A stretch of DNA of 64,000 nucleotides from Azotobacter vinelandii CA (lineage in GTDB: Bacteria; Pseudomonadota; Gammaproteobacteria; Pseudomonadales; Pseudomonadaceae): contig NC_021149.1 of NCBI RefSeq assembly GCF_000380335.1, positions 2,532,501 to 2,596,500 on the forward strand, read 5' to 3'. Positions 1-64,000 of this stretch are shown here, piece by piece; the first letter of the stretch is position 1; the number at the start of each line of letters is the position of its first letter. Under the pieces are notes generated by a model that did not search any database, was not told where the DNA came from, and saw only the letters and a list, made by a program, of their open reading frames with translations. The translations under genes were made by a program, and so were the position numbers.

Positions 1-9
1 CATACTCGA

Positions 10-1812
10 ATGCGATCAGGCAGCGATCATCCGACCGCCTCGCCGTTGCTGGCGCTCGACCCGCAACCCAGCCTGTTGCTGGACCCCCACGCCCATCCCC
101 TGGAACTGAGCGAGTCCCTGCTGGCGTTGCTCGGCGAGCCCGGCCGGCAGGCGCTGGCCGGCTGCCTGCCGGCGAACCACGGGCAACTGGTGCGTGCCTG
201 TCTCGAACAGGGGCGCGCCATCGAAGATGTCGAGGCGCAATTCGGCGAGCGGGTCCTGCTCTGGACTTTCATTCCCGACCTGCGGACAAGACGGGTGCTG
301 GCGCGTTGCCGGGACGCCACCGGCCAACTCCTCGGCGAGCGCGAGGCAGCCAGGGCGCGGCGCCTGTATCGGCTGATCACCGAGAACACCACCGACCTGA
401 TTTCCCGGCACGATCCAGACGGCCACTTCCTGGACGCGTCGCCGGCCTCCTGGACACTGCTCGGCTACTGGCCGGAAGAACTGCGCGGCAAGTCGGTGCG
501 TACGCTCGTGCATGCCCGCGAACGGGTGCAACTGGGCAAGGCCCGGGAAGCGCTGGAGCAGCACGGCTATCACACCATGAGCTACCGGGTGCGGCATCGC
601 GCCGGACATTACCTGTGGTTCGAGACAGCCAGCCGGGCGATCCGCGACACCTATACCGGTGCGGTGGTGGAGGTGATCAGTGTGTCGCGGGACATCACCG
701 CCCGGGTGCGGGCCGAGGAGAACAACCGGCGGCTCGCCGGGGTGGTGGAGGCCAACACCGACCTGGTGCTGTTCATCGACCCGAGCGGGCGGATCACCTA
801 TCTCAATCCGGCCGCCCGACGCACCCTGGGGATCGGCGAGCGGCAGCCGATGCCGACGCTGGCCGGACTCTTCGCCCGTGACGATCTGGCGCGCCTGGAG
901 GCCGCGGGTTGGAGTACTGCCGAGCGACAGGGTGCCTGGAGCGCCGATGCGCGCCTGCAGCCGACGGGCGGCGGCGCTTCGGTGCCGGTCTCGCTGGTCC
1001 TGCTGGCGCATTCCGCGGTCGGCGGCGAACGCTACTACTCGCTGGTCGCGCGTGACATGACCGAGCGCGAGCTGCGCGAGGCGCAGCAGCACCGCCACCA
1101 GGACGAACTGGCGCACACCGCCCGCCTGGTCAGTCTCGGCGAGCTGGCCTCGGGACTCGCCCACGAGATCAACCAGCCATTGGCGGCGGTGGTCAACTAC
1201 GCTGGCGCCAGCCAGCGTTATCTGCAATCGCTGGAGCACAATCCGCAGGCAGCGCTGCGCATCGCCCAGGGACTGGAGCGCATCACCGAGCACGCCCAGC
1301 ACGCCTCGGAGGTGATCAAGCGGCTGCGTGCCTTTCTGCGCAAGGGCCAGCGTCGCGTGCAGGCGCTCGACGTGGCCGAGGTGGCGCGGGGGGCGGTACG
1401 CCTCTGCGGCTGGGAGGCGAATGCCAGCCAGGTGACGATCGAGACACAGTTGCCGAACGACCTGCCGCCGGTCTACGCCGACCGGGTGCTGCTCGAACAG
1501 GTGCTGCTCAACCTGCTGCGCAATGCCATCGACGCCAACCGCGAGGCGCATCCCGGACAGCCCACCGACATTCTGCTGACTGCGCGTGCCGGCGACGGCC
1601 GGGTGGCGATAGAGGTGCGCGATTGCGGGCCGGGGTTGAGCGACGACGAACTGGAGCGAGTGTTCACGCCGTTCTATACCAGCAAGCCGGAAGGTCTGGG
1701 GCTGGGTCTGTCGATGAGTCGCGGCATCGTCGAGGGATTCGGCGGTTCGCTCGATGCGCGGCGTATGGAGGGCGGAGGCTTGTCGATGCGCTGCCTGCTG
1801 CCGATCCAATAG
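10..1812 (+). CDS. PAS-domain sensor histidine kinase (FixL-like)
   Basis: A cytoplasmic-type sensor kinase that should autophosphorylate on His and pass phosphate to a response regulator. No transmembrane segment is apparent. A first PAS/PAC unit lies at about residues 120-235 (LITENTTDLISRHDPDG start) and a second at 240-360 (VVEANTDLVLFIDPSG start). The H-box is SGLAHEINQPL with phospho-acceptor His near residue 385. The N-box (LLNLLRNAIDAN, about 505), the DCGPGLSDDE G1 box and the GLGLGLSMSRGIV G2 box are intact, as in the FixL/HWE-unrelated HisKA class. The reading frame is open to the left edge of the window, so the true start may lie outside. It ends 47 bases from the converging pvdS-like gene. 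A FixJ-type regulator at 9511-10197 is a candidate partner, but they are not adjacent. The input signal is unknown. Confidence 0.9.
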   Translation: MRSGSDHPTASPLLALDPQPSLLLDPHAHPLELSESLLALLGEPGRQALAGCLPANHGQLVRACLEQGRAIEDVEAQFGERVLLWTFIPDLRTRRVLARCRDATGQLLGEREAARARRLYRLITENTTDLISRHDPDGHFLDASPASWTLLGYWPEELRGKSVRTLVHARERVQLGKAREALEQHGYHTMSYRVRHRAGHYLWFETASRAIRDTYTGAVVEVISVSRDITARVRAEENNRRLAGVVEANTDLVLFIDPSGRITYLNPAARRTLGIGERQPMPTLAGLFARDDLARLEAAGWSTAERQGAWSADARLQPTGGGASVPVSLVLLAHSAVGGERYYSLVARDMTERELREAQQHRHQDELAHTARLVSLGELASGLAHEINQPLAAVVNYAGASQRYLQSLEHNPQAALRIAQGLERITEHAQHASEVIKRLRAFLRKGQRRVQALDVAEVARGAVRLCGWEANASQVTIETQLPNDLPPVYADRVLLEQVLLNLLRNAIDANREAHPGQPTDILLTARAGDGRVAIEVRDCGPGLSDDELERVFTPFYTSKPEGLGLGLSMSRGIVEGFGGSLDARRMEGGGLSMRCLLPIQ

Positions 1813-1859
1813 TTGCCGGGGCCCGTCCGGGTCGAGAGCCAGCACCGGTGGACATGGAT

Positions 1860-2419
1860 TCAGGCGTTGTGTTCCGCTTCGAGGGCCTTGCGGCAATGCA
1901 CCAGGGCGTCGCGGATCATGACGTTCACCTGGGTCGGCGAAACACCGAGTTCGCGTGCGATTTCCTTCTGCTGCTTGCCATGCACGCGGTGCATCTCGAA
2001 GGCGTAACGCGTGCGTTCCGGAAGCTGGCTCAGGGCCTCGGTGATCCGCTCCAGCTTCTCCTGGCGCGGCTGCAGGCTTTCCGGCGAGACATCCTCCTGT
2101 TGCGCGGCGGACAAGGCTTCCTCTTCGTTTCCGCTGTGACGCTGCTTGAAGGTTTGCTCGCGATGATGGTCGATCACCAGATTGCGGACGATCCGGAATA
2201 TGCAGCTCAGATAGGTCTTCATCGAAACGGCCACTGCTGGTGGAACGGACTCCTGCCGCAAGAACGTATCCTGAACGACAGCCTCCGCCGGGGAACGGCA
2301 TCCAATGATGTTTGCCGCGCTATTCACCAGTGTTACGCGATGGTCGATGAAGGACTGGATCTCGGGGAAAACGCTGGTCTGTCCATGAAACCGTCGGCGA
2401 GAGGTCCGTGTTTTGGCAT
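1860..2419 (-). CDS. pvdS: PvdS-like ECF sigma factor with apparent 5' frameshift
   Basis: Iron-starvation sigma factor that directs RNA polymerase to pyoverdine genes. The body reads as PvdS: region 2 contains IIGCRSPAEAVVQDTF and IFRIVRNLVIDHHREQ; region 4 ends in GVSPTQVNVMIRDALVHCRK, very close to P. aeruginosa PvdS as I recall it. The start is the problem. The only ATG with a good ribosome site (AAGGAA, 7 bases upstream) is at 2419 and reads MPKHGPLADGFMDRPAF, but it is one frame off the sigma body and hits a stop within about 30 codons. One added base near 2363-2368 (for example in the CCCC run) would join MDRPAFSPEIQSFIDHR in frame. The in-frame ATG at 2471 lies at or before the predicted transcription start, so it is an unlikely start. 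Either a real inactivating frameshift or a sequence error. The intact PvdS promoters across the window favour an active PvdS in the cell. Confidence 0.82.
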
Positions 2420-2478
2420 GTAGGCGTTCCTTCGGTCTGGGAATGGCGGCCAAGGGGGCTGCGAGCCACATGGATGGC

Positions 2479-2507
2479 AAATTATCTTTAATGAAAAGCT
2501 CTGTCAA
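2479..2507 (-). promoter_or_regulatory. sigma-70 promoter of the pvdS-like gene
   Basis: On the minus strand a perfect -35 TTGACA (2507-2502) is followed after exactly 17 bases by TAATTT (2484-2479). Transcription should begin near 2472. This leaves a leader of about 50 bases before the ATG at 2419 and its AAGGAA site, and argues against translation from ATG 2471. Confidence 0.72.
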
Positions 2508-2509
2508 AC

Positions 2510-2528
2510 GAGAATATTTATCATTTTG
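2510..2528. promoter_or_regulatory. probable Fur box before pvdS-like gene
   Basis: GAGAATATTTATCATTTTG matches 13 of 19 positions of the Fur consensus GATAATGATAATCATTATC and lies immediately upstream of the -35 hexamer. Known pvdS genes are Fur-repressed; the assignment here is by similarity only. A further GATAAT hexamer overlaps the -10 region. Confidence 0.55.
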
Positions 2529-2567
2529 TGGAGGCAGTGTTACTACCTGGAGATATCTGCCGCGCAA

Positions 2568-2942
2568 GCTACGGAAGCCCGGTCCGTCCAGGGTATCGAC
2601 GAGGCGCGATTATTTTCGAATGCTCATCCGTTCGCCTGAGGGGATGGAGTTGGCACTCGCAGCGCTACCAGTTCGAGGACGTCCGTTGCTGGCCCGGCAA
2701 AGCCGGCAGGAATGCAACGCCAGCAGCTATCCGCGGCGCATCCTCCTGGCTCAGAAGCGTGCCAACGGCATCCATGTCGAGAATATCGAGGGAGGTATGT
2801 TCAACAGTTGCCCGGCTGAGGCCCGGCAACCTGGCGCTCCGCCAGGTAGCGACCGGGCCCGCATCCGGTTCTGCTGACCGGCATGCGGTGGCGGTCGCGC
2901 TGTTGAAGCCGGCGTGCACCTGCGATCGGGGCTTGGCGGGCT
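2568..2942. other. intergenic region with a strong hairpin
   Basis: No convincing gene. The region lies between the pvdS promoter and the end of the DUF3325 gene. It holds a perfect hairpin at 2829-2847 (CCTGGCG, loop CTC, CGCCAGG) next to a GGCAACC segment, inside a larger GC-rich fold bounded by GCCCGG and CCGGGC stretches (about 2811-2860). No T-tract follows on either strand. A plus-strand reading frame ending at 2877 has arginine/proline-rich composition and no recognisable domain, so I do not call it. Confidence 0.45.
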
Positions 2943-3269
2943 CTAGCGAAACAGCAGCGGGAGCAATGCCAGCGGAGGGGCGGTCAAGGCCAGCGGAACG
3001 ACCAGGCGCGGCCGGTAGGCCAGCAGCAGGACCAGGATTCCCGCTGCGATGCTGAGCTGGCCGGCCCAAAGGGCGATACCCACGGAGAGGCCGAGCGCGT
3101 TCGCGCAGGCGAATACGGCGATGACCAGCGTCGGCCAGCCGAGCAGTCTCAGAAGCAGGCGCCTGCCATCCGGTGCATCGGTTCCGAAAACCTGCTCATG
3201 GTGCGTGTCCATGCTCAGGCAAAGCGCGGCGAAACCGCTGAAGCAGAGCGCGAGGCCCAGCCAGATCAT
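2943..3269 (-). CDS. DUF3325 small inner-membrane protein
   Basis: A protein of 108 residues made almost entirely of hydrophobic helices: residues 1-20 (MIWLGLALCFSGFAALCLSM), 40-60, and two to three more to the end, with a conserved-looking MDTHHEQVFG loop after helix 1. This matches the DUF3325 family, found next to PepSY-TM genes in siderophore loci. The start is the ATG at 3269, which overlaps the PepSY stop as ATGA; the longer frame upstream lies inside the PepSY gene. It is the last gene of a three-gene operon. Its individual biochemical role is not known; it probably supports the PepSY partner in periplasmic ferric-siderophore reduction. It is comparable in context, not clearly in sequence, to the fpvG-fpvK gene set of P. 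aeruginosa. Confidence 0.85.
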   Translation of the reverse strand: MIWLGLALCFSGFAALCLSMDTHHEQVFGTDAPDGRRLLLRLLGWPTLVIAVFACANALGLSVGIALWAGQLSIAAGILVLLLAYRPRLVVPLALTAPPLALLPLLFR

Positions 3270-4840
3270 ATCGGTGCCTCCTGGGGGGCCTTGCGGGTCG
3301 GGTTTTGCACGGCGCTGGACGGCAGCCTGGTCAGCTTCCAGGCGGCCAGTCCGAACAGGGCGGCGAGTGCGAGTAGCGTCAGATCCATACCGGCCACCAG
3401 CCATTGTCCATGGGCCAGCGTGGTCAGCAGATGGCTATCCGGCAGGGAGAGGTTGAGCAGTGGCAGACCGGCATACAGCAGGCTGGCCAAGGCCAGTTGT
3501 TCGATCCAGGCGCGCCTGTAGGAGCGCAGCAACGGATGGACAAGGCAAAGCGCCCAGGCGATGAAGAGGCAGCGGATTTCCCAGTCGATACGCTGTGCCA
3601 GGCCCAGCGGCAGCAGGCGGTTGGCCCAGAAATAGGCGGCGATGGCCACGGGGAGCCCGGCGACGGTGCCGACATTCAACACTTCGACCAGACGATGGCC
3701 GAAGGGCGTGGTGCCGCTCTTGCGCCGTTTCGGCAACCGTTTTCCCACCCACAGGACGAGGCCGGTGGCGATCATTGCCGTGCCCAGCAGGCCGCTCAGA
3801 AAAAAGAACCAGCGCATTTCCACGCCGGCGAAACGCAGCAGGTGCAGGCCGGTCAGCACGTTGTAGACGGCCTTGGCCGTCCCGCCATCGGCCTGCGGAG
3901 GGATGTCCAGCGGTTCGCCGGTCGTGCCGTCGAAGCGCAGGCGCTCGCCGGCGCCCCGGTCGAGCAGGCTGTCGCCGCCCAGTTCGCGCAGTTCGATGAC
4001 GGCCAGTTCGGTTCCCGGTCGACGGACCTCGATACTGCCGACGCCGCGTGGCCAGTGTCGTTCGGCCTCATCGAGCAGTGGGCGCAGGTCGGTCAGGGGA
4101 ACGCCGTTCTGCATCGGTGCCGGATTGGCCTCGACGGGGTCACGCGGGAAGAGTTCGCTGAAGAAGCGTCGGGTATCGTCCTGGTAGACGCTTTGCATGC
4201 CCCAGGGCATCAACATGTACATAAACAGCAGAAGGCCGCTGTAGGTGATCATCAGATGAAACGGCAGGGCCAGGACCGCTGTTGCGTTGTGGGCATCGAG
4301 CCAGGCGCGCTGGCTTTTGCCCGGGCGGAAGGTGAAGAATTCCTGGAAGATTTTCTTGTGGACGATCACGCCGCTGACGATGGCGACCAGCATGAGCATA
4401 GTGGCGATGCAGACGATCCAGCGACCCCACATGTAGTCGATGCCGAACAGTTGGAAGTGGAAGCGATAGAAGAACTGACCCCCGAGCGTTTCGCGCACTT
4501 CCAGCGGTTCGCCGCTTGCTGCGTCCAGGGTCAGGGCATGTCTTTTTTCCTGGCCGGGTTCGTTCCAATTCACTTGTATGGCGGTGTTGCGCTCACCTGG
4601 CAGTTGAATGCGCCACTGCTCGGCAGTCGGGGCCAAGCGCTGCAGGGTAGCCCAGGCGCGCTCCGCCGAGCCGGCATCGGGATGCGAGCCGTGCTGCTCG
4701 GGCTTCATCCATAGAGTGATTTCGTTCTGGAAGAAACAGAGGGTTCCGGTGAGGAAGATGGCATACAACAACCAGCCCAGCAGCAGGCCGGTCCAGTTGT
4801 GCAGCCAGGCATTGGCTTGACGAAAACCCCGCACCTTCAT
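3266..4840 (-). CDS. PepSY-TM inner-membrane protein, putative ferrisiderophore reductase
   Basis: A 524-residue PepSY-associated transmembrane protein. Seen: an N-terminal membrane anchor at about residues 12-37 after HNWTGLLLGW, a large periplasmic loop (about 40-130), paired helices at 140-165 (CIATMLMLVAIVSGVIVHKK) and 190-215 (FHLMITYSGLLLFMYML), a second periplasmic region (220-330), then helices at about 340-365, 390-410, 420-440, 450-470 and 485-510. Histidines lie at helix ends, as in haem-binding members of the family. Known: FpvG of P. aeruginosa is a PepSY-TM protein that reduces iron bound to pyoverdine in the periplasm. Inferred: the same job here. The start ATG overlaps the DUF3649 stop (ATGA) and its stop overlaps the DUF3325 start, so the three are translationally coupled. 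The operon has a PvdS box upstream, which supports a pyoverdine role. Confidence 0.87.
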   Translation of the reverse strand: MKVRGFRQANAWLHNWTGLLLGWLLYAIFLTGTLCFFQNEITLWMKPEQHGSHPDAGSAERAWATLQRLAPTAEQWRIQLPGERNTAIQVNWNEPGQEKRHALTLDAASGEPLEVRETLGGQFFYRFHFQLFGIDYMWGRWIVCIATMLMLVAIVSGVIVHKKIFQEFFTFRPGKSQRAWLDAHNATAVLALPFHLMITYSGLLLFMYMLMPWGMQSVYQDDTRRFFSELFPRDPVEANPAPMQNGVPLTDLRPLLDEAERHWPRGVGSIEVRRPGTELAVIELRELGGDSLLDRGAGERLRFDGTTGEPLDIPPQADGGTAKAVYNVLTGLHLLRFAGVEMRWFFFLSGLLGTAMIATGLVLWVGKRLPKRRKSGTTPFGHRLVEVLNVGTVAGLPVAIAAYFWANRLLPLGLAQRIDWEIRCLFIAWALCLVHPLLRSYRRAWIEQLALASLLYAGLPLLNLSLPDSHLLTTLAHGQWLVAGMDLTLLALAALFGLAAWKLTRLPSSAVQNPTRKAPQEAPI

Positions 4841-5166
4841 GGGCGCAACTCCCGCACCAGAAGGTGCATGGCGGGAGGGACGGCCAGCAGCAGGCTAACT
4901 CCCCAGGCCCGCCAGGCGCTGGAGGCGCTGAAGGCCCAGATAGCCAGGGCGCAGAACAGGGCGAACGAAAGCATCGTTGCCGTCAATACCGCCTGCGCAG
5001 GCGGCAAGGGCAGGGCCCAGGAAAGGCTGACGGTTGCCAGGGCGCTGAAACCGTAGCCGCCAAACACCGCGAGCACGACACGCGCGGCGGTATCCAGGCG
5101 CTGACTGTTTTGCAGGAAAGTGCGAAACCGCTCCCAGTGGGGTTGGGAGGACGGGGGCATGGTCAT
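4837..5166 (-). CDS. DUF3649 inner-membrane protein
   Basis: A 109-residue protein with a short hydrophilic N-terminus (SQPHWERFRTFLQNSQRLD) and about three membrane helices, including RVVLAVFGGYGFSALATVSLSWALPLP and a C-terminal helix before HLLVRELRP. This is the DUF3649 pattern; the family is habitually encoded directly before a PepSY-TM gene in iron-uptake loci. First gene of the operon. ATG 5166 has a weak AGGT ribosome site; a second ATG lies two codons later. A PvdS box 80-100 bases upstream gives a leader of about 70 bases. The function is inferred only from operon position: a helper of the PepSY protein. Confidence 0.84.
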   Translation of the reverse strand: MTMPPSSQPHWERFRTFLQNSQRLDTAARVVLAVFGGYGFSALATVSLSWALPLPPAQAVLTATMLSFALFCALAIWAFSASSAWRAWGVSLLLAVPPAMHLLVRELRP

Positions 5167-5245
5167 GGGATATACCTGTTTTTACGAACGGGCCACTTGA
5201 TATGAAGGGCGTATATCGTCTACGACGACTGGCCCTGCTCCAGCA

Positions 5246-5269
5246 ACGATCAAGGCCGCCGAAAATTTA
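5246..5269 (-). promoter_or_regulatory. PvdS-dependent iron-starvation box (DUF3649 operon)
   Basis: On the minus strand TAAAT (5269-5265), 16 bases, CGT (5248-5246): an exact match to the PvdS promoter pattern TAAAT-N16/17-CGT. It is correctly oriented and spaced for the operon starting at 5166. Confidence 0.85.
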
Positions 5270-5667
5270 GTTCGGCTTCTTCTCATATCCGACAAGCTGC
5301 GGTCTTGATGCGCCATCCCCCCGTTGCACCTCACGGGGAAGAACGAATTGCTGCCGGGCCTGCTTTGCCAGGGGAAATACCACCATTGCCTGTCGAAGCG
5401 CACAGGCAAAACTTTGACTCGGCGTGCTTCTAATCGGCGTGGCGGGGGCCATCGACTGGAACGACAGGGGAGTCCTCGGGAGCCGAGAAGAGAGGGCGGG
5501 GGTCTTCAAACAGGCTGTTCCCGACTGGCATCAGCCCGACGTGGACCGTGTGCGGTACTTGCAACACTCCTCGGACGACCAGGGGGTACGGTTATTTCCT
5601 GCTTGCGTTATCGCCTGGCAGGAGATCCACGCAAGGTGCGGTCCAGTGGGTAATGGCCATTCCTTGC
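5270..5667. other. intergenic region without a supported gene
   Basis: About 400 bases between the PvdS box and the end of the LEA-type gene. Short frames exist on both strands (for example an 80-codon one on the minus strand, 5267-5509), but none has a recognisable domain, a good ribosome site or codon use like its neighbours. Confidence 0.5.
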
Positions 5668-6171
5668 TTAATGATTGCTGGCGACCATTTCGCCACGCGC
5701 CAGTTCGCCATTGTGGAAGAACGGTACTTTGCGTCCGAACAGGCGCCCGGTCTTGACCTCTCCGCTCACCTGATAAGAAATGGGCTCTTCGGCTTTCTTC
5801 AACAACTTGACGAGGGGTTTCATGCGTCGCCAGAGATTGGTCGTGACCGGCACCTCGAATTCCTGGTGGCCGTGAGCCGGAACGGTGAACGATTGTCTCG
5901 ACTCGCCATCGTTCACCAACTCGATATCTTCCAGATGCACTTTGTAGGCCAAGCCACGAACCGGGAGCTTGCTTTCGTTGGGGTTGCTGATACGGAAATG
6001 CAGGACGAAGTCCTGCTCCAGCAGACCGGCCTTGCTGATTTCGACTTGGGTCAGCTCCAGGACCGGAGGCTGGAATGCTTCATCCGCCCAGCTTGTGGAA
6101 GCAGCCGTACTGGCAAGGAAAGTCATGAGCCAAAGGCCGAAGATCCTTGGTTTGGATACCCGTGAACACAT
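5668..6171 (-). CDS. LEA type 2 / WHy-domain exported protein
   Basis: A 167-residue protein with a signal peptide: basic MCSRVSKPR, hydrophobic IFGLWLMTFLAST, and a likely cut after TSWADEA. The mature part looks like the LEA-2/WHy fold: it opens with VLELTQVEISKAGLLEQDFVLHFRISNPN and continues with LPVRGLAYKVHLEDIEL and an FTVPAHGHQEFEVPV strand. This fold is a beta-sandwich found in envelope or stress proteins of many Gram-negatives; the molecular role is not established. The start at 6171 is chosen because GGAGAG lies 9 bases upstream; an in-frame ATG at 6201 touches the Fur box and is unlikely. The gene is monocistronic and divergent from pvdQ. A strong Fur box suggests expression under iron limitation. 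Confidence 0.8.
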   Translation of the reverse strand: MCSRVSKPRIFGLWLMTFLASTAASTSWADEAFQPPVLELTQVEISKAGLLEQDFVLHFRISNPNESKLPVRGLAYKVHLEDIELVNDGESRQSFTVPAHGHQEFEVPVTTNLWRRMKPLVKLLKKAEEPISYQVSGEVKTGRLFGRKVPFFHNGELARGEMVASNH

Positions 6172-6199
6172 GGGGGGTTGCTCTCCCTTATCGCTAAGC

Positions 6200-6218
6200 A
6201 TAAATGATAATCATTATT
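6200..6218. promoter_or_regulatory. Fur box before the LEA-type gene
   Basis: The segment contains GATAATCATTAT, a perfect 12-base match to the Fur consensus core, and 15 of 19 positions overall. It sits about 30 bases upstream of the chosen LEA start, where it would cover the promoter or transcription start. It is about 310 bases from the pvdQ promoter box, so it probably acts on the LEA gene. Confidence 0.75.
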
Positions 6219-6524
6219 GCAAAACGCCGCTACCGAATTCAGCTTGGCAAGAAAGCATCTGTCGATTAATGACCCGGGTCATACTTTAGGTGGCTATTGC
6301 GGTAGAAATATGGCCATGGGCCTGATTTCCGTTTGCAGGCGAGCCTTGCTATCCCGTGCGAGCCAGACTGCCGTTATGCCGGAGCCGGAAAATCGGAAAA
6401 CGCGTAGCCCCCATGGGCGCGCTAAGTCTGACGGATTGGCTCGACGCGACAGTTTTGCCGGTGCATTCACTGATATCAGATCTGCATGACGAACACATTG
6501 TGACGGTGTCGGGAGCCGGGCCGC

Positions 6525-6548
6525 TAAATTTCCTGGCGCGCCTCTCGT
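6525..6548 (+). promoter_or_regulatory. PvdS-dependent iron-starvation box (pvdQ)
   Basis: TAAAT (6525-6529), 16 bases, CGT (6546-6548): an exact PvdS promoter match 46 bases before the pvdQ start codon. Confidence 0.88.
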
Positions 6549-6593
6549 CCTTGCGGATGCACTCACCATTCGGTGCGGACAGGGGAGATATGC

Positions 6594-8882
6594 ATGCGTC
6601 GATTCCTTGCGGGCATGGTCGGGGCTTCGTTGGCCTGCTTGGCCTTGCCGGCGCCAGCCGGTCCATCGATGGTGGCGGAGATCCGCTGGACTGCCTTCGG
6701 TGTGCCACATATCCGCGCCGAGAATGAGGCTGGACTCGGTTATGGCATCGGCTACGCCTATGCGCGGGACAACCTATGCCTGCTAGCCGAGGAGATAGTC
6801 ACCGCACGCGGCGAGCGAGCCCGGTTTTTCGGCGCCGATGGCCAGTCCTCGTCCCGGATCGACAATGTTTCCTCGGACTTCTTCTTCCGCTGGTTGAACG
6901 ACGACTCATCCGTGGCCACCCTGTGGCAGGCACAGCCAGAGCCGGTTCGCCAACTACTCGAGGGCTATGCGGCGGGCTTCAACCGTTACCTGCGGGATAC
7001 GCCGGAAGAGCGACGGCCTGTGGCCTGCGCCGGGCGTGAATGGTTGCGGCCGATCTCGAGCGGCGATTTGCTGCGCTTCACCCGGCGGCTCATGATCGAG
7101 GGCGGGCTCGGGCAGTTCGTCGAAGCGGTGCTGAACGCGGCGCCACTCGGTGAGCAGGGCAGGGCAGCCCTCGGGCGACCCATGGATTTCGAGCAGGCGG
7201 CCCGCCGGCGCGAGGCGTTCGCTCGGCACACGGGCAGCAACGGCATCGCCATCGGCCGGCAACTGTCGGATAACGGCAAGGGCTTGCTGCTGGCGAACCC
7301 GCATTTCCCCTGGTTCGGCGCGCTGCGCTTCTATCAATTGCACTTGAGCATCCCCGGGCGGCTCGATGTCATGGGCGCTGCCCTGCCCGGGCTGCCGCTG
7401 GTGAACATCGGCTTCAACCAGCATCTCGCCTGGACCCATACGGTCGACAGTTCCAGCCATTTCACCCTGCATCGCCTGGAACTGAACCCGCAGGCTCCTG
7501 GGCATTATCGCGTGGATGGCATCGACTATCCCCTGGAGAAGCGGACGTTGAGCGTCGAGGTGCGCGATGCGCAAGGCAATCTGTCGACGCTGGAACACAG
7601 TCTCTATCTGTCGAAGTACGGACCGCTGGTGAAGTGGCCAGGTCTGCTCGACTGGACCGATGGAACGGCCTATGCGTTGCACGACGCCAACCTGGAGAAC
7701 ACGCGTGCTCTCCAGCAGTGGACCGAAATGAACCGGGCCACCAGCCTTGCCGAGTTCCGCGCATCGATCGAACGGACCCAGGGCATTCCCTGGGTCAATA
7801 CCCTGGCCAGCGACGAACAGGGCAGGGTACTCTACATGAACGCTTCGGTCATTCCGAACCTGGAAGCCGATCAATTGGCGAATTGCCTCGATGCGTCGCT
7901 GGCCGGAAAAGGGTTGCCGGTGCTCGATGGTTCGCGCAGCACCTGCGACTGGCGCCACGACGAAGGCGCCGCTCAGCCCGGGATAGTGCCTCCGGGCAAA
8001 TTGCCTGTGCTCGAGCGCGAGGACTTCGTGCAGAACTCCAATGACAGTGCCTGGATGACCAATCCGGCTGCGCGTCTGACGGGCTTCTCGCCGCTGGTCA
8101 GCCGCGACGGCCAGCTCCTGAGTCCCCGGGCCCGTTTCGCCCTCGACCAGTTGACCCGGACCGGCCGGGAGCATCTGGACGCACAGCGGCTAGAGCGCCT
8201 GGTGACGGACAACCAGGTCTACCTGGCCGATCTGTTGGTGGACGATCTGCTGACTCTGTGTCCCGAAAGCCGGGAACTGGTGGAAGTCTGTACGGGGCTG
8301 CGTCTCTGGAGCCGCCGGGCAGGTTTGGAGGATGGCCCAGGTCTCCTGTATTTCCAGCGCTTCGCCGAGCATTTCAGAGCGATTCCGGATGCCTGGCGCA
8401 TACCCTTCGATCCGCAGGACCCTGTGCACACCCCGCGCGGCATCGCTCTGGACGATCCACAGGTCAGGGAAAAGGTCGTCAAGGCCTTGCTGGTTGCCCG
8501 CGACGAAGTGGCTGCGGATGGGGTCGGTGCGAAGACAGTCTGGGGGGAACTCCAGAAGACGAGTTGTGGTGCCGAGCGGATACCCATTCCCGGCGGTGAT
8601 GGTCGGCTTGGAATCTACAACGCGATCCAGGCGCGACCGGCCTCGGTTGGCCGCGGCTTGGAAGTGGTAGGAGGCAGTAGCTACATACAGTTGGTGCGTT
8701 TCACGGAAGAGGGCCCCCAGGCTCGCGGGCTCCTGGCATTTTCCCAGTCCACCGATCCGGCTTCGCCGCATTACCGGGACCAGACTCGGCTGTTTTCCCG
8801 TCAGACATGGCAAACGATTCCATTCAGCGAGGCGCAGATAGAAGCCAGCTCGCCATCCGAGGTGCTCCGATTGGTCGAGTGA
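6594..8882 (+). CDS. pvdQ: PvdQ, periplasmic pyoverdine-precursor acylase
   Basis: An Ntn-hydrolase of the penicillin acylase family that removes the fatty acyl chain from the pyoverdine precursor in the periplasm; the family also cleaves long-chain acyl-homoserine lactones. The 762-residue protein matches P. aeruginosa PvdQ along its whole length as I recall it, for example EIRWTAFGVPHIRAENE, YGIGYAYARDN and EEIVTARGERARFFG. The signal peptide is MRRFLAGMVGASLACLALPAPA. Autocleavage should occur before Ser215 in HTGSNGIAIG, giving the nucleophile of the beta chain; LLANPHFPW and QNSNDSAWMTNPA follow, with the expected catalytic Asn and Arg region. Start 6594 has AGGGGAG 6 bases upstream; seven extra upstream codons lack such a site. 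The gene stands alone after a PvdS box and has its own terminator. Confidence 0.97.
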   Translation: MRRFLAGMVGASLACLALPAPAGPSMVAEIRWTAFGVPHIRAENEAGLGYGIGYAYARDNLCLLAEEIVTARGERARFFGADGQSSSRIDNVSSDFFFRWLNDDSSVATLWQAQPEPVRQLLEGYAAGFNRYLRDTPEERRPVACAGREWLRPISSGDLLRFTRRLMIEGGLGQFVEAVLNAAPLGEQGRAALGRPMDFEQAARRREAFARHTGSNGIAIGRQLSDNGKGLLLANPHFPWFGALRFYQLHLSIPGRLDVMGAALPGLPLVNIGFNQHLAWTHTVDSSSHFTLHRLELNPQAPGHYRVDGIDYPLEKRTLSVEVRDAQGNLSTLEHSLYLSKYGPLVKWPGLLDWTDGTAYALHDANLENTRALQQWTEMNRATSLAEFRASIERTQGIPWVNTLASDEQGRVLYMNASVIPNLEADQLANCLDASLAGKGLPVLDGSRSTCDWRHDEGAAQPGIVPPGKLPVLEREDFVQNSNDSAWMTNPAARLTGFSPLVSRDGQLLSPRARFALDQLTRTGREHLDAQRLERLVTDNQVYLADLLVDDLLTLCPESRELVEVCTGLRLWSRRAGLEDGPGLLYFQRFAEHFRAIPDAWRIPFDPQDPVHTPRGIALDDPQVREKVVKALLVARDEVAADGVGAKTVWGELQKTSCGAERIPIPGGDGRLGIYNAIQARPASVGRGLEVVGGSSYIQLVRFTEEGPQARGLLAFSQSTDPASPHYRDQTRLFSRQTWQTIPFSEAQIEASSPSEVLRLVE

Positions 8883-8886
8883 GTAC

Positions 8887-8916
8887 AGCAAGGCAGCCCT
8901 TGCTTCCTTTGCTTTT
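8887..8916 (+). terminator. rho-independent terminator after pvdQ
   Basis: The stem AGCAAGG / CCTTGCT with a four-base loop CAGC lies at 8887-8904, followed by the pyrimidine-rich tail TCCTTTGCTTTT. It begins five bases after the pvdQ stop. Confidence 0.7.
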
Positions 8917-9510
8917 GACCGGCTTTGACGAGCCGTTTCGTTGACGCCGTCGGTTGTCCATTCCGGCACCGCAGAGCCGGGAAGGAGGTGGAAGAGGTAG
9001 CCTTCTGAATCCACCGTTTTCCTCAGCCGGCATTGGCGGTCAGGCCTCGAGCACGACAGCCGTGCCCGGCGTGAAAGGGGCCCCGGTCCTCACCTTCTTC
9101 CGAAGTAGCCAGAGAGCAGATTCCAAATCTGACCATCACCGCGAGTAATACATCTACGCGGTGATCGAATCCGCCTGTTGATGTGATTTATTCCTGAAAT
9201 CGGAAGTTAATTATCGATCCACCATCATGCAAGTGGCCTCCTGATGAAAGGAAAACGACAGAGGGCTTTATTTTCCTGTAATCGGAAATCAAGATTAAGA
9301 AAAATATCCACCAAATAACCCTCACAGTACGAAAACATTCAGTTAACAACTGAGAGATCGCCCATGACGGATGCCGAGGACGATGGAAATCACAGTACGG
9401 ATTGCTCAGGGGCGAACTCTTCTCCATGCTTGTGGCCGACTTTCCGAGACTGGGCGATGCCTGGATTTCCCGGAAAGTCGGCGTGCAACGACAACAACAG
9501 GAGAATCTCG
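8917..9510. other. long intergenic region before the response regulator
   Basis: No supported gene in about 590 bases. It contains a perfect 9-base inverted repeat (ATCACCGCG at 9135-9143, CGCGGTGAT at 9157-9165, 13-base loop) without a T-tract. It also holds two copies of a TTCC...GGAA palindromic motif, listed separately. A frame open from 9364 runs into the response regulator, but its first 49 codons do not look like protein and the regulator has its own ribosome site. Confidence 0.55.
9191..9287. promoter_or_regulatory. two-copy TTCCTG-wAATCGGAA operator-like repeat
   Basis: TTCCTGAAATCGGAA at 9191-9205 and TTCCTGTAATCGGAA at 9273-9287 differ at one base. Both carry the inverted ends TTCC/GGAA, and both are embedded in AT-rich sequence. 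The copies are 82 bases apart and lie 220-320 bases before the FixJ-type regulator. The pattern suggests a dimeric regulator site; which protein binds it is unknown. Confidence 0.45.
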
Positions 9511-10197
9511 ATGGAGCAGGTGGTGTACGTCGTGGACGACGACCAAGGCATGCTGGACTCGACTGTCTGGCTGCTCGAATCGGTAGGGCTCAAGGCCCTG
9601 CCGTTCATCAGTGGTCGGGCGTTTCTCGATGCCTGCGACCCCAACCTCAACGCCTGCGTGCTGCTGGATGTGCGGATGCCGGGCATGGGCGGCCTGAACG
9701 TGCAGGAGGCGATGCGCGCTCGGGGCATCGACCTGCCGGTGATCTTCGTCAGCGGACATGCCGACGTGCCCATCGTGGTGCGGGCTTTCAAGGCCGGCGC
9801 CTGCGACTTCATAGAGAAACCCTACAACGAACAGATGCTCCTCGACAGCGTGCAACAGGCGCTCGGCCGCCATGGTGAGCGCCGCTCCGGCAGTAGAGGG
9901 CAGGAGGCGGTACAGGCGCGGCTGGATGCGCTGACCCCGCGCGAACGCGATGTGCTGCTACCGCTGGTGCAGGGTTACACCAACCGAGAGATCGCCGAGC
10001 AACTGGAAATCAGCGTAAAGACGGTCGATCTGTACCGGATGCGGGTGATGAAGCGCATGCAGGCTGAGCGCCATGCCGATCTGGTCGGCATGGCCATCGC
10101 CGCTGGACTGGTCGATCCGTTGAACCTGCGAGCATCGGCGACCGTGAGCTGCCAGCCGGGGAGGGCGCGGCTCTCGCTCGACGAGGCCGGTCACTGA
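9511..10197 (+). CDS. FixJ-type response regulator (receiver + LuxR HTH)
   Basis: A two-component transcription regulator of 228 residues. The receiver domain (1-120) has the acidic pair D9/D10/D11 in YVVDDDQG, phospho-acceptor D53 in VLLDVRMPG, the switch Ser in VIFVSGHAD and Lys in DFIEKPY. A linker is followed by a LuxR/GerE helix-turn-helix at about 140-205 (LTPRERDVLLPLVQGYTNREIAEQLEISVKTVDLYR). This is the FixJ/StyR/TodT arrangement. The start is the ATG after AGGAG (7-base spacing). Its last 7 bases overlap the 3' end of the convergent TetR gene. The cognate kinase may be the PAS kinase at 10-1812, since both are FixL/FixJ-like, but that is a guess. The target genes are unknown. Confidence 0.92.
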   Translation: MEQVVYVVDDDQGMLDSTVWLLESVGLKALPFISGRAFLDACDPNLNACVLLDVRMPGMGGLNVQEAMRARGIDLPVIFVSGHADVPIVVRAFKAGACDFIEKPYNEQMLLDSVQQALGRHGERRSGSRGQEAVQARLDALTPRERDVLLPLVQGYTNREIAEQLEISVKTVDLYRMRVMKRMQAERHADLVGMAIAAGLVDPLNLRASATVSCQPGRARLSLDEAGH

Positions 10198-10820
10198 CGC
10201 GGTAATCCGGCGAGAAAGCCTTCGAGAAAGATGTCCAGCGGCGTCGAGTTACGGACCATCCGAGCGCGTTGCACGGCACCTTCCCAGCCGATCCAGAAGA
10301 AGGCGGCAAGTTCCTCGCAGGCTGCGTCGGCAGCCAGTTGGCCATGCTCCCGGGCGAGCCGCAGGCAGGCAGCCAGGCGTCGCTGCCAGTCGCACAGGGT
10401 GGCTTCCAGCAGTGTGCGGAAGCTTTCCGGCAGGATGGCCACCTCCTGGCCGAGGTTGCCTACCAGGCAGCCGCGCCGGAATTCGTATTTCGCCATGCCG
10501 ACCTTGGAATCCTCGACGAAATCGCGCAGACGCTGCAGCGGTGGCACGTCATCTTGCAGCAGCCAGCGGTCCAGCTTGCGGGCGAAGTAGGCGCCATAGT
10601 TTTCCAACACCGCCTGGCCGAAGGCCTCCTTGCTGTCGAAGTAGTGATAGAAGGAGCCCTTGGGCACGCCTATGCGCTTGAGCACCGCCTCGATGCCAGT
10701 GGACATGAAGCCCTGTTCGGTGAGGATTTCCATTCCACTCAGCGCCTCGCGGGTGTCGGGGAAATCCCGAGAAATTCTGGGGGGGCGGCCGCGGCGAGGT
10801 TTAGGCGTCGTGATAGTCAT
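10191..10820 (-). CDS. TetR-family regulator, AcuR-like
   Basis: A DNA-binding repressor of 209 residues. After a basic tail (PKPRRGRPPRISRDFPDTREA) the helix-turn-helix lies at about residues 40-65 (STGIEAVLKRIGVPKGSFYHYFDSKEAF). The C-terminal ligand domain has the FRRGCLVGNLGQEVA and FFWIGWEGAVQRARM stretches of the AcuR-like subgroup; AcuR controls acrylate and electrophile detoxification genes in other bacteria. No acuI-like gene is visible beside it, so its target is unclear. It overlaps the convergent response regulator by 7 bases. No strong ribosome site precedes the ATG. Confidence 0.9.
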   Translation of the reverse strand: MTITTPKPRRGRPPRISRDFPDTREALSGMEILTEQGFMSTGIEAVLKRIGVPKGSFYHYFDSKEAFGQAVLENYGAYFARKLDRWLLQDDVPPLQRLRDFVEDSKVGMAKYEFRRGCLVGNLGQEVAILPESFRTLLEATLCDWQRRLAACLRLAREHGQLAADAACEELAAFFWIGWEGAVQRARMVRNSTPLDIFLEGFLAGLPRQ

Positions 10821-10984
10821 GGGGCGATTCTGGAGGGATAGCCGGCCAAGTCAACCATCTGGTCGCATGAGAAGGGGGCGGCACCGCTTTTATCTTCCCG
10901 TGCTCGCCGACGCGCCATACTCATGGGGGCGAGTCATGGGAGGACGGCGGGCTCATCGGTTCCGATGGGCTATTGCAGACTGAG

Positions 10985-13462
10985 ATGAAAGAAAAAGAAC
11001 TTCGGCTGGCGGTCGTCCTGTTCGGCGGCGTGTCACTGGCAATCTATCAGCACGGTATCAATCGGGAAATTCTCAATCTGGTTCGTGCCTCGAAGCTCTA
11101 CCACAGTGACAGAACGGGCGGCGCTGAGAGGCCTGAAAAGCCTCTGCGCAGCCTTCACGACAATTACCCGGACGAGCCGGAACACTCCACCGGCGACATC
11201 TATCGCGAATTCCTGGAGATTTTGGGAAAGGACATGTACCTGCGGGTGATCGTCGATGTCATCGCCGGCTCTTCGGCTGGAGGCATCAACGGCGTGACCC
11301 TGGCCACAGCCCTGGCTCACGACCGCAGCCTGATACCGGTCACCCGCATGTGGCTCGAGGAGGCCGACATGCTGAGCCTGCTGGCCCCCGAAGCCAGAGC
11401 GCGCCTCTGGAGCAAGTGGTATTTCTGGCCGCTGGTGCGCCCCTTGCTCGCCCGGCTCGATCGTGAGGGCCTGCTGCCGCGGGAGACTGATACCGAAATC
11501 GAAAAGCGGGTTTCGGTTTTCCTGCGCTCTCGCTGGTTCAAGCCGCCCCTGGATGGCCGGCGCCTGACCATGCTCATCCTCGATGCGCTGACGGCGATGA
11601 AAACCTCCAGCTCGCCGTGGGAGTCGTTGCTGCCCCAGGGGGCCAGGCTGGATTTACTGGTGACGGTCACGGATTTCCGCGGGATCGAGCGGCCGATCTT
11701 CATCCATGACCCACCGGTTGCCTACGAGCGGGAACATCGTCATCTCTTGCGCTTCAGTCTCGATCATCGGCGAACCGGACATCTGCTCAGCGATTTCGAC
11801 ATCGACAATTTTCCTTCCCTGGCCTATGCCGGACGGGCCACGGCCTCCTATCCCGGGGCGTTTCCGCCCGTGCGGATCCGAGAGATCGACGAGGTCCTGG
11901 CCGAGCGCCATATGCCGTGGCCGGCCCGGGCGCACTTTCTGGAGCGGAATTTCCGTCATTATCGCGAGCGGGGCGAGAACCCCGAGGAGGCGATCCTGCT
12001 CGACGGCAGCGTGCTCGACAACAAACCGATCACGGCCTGCGTCGAAGCTATCCGTACGCACTCCGCGTTCCGGGAAGTGGACCGGCGCCTAGTCTTCGTC
12101 GATCCCCATCCCGGGATTGGCAAGGCGGCGCCCGGAGCCGGCGTGCCCGGCTTTTTCGCCACCCTGCGGGGAGCACTCTCGGACCTTCCGCGGCACGACC
12201 CGGTGTATAACGAACTGGCGGCCATCAGCCGCTACAACGTACAGGCCAGGCGTCTGAAGGCATCGATTTCCAGCGCCAGGCCCCTGGTCGCGAACCTGAT
12301 CGAGCAGGCGACGGCGGGCGGACTGCGAGGGCGCTTCACAGCCGACGATCTACGGCACTGGAGGCTTTCGTCGATCAGCCTGCTGGCCGGCACCACAGTC
12401 GTCTATGACGTGTGGATGCGTTCGCTGGTTCTCGAAGCCCTGGACTTCATCGTGCAGATCGTCGCCAGTGCCTGCCAGTACGCCGCCAATTCGCCGGAGG
12501 CGTGCTGGGTCCAGGAAATCATCGAAATCTGGGCCAGACGGCAGGGAATCATCGCCGATTCCTATGTCATGCCGGACAACCTTTACCAGAATGTCGATTT
12601 GCCGCCTTATGGGAAGATGATTCTGGATTTCGGCGTGATCTACAAAAGACGACGGTTAAATTTCGTTTTGCATGAAATCAATGATCGCTATCCCGAGGTT
12701 TCCGACAATCCGCCCGGCGTCGTCGATCCGGAATCCCTCGATCTGCTGAAAATCAAGATCCACAAGTGCATCGACGAGCTGTCGATCTACGACGACATCG
12801 ATTTTCTCAGCCGGCAGGCCATCGCCGCCTGCCGGGATATCTTTCTGGAGGAGGGCGCCAAGGCCGGTGTTTGCGGCACCGCGCTTCCGCCCGAGCCGGC
12901 CTCCTTCGAGGAGATATCCCGGCTGGTCGAACGACTGGCGCAGGAGTGCGATCTTGCCAGGACCACGGATAACGCCGATGCGGTACTGGCTTCGCCCCTG
13001 GTGCTGGGCCTGGAGCCGGCGAGCCGCGACGCCATCCTCATCGGCTACCTGGGGTATTTCTTCTGGGACATCATCCTGCGTCCGACCGTGAGTGCACTGT
13101 CGCTGGATACCGATGCGGGTCCCATCGAGGAGATTCTGGTCGATCGCATCAGTCCCGAGGATGCGACCAGCCTCCGGCTCGACGGCCGGAAGAGCGTGCT
13201 GCTCGGGCGGTCGTTCGCCAGCTTCGGCGGCTTTCTCGGTCGCTCGATCCGCGAGAACGACTATCTGTGGGGGCGTTTGCACGCCGTGGACCGGCTCTTC
13301 GACATCCTCCTCAGCACAGCTCCGGCGAGCGTACGCGGCAATTTCGATATCGTGGCGTTGAAGAAGTGCGCCTTCGAGCGAGTGCTTGCCGAAGAGGAGC
13401 AGCAGTTGCATGCGATTCCCACGCTGATCGCCCAGCTCAGGGAGGCTGTTGGGCGTCTTTAG
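10985..13462 (+). CDS. patatin-related protein (putative lipid acyl hydrolase)
   Basis: A large patatin-like protein of 825 residues. The oxyanion loop is LAVVLFGGVSLAIYQHGINREI at the N-terminus; the nucleophile elbow G-S-S-A-G is in VIAGSSAGGINGV (Ser near residue 98). The catalytic Asp is probably in ILLDGSVLDNKP, where DGS replaces the usual DGG/A. Helical regions after residue 400 resemble the DUF3376-type extension of the patatin-related family (TIGR03607 as I recall). Known members are uncharacterised; lipase or phospholipase A activity is inferred from the Ser/Asp dyad. There is no signal peptide, so it is probably cytoplasmic or membrane-associated. The ATG at 10985 is preferred over an upstream TTG. 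It stands alone, converging on the FecI-like gene. Confidence 0.87.
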   Translation: MKEKELRLAVVLFGGVSLAIYQHGINREILNLVRASKLYHSDRTGGAERPEKPLRSLHDNYPDEPEHSTGDIYREFLEILGKDMYLRVIVDVIAGSSAGGINGVTLATALAHDRSLIPVTRMWLEEADMLSLLAPEARARLWSKWYFWPLVRPLLARLDREGLLPRETDTEIEKRVSVFLRSRWFKPPLDGRRLTMLILDALTAMKTSSSPWESLLPQGARLDLLVTVTDFRGIERPIFIHDPPVAYEREHRHLLRFSLDHRRTGHLLSDFDIDNFPSLAYAGRATASYPGAFPPVRIREIDEVLAERHMPWPARAHFLERNFRHYRERGENPEEAILLDGSVLDNKPITACVEAIRTHSAFREVDRRLVFVDPHPGIGKAAPGAGVPGFFATLRGALSDLPRHDPVYNELAAISRYNVQARRLKASISSARPLVANLIEQATAGGLRGRFTADDLRHWRLSSISLLAGTTVVYDVWMRSLVLEALDFIVQIVASACQYAANSPEACWVQEIIEIWARRQGIIADSYVMPDNLYQNVDLPPYGKMILDFGVIYKRRRLNFVLHEINDRYPEVSDNPPGVVDPESLDLLKIKIHKCIDELSIYDDIDFLSRQAIAACRDIFLEEGAKAGVCGTALPPEPASFEEISRLVERLAQECDLARTTDNADAVLASPLVLGLEPASRDAILIGYLGYFFWDIILRPTVSALSLDTDAGPIEEILVDRISPEDATSLRLDGRKSVLLGRSFASFGGFLGRSIRENDYLWGRLHAVDRLFDILLSTAPASVRGNFDIVALKKCAFERVLAEEEQQLHAIPTLIAQLREAVGRL

Positions 13463-13619
13463 CGAGCTGGCTCTCGGGTGGGAGGGATGGTCGAGATGTG
13501 GTTCGCTGCACAATACGTAATTTAACATAATATACATTATGCGAAGTATTGGTATGGCGCTGTGAACTCCTTTTTGCCAAGAGATCACAGCTAGAGCTCC
13601 ACGCTGAACCCCGCTTTGC
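13463..13619. other. AT-rich spacer between convergent genes
   Basis: Contains the inverted repeat CATAAT-ATAC-ATTATG (13526-13541) in an AT-rich stretch. It could help end transcription from either side, but it has no GC-rich stem, so it is not called as a terminator. Confidence 0.4.
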
Positions 13620-14147
13620 TTATCTTGTAATCGTGGAATGGCGGCGCGTTGCGTTGTTGAAATCAACCTTGGAATACTCCATTTCCCTGACTCGGATGCG
13701 GCAATGTCGCATGGCATTGACGATGTGCTTTTCCACCATATCCTTGGAAATGCCCATGCGGGCCGCGATCTCCGTGTGTCCCAGGCCGTCCAGCTTGCGC
13801 ATCAGGAATGCTTTCCGGCAATTTTCGGACAATTCGTTCAGAGCGCGCTCCACCAGTGTGGCGCGTTGCCGAAGGTATAGGGAGTCCTGCGGGCTCAGGA
13901 ACTGTTCCGCCGCATGCGGTTCGATATCCTCGAGCGATTCGCTGCGCCGTACGGTTTCACGCCGGTGGGTATCGATGGCAATATTGATCGCTGTGCGATA
14001 TAGGTAGGCTTGTGGATACTTCACGAGGCTTCCATGGCCGCCTTCGAGGATCCGTACATAGGCATCATGGACAACGTCCGCCGCCAGATGGCGATCCCTC
14101 AACCGGGTCGTCAAGTAACGGACCAACTGCTGGTAATATTTTTCCAT
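13620..14147 (-). CDS. FecI-type ECF sigma factor (FpvI-like by context)
   Basis: An iron-transport ECF sigma factor of 175 residues. Region 2 is MEKYYQQLVRYLTTRLRDRHLAADVVHDAYVRILE with QAYLYRTAINIAIDTHRR; region 4 is ALNELSENCRKAFLMRKLDGLGHTEIAARMGISKDMVEKHIVNAMRHC. Such sigma factors switch on a TonB-dependent receptor gene when the receptor signals through a FecR-type anti-sigma factor. The start ATG 14147 follows a GGGGGGAT stretch; the frame extends upstream but that part does not resemble a sigma factor. The divergent neighbour is a FecR protein and the window holds fpvA, which lacks a PvdS box. FpvA is therefore the likely target, with FpvI/FpvR as the model. Confidence 0.88.
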   Translation of the reverse strand: MEKYYQQLVRYLTTRLRDRHLAADVVHDAYVRILEGGHGSLVKYPQAYLYRTAINIAIDTHRRETVRRSESLEDIEPHAAEQFLSPQDSLYLRQRATLVERALNELSENCRKAFLMRKLDGLGHTEIAARMGISKDMVEKHIVNAMRHCRIRVREMEYSKVDFNNATRRHSTITR

Positions 14148-14264
14148 GATCCCCCCGAGCTTGAAGCATGCGACCGTTTTGCCGGTGAACACGTCGGTCG
14201 GGAGGCTATCGTCTACCGCCTTGAGCCGGCACATGTCGCATTTTATACTGGCGAACGGCCAAAT

Positions 14265-14283
14265 TATAATTATTCTCATTTTT
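14265..14283. promoter_or_regulatory. Fur box between FecI-like and FecR-like genes
   Basis: Read on the minus strand the site is AAAAAT-GAGAAT-AATTAT-A, 14 of 19 positions of the Fur consensus. It lies in the divergent promoter region, 118 bases before the sigma start and 67 before the FecR start, so it could control both. Confidence 0.65.
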
Positions 14284-14349
14284 AATGGAAGCTTCTTCGG
14301 GCGTCTTGCTCCTTTCCAATCCAACGTTGAGCCGAACCGGTAGCGCCTG

Positions 14350-15327
14350 ATGACCGACCATGCCTCCTCCCCTCTTGCAAGCGATAACCTCCTCGATGAG
14401 GCGGCCTACTGGTGCATGCGAATGCATGCGGAAGACTGCACGAATGAGGAACGCACGGCGTTCGAACGCTGGCTGAAAATCAGCCCGGCCCACATGCGCG
14501 AGTACCAGGCAATGCTCGACATATGGCTGGTCAGCGAGCACCTGCCTGTCCAGGCGATAGCTGGAGATTCGGTTCGGACCTCGCCTCGGCGGCGCTCGCG
14601 CAGGCCTGCCTTGGCGGCCGCGGCTTTGTTGCTTCTTTCGCTGGGTAGTCTGCTGGGCTGGCAGCAAGGATGGCTTCCCAACCACATTCAGCGCTTCCAT
14701 GCCGAGGACAGTACTCGCGAAGTGATCCTGGCGGATGGATCGCGCGTGCACTTGAATCTGGATACCACGCTATGGTTCGTCAATTTCCGTGATCGCCGCA
14801 GTGTGAAACTCAGTGAGGGCGAAGCCTTCTTCGAGGTTCAGCACGATGCCCGCCACCCATTCGTGGTGTATGCCGGCAAGGGCAGCGTTACCGTCACCGG
14901 CACCCGCTTCAACGTATGGAAATATGCGGACCAGGTGGTCGTCACCCTGACCGAAGGTTCGGTCAAGGTACATGGCGATACGGAACAGCCCGACCAGGTG
15001 ACTTACCTATCTCCTGGCTTGCAGGCTCGTTACGGAAACGATGGCGAACTGCCGCAGATATCGACCGCCAAAGCCGAGGCCCTGGCTTGGCGTGAAGGCA
15101 AGCTGGTCCTCGACGACCTTACGCTCGCCGAGGCCCTCCCCTATATCAATCGTTACCTGGACAAGCCCATTCTGCTTGCCGATCAGGCCACCGCTGACCT
15201 GCGCATCGGCGGCATCTATGACACCCGCAACATCGGACAACTGGTCCAGGTCCTGCCCAAGGTTCTACCGATCTACCTGAGCCGGAACAGTGACGATGCC
15301 ACGGTCATCGGTAGCCGGCCGCGTTAA
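14350..15327 (+). CDS. FecR-type transmembrane anti-sigma factor (FpvR-like by context)
   Basis: A 325-residue sigma regulator. The cytoplasmic N-terminal domain (about 1-75; EAAYWCMRMHAEDCTNEERTAFERWL) should hold the sigma factor. One membrane helix lies at about 83-102 (PALAAAALLLLSLGSLLGW) after an arginine-rich stop. The periplasmic FecR domain spans about 115-230 (VILADGSRVHLNLDTTLWF, EGEAFFEVQHDARHPFVVYAGKG in two blocks, VTGTRFNVW). The C-terminal STN-like domain (about 245-322) should touch the receptor's signalling domain. Divergent from the FecI-like gene with a shared Fur box. By analogy with FpvR it may also restrain the PvdS-like factor, but that is inferred. Confidence 0.9.
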   Translation: MTDHASSPLASDNLLDEAAYWCMRMHAEDCTNEERTAFERWLKISPAHMREYQAMLDIWLVSEHLPVQAIAGDSVRTSPRRRSRRPALAAAALLLLSLGSLLGWQQGWLPNHIQRFHAEDSTREVILADGSRVHLNLDTTLWFVNFRDRRSVKLSEGEAFFEVQHDARHPFVVYAGKGSVTVTGTRFNVWKYADQVVVTLTEGSVKVHGDTEQPDQVTYLSPGLQARYGNDGELPQISTAKAEALAWREGKLVLDDLTLAEALPYINRYLDKPILLADQATADLRIGGIYDTRNIGQLVQVLPKVLPIYLSRNSDDATVIGSRPR

Positions 15328-15370
15328 CCTCTAAATAAGCCGTTCCGCATGGGCTTTATCAACCGGCCAT

Positions 15371-15389
15371 GGGGCGTACATAGCGCCCC
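15371..15389. terminator. hairpin between convergent FecR-like and SCP2-JmjC genes
   Basis: GGGGCG, a 7-base loop (TACATAG), CGCCCC. The placement between two converging stop codons suits a bidirectional terminator, but no T-tract follows on either side. Confidence 0.4.
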
Positions 15390-15397
15390 GACGTGAC

Positions 15398-16525
15398 TTA
15401 CCAACCCCGTCCGGAATTGACCCAGAAATTGACGGACAGTGAAGTGGAGACGGATTCCACCTGGTGGAACCAGCCATCCGGCAGGAAGAACAGATCGCCC
15501 GCTTCCAGCACGATGTGTAAGAAATCTACCTCGCGGGCGCGGGGAAAGCGTGCGTAGTCGGGAGCTTTCGGATTTACCTCGCAGCCTTCCAGCCCGCCTT
15601 GCGGTGAGGTCGACCAAGTGCTCAGCGCCTCGCAATGATGTGGCGCCGCCAGGATGAAGGACTTGCGCCCCCAGACCTGGGCGTACAAGTTGTCCGAGTC
15701 GTCCCTATGCAGAGGAGTGAGCGTTCCCTTGGGGCCGATCCAGATGCGCGGCTTTATGAACAGGGATCGGTCGAAGTAATCCGGAAAGCGGATCAGTTCC
15801 AACAACTGTTCGGGTACTACATTGTTGCCCATATAAGGTGACGGGACACCCTCCTCCAGCTCCTGGTCCAGCCCGGCGATGAACTCGGCCATCGAGGTGG
15901 AACGGAAATCGCGCTCGGTGGAAAAAGTCTTCTGTGCATAGTCACCATGCCGAGTGATGCCCTGCAGCTTGGCGAAATGCACCAACGACTCCTCGCGACT
16001 CATGTTGAACAGCGGCCAATCCTGCAGGGCATCGCTGATGATTACCGGCAAACCTTGCGGAACGTAATGCTGGCGAAATTCCTCCACCGACAGGCCACTA
16101 CGCGGCCGTCGCTCCACCGCCTTCAGTGGCGGCTGGCCTGCCGAGACCTTGTCGCTGGCGCGCTCCGGTGCGGGATAACGCTGGTTCATACCGCGTACCT
16201 GCTCGGGCGGTGCGACACCTCGGCGAGCCGCGCCGATGATCTGTGGCAACAGGGTAGCGAGCCCCATCTGCCCACCGATCCTGAGCCGGCCGTTGGCGAA
16301 CAGTTCCTCGACATCCTGAGTACCCTGGAGAATGCCGGTGAAGTCCCGTTCGTCAAGTTCGATGGTCACGTCGGCGGTCGGATGGTGTCCGGAACGAATG
16401 GTCACCTGTTCGCCTACCTCCGCCCAGACCGCCTTTTCCGGAGGGAAGACGAACTGGAAGACCCCATTGACTCCCACCGCCTGCGCGCCGGTGAACAAAC
16501 TAGACAATACAGCGGATAAATCCAT
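15398..16525 (-). CDS. SCP2-JmjC (cupin_8) fusion, putative Fe(II)/2-oxoglutarate hydroxylase
   Basis: A 375-residue fusion. Residues 1-100 look like an SCP2 sterol-binding-type fold (GVFQFVFPP, TIRSGHHPTADVTIELDERDF, FANGRLRIGGQMGLATLLPQI). Residues 130-375 are a JmjC/cupin_8 domain: LSVEEFRQHYVPQGLPVIISDALQDWP at its start, then the HxD pair in LTPLHRDDSDNLYAQVWGRKSF and a distal His in FFLPDGWFHQVESVS, completing a 2-His-1-Asp iron site. Such enzymes hydroxylate amino-acid side chains. Known: many pyoverdines contain beta-hydroxy-Asp or beta-hydroxy-His. Inferred: it may hydroxylate a residue of this peptide, with the Asp loaded by the second NRPS as a good candidate. Start 16525 has AGGGGAG 8 bases upstream, and a PvdS box precedes it. 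The role of the SCP2 part is unknown. Confidence 0.82.
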   Translation of the reverse strand: MDLSAVLSSLFTGAQAVGVNGVFQFVFPPEKAVWAEVGEQVTIRSGHHPTADVTIELDERDFTGILQGTQDVEELFANGRLRIGGQMGLATLLPQIIGAARRGVAPPEQVRGMNQRYPAPERASDKVSAGQPPLKAVERRPRSGLSVEEFRQHYVPQGLPVIISDALQDWPLFNMSREESLVHFAKLQGITRHGDYAQKTFSTERDFRSTSMAEFIAGLDQELEEGVPSPYMGNNVVPEQLLELIRFPDYFDRSLFIKPRIWIGPKGTLTPLHRDDSDNLYAQVWGRKSFILAAPHHCEALSTWSTSPQGGLEGCEVNPKAPDYARFPRAREVDFLHIVLEAGDLFFLPDGWFHQVESVSTSLSVNFWVNSGRGW

Positions 16526-16572
16526 GATCGGGCTCCCCTAAGTCTGGGTCGTGGACAGTGATTCATGAACGA

Positions 16573-16596
16573 ACGGCACGGGGCCGGAATTATTTA
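16573..16596 (-). promoter_or_regulatory. PvdS-dependent iron-starvation box (SCP2-JmjC gene)
   Basis: Minus strand TAAAT (16596-16592), 16 bases, CGT (16575-16573): an exact match, placed between the pvdP stop codon and the SCP2-JmjC start 48 bases downstream. It shows that this gene has its own PvdS promoter and is not only read through from pvdP. Confidence 0.85.
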
Positions 16597-16598
16597 CG

Positions 16599-18203
16599 TC
16601 AATCATGCGGATCGCCCCGGGTCAGGTGTCGCCCATACCAGGGCCGGCGCGGCACCCGGTCCTCAAGGCGTTCGGCCTCCTCTTCGTCGGCGAACACGAT
16701 GCGCAAGGCGAGCTTCATGGTTTCCATGTCCAACTCGCCGCCATCGCCCCGGTTGCTGCGTCCCCAGGCACCACAGCCGGCCCGCGCCGGTCCCAGCCAG
16801 GGCTCGGCGACGCGCACCCAGGGGCCCGGCGCGAACCAGGGCACGCCATCGATCGTCTTGCGAACCACCTGGCCGGGATGTGTCTGTTCGTGGGCCAGGA
16901 ACCAGTCCTCGATGCGATCGTCGATCCAGCCATGGAAGGACCAGAACACCGGATCGACATGGGAAGAGAACGGATCGCCCAGGTAATCGTTGCCAGGACG
17001 GTACCAATGCTCGGCGAAATCCGCCGAACCACGTCCAAAGGGCATCGGCAACCCGCTGTTGGGATCGCGTGGTATCGATGCCCAACGCATGTGCAGCCAG
17101 TCGTGGATGCCCAGTTCGATGCGCGATCCCAGTTCGCCCAGACACAGGGTGCTGAGGTACTCCGGATCCCGGTATTGTGCCTCCCAGGCCTGGAAGTCAC
17201 CGTAATAGCCTTCGCTGCTCTTGATGTAGTACAGCCACCGGTTGAAGCTCTCGTCTCCCTGGACTTCCCACGCCGGCGGCACGGAAAAACCATCGAGGTT
17301 GGCCATGTAATCCACGAAGGCCTGGATCCCGTGGCCGATGTAGGGCCTGGGGGGCGGCAGGCTTGTCCAGGAGCGCAGATCCTGCATGGCGCGCGCACGT
17401 ATCAGCATGTCCCGGTGCATGAACAGGAAATCCTCTCCCGAGCCGTTACGGTGCCGATGCTTGCCCCGCGCATCGCGCTCCTTGCCGAGCGGACCGGCCT
17501 GCCAACCGAGCGCCCGCAACCCCTGGCGTTGCGTCGATTCGAGTCGATGCCAGCGATCGCGGCAGGCGTGCCACACCTGATGGAACAGGCGATGCCCGGG
17601 CGATACCAGCCAGGCTTTCAGCTCCGGGACATAGGACAGCCGTTCGCGGGATGCCGTGAATGGTCGTCGAACGGCGACGAACGAGGCTTCCTGCGTCGAA
17701 AGCCCAGCCTGGACGCCCGACCTGTGCAGGCGGCCGCTCAGTGTCGCCTTGCCGCCGCCGGTACTCCATGCGCCCCAGATCTCGTCGAAGATCGCCCTGC
17801 ACTCCAGCGAGCGTCCCTGGTTGTCCAGCATCCGCAAATTCAGGAATGGCGCCTTGTCGCCACTGAGGCGTCCAAAGACCTGCAGGATGTCTCCGGCATA
17901 GGGCGGTGCTCCCAGGTAACCGCGCAACGCCCGCCCACCAGGACCGATATCCAGAAGCAGTTGCAACTCCCCGGCCGGGATCTCAGGAAAGTCCTGGCGC
18001 CCGGCGATGAAACGCATGTCCCATACACCCACCAGCCGATTGGCCAGCAAAGCGTCCTGCAACACGGGTACGGGTGTATCCGGCTCGTCGGACGACAGCT
18101 CGGCAGCTTCCGACTCTTTCCATTTACGATGGGTGTACACCCCTGCCGACAAGGTCGCTGCCGCTGCCAACCCCGCCACGAATCCCCTACGAGAAAACTT
18201 CAT
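16599..18203 (-). CDS. pvdP: PvdP, periplasmic tyrosinase of pyoverdine maturation
   Basis: A copper tyrosinase that oxidises the ferribactin D-Tyr unit to close the fluorophore. The 534-residue protein begins with a twin-arginine signal, MKFSRRGFVAGLAAAATLSAG. An N-terminal beta-barrel-like domain (about 55-190; LVGVWDMRFIAGRQDFPEIPAG) precedes the tyrosinase core. Copper-ligand candidates are His residues in WLVSPGHRLFHQVWHACRDRWH, in DFLFMHRDML, in IHDWLHMRWA and in SSHVDPVFWSFHGWID. The C-terminal end after about 480 may be the placeholder segment known in PvdP. It is divergent from pvdM, each gene having its own PvdS box. Length and motif order fit PvdP. Confidence 0.95.
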   Translation of the reverse strand: MKFSRRGFVAGLAAAATLSAGVYTHRKWKESEAAELSSDEPDTPVPVLQDALLANRLVGVWDMRFIAGRQDFPEIPAGELQLLLDIGPGGRALRGYLGAPPYAGDILQVFGRLSGDKAPFLNLRMLDNQGRSLECRAIFDEIWGAWSTGGGKATLSGRLHRSGVQAGLSTQEASFVAVRRPFTASRERLSYVPELKAWLVSPGHRLFHQVWHACRDRWHRLESTQRQGLRALGWQAGPLGKERDARGKHRHRNGSGEDFLFMHRDMLIRARAMQDLRSWTSLPPPRPYIGHGIQAFVDYMANLDGFSVPPAWEVQGDESFNRWLYYIKSSEGYYGDFQAWEAQYRDPEYLSTLCLGELGSRIELGIHDWLHMRWASIPRDPNSGLPMPFGRGSADFAEHWYRPGNDYLGDPFSSHVDPVFWSFHGWIDDRIEDWFLAHEQTHPGQVVRKTIDGVPWFAPGPWVRVAEPWLGPARAGCGAWGRSNRGDGGELDMETMKLALRIVFADEEEAERLEDRVPRRPWYGRHLTRGDPHD

Positions 18204-18236
18204 TCTTCGCTCGCTATACCAGCTATTCCTGCGAGA

Positions 18237-18260
18237 ACGAATGCCGGGGACCCGAATTTA
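18237..18260 (-). promoter_or_regulatory. PvdS-dependent iron-starvation box (pvdP)
   Basis: Minus strand TAAAT (18260-18256), 16 bases, CGT (18239-18237): an exact match ending 34 bases before the pvdP start codon. Confidence 0.87.
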
Positions 18261-18322
18261 TGCATGCCCCACTCTGCGCAGCCCTCTAACCAGACCAGCT
18301 CGGAGCTGCGCCCCCTCAACGC

Positions 18323-18346
18323 TAAATCCTCCCCTCGCCTGCTCGT
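18323..18346 (+). promoter_or_regulatory. PvdS-dependent iron-starvation box (pvdM-pvdO-pvdO operon)
   Basis: Plus strand TAAAT (18323-18327), 16 bases, CGT (18344-18346): an exact match 59 bases before the pvdM start. It is back to back with the pvdP box, giving a divergent PvdS promoter pair. Confidence 0.87.
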
Positions 18347-18405
18347 CTTCCCAACGAAATCGGCCGGGTATCCGGCCGGCCAACACCATCAATTCTGGGA
18401 GCCCC

Positions 18406-19806
18406 ATGAGCACTCGTCGTACCGTTCGGAAATGGCTACTCCTGAGCATCCTGTCGCTGATCGCCGTGGCGGCGGTCGCCTCGCTGGTCTGGTGGCTTTT
18501 CATTCGTCAGTCCTTGCCCTACTCGCGCGATGTCATGCGCAAGGCCAATGACTTGCAGGAAAGGATCCTGTCCTTCGACGCCCATATCGATCTTCCCCTG
18601 GAATACGGAAGCGGGGGTATGGAAGCCGACCGCGACGGTCGCACGCAGTTCGATCTGGTCAAGGCCGCTCGTGGCCGCCTGAGCGGAGCGGCGCTCACCA
18701 TCTGGGCCTGGCCGGAGTTCTGGATCGGCCCCAATGCTCCGCACCGGCCGACACCCGGTTTCGTCGAGGCGGCGCGACATGAACAAGAGGCCCGCTACCG
18801 GATCATCACCGGCATCGCCCGCGACTATCCTGAACGGGCCGGCATCGCTTATAGCCCTGCCGATTTCCGCCGTCTGGCCCACGAGGGCAAGTTCGCCATC
18901 GTCATCAGCATGCTCAATGCCTATCCGCTGGGCGACGAGGTCTCGCGGCTGGACGACTGGGCCGCACGTGGCATGCGCATCTTCGGCTTCAACTATGTGG
19001 CCAACAACACCTGGTCGGACTCCTCCCGCCCCATGCCCTTCTACGGCGACTCGCCCGACGAGCATGGCGGCCTCTCCGAGTTGGGACGACAGGCCGTGAG
19101 ACGCCTGAACGACCTGGGCGTGGTCATCGATGTCTCACAGATGTCCAGCAGCGCCCTCGAACAGGTCACCGATCTCAGCCGCGCCCCGATCATCGCTTCG
19201 CACTCAGGCATACGCGGTCTGGTGGACATACAGCGCAATCTGACCGACCGGGAGCTGCGCCTGATCCAGAAGACCGGCGGTGTGGTTCATATCGCCGGCT
19301 TCTCTTCCTACCTGCGTCCCTTCTCCAAGGAAACCCTCGCCAAGGTCAACGCCATGCGCACAGGCTTCGGCCTGCTGGATGTCGAGAACCTCTCCCAGGC
19401 CAGCATGCCGGCCGATCCGGTGTTCTCGATCTGGCCTGAGAAGCGCTTCGGCGAGTACGCCAGCCAGCTCTATGCCATCCTCGAAACCGATCCACGGGCG
19501 GGCCTGAAGGAATTCGGCGATGCCATCGACTATGCCGTGAAGAAGATAGGCATCGACCACGTCGGCATCAGTTCCGACTTCAACGATGGCGGCGGTGTGA
19601 TCGGCTGGGAGAACGTCGGCGACGCCCGTAACGTCACCGCCGAACTCATTCAGCGTGGCTACTCGGACGAGGACATCGCCAAGCTGTGGGGTGGCAACTT
19701 CCTGCGGGTATGGGAGCAAGTGCAGAACGCCAGCAGGCAGAGCCACGACGACATCACAACATCTCCATCTCAAGAAACGCCCACTCAAAGGAGTACAACG
19801 CAGTGA
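18406..19806 (+). CDS. pvdM: PvdM, membrane dipeptidase-family protein
   Basis: A periplasmic protein of the renal dipeptidase (M19) family, needed in P. aeruginosa for the step in which ferribactin is oxidised. The 466-residue product starts with a signal-anchor at about residues 9-33 (KWLLLSILSLIAVAAVASLVWWLF). The dipeptidase fold is seen in SFDAHIDLPLEYG (HxD), in GMRIFGFNYVANNTWSDS, IASHSGIRGLVDIQRNL and IGIDHVGISSDFNDGGG. Start ATG 18406 follows GGGAG; a longer frame upstream would run through the promoter. Its stop overlaps the GTG start of the next gene, so translation is coupled. pvdN, the usual next gene in P. aeruginosa, is absent here. Confidence 0.94.
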   Translation: MSTRRTVRKWLLLSILSLIAVAAVASLVWWLFIRQSLPYSRDVMRKANDLQERILSFDAHIDLPLEYGSGGMEADRDGRTQFDLVKAARGRLSGAALTIWAWPEFWIGPNAPHRPTPGFVEAARHEQEARYRIITGIARDYPERAGIAYSPADFRRLAHEGKFAIVISMLNAYPLGDEVSRLDDWAARGMRIFGFNYVANNTWSDSSRPMPFYGDSPDEHGGLSELGRQAVRRLNDLGVVIDVSQMSSSALEQVTDLSRAPIIASHSGIRGLVDIQRNLTDRELRLIQKTGGVVHIAGFSSYLRPFSKETLAKVNAMRTGFGLLDVENLSQASMPADPVFSIWPEKRFGEYASQLYAILETDPRAGLKEFGDAIDYAVKKIGIDHVGISSDFNDGGGVIGWENVGDARNVTAELIQRGYSDEDIAKLWGGNFLRVWEQVQNASRQSHDDITTSPSQETPTQRSTTQ

Positions 19807-20693
19807 GTCGTTCATTTCTGTCGATCGCCTGCTCATCCGTTTTCCTGTACTTCGTGGGCGGGGCAAACGCAAGTGAAACGGAATACTTGGCAGGCACGGT
19901 TTTCAAAGACTGTGAGCGCTGCCCTGAAATGGTCGTTTTACCCGCTGGCGAGTTCATCATGGGCTCCTCCGGCGTGGAGGCTGGCCACCAACCGGATGAA
20001 AGCCCCCAGCACAAGGTGACATTCGAACACCCGTTCGCCATCAGCCGTTTTTACGTCACCGCAGCCGAATGGGACGCCTATGCCCAAGAAACCGATGTGA
20101 AGCTGAAAGATGGCGACACTCGCCCCGGAAGAGAATGCCTCGCGGGCAAACCCCGCTATCCTCAAGGTCTGCGACAACCCGCTGTCTGTGTCGATTACAA
20201 CGACACGAAAGGCTATATCGACTGGCTGGCGCGCAAAACAGGCCAGCCCTACCGGATGATCAGCGAGGCCGAGCGCGAATATGCAGCCCGAGCGGGTAGC
20301 ACCGGCCCATTCCCATATCCGGTCGACGAGACAACTTTCAACATCAGCCGTCATGCGAACACCATCGGTTCTGCGGACGGTTTCGAGTTCACCTCTCCCG
20401 TCGACAGTTTCCCACCCAATGCCTTCGGGGTTTATGACACCCACGGCAATGTCTGGGAATGGGTCGCCGATTGCCTGAACCCGGATTATCAGGGGGCTCC
20501 GACAGACGGCAGCGCTTGGATGCAGGGGGATTGCCTCAGGCACATCATCCGGGGTAATGACTGGATTTCCATTCCTGTTTTTTCCCGCTCAGCCAATCGC
20601 AATTCACGTCCCTCCGAAGCTCGAGGCGACTGGATAGGTTTTCGAGTGGCCAAGCCTCTTTCCACTGCGAAACAGGCGGAGAGAAAGGAATGA
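19803..20693 (+). CDS. pvdO: PvdO-like formylglycine-generating-enzyme family protein, copy 1
   Basis: A 296-residue member of the FGE-sulfatase family. PvdO is the periplasmic enzyme that oxidises the tetrahydropyrimidine ring of the ferribactin-derived intermediate to complete the fluorophore. The GTG start overlaps the pvdM stop and has AAAGGAG 9 bases upstream. The signal peptide is VSRSFLSIACSSVFLYFVGGANA. The mature part has AGTVFKDCERCPEMVVLPAGEFIMGSS in two blocks, GQPYRMISEAEREYAARAGS, NAFGVYDTHGNVWEWVADC and a final RGDWIGFRVAK, the family hallmarks. It aligns end to end with the next gene. Both copies share the same Cys pattern near the N-terminus. Which copy does the PvdO step cannot be told from sequence alone. 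Confidence 0.92.
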   Translation: MSRSFLSIACSSVFLYFVGGANASETEYLAGTVFKDCERCPEMVVLPAGEFIMGSSGVEAGHQPDESPQHKVTFEHPFAISRFYVTAAEWDAYAQETDVKLKDGDTRPGRECLAGKPRYPQGLRQPAVCVDYNDTKGYIDWLARKTGQPYRMISEAEREYAARAGSTGPFPYPVDETTFNISRHANTIGSADGFEFTSPVDSFPPNAFGVYDTHGNVWEWVADCLNPDYQGAPTDGSAWMQGDCLRHIIRGNDWISIPVFSRSANRNSRPSEARGDWIGFRVAKPLSTAKQAERKE

Positions 20694-21640
20694 GCATTCA
20701 CAGATCCAAAGACGAATCAAGCGAGAAGAATATTTCCAAAACCACGAAACGCCTCGCACGGTCTATTGAGTCAGGATCGATAGTGGCGGTCAGGATACTT
20801 CCAGTCCTTTACTGCGTTACTGCACTCTTGACGGCTTCCCAGGCAATTGCGGCACCAGCGCCCGGTACCGTATTCAAAGACTGTCCGGAATGCCCGGAAA
20901 TGGTAGTGCTACCTGCCGGCAGCTTCATCATGGGCACCCTGGAGGACGAACTGGGCAGGCAACCGGACGAGGGCCCGCAGCACAAGGTGACCTTCGCCAA
21001 GCCCTTCGCCATCAGCCGCTTTCACGTCACGGCGAAAGAGCTGAACGCCTACATCAAGCAAACCGGCGTGGTCATCAAGAGTGGCGACGAGCGCCCCGGT
21101 CGCTGGTGCGAGGCGAGCAAGCCCAGCTATCCGCAAGGTCCCCGTCAACCGGCGGTCTGCATCGACTACCACGAAGTCCAAACCTATACCGAGTGGCTAT
21201 CGAAGAAAACCGGCAAGCGCTACCGCATGGTCAGCGAAGCGGAACGCGAATACGCTGCCCGTGCCGGTTCCACGGGCCCCTTCCCGTTCCCGTTCGACAA
21301 GGAAGGGGAATATCAGATCGACAAACACGCTAATACTTATGGCCCCAAGGATGGCTACAGCTACAGCTCCCCGGTCGGCAGCTACCCACCCAATGCCTTC
21401 GGCGTGTACGACATGCACGGCAACGTCTACGAATGGGTCGCCGACTGCAAGCATCCCGATTATGTCGGTGCACCAACCGACGGTAGCGCCTGGATAGACG
21501 ACAAAAACTGTGAGCGGGCTCACATGCGTGGCAACGACTGGGGTGAATCACCGATCTTTTCTCGTTCGGGCAATAGAAATGACAGACTGAAAACTACACG
21601 TGGAGACTTTTTGGGGTTCAGGGTAGTCCGGGATCTCTAA
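20690..21640 (+). CDS. pvdO: PvdO-like formylglycine-generating-enzyme family protein, copy 2
   Basis: A second 316-residue FGE-family protein, ATGA-overlapped with copy 1. It has a longer N-terminal tail before the signal segment (about residues 33-54, VRILPVLYCVTALLTASQAIAA; shown whole it exceeds the core motif). The mature part shares FKDC-ECPEMVVLPAG, FAISRFHVTA, RYRMVSEAEREYAARAGS, PPNAFGVYDMHGNVYEWVADC and RGDFLGFRVVRDL with copy 1. Differences are spread through the sequence, so the duplication is not recent. Possible outcomes: one is the true PvdO and the other acts on a different step, or they form a hetero-pair. The pvdM-pvdO-pvdO operon is driven by one PvdS box. Confidence 0.91.
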   Translation: MSIHRSKDESSEKNISKTTKRLARSIESGSIVAVRILPVLYCVTALLTASQAIAAPAPGTVFKDCPECPEMVVLPAGSFIMGTLEDELGRQPDEGPQHKVTFAKPFAISRFHVTAKELNAYIKQTGVVIKSGDERPGRWCEASKPSYPQGPRQPAVCIDYHEVQTYTEWLSKKTGKRYRMVSEAEREYAARAGSTGPFPFPFDKEGEYQIDKHANTYGPKDGYSYSSPVGSYPPNAFGVYDMHGNVYEWVADCKHPDYVGAPTDGSAWIDDKNCERAHMRGNDWGESPIFSRSGNRNDRLKTTRGDFLGFRVVRDL

Positions 21641-21941
21641 ATCACGACCTGGAAGCAGAGGTTGAAGCGATTCTTGATCGCCTGATGGGGCTGTAGTGTT
21701 CGATAACCTTCAGCTCAGGTCGATCTGCTACTATAAGTACTTCGTTTTTGCGACCGATAGCTCGTGCCCTAACACTTTTCCGACAGGCAGCTAGTCAGCA
21801 TTCTATCATCCCCCTCGAAATGGGTAGCTTAAAAGGCTGTTTGGGTGAATTGCCAATGGCTTATTTTATTTTGAGTAAATCCGCCACCCTTCTTTTCGTT
21901 TCGACTCTATAGGTCAGACGGATCCATACTGGGATACAAAT
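21641..21941. other. intergenic region with PvdS promoter
   Basis: About 300 bases of lower GC between copy 2 of pvdO and the acyltransferase gene. Apart from the PvdS box at 21876-21899 I see no gene and no clear terminator. Confidence 0.5.
21876..21899 (+). promoter_or_regulatory. PvdS-dependent iron-starvation box (acyltransferase gene)
   Basis: Plus strand TAAAT (21876-21880), 16 bases, CGT (21897-21899): an exact match 42 bases before the start codon at 21942. Confidence 0.85.
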
Positions 21942-23000
21942 ATGCCGTGCCCATCCAAGAGTGATCAGAGTTGCTACACCGAGATACCTGTTTTCGCCGG
22001 AACTTATCGGAATGGAGAACTGCGGGTCCGTCTGAAGGGCAACATGCTCAGTGTCTTGCTCGATGGGCAACTCCGGATGGAAATGACCATCCTTTCTTGT
22101 GAGAGCCCTACGTCGGTTCGTTGCAGACTGTTTTCGGTCGATCAAGGCTGGGTAGGCGAAACGCTCCTGGCATCATGCGAAGCACTGTTCGTTCAGCACC
22201 CTGCACTGGAGCAACTGGTAATCGAAGAAGAGAGCCTGACAGGGCTCGAGTCTCTGCTAAATGACGGTGTATTCAGGAGAAAAAGCGACGGAACACTGCT
22301 TTGCGAAGCCGAGCAGTTCTGGCAGTACGCGCCTCTCTGGTTGACCAGAAAATCCCATGGAGCGTATCCCTCCAAATTGGTCATGACCAACGGGATACGC
22401 CATCCCTTGCGTCCTGAAAGAAATCAGAGAGAGCTCTACCGCCGTTTCATCCCTTGGCTGGGCCAGACCCTGAGCTTCAGGATTGCCGAGATAAACGAAG
22501 ACCTGTACTCCTTCAACCGCTGGATGAATAACCCACGGGTTGCCCTATTTTGGGAAGAGCAAGGAAATCTCGAACAGCATCGCGCCTATCTGGAACGGCA
22601 ACTGGTCGATCCCCACACTCTGCCGGTGATCGGCTGTTTCGACGGTACTTCATTTGGCTATTTCGAAATCTACTGGGCCAAGGAGGACCGCATCGCACCC
22701 TTTTATGACGTAGATAACTACGACAGAGGATTGCACTTGCTTGTCGGCGAAGAAGCATTCCGTGGAAAGGCTTTCTACACAGCCTGGTTCTCATCCATCT
22801 GTCATTACATGTTTCTCGACGACCCACGTACCCGGCGCATTGTCTGCGAGCCTCGCCACGATAACCACCGGCAAATCGCCAACTTCGATCGCGGCGGCTT
22901 CGCCAAGATCAAGCATTTCGACTTTCCCCATAAACGTGCGCTACTGGTGATGCTCTGGCGCGAACGTTTCTTTTCCGAGCGTCTTTATCGGCCCTTGTAG
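21942..23000 (+). CDS. GNAT acyltransferase, putative N5-hydroxyornithine acetylase
   Basis: A 352-residue protein with an N-terminal region of unclear fold (1-160) and a C-terminal siderophore-type GNAT domain (about 165-345): LSFRIAEINEDLYSFNRWMNNPRVALFWEE, LPVIGCFDGTSFGYFEIYWAKEDRI, DRGLHLLVGEEAFRGKAF, RRIVCEPRHDNHRQIANFDRGGF and KIKHFDFPHKRALLVML. These are the hallmarks of the IucB/AlcB/RhbD-like acyltransferases that acylate hydroxylamine nitrogens. Known: PvdYII of type II P. aeruginosa is an acetylase of hydroxyornithine, replacing the formyltransferase PvdF. Inferred: it supplies N5-acetyl-N5-hydroxyornithine for the NRPS. A PvdS box precedes it. The IS cluster starts soon after its stop. 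Confidence 0.86.
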   Translation: MPCPSKSDQSCYTEIPVFAGTYRNGELRVRLKGNMLSVLLDGQLRMEMTILSCESPTSVRCRLFSVDQGWVGETLLASCEALFVQHPALEQLVIEEESLTGLESLLNDGVFRRKSDGTLLCEAEQFWQYAPLWLTRKSHGAYPSKLVMTNGIRHPLRPERNQRELYRRFIPWLGQTLSFRIAEINEDLYSFNRWMNNPRVALFWEEQGNLEQHRAYLERQLVDPHTLPVIGCFDGTSFGYFEIYWAKEDRIAPFYDVDNYDRGLHLLVGEEAFRGKAFYTAWFSSICHYMFLDDPRTRRIVCEPRHDNHRQIANFDRGGFAKIKHFDFPHKRALLVMLWRERFFSERLYRPL

Positions 23001-23190
23001 TTACAGAAAATAATTTTTAGTCCTACTGCTCCGGGAGAGGCTTGGCCTGTCTCCGCCTCCAGATGCCGTAGATCGCGTCAGAATAACCTGTCCCCATTAG
23101 CACTACAGTTGCATATTTGTGAACGAGCCCCCCAGAAACACCGGACACCGTTTCCCTCTTACCATAAGGGATAGGCAAACGGTCGTGTTT

Positions 23191-23370
23191 ATGACTACCA
23201 GCAAAGACAGACACATCGAAGTGCTCGGCCAGGAGCGGCGTCGCCGCTGGAGTGTCGAGGAGAAGCTTGCCATGGTGCGCGAGAGCCTGGCGTCTGGACA
23301 AAGCGTCTCGGTGGTGGCCAGGCGCAACGGGCATCAATCCCAACCAGTTGTTCCATTGGCGCAAGCTCTA
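23191..23370 (+). pseudogene. IS3-family transposase OrfA fragment (5' part)
   Basis: MTTSKDRHIEVLGQERRRRW followed by SVEEKLAMVRESLASGQSV is the start of an IS3-family OrfA helix-turn-helix protein. An extra G near 23329-23332 shifts the frame: removing it restores ARRNGINPNQLFHWRKLY. At 23371 the reading is cut by the IS630-family element. The sequence resumes at 27749 with codons for DGSPSAV, as expected of the same gene. The outer ends of this IS3 element are not clear to me; a candidate left end lies near 23120-23145. Confidence 0.8.
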
Positions 23371-24555
23371 CTAGTGTTATGACACAGCTAAATCTGCGTC
23401 ATGCATAATGTCGGCATGGAACATTACAGAATCATCCTCAGTCCTCAAGAAAGAGCGCGGTTGCAAGAGCTGACAAGCAAAGGCAGGACCGCGGCAAGCC
23501 AAGTCATCAACGCCCTGATCCTGCTGGCCTGCGACCGCTCGCAAGACCAGGGGCCGCGCAAGACCAGTGCACAGATCGCCCAGATGCTGGGCGTGAGCCA
23601 ACGCAAGATCGACAACCTCAAGCGGCGTTGCGTGCAGGAAGGTCTGGAGTCGGTGCTGGTGAGAAAGAAACCCCGGCGCGAATACGCCCGCAAGATCGAC
23701 GGCGAACTCGAGGCACGCCTGATCGCCCTGAGCTGCGGACCTGCTCCCGAAGGTCATGCGCGCTGGACGCTCAAACTGCTGGCCGAGCGTGCGGTGGAGT
23801 TGGAATATGTAGACTCGCTGTCGTCGGAGACGGTGCGACGTGCCCTAAAAAAAACGAACTCAAGCCGTGGCGCAAGGTTGGCTGGGTGATCCCGCCGAAG
23901 GCCAGCGGGGAATTCGTGGCGGCCATGGAGCAGGTGCTGGATGTCTACAGTCGACCCTATGACGAAGGCCATCCGGTGGTCTGCATGGACGAAACGCCGC
24001 GGCAACTGATCCGCCAGGTGCGCGAGCCCCTCGAGGCGGTACCGGGGCATCCCGGGCGCGATACGAGTACGAGCGCGCTGGCACCTGCAACGTCTTCGTA
24101 GCCTGTGAGCCGCTGGCCGGGCGGCGCATCGCCAAGGTCACCGAGTACAAGAAAAGGCAGGACTGGGCGCTGTTCCTGCAGGACATCGCCCAAGCCTGGT
24201 CCGGGGCCGAGCGCATCACGCTGGTGATGGACAACCTCAACACCCACAGTGCCGCCTCGCTGTACGAGACCTTTATGCCCGAGCAGGCCAAGGCCCTGAG
24301 AGATCGCTTCGAGTTCGTCTACACCCCCAAGCATGGCAGTTGGCTGAACATGGCCGAAATCGAGATCAACGTACTCGCCGGCCAGTGCCTGGACAGGCGC
24401 ATCGACTCCCTCGAGCGGATGCGCCAGGAGGTCGCCGCATGGCAGCAATGCCGCAACCAGCTCGATGCCAAGATCAACTGGCAGTTCACCACCCAGGATG
24501 CGAGGGTCAAGCTACGCAGCCTATATCCGCAGATTGAAGTGTGTTGAGATACTAG
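23371..24555 (+). mobile_element. IS630-family insertion sequence
   Basis: The ends are imperfect inverted repeats of about 29 bases: left CTAGTGTTATGACACAGCTA then AATCTGCGT, and right (reverse complement) CTAGTATCTCAACACACTTC then AATCTGCGG. CTAG is present at both ends (23371-23374 and 24552-24555), consistent with the known IS630 preference for CTAG with duplication of TA. It interrupts the IS3-family remnant. Confidence 0.8.
23416..24547 (+). pseudogene. IS630-family transposase in three frames
   Basis: The N-terminal HTH part is [20 protein letters not shown] with [19 protein letters not shown]. The reading then needs a -1 shift at the A8 run near 23849-23856 to continue as [19 protein letters not shown], and a second -1 shift near 24050-24060 to reach [20 protein letters not shown] and the DDE core (LVMDNLNTHS, YTPKHGSWLNMAEIEI). 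The first shift lies on a slippery A-run and could be programmed, as in some IS630-Tc1 elements. The second is probably a true disabling deletion. Ends QFTTQDARVKLRSLYPQIEV. Confidence 0.78.
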
Positions 24556-25395
24556 GGCCTGTTCCCGTTTTGCGCTAACTCATTGATCTATAATAACAAG
24601 TTAGTATCGTTGTAGCTCTCACACAACACCAATACGAGCGTGCAATGCCCCGAATAATGCTCAGCGATGAGCATTGGCCGAAGCTACGGCAAATTCTGTT
24701 GCGCGAGGCCATCTACAACAAGCGTGATTTACGCATGACAGTCGAAGGCATGCTGTATCGCATGCGCGTGGGGTGCCGCGCGACCTGCCTCTGCCTTCGG
24801 CAGCTGGGAGCGTTTCAATGCATGGTCCGCGTCTGGCAAGTGGCTCAAGGTGCTTCGGATCCTTGTGACGCGGATCCCGATATGGAGTGGGTTTTCCATC
24901 GATGGTAGCTATGCCAAAGCCCACCAGCACAGCGCAGGTGCCGCCAGTGGAAAGGACGAAGCGATAGGGAAAAGCCGGGCAGGCAACACCAGCAAGATTC
25001 GCTTGGCCGTGGATGCTTGCGGGCTGCCGATTGCCTTCGAAATTACCGGAGGTCAAATCAACGACTGTACTCAGGCATCCTCGTTGATCGCCAAGGTGCC
25101 CGACGCCGAAAGCATCATTGCTGACAGAGGCTATGACAGCGAAGCGATCCGAGAGCAAATCGTCCAACAGGGCGGCCAGGCAGTGATTCTAAGAAAGCGC
25201 ACCTCTGTGAAAGGAAATGCGGATCTGGATAGAGGGCTTTACCGCAACCGGCACCGGGTGGAAAACACCTTTGCCCGGCTGAAGCATTACCGGGCGGTGG
25301 CATCACGGTTCGACAAACTCAAGAGACATTACGAAAGCGTCGTTGCCATGGCCTGTGCCTTCCTATGGCTCCCCATGTGAAACGGGAACAGGCCC
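24556..25395 (+). mobile_element. IS5-family (IS427-like) insertion sequence
   Basis: Terminal inverted repeats GGGCCTGTTCCCGTTT at the left (24556) and its complement AAACGGGAACAGGCCC at the right (ending 25395), 16 perfect bases. Flanking TA on both sides (24553-24554, 25396-25397) is a probable 2-base target duplication inside the CTAG right end of the IS630 element. Length 840 bases, normal for the group. Confidence 0.85.
24645..25380 (+). pseudogene. IS5-family transposase, frameshifted
   Basis: The 5' part MPRIMLSDEHWPKLRQILL with MTVEGMLYRMRVGC is a typical IS427-group start. The expected RDLPxxFGSWxxxxxRFNAW segment is split over frames by small indels (about 24775-24830), and another extra base near 24897 breaks the junction DPDMEWVF / IDGSYAKAHQHSAGA. 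The C-terminal half (SSLIAKVPDAESIIADRGYD; RNRHRVENTFARLKHYR) is intact in its own frame, with the DDE Asp and Glu. The element is unlikely to move by itself. Confidence 0.82.
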
Positions 25396-25560
25396 TAGGT
25401 GTTTAGTCCCGGGAAGTAATGGCTAGGATCGCCTTTGAAAGACCGCGGATCCTTATGCCACTGTTCCAGGATAAAGCCAATCGGCGTACGCCCTTTCAGC
25501 GCGCGTAACGAACGAGCGCTGTTATAGGCCCAGAGGTAGTCCCTGAGATGCGACCGGAGC

Positions 25561-26892
25561 CTGAGTAATCCCCAGAAATTTTCCCGGAAAATCAGTTAGA
25601 TAAGGCTTGAATAGGCCTGCATGGACGGGCACGTTGGTTGTCACCAAACAAAAACAGCGTCCCCAGCCCCATGCAGACCGTCCAATTCTTGCACGCCGCC
25701 TTCGCCAAGGCACTCCCCACGATCCATGCCCGCCGTCTCGAAGCCCTGATGGCGGCGGTGGCCGCCCTGCTGCAGGGCCGCTGCCTGACCCTGACCGCAC
25801 TGGGGCGTTCCCTGCCCGGCTCGGCCTGGCCCAGGCATGCGATCAAGCGGATCGACCGCCTGCTCGGCAACCGGCAGTTGCAGGCCGAGCGGGGGTTGTT
25901 CTACTGGGTCATGCTCCGCGCCCTGCTGGGCTCGTTCAGGCATCCCCTGATCCTGGTGGACTGGTCGCCGATCGATGCCGCCGGCAAGCTGTTCCTGCTG
26001 CGGGCCGCGCTCCCGCTGGCCGGACGCTCGCTACCGGTGTGCGAAGTCGTCCACCCGCGCGAGGGCTGCCCGCGTTGCCAGAAGCGGCTGCTCGAGGCGC
26101 TCGCGGCGATGTTGCCGGCCGACTGCCGGCCCGTCCTGGTCACCGATGCCGGCTTCCAGCGGCCCTGGTTCCAAGCCGTCGAAATCCGGGGCTGGCATTA
26201 CGTCGGCCGCGTGCGCAATCGCGACCTGTGCCGGCTCGGCGAGCAGCCTTGGGGACCGGTGAAAAGCCTGTATGCCCTGGCCTCGGCTTCGCCGAAACGG
26301 CTCGGTTGCGTCGAGATGACTCGCTCGGCGCCCTGGTCCACTCAGCTCTGCGTGGTGAAGCATGCGCCGCGGGGACGCCAGCACCGGCGCATCACCGGAA
26401 CCCTGGCCCGGGACAAACGCAGCCGGCAAAGCGCGCAGCGCGAAAGCGAGCCCTGGCTGCTGGCCAGCAATCTGCCCGAGGCGCAGTGGAATGCCGCGCA
26501 GGTCGTGGCGATCTACCGGCGGCGCACGCAGATCGAGGAAGGCTTCCGCGACCTGAAGAGCCATCGGTTGGGGATCGGCCTGGGACTGCATCGAAGCCGC
26601 TGTCCGCGCCGCATCGAGATCCTGCTGCTGATTGCCGTGCTGGCCAACTATGCGCTGTGCCTGCTGGGCCTGCTGGGCCTGCAGGCGCGGGAGGCGGGGC
26701 ACGAGCGGCGATTCCAGAGCAACAGTCTCAAGTGCAAGCGCGTGCTGTCGCTGTGGCGGCTGGGACTGGAGTATGCACGCACCGGGGTGGGAGCCATTTC
26801 CCGGGAGACGCTGCGCAACCTGGAGCTGGCCCTGCGGCGGGAGGTCCATCGGCAAGCGCAGGAACTGGGGTGATTTTGTGGGGATCACTCAG
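25561..26892 (+). mobile_element. IS4-family insertion sequence
   Basis: 1,332 bases with inverted ends CTGAGTAATCCCCA and (complement) CTGAGTGATCCCCA. A perfect 9-base target duplication GACCGGAGC flanks it (25552-25560 and 26893-26901). It sits inside the IS481-family transposase gene and its own transposase is intact, so it is the most recent arrival of the cluster. Confidence 0.92.
25671..26873 (+). CDS. IS4-family transposase, intact
   Basis: A 400-residue DDE transposase. The N-terminal part MQTVQFLHAAFAKALPTIHA leads to the first Asp in LILVDWSPID, the second in PVLVTDAGFQRPWFQ, and the Glu in the family YREK-like signature region IYRRRTQIEEGFRDLKSHR. The C-terminal hydrophobic stretch IEILLLIAVLANYALCLLGL is typical. 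The frame is open from end to end, so the element may still be mobile. No clear ribosome site precedes the ATG, as is common for IS genes. Confidence 0.92.
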   Translation: MQTVQFLHAAFAKALPTIHARRLEALMAAVAALLQGRCLTLTALGRSLPGSAWPRHAIKRIDRLLGNRQLQAERGLFYWVMLRALLGSFRHPLILVDWSPIDAAGKLFLLRAALPLAGRSLPVCEVVHPREGCPRCQKRLLEALAAMLPADCRPVLVTDAGFQRPWFQAVEIRGWHYVGRVRNRDLCRLGEQPWGPVKSLYALASASPKRLGCVEMTRSAPWSTQLCVVKHAPRGRQHRRITGTLARDKRSRQSAQRESEPWLLASNLPEAQWNAAQVVAIYRRRTQIEEGFRDLKSHRLGIGLGLHRSRCPRRIEILLLIAVLANYALCLLGLLGLQAREAGHERRFQSNSLKCKRVLSLWRLGLEYARTGVGAISRETLRNLELALRREVHRQAQELG

Positions 26893-27748
26893 GACCGGAG
26901 CTCCTCGAGCGAGGTGTAGTGAAACGCTTTGGTCGTGGCGTCCTTGATCGTCCGGTTCATCCGCTCGACCTGGCCGTTGGTCCAGGGATGGAAGGGTTTG
27001 GTCAGGCGGTGTTCGATGCCGTGCCGCTGGCAGAGCGCATCGAACGGATGCGTCCGATAAGCCTCGGTTTCGGCCTTTTTGGCGAACTGGATGCCGTTGT
27101 CGGTCAGGACCGTGTGGACGCGATACGGCAAGGCCTTCAGGGTGGCGTGCAGGAAGTCGACGGCGCTCTTGCGGGTGGCCTGCGCGTACAACCCGGCATG
27201 GACAAATTTGCTGGTTCGGTCGATCGCGACGAAGAGACAGGCCTTGCCCTCGGTGGTTCGAGTCTCGGTGATGTCGATGTGCAGATAGCCGAGTGGATAG
27301 CGCTTGAAGGGTTTTTTCTCACGGCCCGGCTCGCTCGCACGAGGCAACTGGCTGACGCCGTGGCGCTGGAAAAGGCGGTGCAGGCTCGAGCGGGTCAGCG
27401 TGGGGATAGTCCGTTGCAGCGCATGCAGGCAGTCATCCAGCGGCAGCAGCGTCTTCTGCCGGAACACCAGTGCGGCGGCTTCCTGCAGCAGTGTCAGGGA
27501 GGTCGAGCGCGGGGCGCTGGGCCCCATGGGTGCATCCTCGACCGTGTCGCGACTACGCCATTTGCGAACGGTCTTGGGGTTGAGGTGGTAGCGCCTGCTC
27601 AGCGCCGCGATCGAATCTTGCGATCGCTGTATTTCTGCTCGGATGGCGTGCGTGGTCGTGGCGCGTTTGTGAAGAATCTGAGCCATGGATCATCCTCCGA
27701 TAGAGGCTTATACCATAGACCAGTACTTCTCGGGACCAAACACCTAGG

Positions 27749-28100
27749 ACGGCAGCCCGTCGGCGGTCAGTGCCGGCGAAGCCGTGGTGCCCACCTCGGA
27801 ACTGGCCGATGCCGACAACGGCTCGGCGTACACCGCCGAGCAGACCCGTGGGAGATTGGCTTGCTGCTGTTGACCACGCCGGTTTGCAGCCCACAGAGCA
27901 ACGGCATGGCCGAAAGCTTCGTGAAAACGATGAGGCACGATTACATCGCCCACATGCCAAGCCAAGCAGGACTGCCTCGCCTGAGGGCGCTGTGCAACCT
28001 GGAGATTGCCTTCCAGCATTATAACGAGGAGCATCCGCACAGCGCCTTAAACTACCACTTGCTTCGAGAGTTTAGGCGGATGACCACAACATCAACTTAA
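27749..28100 (+). pseudogene. IS3-family transposase remnant (3' part, OrfA end joined to OrfB end)
   Basis: The sequence opens with GAC GGC AGC CCG TCG GCG (DGSPSAV...), continuing the OrfA fragment cut at 23371. Within 80 bases it jumps to the end of OrfB: DNGSAYTAEQTR in one frame, then after a further small deletion TTPVCSPQSNGMAESFVKTM, HDYIAHMPSQ and HYNEEHPHSALNYHLL in another. Most of the OrfB catalytic core is therefore deleted. This is the host element into which the other four landed. Confidence 0.82.
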
Positions 28101-28142
28101 CGGGGTTGCGATGTACGGTTTGATAGGGGCAAGTCCACTTAT

Positions 28143-30566
28143 TTAAAAATCCCAACGTGTTGTCAACATCATATTACGAGGCTCTCCATACATCTTGGTG
28201 GCTATACCAGTCCACCGATCTCCATAGTTAGAGTAGTAATACTTGTCAAATAAATTATTAACATTGAGTGTGGCCGAGAGATTATTAGTGATTTGATACC
28301 TACCCATCAGATTGACTAGCCAGAAGGCTTCATTCTTGAATTGATGCTCATTACCTAAAGCATCCGTACCATCCCGCCAGGTCGTGCCTTGGTAACTGCC
28401 GCCACCACCGATGGTTATTTTACTCAATCTGCCAGGTAGCCGGTAGGTCGTATAGAGTTTGAACTGGTTCTCCGGTGCCTGGGTCGTCAGTTTCTCGTTG
28501 GTTTCATCCTCTCGGATGACCTGATGAGTAAACCCTGCCTGGATATTCCAGCCGGGCATCAATTCGCCGCTAACCTCCAGTTCAATACCCTTGGTCTTGG
28601 CCTTTGTCCCTCTATAAGCAGTGTAGGTTATTCCATTACTATTAGTTAGGCCTCCGATAGATTCAGCGCGATTATCCTGGCGGATTTCAAAATAGGCCAG
28701 GCTGGCATTCAACCGGCCATTGAACCACTCGCCCTTGAGTCCACCTTCATAGCTATCGCCTTCGTCCGGATCGAGTACGGCATAACTTTCATCCCGGACA
28801 CTTTGCGGCCGGAAGATCTTGGTGTAGCTGGCATACAGCGAAAAATTGTTGTTCAAGTCGTAGGTGACGCCCGCGAAAGGAATCACCTCACCCGTTTCAC
28901 GCATATTGCTATCGCCACCCCGGCGATAATTAGTTACTCGTCCTCCTAAAATCACGGCAAGATCATCGCTTAGACTAAAACGGCCACTGGCATATACAGC
29001 ACGCTGGTTGATACGGTCTTCGGCACGATAGAGGATGCCGCCCCAGTCCGGTCGCTCTGCACGTCCATCCCATTCCCCGATATTATCAATAGGCACTCTA
29101 ATAACATTGTGCCCTGATCCCTTGAGATGGTTATGATAGCCGCTGACCCCCACGGCCAGTTCGTGGGTACGGCCGAATAATTCGAAAGGACCACGGGCAT
29201 AAGCCTCCAATGCCTGACTTCTCGTTTTGTACCTATTTTGGCTAGTAAGCAATTCGGAGCTGCCAGTATCACCGTTTGGAGTGTATTTAATACTTCCCAA
29301 GTTTGCATCGTATGCGTTTCTCTGGAAGGTGTAATAGACTCGACTGCTCCAGCCATTGTCGAACTCATGGTCAAGTTGGGTAAAAAAAGCATGGCTGAAT
29401 TGCTCCACTCGACTCCAACTCGCAGCAGGGTTGAAAGATCTGGATATATTAACTTCATTATTATGGCTATCGAAGAAAGGTGTTCCTCCCGAACTACTAC
29501 CAGTCGGTATTGTCTTGTCGTAGTTACCACCGAATGTCAGCATCGTCTTGGGGGAAAGATCTACTTCCAATATGCCATATAGGGCTCGTTTCTGCTCCTT
29601 GAAATGATCCATATAGGATTGTTGATCTTGGAAGGCGGTAGCAAAACGACCGCGAATACTCCCACTTTCGTCCAAGGGACCACCTACATCCCATTCGGTA
29701 CGGTAGTTATCCCAGCGACCATACTCGGCCGTGGCGTGTCCGGAAAACTCATGGGTAGGTTTCTTGCGCACAAGGTTGATAGTGGCACCAGGACTACCCG
29801 CTCCTGTGGTCAAACCACTAGCCCCCTTGATGACTTCCACGCGGTCGTATTGGATCATATCGCTTGTGGTCTCGCCCATGAAATTGATGCCATCGGACAA
29901 GACGGGGATACCATCGTATTGGAAGTTTCGAATCTCGTAGCCACGGGCATAGTAATAGGATCGATAGTTATCCGTGCCACGCCGCGTGACGCCTGGGGTA
30001 TGATCCATCACCTTGTTGATATTGGTAAGATTGAAGTCGTCCATATGCTGGCGAGTAACGACTGTGACGGTCTGCGGTGTCTCGCGAGGAGTCAGCACCA
30101 GTCTGGTGGCAGTAGCGATAGTGCCGGGCGTATAGGATTTAGTATTTTCTGTAATGGTGCCGAGAGCATTGTCTTCCACGGTCATGGCATTCAAGGTCAT
30201 AGTGCCAGACTCTCCATTTCTGAAAAGCGTAATGACATCGCCTTGCAAGGTATAACCAATACCTGTCCCCATCAATAGTTCTTCCAAAGCACTTAAGGGG
30301 GGGAATGGCCCCTTGACCTCATTGCTGTGCAGGCCTCTAAGCATTTCATAGCTATATAGTAGCTGCATGTTCGATTGAGTACCAAACGCCTGAAGGGCAG
30401 AGGATAGAGGCTGTGCAGGAACATTAAAAATTACTTCCTGGGCCTGTATTTGCACTGAGACTGGAAGTGCTATGGCTACTATTAGTGTGGCGGCGACTCT
30501 AGGTCTAAAAAAATGACGCATCAGCAGTGCTTTGGCCAAGGGAGACAATTCAGCTTGTGAGGGCAT
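28143..30566 (-). CDS. fpvA: FpvA-type ferripyoverdine TonB-dependent receptor
   Basis: An 807-residue outer-membrane receptor that imports ferric pyoverdine and signals to FecR-type regulators. The start MPSQAELSPLAKALLMRHFF parallels P. aeruginosa FpvA; a signal peptide ends near VQIQAQE. Residues 45-130 form the STN signalling domain (FNVPAQPLSSALQAFGTQSNMQLL, first block). The plug (about 145-270) holds TATRLVLTPRETPQTVTVVT, YYYARGYEIRNFQYDGIP and YDRVEVIKGASGLTTGAGSPGATINLVRKKP in parts. The 22-strand barrel ends in the canonical terminal Phe (LTTRWDF). Base composition is clearly less GC-rich than most of the window. No PvdS box lies upstream, so a FecI-type factor is the likely activator. 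Its variable loops should match the peptide made by the adjacent NRPS genes. Confidence 0.95.
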   Translation of the reverse strand: MPSQAELSPLAKALLMRHFFRPRVAATLIVAIALPVSVQIQAQEVIFNVPAQPLSSALQAFGTQSNMQLLYSYEMLRGLHSNEVKGPFPPLSALEELLMGTGIGYTLQGDVITLFRNGESGTMTLNAMTVEDNALGTITENTKSYTPGTIATATRLVLTPRETPQTVTVVTRQHMDDFNLTNINKVMDHTPGVTRRGTDNYRSYYYARGYEIRNFQYDGIPVLSDGINFMGETTSDMIQYDRVEVIKGASGLTTGAGSPGATINLVRKKPTHEFSGHATAEYGRWDNYRTEWDVGGPLDESGSIRGRFATAFQDQQSYMDHFKEQKRALYGILEVDLSPKTMLTFGGNYDKTIPTGSSSGGTPFFDSHNNEVNISRSFNPAASWSRVEQFSHAFFTQLDHEFDNGWSSRVYYTFQRNAYDANLGSIKYTPNGDTGSSELLTSQNRYKTRSQALEAYARGPFELFGRTHELAVGVSGYHNHLKGSGHNVIRVPIDNIGEWDGRAERPDWGGILYRAEDRINQRAVYASGRFSLSDDLAVILGGRVTNYRRGGDSNMRETGEVIPFAGVTYDLNNNFSLYASYTKIFRPQSVRDESYAVLDPDEGDSYEGGLKGEWFNGRLNASLAYFEIRQDNRAESIGGLTNSNGITYTAYRGTKAKTKGIELEVSGELMPGWNIQAGFTHQVIREDETNEKLTTQAPENQFKLYTTYRLPGRLSKITIGGGGSYQGTTWRDGTDALGNEHQFKNEAFWLVNLMGRYQITNNLSATLNVNNLFDKYYYSNYGDRWTGIATKMYGEPRNMMLTTRWDF

Positions 30567-31312
30567 TGTTTGGGCTCATTTAAGGGATGACATGTGGCAG
30601 ATATCCATTAGACGTATCCACCAATAAAATCCGGAATAATTTCTTTGCAAACCATGGTGCCTAGAAGGTTGCCTCTGGGAAGGTCGTAGTACTCCGTGAT
30701 AAGTCAGCGCTCTCCCTACATAATGGGCACATGGATCGTGGCAGTATCGCTAAGGAGGCTTACCTTGCCTCCTACTGGTAATCTGAGCCAGAAATTTGTA
30801 TTAGCCGATCAGGAGCAAGCAATCCTGCTGAGAGAGTTATTCGAGTTGCAGGAGCTTGCCATGGCCGACCTTCGTGCCGTATCAATCACTCTGTCCAATA
30901 GTGAGCGCGCTATACTGTCCGGTGCTCGATGGCCTATGCTGACCTGCACCGAGGCTGGATACCGCTTGGCTTACCCTCTTCATCCTGGATAACACCCTTA
31001 GGCGCTTCGATATTATCAAGTCGGGCTTCGGCCAACAGCTTCTCTAGCCAACTGCTCTCCAGTTTGAAACTCTTCGACCGCTTGGTGCCGGCACCGTCAT
31101 GTCACTGAGCGTGAGGCATCAAGTGTAGGACGAAGCATCACTGAAACCGCTCCTTCATCGACCCTCGACTTCAGCTTGTTTGAGATGAATCTACCCTTCA
31201 GTAAAAATTTTCACCGCCGCTTCTTGTTTGAAAGAATTAGTTCTACCGAGCTCAGTGTGCTACTGAAACCATGGAATAGGTTATCCTCATACCACCTACA
31301 AGATCAGCCTCG
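30567..31312. other. low-GC intergenic region with decayed IS remnant
   Basis: About 750 bases between fpvA and the end of the last NRPS gene. On the minus strand at about 31086-30990 the codons read TKRSKSFKLESSWLEKLLAE then ARLDN, matching the coiled-coil end of IS3-family OrfA proteins, without start or continuation. A plus-strand frame at 30696-30992 has no recognisable domain. No PvdS box or Fur box was found before fpvA. Confidence 0.5.
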
Positions 31313-34300
31313 CTATAGCAGATCACACAGAGATGAAATAAAGCTTGATTCCTGCAGAATTTGATAGTGATTGGTTTTCAAAAAAAACTCCAGCTTGGGT
31401 TTTCTTTGAATCATCCTATATAGTTGCTGACTTTCAAATTCCCGGCCTTTAATCCACCAACAGTGAGGGGTAGTGGTTATCTTGGGAAGCTCCCCAAAGT
31501 CTTGCATCAGTAAGCTCATTTGTCTATATACGCGAAATGCATCAGTCAGCTCTTTTATATTTAATTCAAGATGAATGTTATGGTGGTCCGTCAAAAAACG
31601 TATTGTCTGAAGGATATTTTGTGGAGTTTCCGGCAAGCCATCCAGTAAATTGTAGTTATTGGCATTACTGGCATTGTTTATGACGACAGCTTTTATAAAG
31701 TCATAAAGCTCTTTTTGCCACTCTCGATTCTTGCTTTTCTTGCCGGCTGTTACAAAACTGTCTACCAATCCTAAAAAATTAACCTGCTGCCCTTGATGCT
31801 CTAGCTCTCGAGCTATCAGAATACTCAAGGCTCCCCCTAAAGACCAACCTAACAGATGGTATGGACCTTCCTTTTGTTGCTCTCGAATAAGCGAGGTATA
31901 ATTTTCGACCATTGAGCCTGGTGTTTTATCTATCCAGTTCGAGTCAAGCAACATACGTGATTGAATGCCTATCACAGTACGGCGACCGTTTAATCGTTGA
32001 GCCAATGATTTATAATCAAAAACAGTTCCAAATCCACCATGAACACAAAACAAAGGAGGAGCACTATAGATTTTTTTGTTCAATACCAATAAGCGATTGC
32101 TGTTATTGTTAAGCAAGTCTGAAATAGTTGGCTTCTGCATCAAGTCTTGCAGGGTTGAGTCGAAGCCGTATTCTTTCAACGCTTTCAATTTAGACACTAA
32201 TTGAACAGCGATAATAGAGTCGCCGCCCAGCTCGAAGAAGTTGTCGGTCAGGCCCACCCGCTCGACCTTGAGCACCTCGGCCCAGATCGCCGCGATCCGT
32301 TGCTCCAGTTCGCTCGCCGGGGCCACGTAGGCCCGCTGCAGCAGGCTGACGTCCGGCCTAGGCAGCGCCTTGCGGTCCAGCTTGCCGTTGGGCGTCAGCG
32401 GCAGCCGCTCGAGGAACACCAGGTGTACTGGTACCATGTAGTCCGGCAGCACCGCCCCGAGGTGCGCCTTCAGTTCGCCGCGCAGGCCGGTTTGGCGTTC
32501 GTCGCCGTCCAGCATCGCCGGGGCGTCGGGCACCAGGTAGGCGGCCAGTTGCTTGCTGCCCGGCCCGTCGATGTCGATCACCACCGCCTCGCGCACGGCC
32601 CCGTGCTGCTGCAGCCGGGCCTCGATCTCGCCCAGCTCGATGCGGAAGCCGCGGATCTTCACCTGATGGTCGATACGGCCCAGGTACTCGATCACCCCGT
32701 CGGTCCGGTAACGGGCCAGGTCGCCGGTGCGGTACAGGCGCCCGCCGCCCTGCTCGCTGTCGTCGAACGGGTCGGGGACGAAGCGGTCGGCGGTCAGGCC
32801 CGGACGATGCCAGTAGCCCTCGCCCACGCAGTCCCCGCCGACATGCAGTTCCCCCGCCTGCCCGAGGGCGACCGGCCCGGCCGAGCCGTCGAGGACATAG
32901 GCGCTGACCCCGGGCAGCGGCCGCCCGATCGGCAAAGTGCTCAGCCCCGGCACCGCGCTTCCCGGCGTCGCCCGGGCGATCACCACGTCCGTGCATTCGG
33001 TCGGACCATAGGTGTTGTGGATCGAGACGTTCGCCGCCTGGGGCGAGTCCAGCCACTCCGCCAGTTCTCCCGGCTGGATGGCCTCGCCCCCCAGGAGGAC
33101 GTGTTTCAGGCTGGCCAGTTCGGCGCGATCGCCCTGCAGCAGGGGGTAGAAGGCGCTCGGGGCGCAGTTGAGCACGCTCAGCCGGTGTTTTCCGATCTGC
33201 CGGCGATGGCTGTCCGGGTCGTAGCCCGCCGGGGCGATGTGCAGTTGCCCTCCCGCGCACAGCACGCCGTACAGGTTCTTCTGGGTCAGGTCGAAGCTGT
33301 AGGAGCTGAGCAGCAGCACCCGGTCGTCCGCGGTCAGTTCGCAGGCGGCCCGGTACCAGTGCAACAGGTTGACGAAGCTGCCGATTCGCACCGCCGCACC
33401 CTTGGGCTGCCCGGTGGAGCCGGAGGTGTAGATCACGTAGGCCAGGTTCTGCGGCATCGTCCGGTTGGCTGGGTTCTCTTCGCCATAGCCCTCCAGCCAG
33501 TCGTCGTCTGGCTCCAGGAACAGGCTCTGCGCCCCGTCGGCTGAGGGCAGCCGGTCCTGCAGGTGCCGCTGGGTTAGCAGCAAGCCGACACCGCTGTCCC
33601 CGATCATGTACGCCAGCCGCTCCCCTGGGTACTCCGGGTCCAGCGGCACATAGGCCCCGCCGGCCTTGAGGATCGCCAGCAGCCCCACCACCATCTCGAA
33701 GCCCCGCTCCACCGCGATGCCCACCAGCACGTCCGGACCCACGCCCAGTTCGCGCAGCCGGTGCGCCAACCGGTTGGCCCTGCGGTTCAGCTCTCCGTAG
33801 CTCATTTCCTGTTCGCCGAACACCAGGGCCACCGCCTCCGGGGTCCTCGCCACCTGATCCTCGATCAACTGGTGCACGCTGCGCTCGCTCGGGTAGCTGG
33901 CCTCGGTCCGGTTCCAGTCGTGAACGATCTGGCGGTATTCCTCCGGGGCCAGCAGCGGCAGTTCGCCGATAGCGGCCCGGGCGTCGCTGGTCAGGCCTTG
34001 CAGCAGCCGGGCGAAATGCCCCGCGATCCGCTCGATGCCTGCTGCGTCGAAATGCCCGCGGTCGTAGCCGTAGCGCACCGTCAGCGTTTCGCCCAGGCCG
34101 ATGGCCAGGGTCAGCGGGTAGTTGGTCTGTTCCCGGACGGCTAGCCGCTCGAACACCAGGCCCTCGGGCGCGCCCTGCTGCAATGCCTCGGCGATCGGGT
34201 AGTTCTCGAACACCAGCAGGCTGTCGAACAGCGCCTCGCCGCCCAGCCCGGCCCAGCGCTGGATCTCGTACAGCGGCGTGTGTTCGTGTTCGCGCAGGCC

Positions 34301-37300
34301 CAGGTTCTGCGCCTGGACCTGGCCGAGCCACTCGCCTACGCGCTGTTCCGCCCGGGGGCTGGCGATCACCGGCAGGGTGTTGATGAACAGGCCCAGTTGC
34401 CCTTCCACGCCCTGCAGCTCGGCCGGACGTCCCGCCACGGTGGCGCCGAAGCACACCGTCGCCTGCCCACTGTAGCGCTGTAGCAACAGCAGCCAGGCCG
34501 CCTGCACCAGGGTGTTGACCGTCACCCGCTGGGCCCGGGCGAACTCGCTCAGGCAACGGGTCTGTTGCGGGTCGAACACCTGCTGATGGTCGCCATGACC
34601 GGCTCGTTTCTCCGCTTCGTCGATCTTGATGGCCTGGGCCAGCCGGGTCGGCTCCTCCAGGGCGCCGAGTTGCTCCCGCCAGAAGGCTTCGCTGGCGGCC
34701 CGGTCCTGCCGGCCCAGCCAGGCGATGTAGTCGCGGTAGCGGAGGCCCGGGTGCCCGATGGGTTTGCCCGTATAGGCCTGCAGCACCTCGCCCTGCAGTT
34801 GCGAGCCGCTCCAGCCGTCCAGCAGGATGTGGTGGTTGGTGTAGATCAGGTGGTGGCGGTTCTCCCCGGTGCGGATCACCGCCAGCCGCAGCAGCGGCTC
34901 GCGCTCCAGGTCGAAGCCCCGTTGCCGGTCCGTCTGCGCCCAGGTGTCCAGGCTGTCCTGCAGTTGCGGCTGGCTGCGCCAGTCCAGTTCGACACAAGGC
35001 ATGGAAACCTGCCTGCGGATCACCTGCAGCGGACGTCCGTCCACCTCGACGAAGCTGGCCCTGAGCACCTCGTGCCGGTCGACCACCGCCTGCCAAGCGG
35101 CCCTGAAGCGTGCGACGTCCAGCCCTTCCACGTCCACCCGCATCTGGTTGATGTAGTGGCCCGCCTCCCCCTCCAGTAGGCTGTGGAACAGCATGCCCTG
35201 CTGCATCGGCGACAGCGGATAGATATCCTCGATTTCCCCTGCGGGGACCGGCAGTGCGTCCAGTTGCTCCTGGCTCAATCCGGCCAGGGGGACATCCGAG
35301 GGCGTCACGCCGCGATTATTCTCATCTGCACAGTGCGCGACCAGGGCTTCGAGTTCCCGAGCATACGCGTCGGCCAGGCGCTGGATCGTCGCCTCGGCGA
35401 AGCGTTCCCGGCTGAAGGTCCAGGTCAGACTCAGTTCGCCCCCATAGACCTGGCCGTTGATCGACAGCCAGTTGCCCAGCGGGGCGTCCGGGCTTTGCTC
35501 GGCGCCGGCACTTTCGCCCGCGGGGACCAGCAGGATATCTCCTTCGTTTCGATCGAAGCTGCCGTCGAACTGGCCCAGGTAGTTGAAGGTGATACGCGGC
35601 ACCGGCAGTCCGGCCAGGCGTCGCCGAGTCGAGTCGTCGCCCAGGTAACGCAGGATACCGAAACCGATACCCTTGTTCGGAATGGCCCGCAACTGCTCCT
35701 TGATCACCTTGATCGAGCCGTCCAGCGTTTCGGCCGGACTCAGCTTCACCGGATACGCACTGGTGAACCAGCCCACCGTACGGGTCAGGTCGATATCGTC
35801 GAACAGGTCCTCCCGCCCGTGGCCTTCCAGTTGCACCAGGGTGGCGGCCTGGCCCGTCCAGCGGGTGAGTACCCGGGCCAGGGCGGTCAGCAACAGGTCG
35901 TTGACCTGGGTGCGGTAGGCGGCCGGCGCCTCCTGCAGCAGGCGGCGTGTCCAGTCGCGCGCCAGATGGGTGCTCGCATGCGCCGCATGCCGGTTCTGCT
36001 GGCCGCCGGTGGGGTTGTCGCAGGGCAGTTCGCCGGCGACATCTTCGAGCTGCTCCCGCCAGTGGGCCAGTTCCCGTTGCCCGGCTTCACTGTTCGCATA
36101 GCCTTGCAGGTGCTCCACCCAGGCTCTGGTCGAGCTGGTCTTGCCTGGCAGGCTGACCGGCTGTCCCTGCTCCAGTTGCCCGTAGGCCGTCTGCAGGTCT
36201 TCCAGCAGGATCCGCCAGGACACGCCGTCCACCACCAGGTGATGGATCGCCAGCAACAGGCGTTGGCTGCCATCGGCGAGTTCGGCCAGTACCCCCCGCA
36301 ACAGGGGGCCTTCCTGCAGGTTCAGACTACGCTGGGCTTCGTTGCCCAGCCGTTCCAGTTCCTCCGCGGAGCGCAGTTCGGCCTGCCAGAGCACGGACTG
36401 CCGTTCGCTGGCCGGGCGGTAGCGGGCGCTCCAGTGGCCCGCCGGGTCTTCGACGAACGCCAGGCGCAGGGCATCGTGATGGTCGATCAGGGCCTGCACG
36501 GCCTGTTCGAGCCGGGCACCGTCCAGGGGCCTGCTCGGCCGGAGCAGCAGCGACTGGTTCCAGTGGTGCCGCTCGGGGATGGCCTCTTCGAAGAAGTACT
36601 GCTGGATCGGCAGCAGCGCGGTTTCTCCGCTGAGCGGGCCCTGGTCGATGCGCACACCGCCTTCGTCACCCAGGCGGGCCACCGTAGCCAGTCCCTGCAC
36701 TGTCTGGTGCTGGAACAGGTCCTTGGGCGTGAAGCGGATACCGGTTTGCCGGGCCCGACTGACCACCTGCAGAGAAATGATCGAGTCGCCGCCCAGCTCG
36801 AAGAAGTTGTCGGTCAGGCCCACCCGCTCGACCTTGAGCACCTCGGCCCAGATCGCCGCGATCCGCTGCTCCAGTTCGCTCGCCGGGGCCACGTAGGCCT
36901 GCTGCAGCAGACTGGCGTCCGGCCGGGGCAGCGCCTTGCGGTCCAGCTTGCCGTTGGGGGTCAGCGGCAGCCGCGCGAGGAACAGCAGGTGCGCCGGCAC
37001 CATGTAGTCCGGCAGCGCCGCCCCGAGGTGTGCCTTCAATTCGCGGCGCAGTTCGGTTTGGCGTTCGTCGCCCTCCAGCATCGCCGAGTCGTCGGGCACC
37101 AGGTAGGCGGCCAGTTGCCTGCCGCCCGGCCCCTCGACGTCGATCACCACCGCCTCGCGCACCGCCTCGTGCTGCTGCAGCCGGGCTTCGATCTCGCCCA
37201 GCTCGATGCGGAAGCCGCGGATCTTCACCTGGTAGTCGAGGCGGCCAAGATAGTCGATCAGGCCATCGGAACGTGCCCTCGTCAGGTCACCGCTCCGGTA

Positions 37301-39949
37301 GAGCCGCTCGCCTTCGCTTCCGAGCGGGTCGGGCACGAAGCGTTCTGCCGTCAGCCCGGGCCGGTCCAGATAGCCGCGTGCCAAGCCCTCGCCTCCCAGA
37401 TGGAGCTCGCCGGCAAAGCCGATCGGCAACAGGTTCAGGTTGGTATCCAGCACATAGGCGCAACGCCGGCCCAGCAGTGTGCCAATAGGCGCGTAAGCCG
37501 CACCGCAGGCATCACTCTGCCGGGCTTTCCATAGCAGAGGGGTCACTACCGTTTCGGTCGGCCCGTAGCCATTGAAGATGTATTGCGGACGCAAGGCTCG
37601 CCAGGCCAGATCGTAGGTTGCCTGCGGTACCGCATCGCCGCCGAAGCAATAGACACGTACCGGTGGAGGATTGCCATCATGCTCGGCATATTCGGCCAAC
37701 TGCTGCAGGTATACCGGTGGCAGGGCCGTCACCGTGACGCCATATCGATGCATGGCTCGATAGGTTTGTTCCGGGGTCCACAACTCATCGCCGCACATCA
37801 GTAGATGGGCACCATGGCTCAATGCCGTGAGCCAGCGTTCATGAGCCCCGTCGAACGCCAGGGACATGAACTGCAGTTCGCAGTCCGACATGCTCATTTC
37901 GTAGCGTTCGCCGGCGGCCAGGCAATGCATTGCCAGTGGTCCATGGGACACCATCACGCCCTTGGGCTGCCCGGTAGAGCCCGAGGTGTAGATCACGTAG
38001 GCCAGGCTCTCCGCCGTCAATGCCATCTGCGGTGCCGAGTCGGGATATCCCTGCCAGTTGTCGGTCCGATCCACTGCCAGGGCCGGCAGACCATCGGGGA
38101 GCGGCAATTGGCCCAGCACATCGCTCTGGGTCAGCACCAGCGCAGCGGCACAGTCCTTCATCATGTACAGCTGGCGATCCTGTGGATACTTCAGATCCAG
38201 TGGGACATAGGCGCCTCCGGCCTTCAGCACGGCCAGGAACGCCACCATGATTTCAGGCGAGCGGCGCATGGCTATTGCCACTCTAGTTTCAGGCTTTACA
38301 CCCAGCTCGATCAGGTAGTGGGCCAGCCGGTTAGCCTGGGCGTCGAGTTGCCGATAAGTGAGTCGCTGCTCGTCGCAAGTCACCGCCAGTGCTTCCGGTG
38401 TTTTTCCAGCCCTATCCTCGATCAACAAATGTACGCACTGGGTAGCTGGATAATCGGCCTGAGTCTGGTCCCATCGATCCAGGATGAATCGATGTTCCGC
38501 CTCGCTCAGCAGGGGAAGCTCGCCGATCCGTCGTTGTGGCTGTTCCACGATACCGTGCAACAGGTTGAGCCAGTGCCCGACCATGCGTTCGATAGTCGTT
38601 TCGTCGAACAGATCGGTGGCATAGGTCAACGAGGCCCAGAGGCCCGTTTCGGACTCGGAAGTATTCAGGGTCAGATCGAAATGGGTGACATGACTCTCCC
38701 ATGCCAGCCCTTCCACGCTGAGTCCGGGCAGGGTCCGCGCCTCGCCTTTCACCGCCGTCTGGTGGTTGTACATCACCTGGAACAACGGGCTGTGGCTCAG
38801 GCTGCGCTCCGGCTGCAGGGCCTCCACCAGTTGCTCGAACGGCAGGTCCTGGTGCGCCTGGGCCTCCAGGGCGCTCTGTTTCACCTGGCGCAGCAGCTCG
38901 ACGAAGGTGGTCTGCAGCTCGAATTCGGCCTTCAGCACCTGGGTGTTGACGAAGAAGCCGATCAGTCCTTCCGTTTCCGCCCGGGTGCGGTTGGCGATCG
39001 GTACGCCCACCCGGATGTCGTCCTGCCCGCTGTAGCGGTACAGCAGGCTCTGGAAGCTGGCCAGCAGCAGCATGAACAGGGTCACGCCCTCCCGCCGGGC
39101 CAGTTCCCGCAGGGAGCGGGCCAGTTCGCCGTCGAGTTCGACGGCCAGCCGGGCTCCGGCATAGGTCTGCACGGCCGGCCGCGGCCGGTCGCCTAGTAGC
39201 TCCAGCACCGGCTGTTCGCCGCCCAGTTGCGCGATCCAGTAATCCAGTTGCCGGTCCCGTTCGCCGGCCTCCATCCACTGGCGCTGCCAGAGGGCGTAGT
39301 CGGCGTACTGGACCGGCAACTCCGGCAGCCTCACCTCGTGCCCCTGGCTGTAGCCTTCGTACAGCCGGACCAGCTCGTCCACCATGAGCGGGCCGGACCA
39401 GCCGTCCGAGACGATGTGGTGCAGGGTCAGCACGAGCACGTGGTCGTTCTCGTCCAGATGCAGCAGCTTCACCCTCAGCAGCGGGCCGTGCTCCAGGTCG
39501 AACAGGCGTTGGACCTCGGCCTCCACCCGGGCCCGGATCCGCTCGTCCAGGCCGGTGGCGGCATCCGCCGGCAGCGGCTCCTGCTCGAACCAGAGGCTGC
39601 CGCTGGGGTGGATGACCTGGAGCGTCCGCTCGCCGTCTTGGCGGAAGGTGGTGCGCAGGGACTCATGGCGCCGGATCAGGGCCTCGAAGCTGCGTCGCAG
39701 GGCCTCGATGTCCAGGGCGCCTTTCAAGCGTAGCGCCGCCGGGATGTGGTAGGCGGCGCTCCCGGGCTCCAGTTGCCAGAGGAACCACTGGCGTTGCTGG
39801 GCGTAGGAAAGAACAGGCTGCTCTCCAGGCTCCCTCTTGAAAATGGGAGTGACTCCGTAGAGATTCACACCTTGTCGCTTGAGCAAGGCTGCCAGTGCCT
39901 TGCGTTCCTTGGGGGACAACGACTTTACGGAGTCGAGCAGCTCTTGCAC
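31313..39949 (-). CDS. PvdD-like NRPS, two modules with terminal thioesterase
   Basis: A 2,878-residue peptide synthetase that adds the last two residues and releases pyoverdine. Order: C (HHIVSDG near 177), A1 (core YTSGSTG near 653), T (GGDS near 1053), E (HHLVVDG near 1235), C of the D-accepting type (HHILLDG near 1704), A2 (near 2173), T (near 2574), TE (GWSLGG, Ser near 2700; His in NHYQIL). The start is GTG with GGAG 9 bases upstream, opening VQELLDSVKSLSPKERKALA as in PvdD. A1 pocket residues read D-G-E-A-C-G-G-V-T-K; Glu at the third position suits a basic side chain, perhaps an ornithine derivative (low confidence). A2 reads D-L-K-N-L-G-T-D-V-K, the X type. From the last T domain to the stop the DNA is much more AT-rich than the rest. 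Confidence 0.93.
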   Translation of the reverse strand: MQELLDSVKSLSPKERKALAALLKRQGVNLYGVTPIFKREPGEQPVLSYAQQRQWFLWQLEPGSAAYHIPAALRLKGALDIEALRRSFEALIRRHESLRTTFRQDGERTLQVIHPSGSLWFEQEPLPADAATGLDERIRARVEAEVQRLFDLEHGPLLRVKLLHLDENDHVLVLTLHHIVSDGWSGPLMVDELVRLYEGYSQGHEVRLPELPVQYADYALWQRQWMEAGERDRQLDYWIAQLGGEQPVLELLGDRPRPAVQTYAGARLAVELDGELARSLRELARREGVTLFMLLLASFQSLLYRYSGQDDIRVGVPIANRTRAETEGLIGFFVNTQVLKAEFELQTTFVELLRQVKQSALEAQAHQDLPFEQLVEALQPERSLSHSPLFQVMYNHQTAVKGEARTLPGLSVEGLAWESHVTHFDLTLNTSESETGLWASLTYATDLFDETTIERMVGHWLNLLHGIVEQPQRRIGELPLLSEAEHRFILDRWDQTQADYPATQCVHLLIEDRAGKTPEALAVTCDEQRLTYRQLDAQANRLAHYLIELGVKPETRVAIAMRRSPEIMVAFLAVLKAGGAYVPLDLKYPQDRQLYMMKDCAAALVLTQSDVLGQLPLPDGLPALAVDRTDNWQGYPDSAPQMALTAESLAYVIYTSGSTGQPKGVMVSHGPLAMHCLAAGERYEMSMSDCELQFMSLAFDGAHERWLTALSHGAHLLMCGDELWTPEQTYRAMHRYGVTVTALPPVYLQQLAEYAEHDGNPPPVRVYCFGGDAVPQATYDLAWRALRPQYIFNGYGPTETVVTPLLWKARQSDACGAAYAPIGTLLGRRCAYVLDTNLNLLPIGFAGELHLGGEGLARGYLDRPGLTAERFVPDPLGSEGERLYRSGDLTRARSDGLIDYLGRLDYQVKIRGFRIELGEIEARLQQHEAVREAVVIDVEGPGGRQLAAYLVPDDSAMLEGDERQTELRRELKAHLGAALPDYMVPAHLLFLARLPLTPNGKLDRKALPRPDASLLQQAYVAPASELEQRIAAIWAEVLKVERVGLTDNFFELGGDSIISLQVVSRARQTGIRFTPKDLFQHQTVQGLATVARLGDEGGVRIDQGPLSGETALLPIQQYFFEEAIPERHHWNQSLLLRPSRPLDGARLEQAVQALIDHHDALRLAFVEDPAGHWSARYRPASERQSVLWQAELRSAEELERLGNEAQRSLNLQEGPLLRGVLAELADGSQRLLLAIHHLVVDGVSWRILLEDLQTAYGQLEQGQPVSLPGKTSSTRAWVEHLQGYANSEAGQRELAHWREQLEDVAGELPCDNPTGGQQNRHAAHASTHLARDWTRRLLQEAPAAYRTQVNDLLLTALARVLTRWTGQAATLVQLEGHGREDLFDDIDLTRTVGWFTSAYPVKLSPAETLDGSIKVIKEQLRAIPNKGIGFGILRYLGDDSTRRRLAGLPVPRITFNYLGQFDGSFDRNEGDILLVPAGESAGAEQSPDAPLGNWLSINGQVYGGELSLTWTFSRERFAEATIQRLADAYARELEALVAHCADENNRGVTPSDVPLAGLSQEQLDALPVPAGEIEDIYPLSPMQQGMLFHSLLEGEAGHYINQMRVDVEGLDVARFRAAWQAVVDRHEVLRASFVEVDGRPLQVIRRQVSMPCVELDWRSQPQLQDSLDTWAQTDRQRGFDLEREPLLRLAVIRTGENRHHLIYTNHHILLDGWSGSQLQGEVLQAYTGKPIGHPGLRYRDYIAWLGRQDRAASEAFWREQLGALEEPTRLAQAIKIDEAEKRAGHGDHQQVFDPQQTRCLSEFARAQRVTVNTLVQAAWLLLLQRYSGQATVCFGATVAGRPAELQGVEGQLGLFINTLPVIASPRAEQRVGEWLGQVQAQNLGLREHEHTPLYEIQRWAGLGGEALFDSLLVFENYPIAEALQQGAPEGLVFERLAVREQTNYPLTLAIGLGETLTVRYGYDRGHFDAAGIERIAGHFARLLQGLTSDARAAIGELPLLAPEEYRQIVHDWNRTEASYPSERSVHQLIEDQVARTPEAVALVFGEQEMSYGELNRRANRLAHRLRELGVGPDVLVGIAVERGFEMVVGLLAILKAGGAYVPLDPEYPGERLAYMIGDSGVGLLLTQRHLQDRLPSADGAQSLFLEPDDDWLEGYGEENPANRTMPQNLAYVIYTSGSTGQPKGAAVRIGSFVNLLHWYRAACELTADDRVLLLSSYSFDLTQKNLYGVLCAGGQLHIAPAGYDPDSHRRQIGKHRLSVLNCAPSAFYPLLQGDRAELASLKHVLLGGEAIQPGELAEWLDSPQAANVSIHNTYGPTECTDVVIARATPGSAVPGLSTLPIGRPLPGVSAYVLDGSAGPVALGQAGELHVGGDCVGEGYWHRPGLTADRFVPDPFDDSEQGGGRLYRTGDLARYRTDGVIEYLGRIDHQVKIRGFRIELGEIEARLQQHGAVREAVVIDIDGPGSKQLAAYLVPDAPAMLDGDERQTGLRGELKAHLGAVLPDYMVPVHLVFLERLPLTPNGKLDRKALPRPDVSLLQRAYVAPASELEQRIAAIWAEVLKVERVGLTDNFFELGGDSIIAVQLVSKLKALKEYGFDSTLQDLMQKPTISDLLNNNSNRLLVLNKKIYSAPPLFCVHGGFGTVFDYKSLAQRLNGRRTVIGIQSRMLLDSNWIDKTPGSMVENYTSLIREQQKEGPYHLLGWSLGGALSILIARELEHQGQQVNFLGLVDSFVTAGKKSKNREWQKELYDFIKAVVINNASNANNYNLLDGLPETPQNILQTIRFLTDHHNIHLELNIKELTDAFRVYRQMSLLMQDFGELPKITTTPHCWWIKGREFESQQLYRMIQRKPKLEFFLKTNHYQILQESSFISSLCDLL
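33755..35287 (-). repeat. NRPS internal long direct repeat, copy in the PvdD-like gene
   Basis: 1,533 bases matching 60512-62044 at a constant offset of 26,757; the only mismatch I found is at 35096. It encodes most of the D-accepting condensation domain and the start of the X-type adenylation domain. Sequence diverges sharply on both sides. Confidence 0.85.
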
Positions 39950-39960
39950 CGGGATATCTC

Positions 39961-42900
39961 CTAAGAAATCAGCTCATCAATTTCCTCCGCTGTAAGACGT
40001 TTGAGGGTCTCCAGAGATTTAGCCAACTCTCCCTGAAGTGGTTCGATCTGACCGAATTTTTCCTGAGCACCTTGGCTGAACTCAGCTAAAACGGGCAATT
40101 CGAACAACTCCCTTAGAGCCATATCGATACCAAGCTGCTCGCGGATACGGGCAATCACCTGGGTGGCCAGCAGGGAGTGGCCGCCCAGCTCGAAGAAGTT
40201 GTCGCTCAGGCCCACCCGCTCGACCTTGAGCACCTCGGCCCAGATCGCCGCGATCCGCTGCTCCAGTTCGCTCACCGGGGCCACGTAGGTCCGCTGCAGC
40301 AGGCTGGCGTCGAGCTGGGGCAGCGCCTTGCGGTCCAGCTTGCCGTTGGGCGTCAGCGGCAGCCGCGCGAGGAACACCAGGTGCACTGGCACCATGTAGT
40401 CCGGCAGCACCGCCCCGAGGTGCGCCTTCAGTTCGCCGCGCAGTCCGGTTTGGCGTTCGTCGTCCTCCAGCATCGCCGGGTCGTCGGGCACCAGGTAGGC
40501 GGCCAGTTGTTTGCCGCCCGCTCCCTCGACGTCGATCACCACCGCTTCGCGTACCGCCCCGTGCTGCCGCAGCCGGGCCTCGATCTCGCCCAGCTCGATG
40601 CGGAAGCCGCGGATCTTCACCTGGTGGTCGATACGGCCGAGGTACTCGATCACCCCGTCGGCCCGGTAGCGGGCCAGGTCGCCGGTACGGTACAGGCGCC
40701 CGCCGCCCTGCGCGCTGTCGTCGAACGGGTCGGGGACGAAGCGTTCGGCGGTCAGGCCCGGACGATGCCAGTAGCCCTCGCCCACGCAGTCCCCGCCGAT
40801 ATGCAGTTCCCCCGCCTGCCCGAGGGCGACCGGCCCGGCCGAGCCGTCGAGGACATAGGCGCTGACCCCGGGCAGCGGCCGCCCGATCGGCAGGGCGCTC
40901 AGCCCCGGCACCGTGCTTCCCGGCGTCGCCCGGGCGATCACCACGTCCGTGCATTCGGTCGGACCGTAGGTGTTGTGGATCGAGACGTTCGCCGCCTGGG
41001 GCGAGCCCAGCCACTCCGCCAGTTCTCCCGGCTGGATAGCCTCGCCCCCCAAGAGGACGTGTTTCAGGCTGGCCAGTTCGGCGCGATCCCCCTGCAGCAG
41101 GGGGTAGAAGGCACTCGGAGCGCAGTTGAGCACGCTCAGCCGGTGTTTTCCGATCTGCCGGCGGTGGCTGTCCGGGTCGTAGCCCGCCGGGGCGATGTGC
41201 AACTGCCCTCCCGCGCACAGCACGCCGTACAGGTTCTTCTGGGTCAGGTCGAAGCTGTAGGAGCTGAGCAGCAGCACCCGGTCGTCCGCGGTCAGTTCGC
41301 AGGCGGCCCGGTACCAGTGCAGCAGGTTGACGAAGCTGCCGATTCGCACCGCCGCGCCCTTGGGGCGCCCGGTGGAGCCCGAGGTGTAGATCACGTAGGC
41401 CAGGTTCTGCGGCATCGTCCGGTTGGCTGGGTTCTCTTCGCCATAGCCCTCCAGCCAGTCGTCGTCTGGCTCCAGGAACAGGCTCTGCGCCCCGTCGGCT
41501 GAGGGCAGCCGGTCCTGCAGGTGCCGCTGGGTTAGCAGCAAGCCGATGCCGCTGTCCCCGATCATGTAGGCCAGCCGCTCCCCCGGGTACTCCGGGTCCA
41601 ACGGCACATAGGCCCCGCCGGCCTTGAGGATCGCCAGCAGGCCCACCACCATCTCGACACCCCGCTCCACCGCGATGCCCACCGGCACATCCGGACCCAC
41701 GCCCAGTTCGATCAGTCGGTGTGCCAGGCGGTTGGCTCTTCGATTCAGCTCTGCGTAGGACATCTCCCGCTCGCCGAACACCAGGGCCACCGCCTCCGGC
41801 GTCCTCGCCACCTGCTCTTCGATCAACTGGTGCACGCAGCACTCGCTCGGGTAGCGGGCCTCGGTCCGGTTCCAGTCGTGGACGATCCGCTGGTATTCCT
41901 CCGGGTCCAGCAGCGGTAGTTCGCCGATGGCTGCCTGGGCATCGCTAGCCAGCCCTTGCAGCAGCCGGGCGAAATGCCCCGCGATCCGTTCGATGTCCGC
42001 CGCATCGAAATGCCCGCGGTCGTAGCCGTAGCGCACCGTCAGCGTCTCGCCCAGGCCGATGGCCAGGGTCAGCGGGTAGTTGGTCTGTTCCTGAGTGGTC
42101 ACCCGGTCGAACACCAGGCCCTCGGGAGCGCCTTGCTGCAGCGCCTCGGCGATCGGGTAGTTCTCGAACACCAGCAGGCTGTCGAACAGCGCCTCGCCGC
42201 CCAGCCCGGCCCAGCGCTGGATTTCGTACAGCGGCGTGTGCTCGTGTTCGCGCAGGCCCAGGTTCTGCGCCTGGACCTGGCCGAGCCACTCGACCACGCG
42301 CTGTTCCGCCCGGGGGCTGGCGATCACCGGCAGGGTGTTGATGAACAGGCCCAGTTGCCCTTCCACGCCCTGCAGCTCGGCCGGACGTCCCGCCACGGTG
42401 GCGCCGAAGCTCACCGTCGTCTGCCCAGTGTAACGCTGCAGCAGCAGCAGCCAGGCCGCCTGCACCAGGGTGTTGACCGTCACCCGCTGGGTCCGGGCGA
42501 ACTCGCTCAGCGCCGCGGTCTGCCGGCTGTCAAGGAGCTGGACGTGATCCCCGTATCCTTCCCCCGTCCGACCATCAGCTCGTCTGATCGAGTCCGCCAG
42601 CCGGGTCGGCTCCTCCAGGGCGCCGAGTTGCTCCCGCCAGAAGGCTTCGCTGGCGGCCCGGTCCTGCCGGCCCAGCCAGGCGATGTAGTCGCGGTAGCGG
42701 AGGCCCGGGTGCCCGATGGGTTTGCCCGTATAGGCCTGCAGCACCTCGCCCTGCAGTTGCGAGCCGCTCCAGCCGTCCAGCAGGATGTGGTGGTTGGTGT
42801 AGATCAGGTGGTGGCGGTTCTCCCCGGTGCGGATCACCGCCAGCCGCAGCAGCGGCTCGCGCTCCAGGTCGAAGCCCCGCTGCCGGTCCGCCTGCGCCCA

Positions 42901-45900
42901 GGTATCCAGGCTGTCCTGCAGTTGCGGCTGGCCACGCCAGTCCAGTTCGACGCAGGGCATCGACATCCGTCTGCGGATCACTTGCAGCGGACGTCCGTCC
43001 ACCTCGACGAAGCCAGCCCTGAGCACCTCGTGCCGGTCGACCACCGCCTGCCAGGCGGCCCTGAAGCGTTCGACGTCCAGCCCTTGCACGTCCACCCGCA
43101 TCTGGTTGATGTAGTGGCCCGCCTCGTGCTCCAGCAGGCTGTGGAACAGCATGCCCTGCTGCATCGGCGACAGCGGGTAGATATCCTCGATCTCCCCAGC
43201 GGGGACCGGCAGCGTAGTATCCAGTTGCTCCTGGCTCAAGCCGGCCAGCGGGACGTCCGAGGGCGTCACGCCGCGGTGTTCCGCTTGGCCGCAGTGCTCG
43301 ACCAGGGCCTCGAGTTCCCGGGCGTAGGCGTCGGCCAGGCGCTGGATCGTCGCCTCGGCGAAGCGTTCCCGGCTGAAGGTCCAGGTCAGCCTCAGTTCGC
43401 CGCCATAGACCTGCCCGTTGATCGACAACCAGTTGCCCAGCGGGGCATCCGGGCTTTGCTCGGCGCCGGCGCTTTCGCCCGCGGGGACCAGCAGGGCATG
43501 TTCCTCACTTCGGTCGAAGCTGCCGTCGAACTGGCCCAGGTAGTTGAAGGTGATGCGCGGCACCGGCAATCCGGCCAGGTATTGCCGGGTCGGCTCGTCG
43601 CCCAGGTAACGCAGGATACCGAAGCCGATGCCCTTGTTCGGGATGGCCCGCAACTGCTCCTTGATCGCCTTGATCGAGCCGTCCAGCGTTTCGGACGGAC
43701 ACAGCTTCGCCGGATATACACTGGTGAACCAGCCCACCGTACGGGTCAGGTCGACATCGTCGAACAGATCCTCGCGTCCGTGGCCTTCCAGTTGCACCAG
43801 GGCGGCGGCCTGGCCCGTCCAGCGGGTGAGTACCCGGGCCAGGGCGGTCAGCAGCAGGTCGTTGACCTGGGTGCGGTAGGCGGCCGGCGCCTCCTGCAGC
43901 AGGCGGCGTGTCCAGTCGCGCGCCAGATGGGTGGTCGCATGCGCCGCATGTCGGTTCTGCTGGCCGCCAGCGGGGTTGTCGCAGGGCAGTTCGCCGGCGA
44001 CATCTTCGAGCTGCTCCCGCCAGTGGGCCAGTTCCCGTTGCCCGGCTTCGCTGTTCGCATAGCCTTGCAGGTGCTCCACCCAGGCCCTGGTCGAGCTGGT
44101 CTTGCCTGGCAGGCTGACCGGCCGCCCCTGCTCCAATTGCCCGTAGGCCGTCTGCAGATCTTCCAGCAGGATCCGCCAGGACACGCCGTCCACCACCAGG
44201 TGATGGATCGCCAGCAACAGGCGTTGGCTGCCGTCGGCGAGTTCGGCCAGTACCCCCCGCAACAGGGGACCTTCCTGCAGGTTCAGACTGCGCTGGGCTT
44301 CGTTGCCCAGCCGTTCCAGTTCCTCCGCGGAGCGCAGTTCGGCCTGCCAGAGCACGGACTGCCGTTCGCTGGCCGGACGGTAGCGGGCGCTCCAATGGCC
44401 CGCCGGGTCTTCGACGAACGCCAGACGCAAGGCATCGTGATGGTCGATCAGGGCCTGCACGGCCTGTTCGAGCCGGGCACCGTCCAGGACCCTGCCTGGC
44501 TTGAGTAGCAGCGACTGGTTCCAGTGGTGCCGCTCGGGGATGGCCTCTTCGAAGAAGTACTGCTGGATCGGCAGCAGCGCGGTTTCTCCGCTGAGCGGAC
44601 CCTGGTCAACATGCACACCGCCTTCGTCGCCTAGACGGGTCACCGTAGCCAGTCCCTGCACCGTCTGGTGCTGGAACAGGTCCTTGGGCGTGAAGCGGAT
44701 ACCGGCTTGCCGGGCCCGGCTGACCACCTGCAGGGAAATGATCGAGTCGCCGCCGAGCTCGAAGAAGTTGTCGGTCAGGCCCACCCGCTCGACCTTGAGC
44801 ACCTCGGCCCAGATCGCCGCGATCCGCTGTTCCAGTTCGCTTGCCGGGGCCACGTAGGCCTGCTGCAGCAGACTGGCATCCGGCCGCGGCAGCGCCTTGC
44901 GGTCCAGCTTGCCGTTGGGCGTCAGCGGCAGCCGTTCGAGGAACACCAGGTGCGCCGGCACCATGTAGTCCGGCAGCGCCGCCCCGAGGTGTGCCTTCAA
45001 TTCGCGGCGCAGTTTGGTTTGGCGTTCGTCGCCCTCCAGCATCGCCGAGTCGTCGGGTACCAGGTAGGCGGCCAGTTGCCTGCCGCCCGGCCCCTCGACG
45101 TCGATCACCACCGCCTCGCGCACCGCCTCGTGCTGCTGCAGCCGGGCCTCGATCTCGCCCAGCTCGATGCGGAAACCGCGGATCTTCACCTGGTGGTCGA
45201 GGCGGCCCAGGTACTCGATCACCCCGTCGGCCCGGTAGCGGGCCAGGTCGCCGGTGCGGTACAGGCGCCCGCCACCCTGCTCGCTGTCGTCGAACGGGTC
45301 GGGGACGAAGCGTTCGGCGGTCAAGCTGGGACGGTTCAGATACCCGCGCGCGAGCCCTTCTCCTCCCAGATAAAGCTCAGCGATATTGCCCTGAGGTTCA
45401 GGATTCAGACTGTCATCGAGCAGATAGGCTTGGCGCTGCCCTACCGGCTTGCCAATGGGCGCATAGCCGACGAACTCATCGGATTCAACCTGCCAGACCA
45501 GAGGCGTGATAACGGTCTCGGTCGGCCCATAGGCATTGAAAACCTGTCCGGCACGTACGGCCTTCCCCAGCAATCCTGCCTTCCAGGCCTCTCCTCCAAG
45601 GATGCAGATTCGCACATCGATATGACGATGCGCCTCCTCTAAAGCATCCGAGATCTGATCTATGTAAGCCGGTGGCACGTTGAGAGCAGTGATGCCACTA
45701 CGCTCCACCTCCTCGGCTAAACGCACAGCCGACCATTGCCTGACATCTCCCAGTACGACTGCGGCCCCGTTGGCAAGCGGTGTGAACAACTGCTCGGCAG
45801 CCGCATCGAAGCTGATCGAAGCAAATTGCAGCAAACGATCATTTACCGTCAGCCCATAACATTGGCCTACAGCTTGGCTATGCATGGAGAAGGCTCCATG

Positions 45901-48900
45901 GCTAATGGTGACCCCCTTGGGCTGCCCGGTGGAGCCTGAGGTGTAGATCACGTAGGCCAGGTTCTGCGGCATCGTCCGGCTGGCCGGGTTCTCTTCGCCA
46001 TAGCCCTCCAGCCAGTCGTCGCCCGGCTCCAGGAGCAGGTTTTGCACCCCGTCGGTTGACGGTAGCCGGTCTTGCAGGTGTTCCTGGGTCAGCAGCAGAT
46101 CGATACCGCTGTCCCCGATCATGTACGCCAGCCGCTCCCGCGGGTACTCCGGGTCCAGCGGCACATAGGCCCCACCGGCCTTGAGGATTGCCAGCAGCCC
46201 CACCACCATCTCGAAGCCCCGCTCCACCGCGATGCCCACCAGCACGTCCGGGCCCACGCCCAGTTCGATCAGCCGGTGCGCCAGGCGGTTGGCTCTCCCG
46301 TTCAGCTCCCCGTAGGACATCTCCTGTTCGCCGAACACCAGGGCCACCGCCTCCGGTGTCCTCGCCACCTGATCCTCGATCAACTGGTGCACGCCGCGCT
46401 CGCTCGGGTAGCGGGCCTCGGTCCGGTTCCACGCCTGGACGATCCGCCGGTATTCCTCCGGGTCCAGCAGCGCCAGTTCGCCGATGCGCCGTTCCGGCTG
46501 GCGGACGATGCCGGCCAGCAGGTTCAACCAGTGCCGGGCAAGCCGTTCGATAGTCCGTTCATCGAACAGGTCGGTGGCATAGGTCAGCGAGGCGCTCAGG
46601 CTGTTCGCACTTTCATAGGTGTCCAGCGTCAGGTCGAAATGGGTGGTACGATTCTCCCATGCCAGCCCTTCCACGCGGAGTCCGGGCAGGGTCCGCGCCG
46701 CGCCCTTCGCCGCCGTCTGGTGGTTGTACATCACCTGGAACAACGGGCTGTGGCTCAGGCTGCGCTCCGGCTGCAGGGCCTCCACCAGTTGCTCGAACGG
46801 CAGGTCCTGGTGCGCCTGGGCCTCCAGGGCGGTCCGTTTCACCTGGCGCAGCAGCTCGACGAAGGTGGTCTGCAGCTCGAATTCGGCCTTCAGCACCTGG
46901 GTGTTGACGAAGAAGCCGATCAGCCCTTCCGTTTCCGCCCGGGTGCGGTTGGCGATCGGCACGCCCACCCGGATGTCGTCCTGCCCGCTGTAGCGGTGCA
47001 GCAGGCTCTGGAAGCTGGCCAGCAGCAGCATGAACAGGGTCACGCCCTCCCGCCGGGCCAGTTCCCGCAGGGAGCGAGCCAGTTCGCCGTCGAGTTCGAC
47101 GGCCAGCCGGGCTCCGGCATGGGTCTGCACGGCCGGCCGCGGCCGGTCGCCGGGCAGCTCCAGCACCGGCTGTTCGCCGCCCAGTTGTGCGGTCCAGTAG
47201 TCCAGTTGCCGATCCCGTTCGCCGGTCTCCATCCACTGGCGCTGCCAGAGGGCGTAGTCGGCGTACTGGACCGGCAACTCCGGCAACGTCACCTCGCGGC
47301 CCTGGCTGTAGCCCTCGTACAGGTGGACCAGCTCGTCCACCATGAGTGGGCTGGACCAGCCGTCCGAGACGATGTGGTGCAGGGTCAGCACGAGCACGTG
47401 GTCGTCCTCGTCCAGGCGCAGCAGCTTCACCCGCAGCAGCGGGCCCCGCTCCAGGTCGAACAGGCGTTGGACCTCGGCTTCCACCCGGGCCCGGATCCGC
47501 TCGTCCAGGCCGATGGCCGCATCCGCCGGCAGCGGCTCCTGCTCGAACCAGAGGCTACCGCTGGGAGGGATGACCTGGATCGTCCGCTCACCGTCCTGGC
47601 GGAAGATGGTGCGCAGGGACTCATGACGCCGAATCAGGGCCTCGAAGCTGCGCCGCAGGGCCTCGATGTCCAGGGCGCCTTTCAGGCGTAGCGCCGCCGG
47701 GATGTGGTAGGCGGCGCTCCCGGGCTCCAGTTGCCAGAGGAACCACTGGCGTTGCTGAGCGTAGGAGGCGACCAGGGGCTGGCCGCGGTCGGCCTTTTCA
47801 AGGGCGGGCGCCCGGCTGGTCTGGCCCTGACCGACCCGCCCGGCGAAACTGGCCAGATCCTGCGCTTCGAACAGGGCGCGCAGGGGCAGCTCGATGCCCA
47901 GGCTCTGGCGTACACGGGAAATCACCTGGGTGGCCAGCAGGGAGTGGCCGCCCAGTTCGAAGAAGTTGTCCGTCAGCCCTACCCGCTCGACCTTGAGCAC
48001 CTCGGCCCAGATCGCCGCCATCCGCTGCTCCAGTTCGCTCGCCGGGGCCACGTAGGCCCGCTGCAGCAGGCTGACGTCCGGCCGGGGCAGCGCCTTGCGG
48101 TCCAGCTTGCCGTTGGGGGTCAGCGGCAGCCGCGCGAGGAACACCAGGTGCGCCGGCACCATGTAGTCCGGCAGTGCTGCCCCGAGGTACGCCTTCAATT
48201 CGCCGCGCAGTCCGGTTTGGCGTTCGTCGCCGTCCAGCATCGCCAGGTCGTCGGGCACCAGGTAGGCGGCCAGTTGCCTGCCGCCCGGCCCGTCGATGTC
48301 GATCACCACCGCCTCGCGTACCGCCTCGTGTTGCTGCAGGCGGGCCTCGATCTCGCCCAGCTCGATGCGGAAGCCGCGGATCTTCACCTGGTGGTCGATA
48401 CGGCCCTGGTACTCGATCACCCCGTCGGCCCGGTAGCGGGCCAGGTCGCCGGTACGGTACAGGCGACCGCCGCCCTGTTCGCTGCTATCGAACGGGTCGG
48501 GGACGAAGCGTTCGGCGGTCAAGCCCGGGCGGTTGTGGTAACCACGGGCAAGCCCCACTCCCCCCAGATACAGCTCGCCGCAACAACGCGGTGCTACTGG
48601 ATGAAGGCTCTCCTCCAGTATGTGGGTCTTCAGGTTATCGATCGGTTGGCCGATCGGCACGCCCTCGGGATCGACATGATCACAAGTCCAATGGGTCACA
48701 TCGATAGCCGCTTCGGTCGGACCATACAGATTGAACAGGCCAACCGTGGGCATTCTTTCCAGGGTCTTGCGAGCAAGCTCCGCTGGGAGTGCCTCGCCAC
48801 TGCACACGAGCCGGCGGATGCTCCGGCAGCCTTCGATGTGTTCGACGGAGATGAAAGCCTGGAGCATCGAGGGCACGAAATGCAGGGTCGTTACCCCATG

Positions 48901-51900
48901 ACGCTCGATCGTGTCGATCAGGCGCTCTGGATCGCGGTGCTCGCCGGGCCGTGCGATCGCCAACCGCGCCCCATTCAATAGCGGCCAGAACAACTCCCAT
49001 ACCGAAACATCAAAGCTGAACGGCGTCTTTTGCAGGACCGTATCCGTTGTATCGAGCCGGTAGGCTTTCTGCATCCAGTGCAGGCGGTTGATCAAGGCCG
49101 TATGCGTATTGCCCGCCCCTTTCGGCCTGCCGGTCGATCCGGAGGTGTAGATTACGTAGGCCAGGTTTTGCGGCGCCGTCCGGTTGGCCGGGTTTTCTTG
49201 CGGATAGTCCTCCAGCCAATCGTCGTCCGGCTCTAGGAGCAGGTTTCGCACCCCGCCGGTTGGCGGCAGTCGGTCCTGCAGGTGCCGCTGGGTCAGCAGC
49301 AGGCCGATGCCGCTGTCCCCGATCATGTACGCCAGCCGCTCCCCTGGGTACTCCGGGTCCAGCGGCACATAGGCCCCGCCGGCCTTGAGGATCGCCAGCA
49401 GCCCCACCACCATCTCGAAGCCCCGCTCCACCGCGATGCCCACCAGCACGTCCGGACCCACGCCCAGTTCGCGCAGCCGGTGTGCCAGCCGGTTGGCCTT
49501 GCGGTTCAGCTCCCCGTAGGACATCTCCCGCTCGCCGAACACCAGGGCCACCGCCTCCGGGGTCCTCGCCACCTGCTCCTCGATCAACTGGTGCACGCCG
49601 TGCTCGCTCGGGTAGCGGGCCTCGGTCCGGTTCCAGTCGCGGACGATCCGCTGGTATTCCTCCGGGTCCAGCAGCGGCAGTTCGCCGATGGCGGCCCGGG
49701 CATCGCTGGCCAGGCCTTGCAGCAGCCGGGCGAAATGCCCGGCGATCCGCTCGATGCCCGCCGCGTCGAAATGCCCGCGGTCGTAGCCGTAGCGCACCGT
49801 CAGCGTCTCGCCCAGGCCGATGGCCAGGGTCAGCGGGTAGTTGGTCTGTTCCTGGACGGCTATCCGTTCGAACACCAGCCCCTTCGGCGCGCCCTGCTGC
49901 AGCGCCTCGGCGATCGGGTAGTTCTCGAACACCAGCAGGCTGTCGAACAGCGCCTCGCCGCCCAGCCCGGCCCAGCGCTGGATCTCGTACAGCGGCGTGT
50001 GTTCGTGTTCGCGCAGGCCCAGGTTCTGCGCCTGGACCTGGTCGAGCCATTCGCCCACGTGCTGTTCCGACCTAGGGCTGGCGATCACCGGCAGGGTGTT
50101 GATGAACAGGCCCAGTTGCCCTTCCACGCCCTGCAGCTCGGCCGGACGTCCCGCCACGGTGGCACCGAAGCACACCGTCGCCTGCCCGCTGTAGCGCTGC
50201 AGCAACAGCAGCCAGGCCGCCTGCACCAGGGTATTGACCGTCACCCGCTGGGCCCGGGCGAACTCGCTCAGCGCCGCGGTCTGCCGGCTGTCGAGGAGCT
50301 GGACGTGATCCCCATAGCCTTCCCCCGTTCGGCCATCGGCTCGCCTGATCGAATCCGCCAGCCGGGTCGGCTCCTCCAGGGCGCCGAGTTGCTCCCGCCA
50401 GAAGGCTTCGCTGGCGGCCCGGTCCTGCCGGCCCAGCCAGGCGATGTAGTCGCGGTAGCGGAGGCCCGGGTGCCCGATGGGTTTGCCCGTATAGGCCTGC
50501 AGCACCTCGCCCTGCAGTTGCGAGCCGCTCCAGCCGTCCAGCAGGATGTGGTGGTTGGTGTAGATCAGGTGGTGGCGGTTCTCCCCGGTGCGGATCACCG
50601 CCAGCCGCAGCAGCGGCTCGCGCTCCAGGTCGAAGCCCCGTTGCCGGTCCGCCTGCGCCCAGGTATCCAGGCTGTCCTGCAGTTGCGGCTGGCCACGCCA
50701 GTCCAGTTCGACGCAGGGCATCGACATCCGTCTGCGGATCACTTGCAGCGGACGTCCGTCCACCTCGACGAAGCCAGCCCTGAGCACCTCGTGCCGGTCG
50801 ACCACCGCCTGCCAGGCGGCCCTGAAGCGTTCGACGTCCAGCCCTTGCACGTCCACCCGCATCTGGTTGATGTAGTGGCCCGCCTCGTGCTCCAGCAGGC
50901 TGTGGAACAGCATGCCCTGCTGCATCGGCGACAGCGGGTAGATATCCTCGATTTCCCCTGCGGGTAATGGCAGCGCATCCAGTTGCTCCTGGCTCAATCC
51001 GGCCAGCGGGACATCCGAGGGGGTCACGCTGCGATTGTTCTCATCCGCACAGTACGCGACGATGTCTGCCAGGGCCTGTTCGTAGGCGCGAGCCAATCGT
51101 TCGATGCCATCCGGCCGATAGACATCCTGGCTGAAGGTCCATTCCAGATGCAGTTCTCCATCGTAGACCTGACCATTGATGGACAACCAGTTACCCAACG
51201 GCGCTTCTTCGCTGCGGGCTTGTCCGGCGCTTTCGCTGGCCGGTTCGAACAGGGCGCCCTCATCCTGGGCGAAGCTGCCATCGAACTGGCCCAGGTAGTT
51301 GAAAGTCACCCGTGCTTCGGGTAGCAGGCTCAACCTTTGCCGGATATCTTCGCTCCCCAGATAGCGCAGGATTCCATAGCCGATGCCTTTGTTCGGCACC
51401 GATCGCAGTTGTTCCTTGATGCCCTTGATCGACGTGCCCCAATCGTCACGGGGCGTCAGTCGGACCGGGAACAAGCTGGTGAACCAGCCCACCGTCCGGG
51501 TAAGGTCGATGTCTTCGAACAGGTCTTCACGGCCGTGACCCTCCAACTGGATCAGTACGGAGTCCTGTCCGCTCCACAGGCAGAGCACTCGTGCCAGGGC
51601 CGCCAGCAGTAGGTCGTTGACCTGGGTACGGTAGGCGGCCGGGGCCAGTCTCAGTAGTTTCTGCGTCAGTTCCGCATCGAGACGGGTACTGGCCGAGCGG
51701 GATTGGCGTCCGCTTTCATCGCCATCGGGATTGTCCCGTGGCAATTCCTGCGCCGCCTCGCCCAGGCTTCGCAGCCAATATTCCTGCTCGGCCTGCAGAG
51801 CCTCGCTCGACGCATAGGCATGTAACCGTTCGGCCCAGTGTTTCAGCGAGCTGGTCCTGGCCGGCAGTCGCAACGGCTGACCCTGAACGGCTTGCCGATA

Positions 51901-54900
51901 AGTGGTTTGCAGGTCTTCCAGCAGAACTCGCCAGGACACGCCATCCACCACCAGGTGATGGATGACCAACAACAGTCGCTGTCGGTTATCGGGCAGGTTC
52001 ACCAGCACCGCTCGCAGCAGGGGGCCTTGATCCAGGCTCAGACTGGCTTGCGCTTCATTGCCCGATGCTTCCAGTTCGCTGATATCCAGCAGGTCCTTCT
52101 GCCACAGCAGTTCCGCTTCTTCCCTATCCTGGAATCGGGCACTCCATTTCCCATCATGTCCGGTGAAACGCAGGCGTAGCGCATCGTGGTGTTCGACCAG
52201 AACCTTCAAGGCTGCTTTCAGGCACTCCGGATCGAGCGGCTCGTTCGGCCTGAGCAGCACCGACTGGTTCCAATGATGGCGTTGCGGAATATCCAGTTCG
52301 AAGAAACGCGACTGGATCGGCAACAACGGCATCTGCCCGGCGACTCTTTCTGCCGACTCGGTAGCGGCCTGCTTCTTGTCTTCGACCCGCTTGGCCACCT
52401 GTGCCAGTTGACCGATGGTCTGCTTCTCGAACAGTTGCTTGGGCGTCAGCTTGATGCCCTGGCGTTTGGCCCGGGCGATGATCTGCAGGCTGAGAATCGA
52501 GTCGCCGCCCAGCTCGAAGAAATTGTCATGGCTGCCAACCCGCTCCAGCTTGAGCACCTCGGTCCAGATCGCTGCCAGCTTTTCCTCGATCTCGCCCACC
52601 GGCGCTACGTACCCCTGGGCCACAATACCGGGCTTGGGCAGGGCGCGCCTGTCCAGCTTGCCGTTGGCCGTCAGCGGTAGGCGCTCCAGCAAGAGGATAT
52701 GGGCGGGGACCATGTAATCCGGCAGACGCGCCTGCAGCCCCTGTTGCAGCACGGACACCGTTACGCCCGCCTCCGCCACGCAATAGGCCACCAGTTGCAG
52801 CCGGGAGGCGTCGCTTTCCAGTGGCAGGGCCTGAACCACGGCCTCCTTCACACCCTCAAGGTTCTGCAGGATTTGTGTTATCTCGCCCGGCTCGACCCGG
52901 TAGCCACGAATCTTCACCTGATCGTCGGCACGGCCGACGAATTCAACCAGGCCATCACTTCCCTGGCGTGCCCGATCGCCGGTTCGATAACGTCGTTCCC
53001 CCTGCTCCGCAGGCACGAAACGTTCCGCCGTCAGGGCCGGTCGGCCCAGGTAGCCCTGCGCCAAGCCTTGCCCACCCAGGTAGAGTTCGCCGGAAATCTG
53101 CAAGGGAACGGGGTTGAGATAGGCATCCAGAATCTCGGCTCGGCCGTTGGCCAGTGGCCGACCGACCGGAACGCTGCGGCCACCCTCTGACCGCTGCCTT
53201 GCCTCATGGGTGAGGATGCCCACCGTGGTTTCGGTCGGGCCGTAGTGGTTGATGATCCGACAGGTGGGCTTGAGCTGCTCGACCCGCTCGACCAGAGCCC
53301 ATGGGCAGGCCTCGCCGCCCAGGATCAGGGCCTGCTCGGGCAGTACATCCGCAGGCCTGGCGGCCTGCAACAGGCCTTGAAGATGGCTCGGTACCAGCTT
53401 GAGTACGCCAACCCGATGCGTGGCCATATAAGCGGCGAAACCGTCGGGATCGAAGGCGAGCTCCTGGGGCAGCAGATGAAGTGGCCTGCCTGATGCCAGG
53501 GCGCCGAACAACATCGTATGGCCCAGGTCGGCGGCAACGGTGGAAACCATGGCCATGCTGGCCCCAAGGGGGAGTTGCAACCGGTCGAGCGCAGCCTGCA
53601 CGTAGTTGGCCAAGGCCCGGTGGCTGATTACCACCCCCTTGGGCTGACCAGTGGAGCCAGAGGTATAGATGACATAGGCCGGTTGTTCGGGGACGATGCA
53701 CGTCGACAGCGGCTCGTCGCTGTATCCGCTCCAGAGGGTGGGGTCGTAGGCAAGAACATCCAGGCCCGGGAGATCGGTGAAACGTCCATCATGGCGATCA
53801 TGGATCAGCAGGGCGGCCCTGCTGTCGTCCAGTAATTGTTGCAGGCGGTCGGCCGGCTGCTGGCTGTCCAGCGGCAGATACAGGCCGCCGGCCTTGAGCA
53901 CTGCCAGCACGGCGGTCACCCAGCCGGCGGAGCGCTCCTGGCAGAGCGCCACGGTCGTTCCGCTACCTACTCCCAGAGCCTGGAGGTGGCGCGCCAGGCG
54001 ATTGGAGGCACGCTCCAGATCCATATAGCCGAGGGTCTGCTCGCCACAGCGCAATGCGGCCCCTTCCCCGCCGAGTTGCAGGCCGTGCTGCCAGAGCGAG
54101 AGCATATCGGCGTGCGGGAAAACCCGGTTGTCTTGCTCCTGAGATAGAGCGGTACTTTCGGGGCATTCCAGTAGTCGGGCATGCGGTATCCGGACCAGGG
54201 CTTCCAGAGTCCTGCGCAAGGAGGCTGCTATGCGTTCGATAGTGGCGGAGTCGAACAGGTCCGTCGCATAGGTGAAAGACGCATCGATTCCTGTCGGTGT
54301 GTCGGTGAAGTCGAGAGCGAGGTCGAAATGTGCGCTTCCATCGTCGAATGGAAAGTCCTCCACCTCCAATCCGCCCAGTTGCTTGCGCTTCCTGGCTTCG
54401 CCGGCGACATTCTGATTGAGCTTGAACTGGAACAGGGGGTTGTGGCTCAGGTTCCGCTCCGGCACCAGGGCATCCACCAGTTGCTCGAACGGCAGGTCCT
54501 GATGCGACTGGGCACCGGCGACCACGTCTTTCACCTGATCGATCATTTCGGCGAAGGTGGCGCGCTCATCTACCTGGACGCGCAATACCTGGGTGTTGAT
54601 GAAAAAGCCGATCAGCCCTTCCAACTCCTTGCGGTTACGACCGGCGTTGGGCGCACCGATACGGATGTCCGACTGACCGCTGTAGCGTGACAGCACCACG
54701 GCTACTGCCGCCAGAACCAGCATGAACAGCGTGTGGCCCCCCTTGCGGGCCAGTATTCGCAACTCCAGGGCCAGCCCTTTGGGGATCTCGACCTGGACGA
54801 GCGCGCCACGATAACTGGGGCTGGCCGGCCGCTCACGATCCAAGGGTAGCTCCAGTACCGGTTGCTCCTCACCCAGTTGCGCCTTCCAGTAGGCCAGTTG

Positions 54901-55602
54901 CCGCTCGCCCTCCCCGGCCTCCAGCCAGGCCCGTTGCCAGATCGCATAATCCGCATACTGGATCGGCAGTTCCGGTAACTCGACAGTGCGCTCTTCCAGC
55001 AACCCCTCGTAAAGCTGCACGAACTCTTTCACCATCAATTCGCCCGACCAGCCATCGGAAACGATATGGTGCAGACACAAGGTCAGTACTTGGTCGGTAT
55101 CGCTCAGGCGCAGTAACTTGACCCGTAACATGGGACCATTGAGCAGGTCGAAGGGCTGGGCGAATTCGTCCCGGATGCGGGCCTTCAACGAGGTCTCGTC
55201 CTGCCCTGCCACGGAAACGATCTCCAGCGCGACCAGCGAATCCTCAAGGATCTCCTGATGGAACTCGCCATCCGCCGAGACGAAGCGAGTACGCAGGCTC
55301 TCGTGTCGCTGAACCAGAAGCGTCAAGGCACGATGCAAGGCCTGCTCATCCAACCGGCCGTGCAGACGGACAGCCATGGGCACGTTGTAGAAGGAATTGT
55401 CCGGCTCCAGTTGCCAGAGGAAAAGCAGGCGCTGCTGGGCATAGGAAAGGGGAAGGCGCCCGATCTCATGCCGGATGGGCACGATGGGCAGGAGCCTGAA
55501 GCTCTGCCCGGTTTCGATCATCTTGTCGAGAATCTGGCGACGCTGCTCCAGCGGCAGGCTGATGAAGCGCTTGGCGATACGTTCCGCTGTTGTCCTGTCC
55601 AT
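39961..55602 (-). CDS. pyoverdine NRPS, four modules (Asp-Ser-basic-X)
   Basis: A 5,213-residue NRPS. Order with approximate motif positions: C 178, A 645, T 1034, E 1214 | C 1683, A 2152, T 2552 | C 2741, A 3219, T 3619, E 3799 | C 4269, A 4737, T 5142. Pocket codes: module 1 D-L-T-K-I-G-H-V-G-K (Asp), epimerised; module 2 D-V-W-H-V-S-L-I-D-K (Ser), not epimerised; module 3 D-A-E-N-I-G-A-I-T-K (a basic residue such as Lys is likely, not certain), epimerised; module 4 D-L-K-N-L-G-T-D-V-K (X type). C domains after E carry HHILLDG (D-acceptor type), the others HHIVSDG. Start ATG 55602 lies one base after the upstream stop, with AGAGG ahead; an in-frame ATG 7 codons earlier lies inside the upstream gene. 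There is no TE, so the chain passes to the next protein, 11 bases downstream. Confidence 0.93.
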   Translation of the reverse strand: MDRTTAERIAKRFISLPLEQRRQILDKMIETGQSFRLLPIVPIRHEIGRLPLSYAQQRLLFLWQLEPDNSFYNVPMAVRLHGRLDEQALHRALTLLVQRHESLRTRFVSADGEFHQEILEDSLVALEIVSVAGQDETSLKARIRDEFAQPFDLLNGPMLRVKLLRLSDTDQVLTLCLHHIVSDGWSGELMVKEFVQLYEGLLEERTVELPELPIQYADYAIWQRAWLEAGEGERQLAYWKAQLGEEQPVLELPLDRERPASPSYRGALVQVEIPKGLALELRILARKGGHTLFMLVLAAVAVVLSRYSGQSDIRIGAPNAGRNRKELEGLIGFFINTQVLRVQVDERATFAEMIDQVKDVVAGAQSHQDLPFEQLVDALVPERNLSHNPLFQFKLNQNVAGEARKRKQLGGLEVEDFPFDDGSAHFDLALDFTDTPTGIDASFTYATDLFDSATIERIAASLRRTLEALVRIPHARLLECPESTALSQEQDNRVFPHADMLSLWQHGLQLGGEGAALRCGEQTLGYMDLERASNRLARHLQALGVGSGTTVALCQERSAGWVTAVLAVLKAGGLYLPLDSQQPADRLQQLLDDSRAALLIHDRHDGRFTDLPGLDVLAYDPTLWSGYSDEPLSTCIVPEQPAYVIYTSGSTGQPKGVVISHRALANYVQAALDRLQLPLGASMAMVSTVAADLGHTMLFGALASGRPLHLLPQELAFDPDGFAAYMATHRVGVLKLVPSHLQGLLQAARPADVLPEQALILGGEACPWALVERVEQLKPTCRIINHYGPTETTVGILTHEARQRSEGGRSVPVGRPLANGRAEILDAYLNPVPLQISGELYLGGQGLAQGYLGRPALTAERFVPAEQGERRYRTGDRARQGSDGLVEFVGRADDQVKIRGYRVEPGEITQILQNLEGVKEAVVQALPLESDASRLQLVAYCVAEAGVTVSVLQQGLQARLPDYMVPAHILLLERLPLTANGKLDRRALPKPGIVAQGYVAPVGEIEEKLAAIWTEVLKLERVGSHDNFFELGGDSILSLQIIARAKRQGIKLTPKQLFEKQTIGQLAQVAKRVEDKKQAATESAERVAGQMPLLPIQSRFFELDIPQRHHWNQSVLLRPNEPLDPECLKAALKVLVEHHDALRLRFTGHDGKWSARFQDREEAELLWQKDLLDISELEASGNEAQASLSLDQGPLLRAVLVNLPDNRQRLLLVIHHLVVDGVSWRVLLEDLQTTYRQAVQGQPLRLPARTSSLKHWAERLHAYASSEALQAEQEYWLRSLGEAAQELPRDNPDGDESGRQSRSASTRLDAELTQKLLRLAPAAYRTQVNDLLLAALARVLCLWSGQDSVLIQLEGHGREDLFEDIDLTRTVGWFTSLFPVRLTPRDDWGTSIKGIKEQLRSVPNKGIGYGILRYLGSEDIRQRLSLLPEARVTFNYLGQFDGSFAQDEGALFEPASESAGQARSEEAPLGNWLSINGQVYDGELHLEWTFSQDVYRPDGIERLARAYEQALADIVAYCADENNRSVTPSDVPLAGLSQEQLDALPLPAGEIEDIYPLSPMQQGMLFHSLLEHEAGHYINQMRVDVQGLDVERFRAAWQAVVDRHEVLRAGFVEVDGRPLQVIRRRMSMPCVELDWRGQPQLQDSLDTWAQADRQRGFDLEREPLLRLAVIRTGENRHHLIYTNHHILLDGWSGSQLQGEVLQAYTGKPIGHPGLRYRDYIAWLGRQDRAASEAFWREQLGALEEPTRLADSIRRADGRTGEGYGDHVQLLDSRQTAALSEFARAQRVTVNTLVQAAWLLLLQRYSGQATVCFGATVAGRPAELQGVEGQLGLFINTLPVIASPRSEQHVGEWLDQVQAQNLGLREHEHTPLYEIQRWAGLGGEALFDSLLVFENYPIAEALQQGAPKGLVFERIAVQEQTNYPLTLAIGLGETLTVRYGYDRGHFDAAGIERIAGHFARLLQGLASDARAAIGELPLLDPEEYQRIVRDWNRTEARYPSEHGVHQLIEEQVARTPEAVALVFGEREMSYGELNRKANRLAHRLRELGVGPDVLVGIAVERGFEMVVGLLAILKAGGAYVPLDPEYPGERLAYMIGDSGIGLLLTQRHLQDRLPPTGGVRNLLLEPDDDWLEDYPQENPANRTAPQNLAYVIYTSGSTGRPKGAGNTHTALINRLHWMQKAYRLDTTDTVLQKTPFSFDVSVWELFWPLLNGARLAIARPGEHRDPERLIDTIERHGVTTLHFVPSMLQAFISVEHIEGCRSIRRLVCSGEALPAELARKTLERMPTVGLFNLYGPTEAAIDVTHWTCDHVDPEGVPIGQPIDNLKTHILEESLHPVAPRCCGELYLGGVGLARGYHNRPGLTAERFVPDPFDSSEQGGGRLYRTGDLARYRADGVIEYQGRIDHQVKIRGFRIELGEIEARLQQHEAVREAVVIDIDGPGGRQLAAYLVPDDLAMLDGDERQTGLRGELKAYLGAALPDYMVPAHLVFLARLPLTPNGKLDRKALPRPDVSLLQRAYVAPASELEQRMAAIWAEVLKVERVGLTDNFFELGGHSLLATQVISRVRQSLGIELPLRALFEAQDLASFAGRVGQGQTSRAPALEKADRGQPLVASYAQQRQWFLWQLEPGSAAYHIPAALRLKGALDIEALRRSFEALIRRHESLRTIFRQDGERTIQVIPPSGSLWFEQEPLPADAAIGLDERIRARVEAEVQRLFDLERGPLLRVKLLRLDEDDHVLVLTLHHIVSDGWSSPLMVDELVHLYEGYSQGREVTLPELPVQYADYALWQRQWMETGERDRQLDYWTAQLGGEQPVLELPGDRPRPAVQTHAGARLAVELDGELARSLRELARREGVTLFMLLLASFQSLLHRYSGQDDIRVGVPIANRTRAETEGLIGFFVNTQVLKAEFELQTTFVELLRQVKRTALEAQAHQDLPFEQLVEALQPERSLSHSPLFQVMYNHQTAAKGAARTLPGLRVEGLAWENRTTHFDLTLDTYESANSLSASLTYATDLFDERTIERLARHWLNLLAGIVRQPERRIGELALLDPEEYRRIVQAWNRTEARYPSERGVHQLIEDQVARTPEAVALVFGEQEMSYGELNGRANRLAHRLIELGVGPDVLVGIAVERGFEMVVGLLAILKAGGAYVPLDPEYPRERLAYMIGDSGIDLLLTQEHLQDRLPSTDGVQNLLLEPGDDWLEGYGEENPASRTMPQNLAYVIYTSGSTGQPKGVTISHGAFSMHSQAVGQCYGLTVNDRLLQFASISFDAAAEQLFTPLANGAAVVLGDVRQWSAVRLAEEVERSGITALNVPPAYIDQISDALEEAHRHIDVRICILGGEAWKAGLLGKAVRAGQVFNAYGPTETVITPLVWQVESDEFVGYAPIGKPVGQRQAYLLDDSLNPEPQGNIAELYLGGEGLARGYLNRPSLTAERFVPDPFDDSEQGGGRLYRTGDLARYRADGVIEYLGRLDHQVKIRGFRIELGEIEARLQQHEAVREAVVIDVEGPGGRQLAAYLVPDDSAMLEGDERQTKLRRELKAHLGAALPDYMVPAHLVFLERLPLTPNGKLDRKALPRPDASLLQQAYVAPASELEQRIAAIWAEVLKVERVGLTDNFFELGGDSIISLQVVSRARQAGIRFTPKDLFQHQTVQGLATVTRLGDEGGVHVDQGPLSGETALLPIQQYFFEEAIPERHHWNQSLLLKPGRVLDGARLEQAVQALIDHHDALRLAFVEDPAGHWSARYRPASERQSVLWQAELRSAEELERLGNEAQRSLNLQEGPLLRGVLAELADGSQRLLLAIHHLVVDGVSWRILLEDLQTAYGQLEQGRPVSLPGKTSSTRAWVEHLQGYANSEAGQRELAHWREQLEDVAGELPCDNPAGGQQNRHAAHATTHLARDWTRRLLQEAPAAYRTQVNDLLLTALARVLTRWTGQAAALVQLEGHGREDLFDDVDLTRTVGWFTSVYPAKLCPSETLDGSIKAIKEQLRAIPNKGIGFGILRYLGDEPTRQYLAGLPVPRITFNYLGQFDGSFDRSEEHALLVPAGESAGAEQSPDAPLGNWLSINGQVYGGELRLTWTFSRERFAEATIQRLADAYARELEALVEHCGQAEHRGVTPSDVPLAGLSQEQLDTTLPVPAGEIEDIYPLSPMQQGMLFHSLLEHEAGHYINQMRVDVQGLDVERFRAAWQAVVDRHEVLRAGFVEVDGRPLQVIRRRMSMPCVELDWRGQPQLQDSLDTWAQADRQRGFDLEREPLLRLAVIRTGENRHHLIYTNHHILLDGWSGSQLQGEVLQAYTGKPIGHPGLRYRDYIAWLGRQDRAASEAFWREQLGALEEPTRLADSIRRADGRTGEGYGDHVQLLDSRQTAALSEFARTQRVTVNTLVQAAWLLLLQRYTGQTTVSFGATVAGRPAELQGVEGQLGLFINTLPVIASPRAEQRVVEWLGQVQAQNLGLREHEHTPLYEIQRWAGLGGEALFDSLLVFENYPIAEALQQGAPEGLVFDRVTTQEQTNYPLTLAIGLGETLTVRYGYDRGHFDAADIERIAGHFARLLQGLASDAQAAIGELPLLDPEEYQRIVHDWNRTEARYPSECCVHQLIEEQVARTPEAVALVFGEREMSYAELNRRANRLAHRLIELGVGPDVPVGIAVERGVEMVVGLLAILKAGGAYVPLDPEYPGERLAYMIGDSGIGLLLTQRHLQDRLPSADGAQSLFLEPDDDWLEGYGEENPANRTMPQNLAYVIYTSGSTGRPKGAAVRIGSFVNLLHWYRAACELTADDRVLLLSSYSFDLTQKNLYGVLCAGGQLHIAPAGYDPDSHRRQIGKHRLSVLNCAPSAFYPLLQGDRAELASLKHVLLGGEAIQPGELAEWLGSPQAANVSIHNTYGPTECTDVVIARATPGSTVPGLSALPIGRPLPGVSAYVLDGSAGPVALGQAGELHIGGDCVGEGYWHRPGLTAERFVPDPFDDSAQGGGRLYRTGDLARYRADGVIEYLGRIDHQVKIRGFRIELGEIEARLRQHGAVREAVVIDVEGAGGKQLAAYLVPDDPAMLEDDERQTGLRGELKAHLGAVLPDYMVPVHLVFLARLPLTPNGKLDRKALPQLDASLLQRTYVAPVSELEQRIAAIWAEVLKVERVGLSDNFFELGGHSLLATQVIARIREQLGIDMALRELFELPVLAEFSQGAQEKFGQIEPLQGELAKSLETLKRLTAEEIDELIS
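42593..43191 (-). repeat. NRPS internal direct repeat, module 4 condensation domain
   Basis: 599 bases matching 50354-50952 at offset 7,761, with one mismatch seen (42880). It encodes the N-terminal half of a D-accepting condensation domain with its HHILLDG motif. Confidence 0.8.
50354..50952 (-). repeat. NRPS internal direct repeat, module 2 condensation domain
   Basis: Partner of 42593-43191 within the same gene. The surrounding adenylation domains are different (Ser versus X), so the exchange affected the condensation domain only. Confidence 0.8.
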
Positions 55603-55603
55603 T

Positions 55604-58600
55604 TCAAACCTCTGCCATTTCATTCATCAATTTTTCGATATCGCTCAAGTCGGCCTCGCTCAGAGACAGGCCATGGTTTTCCAATGTCATGGAGAATTCG
55701 TTCAATATGGGTTTTTCGAAGATGAGGCGAAGCGGCAAGTCGATGCCGAGTTGCACGTTGATGCTGGAAATCGCCTGAGTGGCCAGCAGGGAGTGGCCGC
55801 CCAGTTCGAAGAAGTTGTCGGTGAGCCCTACCCGCTCGACCTTGAGCACCTCGGCCCAGATCGCTGCGATCCGTTGCTCCAGTTCGGTCTGCGGTTCGAC
55901 GTATTGCTGCTGTAGCAGACTGGCGTCCGGCCGCGGCAGCGCCTTGCGGTCCAGCTTGCCGTTGGGCGTCAGCGGCAGCCGTTCGAGGAACACCAGGTGC
56001 GCCGGCACCATGTAGTCCGGCAGCGCCGCCCCGAGGTGCGCCTTCAGCTCGCGGCGCAGTCCGGTTTGGCGTTCGTCGCCGTCCAGCATCGCCAGGTCGT
56101 CGGGCACCAGGTAGGCGGCCAGTTGCCTGCCGCCCGCCCCGTCGATATCGATCACCACCGCCTCGTGCACGGCCCCGTGCTGCTGCAGCCGGGCCTCGAT
56201 CTCGCCCAGCTCGATACGGAAGCCGCGGATCTTCACCTGATGGTCGATACGGCCCAGGTACTCGATCACCCCGTCGGCCCGGTAGCGGGCCAGGTCGCCG
56301 GTGCGGTACAGGCGCCCGCCGCCCTGCTCGCTGTCGTCGAACGGGTCGGGGATGAAGCGTTCGGCAGTCAGGTCGGGGCGATGCAGATACCCCCTGGCGA
56401 GTCCATCGCCACCTATCAATAGCTCACCCGCAACCCTTTCTGGCACTGGAGCAAAGCTTTTTTCCAGAATGTGCAAGGTGGTGTTGGCAATCGGCCTGCC
56501 CAGCCATGGAGACGGATGTTCCGCATCGATGTGGTACAGCCCCGACCAGATGGTCGTCTCGGTCGGACCATACAGATTCCAGACATGGCCGGCCTGACGG
56601 AGCAGCCGCTCCGTCAAGTCCGGCGACAACGCCTCACCACCGCTCAGCAACTTACAGTCCCGCAAAGCTCCGGGCGATGCCGTATCCAGCAGCATTCGCC
56701 AGGTCGAAGGCGTGGCCTGGACGACACTGACCGACTGCCGGTCGATGACTTCCAGCAAGGCCTGGGCATCCCTGTTCTGATGGTTGAACAGCAACACCAC
56801 GGTTCCTCCGACCAGCAGGGGCAGATAGAGCTCCAAAGCGGCAATGTCGAAGGACAGCGAGGTCAGGACCAACATCCTGTCGTTGGCATCCAGCCCCGGC
56901 TGCGAGGCCATGCTGGCCATAAAGTTGGTCAGTGCCTGGTGACGAACGGCAACCCCCTTGGGTCTGCCGGTCGAGCCCGAGGTGTAGATGCAATACGCCA
57001 GATGCTCTGGATGGAGCGGAAGATCCGGGTTGGATGCGGGAAATCCGTTCAGCTCACTCCAATCGCTGTCCAGGCGCCAGATATTCACACTTGCCGCTGG
57101 TAGCTGGTCTGCCAGGTGTTCCTGGGTCAGCAGCAGATCGATACCGCTGTCCTCGATCATGTACGCCAGCCGCTCCCGCGGGTACTCCGGGTCCAGCGGC
57201 ACATAGGCTCCGCCGGCCTTGAGGATCGCCAGCAGGCCCACCACCATCTCGAAGCCTCGCTCCACCGCGATGCCCACCAGCACGTCCGGGCCCACGCCCA
57301 ACTCGATCAGCCGGTGCGCCAACCGGTTGGCCCTGCGGTTCAGTTCCCCGTAGGTCAGTGCTTCGTCGCCGAACACCAGGGCCACCGCCTCCGGGGTCCT
57401 CGCCACCTGCTCCTCGATCAACTGGTGCACGCCGCGCTCGCTCGGGTAGCGGGCCTCGGTCTGGTTCCACGCGTGGACGATCCGCCGGTATTCCTCCGGG
57501 TCCAGCAGCGCCAGTTCGCTGATGCGCCGTTCCGGCTGGCGGACGATGCCGGCCAGCAGGTTCAACCAGTGCCGGGCAAGCCGTTCGATAGTCCGTTCAT
57601 CGAACAGGTCGGTGGCATAGGTCAGCGAGGCGCCCAGGCTGTCCGCGCTTTCGTAGCTGTCCAGCGTCAGGTCGAACTGGGTGGTACGGTTCTCCCATGC
57701 CAGCCCTTCCACGCGGAGTCCGGGCAGGGTCCGCGCCTCGCCTTTCACCGCCGTCTGGTGGTTGTACATCACCTGGAACAACGGGCTGTGGCTCAGGCTG
57801 CGCTCCGGCTGCAGGGCCTCCACCAGTTGCTCGAACGGCAGATCCTGGTGCGCCTGGGCCTCCAGGGCGGTCCGTTTCACCTGGCGCAGCAGCTCGACGA
57901 AGGTGGTCTGCAGCCCGAATTCGGCTTTCAGCACCTGGGTGTTGACGAAGAAGCCGATCAGCCCTTCCGTTTCCGCCCGGGTGCGGTTGGCGATCGGCAC
58001 ACCCACCCGGATGTCGTCCTGTCCGCTGTAGCGGTGCAGCAGGCTCTGGAAGCTGGCCAGCAGCAGCATGAACAGGGTCACCCCCTCCCGCCGGGCCAGT
58101 TCCCGCAGGGAGCGGGCCAGTTCGCCGTCGAGTTCGACGGCCAGCCGGGCTCCGGCATAGGTCTGCACGGCCGGCCGCGGCCGGTCGCCGGGCAACTCCA
58201 GCACCGGCTGTTCGCCGCCCAGTTGCGCGGTCCAGTAGGCCAGTTGCCGGTCCCGTTCGCCGGCCTCCATCCACTGGCGCTGCCAGAGGGCGTAGTCGGC
58301 GTACTGGACCGGCAACTCCGGCAGCCTCACCTCGTGCCCCTGGCTGTAGCCCTCGTACAGGCGGACCAGTTCGTCCACCATGAGCGGGGTGGACCAGCCG
58401 TCCGAGACGATGTGGTGCAGGGTCAGCACGAGCACGTGGTCGTCCTCGTCCAGGCGCAGCAGCTTCACCCGCAGCAGCGGGCCCTGCTCCAGGTCGAACA
58501 GGCGTTGGACCTCGGCTTCGACCTGAACCCGGATCCGCTCGTCCAGGCCGATGGCGGCATCCGCCGGCAGCGGCTCCTGCTCGAACCAGAGGCTACCGCT

Positions 58601-61600
58601 GGGAGGGATGACCTGGATCGTCCGCTCACCGTCCTGGCGGAAGATGGTGCGCAGGGACTCATGACGCCGAATCAGGGCCTCGAAGCTGCGCCGCAGGGCC
58701 TCGATGTCCAGGGCGCCTTTCAGGCGTAGCGCCGCCGGGATGTGGTAGGCGGCGCTCCCGGGCTCCAGTTGCCAGAGGAACCACTGGCGCTGCTGGGCGT
58801 AGGAGGCGACCAGGGGCTGGTCGCGGTCGGCCTTTTCGAGGGCGGGCGCCTGGCTGACCTGGCCTAGGCCGACCCGCCCGGCGAAACCGGCCAGGTCCTG
58901 CGCTTCGAACAGGGCGCGCAGGGGCAACTCGATGCCCAGGCTCTGGCGTACTCGGGAAATCACTTGGGTGGCCAGCAGGGAATGTCCGCCCAGCTCGAAG
59001 AAGTTGTCGGTCAGGCCCACTCGCTCGACCTTGAGCACCTCGGCCCAGATCGCCGCGATCCGTTGCTCCAGTTCGCTCGCCGGGGCCACGTAGGCCCGCT
59101 GCAGCAGACTGGCGTCCGGTCGGGGCAGCGCCTTGCGGTCCAGCTTGCCGTTGGGGGTCAGCGGCAGCCGCGCGAGGAACACCAGGTGCGCCGGCACCAT
59201 GTAGTCCGGTAGCGTTGTCCGGAGATGGTCCTTCAGCTCGATACGCAGAGCGCCCTGGCGTTCGTCGCCGTCCAGTATCGCCAGGTCGTTGGGCACCAGG
59301 TAGGCGGCCAGTTGCTTGCCGCCCGCCCCGTCGATATCGATCACCACCGCTTCGCGCACGGCTCCGTGCTGCTGCAGCCGGGCCTCGATCTCGCCCAGCT
59401 CGATGCGGAAGCCGCGGATCTTCACCTGGTGGTCGATACGGCCCAGATACTCGATCACCCCGTCGGCCCGATAGCGGGCCAGGTCGCCGGTGCGGTACAG
59501 GCGCCCGCCGCCCTGCGCGCTGTCGTCGAACGGGTCGGGGACGAAGCGTTCGGCGGTCAGGCTGGGGCGATGCCAGTAGCCCTCGCCCACGCAGTCCCCG
59601 CCGATATGCAGTTCTCCCGCCTGCCCGAGGGCGACCGGCCCGGCCGAGCCGTCGAGGACATAGGCGCTGACCCCGGGCAGCGGCCGCCCGATCGGCAGGG
59701 CGCTCAGCCCCGGCACCGCGCTTCCCGGCGTCGCCCGGGCGATCACCACGTCCGTGCATTCGGTCGGACCGTAGGTGTTGTGGATCGAGACGTTCGCCGC
59801 CTGGGGCGACTCCAGCCACTCCGCCAGTTCTCCCGGCTGGATGGCCTCGCCCCCCAAGAGGACGTGTTTCAGGCTGGCCAGTTCGGCGCGATCGCCCTGC
59901 AGCAGGGGGTAGAAGGCGCTCGGGGCGCAGTTGAGCACGCTCAGCCGGTGTTTTCCGATCTGCCGGCGGTGGCTGTCCGGGTCGTAGCCCGCCGGGGCGA
60001 TATGCAACTGCCCTCCCGCGCACAGCACGCCGTACAGGTTCTTCTGGGTCAGGTCGAAGCTGTAGGAGCTGAGCAGCAGCACCCGGTCGTCCGCGGTCAG
60101 TTCGCAGGCGGCCCGGTACCAGTGCAGCAGGTTGACGAAGCTGCCGATTCGCACCGCCGCACCCTTGGGCTGCCCGGTGGAGCCCGAGGTATAGATCACG
60201 TAGGCCAGGTTCTGCGGCATCGTCCGGTTGACTGGGTTTTCCGGCGGATAGCCTTCCAAGGACAACCGATCAAGCAGCAGGGCCTTGTCGTGGTGCTCCC
60301 GGGGCAGGTGCTCGAGCAGCGACGCATGCGTCAGCAGCAAGCCGACGCCGCTGTCCCCGATCATGTAGGCCAGCCGCTCCCGCGGGTACTCCGGGTCCAG
60401 CGGTACATAGGCCCCGCCGGCCTTGAGGATCGCCAGCAGCCCCACCACCATCTCGACGCCCCGCTCCACCGCGATACCCACCAGCACATCCGGACCCACG
60501 CCCAGCTCGATCAGCCGGTGCGCCAACCGGTTGGCCCTGCGGTTCAGCTCTCCGTAGCTCATTTCCTGTTCGCCGAACACCAGGGCCACCGCCTCCGGGG
60601 TCCTCGCCACCTGATCCTCGATCAACTGGTGCACGCTGCGCTCGCTCGGGTAGCTGGCCTCGGTCCGGTTCCAGTCGTGAACGATCTGGCGGTATTCCTC
60701 CGGGGCCAGCAGCGGCAGTTCGCCGATAGCGGCCCGGGCGTCGCTGGTCAGGCCTTGCAGCAGCCGGGCGAAATGCCCCGCGATCCGCTCGATGCCTGCT
60801 GCGTCGAAATGCCCGCGGTCGTAGCCGTAGCGCACCGTCAGCGTTTCGCCCAGGCCGATGGCCAGGGTCAGCGGGTAGTTGGTCTGTTCCCGGACGGCTA
60901 GCCGCTCGAACACCAGGCCCTCGGGCGCGCCCTGCTGCAATGCCTCGGCGATCGGGTAGTTCTCGAACACCAGCAGGCTGTCGAACAGCGCCTCGCCGCC
61001 CAGCCCGGCCCAGCGCTGGATCTCGTACAGCGGCGTGTGTTCGTGTTCGCGCAGGCCCAGGTTCTGCGCCTGGACCTGGCCGAGCCACTCGCCTACGCGC
61101 TGTTCCGCCCGGGGGCTGGCGATCACCGGCAGGGTGTTGATGAACAGGCCCAGTTGCCCTTCCACGCCCTGCAGCTCGGCCGGACGTCCCGCCACGGTGG
61201 CGCCGAAGCACACCGTCGCCTGCCCACTGTAGCGCTGTAGCAACAGCAGCCAGGCCGCCTGCACCAGGGTGTTGACCGTCACCCGCTGGGCCCGGGCGAA
61301 CTCGCTCAGGCAACGGGTCTGTTGCGGGTCGAACACCTGCTGATGGTCGCCATGACCGGCTCGTTTCTCCGCTTCGTCGATCTTGATGGCCTGGGCCAGC
61401 CGGGTCGGCTCCTCCAGGGCGCCGAGTTGCTCCCGCCAGAAGGCTTCGCTGGCGGCCCGGTCCTGCCGGCCCAGCCAGGCGATGTAGTCGCGGTAGCGGA
61501 GGCCCGGGTGCCCGATGGGTTTGCCCGTATAGGCCTGCAGCACCTCGCCCTGCAGTTGCGAGCCGCTCCAGCCGTCCAGCAGGATGTGGTGGTTGGTGTA

Positions 61601-64000
61601 GATCAGGTGGTGGCGGTTCTCCCCGGTGCGGATCACCGCCAGCCGCAGCAGCGGCTCGCGCTCCAGGTCGAAGCCCCGTTGCCGGTCCGTCTGCGCCCAG
61701 GTGTCCAGGCTGTCCTGCAGTTGCGGCTGGCTGCGCCAGTCCAGTTCGACACAAGGCATGGAAACCTGCCTGCGGATCACCTGCAGCGGACGTCCGTCCA
61801 CCTCGACGAAGCTGGCCCTGAGCACCTCGTGCCGGTCGACCACCGCCTGCCAGGCGGCCCTGAAGCGTGCGACGTCCAGCCCTTCCACGTCCACCCGCAT
61901 CTGGTTGATGTAGTGGCCCGCCTCCCCCTCCAGTAGGCTGTGGAACAGCATGCCCTGCTGCATCGGCGACAGCGGATAGATATCCTCGATTTCCCCTGCG
62001 GGGACCGGCAGTGCGTCCAGTTGCTCCTGGCTCAATCCGGCCAGCGGGACGTCCGAGGGGGTCATGCCGCGATTGTTCTCATCCGCACAGTGCCCGACCA
62101 GGGCCTCGAGTTCCCGGGCATAGGCGTCGGCCAGGCGCTGGATCGTCGCCTCGGCGAAGCGTTCCCGGCTGAAGGTCCAGGTCAGCCTCAGTTCACCGCC
62201 GTAGACCTGGCCGTCGAGGCTGAGGAGAGCGTCCAGTGGTGCTGCTTCGCTTCGTCCCTGGCCGCTGCTTTCCCCGGCAGGGGCGAACAAGGCCGCCTCG
62301 GCCTCGAAGCTCTGGTCGAACTGGCCCAGGTAGTTGAAGACGATTTCGCCGCGGGGCAGGCGTTGCAGTGTTTGCCTGGCGGTTTCCGAGCCTAGATAGC
62401 GCAGCAGGCCGTAGCCGATGCCCTTGTTCGGCACGGCGCGCAACTGTTCCTTGACGGTCTTGATCGAGTCGGCGATTTCGCTCCGGGGCGTCAGCTTCAC
62501 CGGGAACAGGCTGGTGAACCAGCCCACCGTCCGGGTGATGTCGAGGTCGTCGAACAGGTCCTCCCGGCCGTGGCCTTCCAGCCTGACCAGGGTGGAGGCC
62601 TGACCGCTCCAGCGGCAGATCACCCGGGCCAGGGCGGCCAGCAGCAGGTCGTTGACCTGGGTGCGGTAGGCGGCCGGTGCCTCTTGCAGCAGGCGGCGTG
62701 TCCAGTCACGGTCCAGATGGGTGGTCGCGAAGGCTGCCTGTTTCCGTTGATGACCGCCTTGCGGATGGTCGCAAGGCAGTTCATCGGTAGCCTCTTGCAA
62801 CTGCCGTTGCCAGTAGCCCAGTTCCTCGGCGAGGGTCGCTTCCGCCGCGTACTGCTCCAGGCGCTCGGACCAGGCCTTGAACGAACTGCTCTTGGCCGGC
62901 AGGTGCAGTGGCTGGCTCTGGACGGCTTGCCGGTAGGCGGTCTGCAGATCTTCCAGCAGCACCCGCCATGAGATCCCGTCCACCACCAAGTGGTGGATGA
63001 CCAGCAACAAACGCTGCCGGCCATCCGGCAGGCTGGCCAGTACCGCTCGCAACAACGGCCCATGTTCCAGGTCCAGGCTGGCCTGGGCCTCGTTGCAGAC
63101 AGCCTCCAGTTCACCGATATCGGATACCTGGCTCTGCCACAGCAGTTCCGCTTCCTCCCTATCCCGGAAACCGGCGCTCCATCGCCCCTCTTGCTGGATG
63201 AAACGCAAGCGCAGTGCATCGTGGTGCTCGACCACCCTCTGGAGGGCCGCCTCCAAAGGCTCGACGACGAGCCGCTCGTTCGGCTCGAGCAATACCGACT
63301 GGTTCCAGTGGTGACGCTCGGGGATTTCCTCCTCGAAGAACATGCGCTGGATCGAGGTCAGGGGCATCGTACCGGTAACCGCTCCCTGGTCGATGCACAG
63401 ACCTCCCGTGCGCTGGGCTACCGTGGTCAACCCCTGAACGGTCTGGTGCTGGAACAGCTCCTTGGGCGTGAAGGCGATGCCGGCCTGGCGCGCCCGACTG
63501 ACCACCTGAATCGAGACGATGGAGTCGCCGCCCAGCTCGAAGAAGTTGTCGGTCAGGCCCACCCGCTCGACCTTGAGCACCTCGGCCCAGATCGCCGCGA
63601 TCCGCTGCTCCAGCTCGCTCGCCGGGGCCACGTAGGCCCGCTGCAGCAGGCTGGCGTTCGGCCGCGGCAGCGCCTTGCGGTCCAGCTTGCCGTTGGGCGT
63701 CAGCGGCAGCCGCGCGAGGAACACCAGGTGCGCCGGCACCATGTAGTCCGGCAGCGCTGCCCGGAGATGGTCCTTCAGCTCGCCGCGCAGAGCGCCCTGG
63801 CGTTCGTCGCCGTCCAGCATCGCCGGGTCGTCGGGCACCAGGTAGGCGGCCAGTTGCCTGCCGCCCGCTCCCTCGACGTCGATCACCACCGCCTCGCGTA
63901 CCGCCCCGTGCTGCCGCAGCCGGGCCTCGATCTCGCCTAGCTCGATACGGAAGCCGCGGATCTTCACCTGATGATCGATACGGCCCAGGTACTCGATCAC
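55604..64000 (-). CDS. pyoverdine NRPS, 5' end outside window (unknown-X-Gly modules)
   Basis: At least 2,798 residues, cut by the window edge inside an A domain. In window numbering: end of A (RIDHQVKIRGFRIELGEIE; NGKLDRKALP), T near 158, E near 335, C (HHILLDG) near 803, A near 1270, T near 1673, C (HHIVSDG) near 1861, A near 2340, T near 2735, end. The first residue is epimerised but its identity is outside the window. The second A domain has code D-L-K-N-L-G-T-D-V-K (X type). The third reads D-I-L-Q-L-G-L-I-W-K, the glycine code. The C-terminus (LSLSEADLSDIEKLMNEMAEV) resembles a docking tail. It is followed by the four-module NRPS after one base, so all three synthetase genes form one operon; its PvdS promoter must lie beyond position 64000. 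Confidence 0.92.
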   Translation of the reverse strand: MIEYLGRIDHQVKIRGFRIELGEIEARLRQHGAVREAVVIDVEGAGGRQLAAYLVPDDPAMLDGDERQGALRGELKDHLRAALPDYMVPAHLVFLARLPLTPNGKLDRKALPRPNASLLQRAYVAPASELEQRIAAIWAEVLKVERVGLTDNFFELGGDSIVSIQVVSRARQAGIAFTPKELFQHQTVQGLTTVAQRTGGLCIDQGAVTGTMPLTSIQRMFFEEEIPERHHWNQSVLLEPNERLVVEPLEAALQRVVEHHDALRLRFIQQEGRWSAGFRDREEAELLWQSQVSDIGELEAVCNEAQASLDLEHGPLLRAVLASLPDGRQRLLLVIHHLVVDGISWRVLLEDLQTAYRQAVQSQPLHLPAKSSSFKAWSERLEQYAAEATLAEELGYWQRQLQEATDELPCDHPQGGHQRKQAAFATTHLDRDWTRRLLQEAPAAYRTQVNDLLLAALARVICRWSGQASTLVRLEGHGREDLFDDLDITRTVGWFTSLFPVKLTPRSEIADSIKTVKEQLRAVPNKGIGYGLLRYLGSETARQTLQRLPRGEIVFNYLGQFDQSFEAEAALFAPAGESSGQGRSEAAPLDALLSLDGQVYGGELRLTWTFSRERFAEATIQRLADAYARELEALVGHCADENNRGMTPSDVPLAGLSQEQLDALPVPAGEIEDIYPLSPMQQGMLFHSLLEGEAGHYINQMRVDVEGLDVARFRAAWQAVVDRHEVLRASFVEVDGRPLQVIRRQVSMPCVELDWRSQPQLQDSLDTWAQTDRQRGFDLEREPLLRLAVIRTGENRHHLIYTNHHILLDGWSGSQLQGEVLQAYTGKPIGHPGLRYRDYIAWLGRQDRAASEAFWREQLGALEEPTRLAQAIKIDEAEKRAGHGDHQQVFDPQQTRCLSEFARAQRVTVNTLVQAAWLLLLQRYSGQATVCFGATVAGRPAELQGVEGQLGLFINTLPVIASPRAEQRVGEWLGQVQAQNLGLREHEHTPLYEIQRWAGLGGEALFDSLLVFENYPIAEALQQGAPEGLVFERLAVREQTNYPLTLAIGLGETLTVRYGYDRGHFDAAGIERIAGHFARLLQGLTSDARAAIGELPLLAPEEYRQIVHDWNRTEASYPSERSVHQLIEDQVARTPEAVALVFGEQEMSYGELNRRANRLAHRLIELGVGPDVLVGIAVERGVEMVVGLLAILKAGGAYVPLDPEYPRERLAYMIGDSGVGLLLTHASLLEHLPREHHDKALLLDRLSLEGYPPENPVNRTMPQNLAYVIYTSGSTGQPKGAAVRIGSFVNLLHWYRAACELTADDRVLLLSSYSFDLTQKNLYGVLCAGGQLHIAPAGYDPDSHRRQIGKHRLSVLNCAPSAFYPLLQGDRAELASLKHVLLGGEAIQPGELAEWLESPQAANVSIHNTYGPTECTDVVIARATPGSAVPGLSALPIGRPLPGVSAYVLDGSAGPVALGQAGELHIGGDCVGEGYWHRPSLTAERFVPDPFDDSAQGGGRLYRTGDLARYRADGVIEYLGRIDHQVKIRGFRIELGEIEARLQQHGAVREAVVIDIDGAGGKQLAAYLVPNDLAILDGDERQGALRIELKDHLRTTLPDYMVPAHLVFLARLPLTPNGKLDRKALPRPDASLLQRAYVAPASELEQRIAAIWAEVLKVERVGLTDNFFELGGHSLLATQVISRVRQSLGIELPLRALFEAQDLAGFAGRVGLGQVSQAPALEKADRDQPLVASYAQQRQWFLWQLEPGSAAYHIPAALRLKGALDIEALRRSFEALIRRHESLRTIFRQDGERTIQVIPPSGSLWFEQEPLPADAAIGLDERIRVQVEAEVQRLFDLEQGPLLRVKLLRLDEDDHVLVLTLHHIVSDGWSTPLMVDELVRLYEGYSQGHEVRLPELPVQYADYALWQRQWMEAGERDRQLAYWTAQLGGEQPVLELPGDRPRPAVQTYAGARLAVELDGELARSLRELARREGVTLFMLLLASFQSLLHRYSGQDDIRVGVPIANRTRAETEGLIGFFVNTQVLKAEFGLQTTFVELLRQVKRTALEAQAHQDLPFEQLVEALQPERSLSHSPLFQVMYNHQTAVKGEARTLPGLRVEGLAWENRTTQFDLTLDSYESADSLGASLTYATDLFDERTIERLARHWLNLLAGIVRQPERRISELALLDPEEYRRIVHAWNQTEARYPSERGVHQLIEEQVARTPEAVALVFGDEALTYGELNRRANRLAHRLIELGVGPDVLVGIAVERGFEMVVGLLAILKAGGAYVPLDPEYPRERLAYMIEDSGIDLLLTQEHLADQLPAASVNIWRLDSDWSELNGFPASNPDLPLHPEHLAYCIYTSGSTGRPKGVAVRHQALTNFMASMASQPGLDANDRMLVLTSLSFDIAALELYLPLLVGGTVVLLFNHQNRDAQALLEVIDRQSVSVVQATPSTWRMLLDTASPGALRDCKLLSGGEALSPDLTERLLRQAGHVWNLYGPTETTIWSGLYHIDAEHPSPWLGRPIANTTLHILEKSFAPVPERVAGELLIGGDGLARGYLHRPDLTAERFIPDPFDDSEQGGGRLYRTGDLARYRADGVIEYLGRIDHQVKIRGFRIELGEIEARLQQHGAVHEAVVIDIDGAGGRQLAAYLVPDDLAMLDGDERQTGLRRELKAHLGAALPDYMVPAHLVFLERLPLTPNGKLDRKALPRPDASLLQQQYVEPQTELEQRIAAIWAEVLKVERVGLTDNFFELGGHSLLATQAISSINVQLGIDLPLRLIFEKPILNEFSMTLENHGLSLSEADLSDIEKLMNEMAEV
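60512..62044 (-). repeat. NRPS internal long direct repeat, copy in the upstream NRPS gene
   Basis: Partner of 33755-35287 (same strand). Such identity is far above that of the other condensation domains here and indicates recent duplication or gene conversion. Confidence 0.85.

What the first reader, a model, noticed from the sequence alone, without database searches (positions are those of the whole stretch)
15398..16525. PvdS-controlled SCP2-JmjC fusion as a possible new pyoverdine-tailoring hydroxylase
A JmjC/cupin_8 domain with the HxD...H iron site is fused to an SCP2-like domain and driven by its own PvdS box between pvdP and the FecR-like gene. The known siderophore Asp/His hydroxylases I recall are TauD/SyrP-like, not JmjC. 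The assembly line loads an Asp that could be the substrate. SCP2 might bind the acylated precursor or the carrier-bound peptide.
Basis: partly seen in the sequence, partly recalled or inferred. Interest (0 to 1): 0.68.

Follow-up and report, generated by a model that had tools for sequence, protein, structure and literature searches.

The report
Candidate pyoverdine side-chain hydroxylase
An iron-starvation gene in a soil bacterium's fluorescent siderophore cluster probably encodes the missing enzyme that adds a hydroxyl group to the siderophore's first building block, which would explain two siderophore variants whose origin is unknown.

Summary
ORF 15398-16525(-), 375 aa, fuses an SCP2 fold to a JMJD5-like JmjC domain whose HxD...H and 2OG lysine are invariant in 36 of 36 distinct sequences, and has its own PvdS box. 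The cluster's codes fit azotobactin, so the host is almost surely Azotobacter vinelandii. Full-length relatives occur in 37 of 398 genomes of its family, all 37 with pvdP.

Asp as substrate is not supported: azotobactin's hydroxy-Asp has its own TauD gene, two carriers show no Asp module, and a P. fulva-type carrier without TauD corresponds to a siderophore whose Asp is plain by published MS/MS. That siderophore's extra oxygen sits in the acyl side chain (malamide), whose enzyme is stated to be unknown.

Best reading: a cytoplasmic Fe(II)/2OG hydroxylase of the N-acylated Glu1 of the chromophore precursor, SCP2 holding the acyl tail. It would give malamide/malate side chains after PvdN, and probably azotobactin's ring: P. 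fulva and P. putida GB-1 make malamide and azotobactin forms together, about 89.05 Da apart (C3H7NO2). No function was tested. New variant of a known kind.

The parts
15398..16525 (-). SCP2-JmjC fusion gene, 375 aa, candidate Fe(II)/2OG hydroxylase of the pyoverdine/azotobactin precursor
16217..16525 (-). SCP2 fold, residues 1-103
   Evidence: Pfam SCP2; VIA-align Z 13.3-13.9, rmsd 2.0-2.3 to SCP-2L of human MFE-2 and the C-terminal domain of sec-alkylsulfatase Pisa1
15416..16126 (-). JmjC/Cupin_8 domain, residues 134-370; H273, D275, H354 (iron), K288 (2OG)
   Evidence: VIA-align Z 16.8 to JMJD5. The roles of the residues are by recalled analogy to FIH/JMJD5
16573..16596 (-). PvdS-type box TAAAT-N16-CGT, beginning 71 nt upstream of the start codon
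16599..18203 (-). pvdP, chromophore tyrosinase (context)
   Evidence: NCBIfam NF051454, 688.6 bits against a cut-off of 625; own PvdS box 18260..18237
20690..21640 (+). pvdO, dihydropyoverdine dehydrogenase (context)
   Evidence: NCBIfam NF051459, 524.2 bits against 500
18007..19806 (+). pvdM-like membrane dipeptidase, start probably over-extended (context)
   Evidence: Pfam Peptidase_M19; the start is a guess from the overlap with pvdP
31313..39949 (-). NRPS: OHOrn(DGEACGGVT)-Hse(DLKNLGTDV) (context)
   Evidence: A-domain codes
39961..55623 (-). NRPS: Asp-Ser-X(DAENIGAIT; Cit by order)-Hse (context)
55604..64000 (-). NRPS: Asp-Ser-Hse-Gly; runs to coordinate 69871, past the window end (context)

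Best explanation
The gene encodes a cytoplasmic, PvdS-induced Fe(II)/2-oxoglutarate hydroxylase that acts on the invariant first residue of the pyoverdine precursor: the gamma-linked L-Glu that carries the N-terminal myristoyl chain on PvdL or in acylated ferribactin. The SCP2 domain holds the acyl tail; the JmjC domain hydroxylates the Glu next to it, most likely at C-beta, as FIH-type JmjC enzymes do (recalled). After export and deacylation by PvdQ, PvdN (and hydrolysis) turn beta-OH-Glu into malamide/malate instead of succinamide/succinate. In organisms without PvdN, such as A. vinelandii, the hydroxylated acyl group instead allows ring closure: the ring nitrogen attacks the acyl carbonyl and the rest of the chain leaves with help of the beta-hydroxyl, giving the urea ring of azotobactin. 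Shown here: fusion, intact iron site, PvdS box, confinement to pvdP genomes in the sample, independence from peptide sequence, no PvdN match in A. vinelandii, and agreement with the published chemistry of one species type. Inferred: substrate, position of the hydroxyl, cellular place, role of SCP2, ring mechanism.
For: Active-site residues invariant in 36 of 36 distinct sequences. 37 of 398 family genomes carry the full-length fusion, 37 of 37 with PvdP, which is in 141 of 398. Exact PvdS box in 29 of 36 loci, beginning 55-75 nt upstream. The peptide part varies among carriers, and the same residue order occurs with (G326, G344) and without (G259, G314) the gene, so the target should lie in the constant part. 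PMC6206403 (passages): nothing known on malamide/malate biosynthesis, an 'unknown hydroxylating enzyme'. P. fulva-type genome G385 (Lys code DAEDHGTVT twice, listed for P. fulva alone in Table 5; Asp-Ser NRPS beside the gene) carries it, and P. fulva makes malamide and an azotobactin-like form. Negative chemotypes: KT2440-type peptide G386 and P. syringae-type G361, G369 lack the gene; KT2440 (NBRC 100650, identity recalled) shows no malamide mass, P. syringae 1448a a 357.13 chromophore ion, the value for succinamide. GB-1 makes malamide (31%) and azotobactin (54%) forms. Malamide minus azotobactin = C3H7NO2 in P. fulva (1220.55/1131.50); 89.04 in GB-1. A. vinelandii has no PvdN match at E 1e-20. 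No signal-like N-terminus (inspection only); 2OG and Fe(II) are cytoplasmic (general knowledge).
Against: No mutant, assay or ligand data. P. fulva is identified only by its NRPS codes; GB-1, PAO1, A506 and KT2440 themselves could not be checked by name. Several other P. putida strains in Table 4 of PMC12195549 show pairs of masses 16 apart and their genomes were not checked; +16 can also mean Ala/Ser exchange or a missing hydroxyl. Ringel and Bruser lean to direct hydroxylation of succinamide because a hydroxylated Glu intermediate was never found. PvdN absence is only weakly tied to the gene: 7 of 37 carriers against 8 of 104 other pvdP genomes, p = 0.07. 7 of 36 loci lack the exact box in the 150 nt tested. 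The structure model is of middling confidence (mean pLDDT 64.5; residues 264-276, with two of the iron ligands, below 50). That SCP2 binds the myristoyl chain is untested.
Confidence: 0.58

Rival explanations
1. It beta-hydroxylates a carrier-bound Asp (or other peptide residue), in parallel with or instead of the TauD enzymes.
For: JmjC relatives hydroxylate the beta-carbon of Asn/Asp/His (recalled); the window's NRPSs load Asp at positions 1 and 5; TauD is in 24 of 37 carriers against 51 of 104 other pvdP genomes (p = 0.13, not significant).
Against: G364 and G343 have the gene, seven modules without Asp (no further side-chain NRPS in the 60 kb fetched for each) and no TauD hit at E 1e-60. 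P. fulva-type G385 has the gene and no TauD, and published P. fulva MS/MS gives a plain 115-Da Asp. Azotobactin's one hydroxy-Asp is accounted for by the TauD gene. The same residue order occurs with and without the gene.
Confidence: 0.12
2. It belongs to the pyoverdine pathway but acts elsewhere in the chromophore precursor (Tyr or Dab) or on a protein of the pathway, as human JMJD5/FIH act on proteins; the malamide correlation is coincidental.
For: Nearest solved relatives are protein hydroxylases (JMJD5); the target should be in a part common to all carriers.
Against: No unexplained oxygen on the Tyr/Dab-derived chromophore of P. fulva NBRC 16639: Suca, Suc, Mala, cyclic and azotobactin masses account for the five peaks of Table 2. 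Confinement to pvdP genomes (37 of 37) argues against a housekeeping protein target.
Confidence: 0.17
3. It acts on ferri-siderophore after uptake, helping iron release or siderophore turnover, together with the SIP/FAD reductase encoded beside it in some carriers.
For: A SIP/FAD-domain gene lies directly beside it in L041, L045 and G385 (Pfam), and by a similar protein start also in L042 and G353.
Against: A. vinelandii has no such neighbour; how many carriers have it was not counted. The SCP2 domain has no evident role in it. Pyoverdine iron is held to be released in the periplasm (passage of PMC8085936).
Confidence: 0.08

Closest known systems
JMJD5/KDM8 and FIH-type JmjC hydroxylases
   Same: DSBH fold with HxD...H and the 2OG lysine; best sequence and fold match (phmmer E 2.2e-22; VIA-align Z 16.8 over 214 residues, 27% identity)
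   Different: Bacterial, fused to SCP2, behind a PvdS box in siderophore loci; substrate proposed to be an acyl-amino acid, not a protein
Siderophore Asp/His beta-hydroxylases (SyrP-like, TBH_Asp, IBH_Asp, IBH_His; described in passages of PMC12971057)
   Same: Fe(II)/2OG tailoring enzymes in NRPS siderophore clusters
   Different: Those are TauD-family (recalled; the azotobactin one is TauD by Pfam). This one is Cupin_8/JmjC with SCP2, does not follow Asp modules and occurs with or without TauD
PvdN and PtaA, periplasmic side-chain enzymes (PMC6206403 passages)
   Same: Would modify the same residue, Glu1 of ferribactin
   Different: They are periplasmic PLP-type enzymes; this one is predicted cytoplasmic and would act before them. 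No PvdN orthologue in A. vinelandii and 6 more of the 37 carriers
Alkylsulfatases SdsA1/Pisa1 with C-terminal SCP2-like domain
   Same: SCP2 fold fused to an enzyme (VIA-align Z 13.9, rmsd 2.0 over 100 residues to a Pisa1 mutant); there it is thought to take up the alkyl chain of the substrate (recalled)
   Different: Unrelated catalytic domain; SCP2 is C-terminal there, N-terminal here

Membership tests
JmjC / Cupin_8 Fe(II)/2OG oxygenases | Cupin_8/JmjC domain above the curated cut-off | tested here: met
   Cupin_8 132.8 bits against 27.4; JmjC_2 24.8 against 22; JmjC PF02373 itself below its cut-off, 20.8 against 24
JmjC / Cupin_8 Fe(II)/2OG oxygenases | HxD...H iron triad and 2OG-binding lysine | tested here: met
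   H273, D275, H354, K288 in 36 of 36 distinct sequences; roles recalled
JmjC / Cupin_8 Fe(II)/2OG oxygenases | Fe(II)- and 2OG-dependent turnover | not testable with these tools
   needs purified protein
SCP2 lipid-carrier domains | SCP2 fold | tested here: met
   Pfam 32.4 bits against 21.3; Z 13.3 to 1ikt
SCP2 lipid-carrier domains | binding of an acyl or sterol ligand | not testable with these tools
   no ligand data
Siderophore Asp beta-hydroxylases (TauD type) | TauD/TfdA domain | tested here: not met
   no TauD match up to E 0.01; the cluster's TauD is a separate gene
Siderophore Asp beta-hydroxylases (TauD type) | Asp (or His) module in the partner NRPS | tested here: not met
   carriers G364 and G343: Ser-OHOrn-Ala-Gly-Thr-Ala-OHOrn; met in other carriers
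PvdS regulon / pyoverdine biosynthesis genes | PvdS box upstream | tested here: met
   present in the window and in 29 of 36 loci
PvdS regulon / pyoverdine biosynthesis genes | occurs only with other pyoverdine genes | tested here: met
   37 of 37 carriers of the 398-genome sample have PvdP; PvdP in 141 of 398
PvdS regulon / pyoverdine biosynthesis genes | PvdS-dependent expression | not testable with these tools
   no expression data
Malamide/azotobactin-forming hydroxylase (proposed here) | present in producers of malamide or azotobactin, absent from non-producers | tested here: inconclusive
   present: A. vinelandii, P. fulva-type G385. Absent: KT2440-type G386, P. syringae-type G361 and G369. 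All were matched by NRPS codes, not by strain name; GB-1 not checked

The most novel reading that the evidence does not exclude
One SCP2-JmjC enzyme makes beta-hydroxy-Glu on the lipid-tailed precursor, and this single hydroxyl is the branch point of two unexplained chemistries: with PvdN it ends as malamide/malate, and without PvdN (A. vinelandii, P. ovata, P. lopnurensis, the G300/G249/G327/G333/G374 group) the beta-hydroxyl drives fragmentation of the acyl group to the cyclic urea, so all those strains make azotobactins. It would be the first JmjC enzyme of siderophore assembly known to me and the first oxygenase that reads a lipid-tagged NRPS intermediate through a fused SCP2 domain.
Probability: 0.35. 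Interest if true: 0.85.

Novelty: new variant of a known kind. Interest (0 to 1): 0.7.

Why it matters
Two reviews state that the biosynthesis of malamide/malate pyoverdines is unknown, and one that the hydroxyl position is unresolved (PMC6206403, PMC9569983; passages). The azotobactin chromophore of the model nitrogen fixer A. vinelandii differs from the pyoverdine one; in the listings and the passages I read I found no route to its ring beyond a remark that pyoverdine is an intermediate (PMC10669500); the paper cited there was not held. This gene gives one named candidate for both, with a simple knock-out and mass-spectrometry test. It would also add JmjC/Cupin_8 enzymes, and SCP2 as a tail holder, to the tool set of non-ribosomal peptide tailoring, and would let genome miners predict side-chain type; the metallophore rules described in PMC12971057 (passages) use the known Asp/His hydroxylase families.

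Tried and rejected
Asp hydroxylase as main function: rejected (see rivals). I first took the ORF before the gene in L041 and L045 for a TauD hydroxylase; Pfam showed a SIP/FAD reductase, so the idea of a TauD-JmjC operon was dropped. (A TauD gene does lie close to it in G243, G304, G326, G344 and G424.) An azotobactin-only role was dropped when relatives turned up in many Pseudomonas. A tie to TauD was tested and not significant (24 of 37 against 51 of 104, p = 0.13). A tie to PvdN loss was tested and only suggestive (7 of 37 against 8 of 104, p = 0.07). In the tree the 9 PvdN-less rows need 2 changes (shuffled mean 8.2); three rows (L041, L042, L045) were labelled PvdN-positive without a test, so I use this only as a hint. 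Weak hits in most genomes (378 of 398 have some match at E 0.001, the weak ones mostly in the SCP2 part at about 27-34% identity) were looked at in two places without a clear gene; an analogy to UbiJ was not pursued. P. putida spectra in Table 4 of PMC12195549: my masses fit malamide for NBRC 12996 (G311-type peptide) and 15366, but Ala/Ser exchange is isobaric, and one peak of 12996 and several of 15366 stay unexplained, as does 1092.42 of KT2440, so I count only KT2440's lack of a malamide mass. For P. fulva my masses give 1204.56 to succinamide and 1205.54 to succinate, the reverse of the paper's text; the extra peaks of strain 16637 were not modelled. A GB-1 genome was sought through relatives of G311; G455 is close (Asp-Lys-Asp-Ser...) but the NRPS runs off its contig. 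Searches for JmjC with pyoverdine, cupin with pyoverdine and PvdS, and sterol carrier protein with JmjC and siderophore listed no paper that by title or abstract treats this gene; I did not read those papers apart from passages of PMC3597554, and the library holds open-licence PMC papers only. The structure model covers both folds but is of middling confidence.

Full report
1. The observation. The ORF at 15398-16525(-) is intact (375 aa). It has an SCP2 domain (Pfam, residues 18-96) and a Cupin_8/JmjC domain (149-368), and all 22 aligned members match both. An AlphaFold model of middling confidence (mean pLDDT 64.5) aligns with SCP2 folds over residues 1-103 (Z 13.3-13.9) and with JMJD5 over 134-370 (Z 16.8, rmsd 3.6, 27% identity). 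H273, D275, H354 and K288 are invariant in 36 of 36 distinct sequences from 41 loci. A PvdS-type box TAAAT-N16-CGT lies at 16596..16573(-); the window has 6 such boxes against 0.34 expected. The neighbours are pvdP and a FecR-domain gene.

2. Where it is. The three side-chain NRPS genes (the first runs past the window to coordinate 69871) have ten A domains whose codes read Asp-Ser-Hse-Gly / Asp-Ser-X-Hse / OHOrn-Hse. This is the order of azotobactin D of Azotobacter vinelandii (recalled; X would be citrulline). The genome has 5,366,370 bases in one contig. A published description of the A. vinelandii azotobactin cluster lists four NRPSs, a TauD/TfdA gene, a PvdS-like sigma factor, a receptor and others, 12 genes in all (PMC4465626, passages); this gene is not in the passage I saw. 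The TauD gene (327 aa) lies at G000:C1:2605116-2606096(-), about 8.6 kb past the window. It accounts for the single hydroxy-Asp of azotobactin (recalled structure).

3. Who carries it. Of 398 genomes of its family, 37 (itself included) have a full-length relative, 66-79% identical apart from itself; the next best hits cover one domain or fragments. The other 3 genomes of its genus lack it. All 37 carriers have PvdP, which is found in 141 of 398 (hypergeometric 7e-19, not corrected for kinship). A scan of named genomes by exact short peptides gave 11 loci, all in Pseudomonas, among them P. lopnurensis, P. ovata, P. chlororaphis, P. syringae and P. viridiflava isolates. The gene lies beside pvdP (window, L006, L039, L040, L048, L049), beside or one gene away from the first side-chain NRPS gene (L041-L047), or among other pvd genes away from the side-chain NRPS (G284, G355). 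The exact PvdS box is within 150 nt upstream in 29 of 36 loci (41 less 5 duplicates), beginning at 55-75 nt in all 29; of the 7 without, L045 sits behind a SIP gene that has one.

4. What it is probably not acting on. Peptides read from A-domain codes differ widely among carriers: Ser-OHOrn-Ala-Gly-Thr-Ala-OHOrn (G364, G343), Asp-OHOrn-Lys-Thr-Ala-Ala-OHOrn-Lys (G184), Asp-Ser-Ser-OHOrn-Glu-Glu-OHOrn (G353; Glu by the code of PvdL module 1), Lys-Asp-Ala-Thr-Ala-OHOrn (G326, G344), Asp-Lys-Asp-Ser-... (G284, G311, G355, G360) and others. G364 and G343 show no Asp module in the 60 kb fetched and no TauD hit at E 1e-60. Non-carriers G259 and G314 have the same residue order as carriers G326 and G344; G314's last NRPS was compared with G344's and has one extra condensation-type domain. 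So the substrate should lie in the constant Glu-Tyr-Dab part, not in the peptide.

5. The chemistry it fits. The review PMC6206403 (passages) says that malamide and malate side chains occur in some pyoverdines, that nothing is known of their biosynthesis, that an unknown hydroxylating enzyme is needed and that the hydroxyl position is unresolved. PMC12195549 (abstract, sections 13, 14, 16, 29 and passages) reports for P. fulva the peptide Asp-Ser-Ser-AcOHOrn-Lys-Lys-cOHOrn, a malamide isoform, succinamide and succinate isoforms, a cyclic one, and an azotobactin-like one. My masses explain the five peaks of its Table 2 (with succinamide and succinate the other way round from the text); the azotobactin form equals the malamide form minus C3H7NO2. 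Its Asp is plain (373 to 488 = 115 Da). Genome G385 (4.8 Mb) has an NRPS with OHOrn-DAEDHGTVT-DAEDHGTVT-OHOrn, the Lys code that Table 5 of that paper lists for P. fulva alone among 26 domains, and the SCP2-JmjC gene beside an NRPS that starts Asp-Ser. It has no TauD hit at E 0.001. PMC4019867 (abstract and passages) reports a malic acid amide form (31%) and an azotobactin form (54%) in P. putida GB-1, and malamide and/or malate plus azotobactin in MnB1 and CFML 90-51. On the negative side, KT2440 (NBRC 100650 in Table 4; strain identity recalled) shows succinamide, succinate and the cyclic form but no malamide mass (one further peak unexplained), and G386, with the KT2440-type peptide, lacks the gene. 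P. syringae 1448a has a chromophore ion of 357.13 (PMC3207962, passages), the value for succinamide (357.119), and the P. syringae-type genomes G361 and G369 lack the gene.

6. How it probably works. A 2OG oxygenase without a signal-like N-terminus (by inspection) should act in the cytoplasm, where Glu1 is still intact and N-acylated. The SCP2 fold is fused to an enzyme in alkylsulfatases such as Pisa1, where it is thought to hold the alkyl chain (recalled). I therefore propose that SCP2 takes the myristoyl chain and the JmjC domain hydroxylates Glu1, most likely at C-beta. PvdN would then give malamide. A. vinelandii has no PvdN match at E 1e-20; six more of the 37 sampled carriers have no PvdN orthologue, and the genomes of L040 and P. 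ovata no match. There the hydroxylated acyl group would end in ring closure: attack of the ring nitrogen on the acyl carbonyl, with loss of the chain assisted by the beta-hydroxyl. From a plain succinamide the leaving chain would have no such help. This accounts for the joint appearance of malamide and azotobactin forms, and agrees with a remark that pyoverdine is an intermediate of azotobactin (PMC10669500, passages). Apart from the PvdN data, this paragraph is inference.

7. What speaks against it. No function was tested. Chemotypes were matched to genomes by NRPS codes, not by strain names. The authors of PMC6206403 lean to hydroxylation of succinamide because no hydroxylated Glu intermediate has been found. 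Other P. putida strains in Table 4 of PMC12195549 show masses 16 apart and were not checked. PvdN loss is only weakly associated with the gene (p = 0.07). Damaged copies show that the gene can be lost: one with an internal stop (G425), two end fragments in G331, and a truncated or frameshifted copy in L049.

8. Verdict. The gene is the best candidate I know for the unknown malamide hydroxylase and a plausible first step to azotobactin's ring.

Noticed in passing
19686-20693 and 20690-21640 (+): Two tandem PvdO/FGE-sulfatase paralogues; only the second passes the NCBIfam cut-off. L040, L048 and L049 show a single PvdO place; the extra copy might belong to azotobactin chromophore chemistry (speculation).
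   Followed up: partly
21942-23000 (+), PvdS box at 21876: Acetyltransf_8 (GNAT) protein with a PvdS box just upstream: possibly the acetyltransferase for N-acetyl-N-hydroxyornithine.
   Followed up: no
G000:C1:2605116-2606096 (-), about 8.6 kb past the window end: Stand-alone TauD gene, 327 aa, probably the Asp beta-hydroxylase of azotobactin.
   Followed up: yes
L041, L045, L107 (G385); by similar start also L042, L139 (G353): In some carriers a SIP/FAD ferric-reductase-type gene lies directly beside the SCP2-JmjC gene.
   Followed up: partly
L127:18353-19321; by similar start also in G284, G353, G360, G364, G370: An alpha/beta-hydrolase (Abhydrolase_3 in L127) of about 320 aa recurs near pyoverdine NRPS genes or beside the SCP2-JmjC gene; role unknown.
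   Followed up: no
Carriers G249, G300, G327, G333, G374: A group whose first A domain next to the gene is Ala (read in G300, L043, L044, L046, L047), with TauD in long open frames (897-3482 aa) and no PvdN orthologue; predicted azotobactin-type producers.
   Followed up: partly
G425:C1:3008807-3009625 and G331:C52:254963-255186: Damaged SCP2-JmjC copies: one with an internal stop covering residues 20-290, one reduced to two end fragments. Natural losses that should lack malamide if the proposal is right.
   Followed up: no
10973-13462 (+): Patatin-like protein of subfamily TIGR03607 (700.7 bits against 262.45) in the siderophore region, after a FixJ-like regulator at 9364-10197.
   Followed up: no
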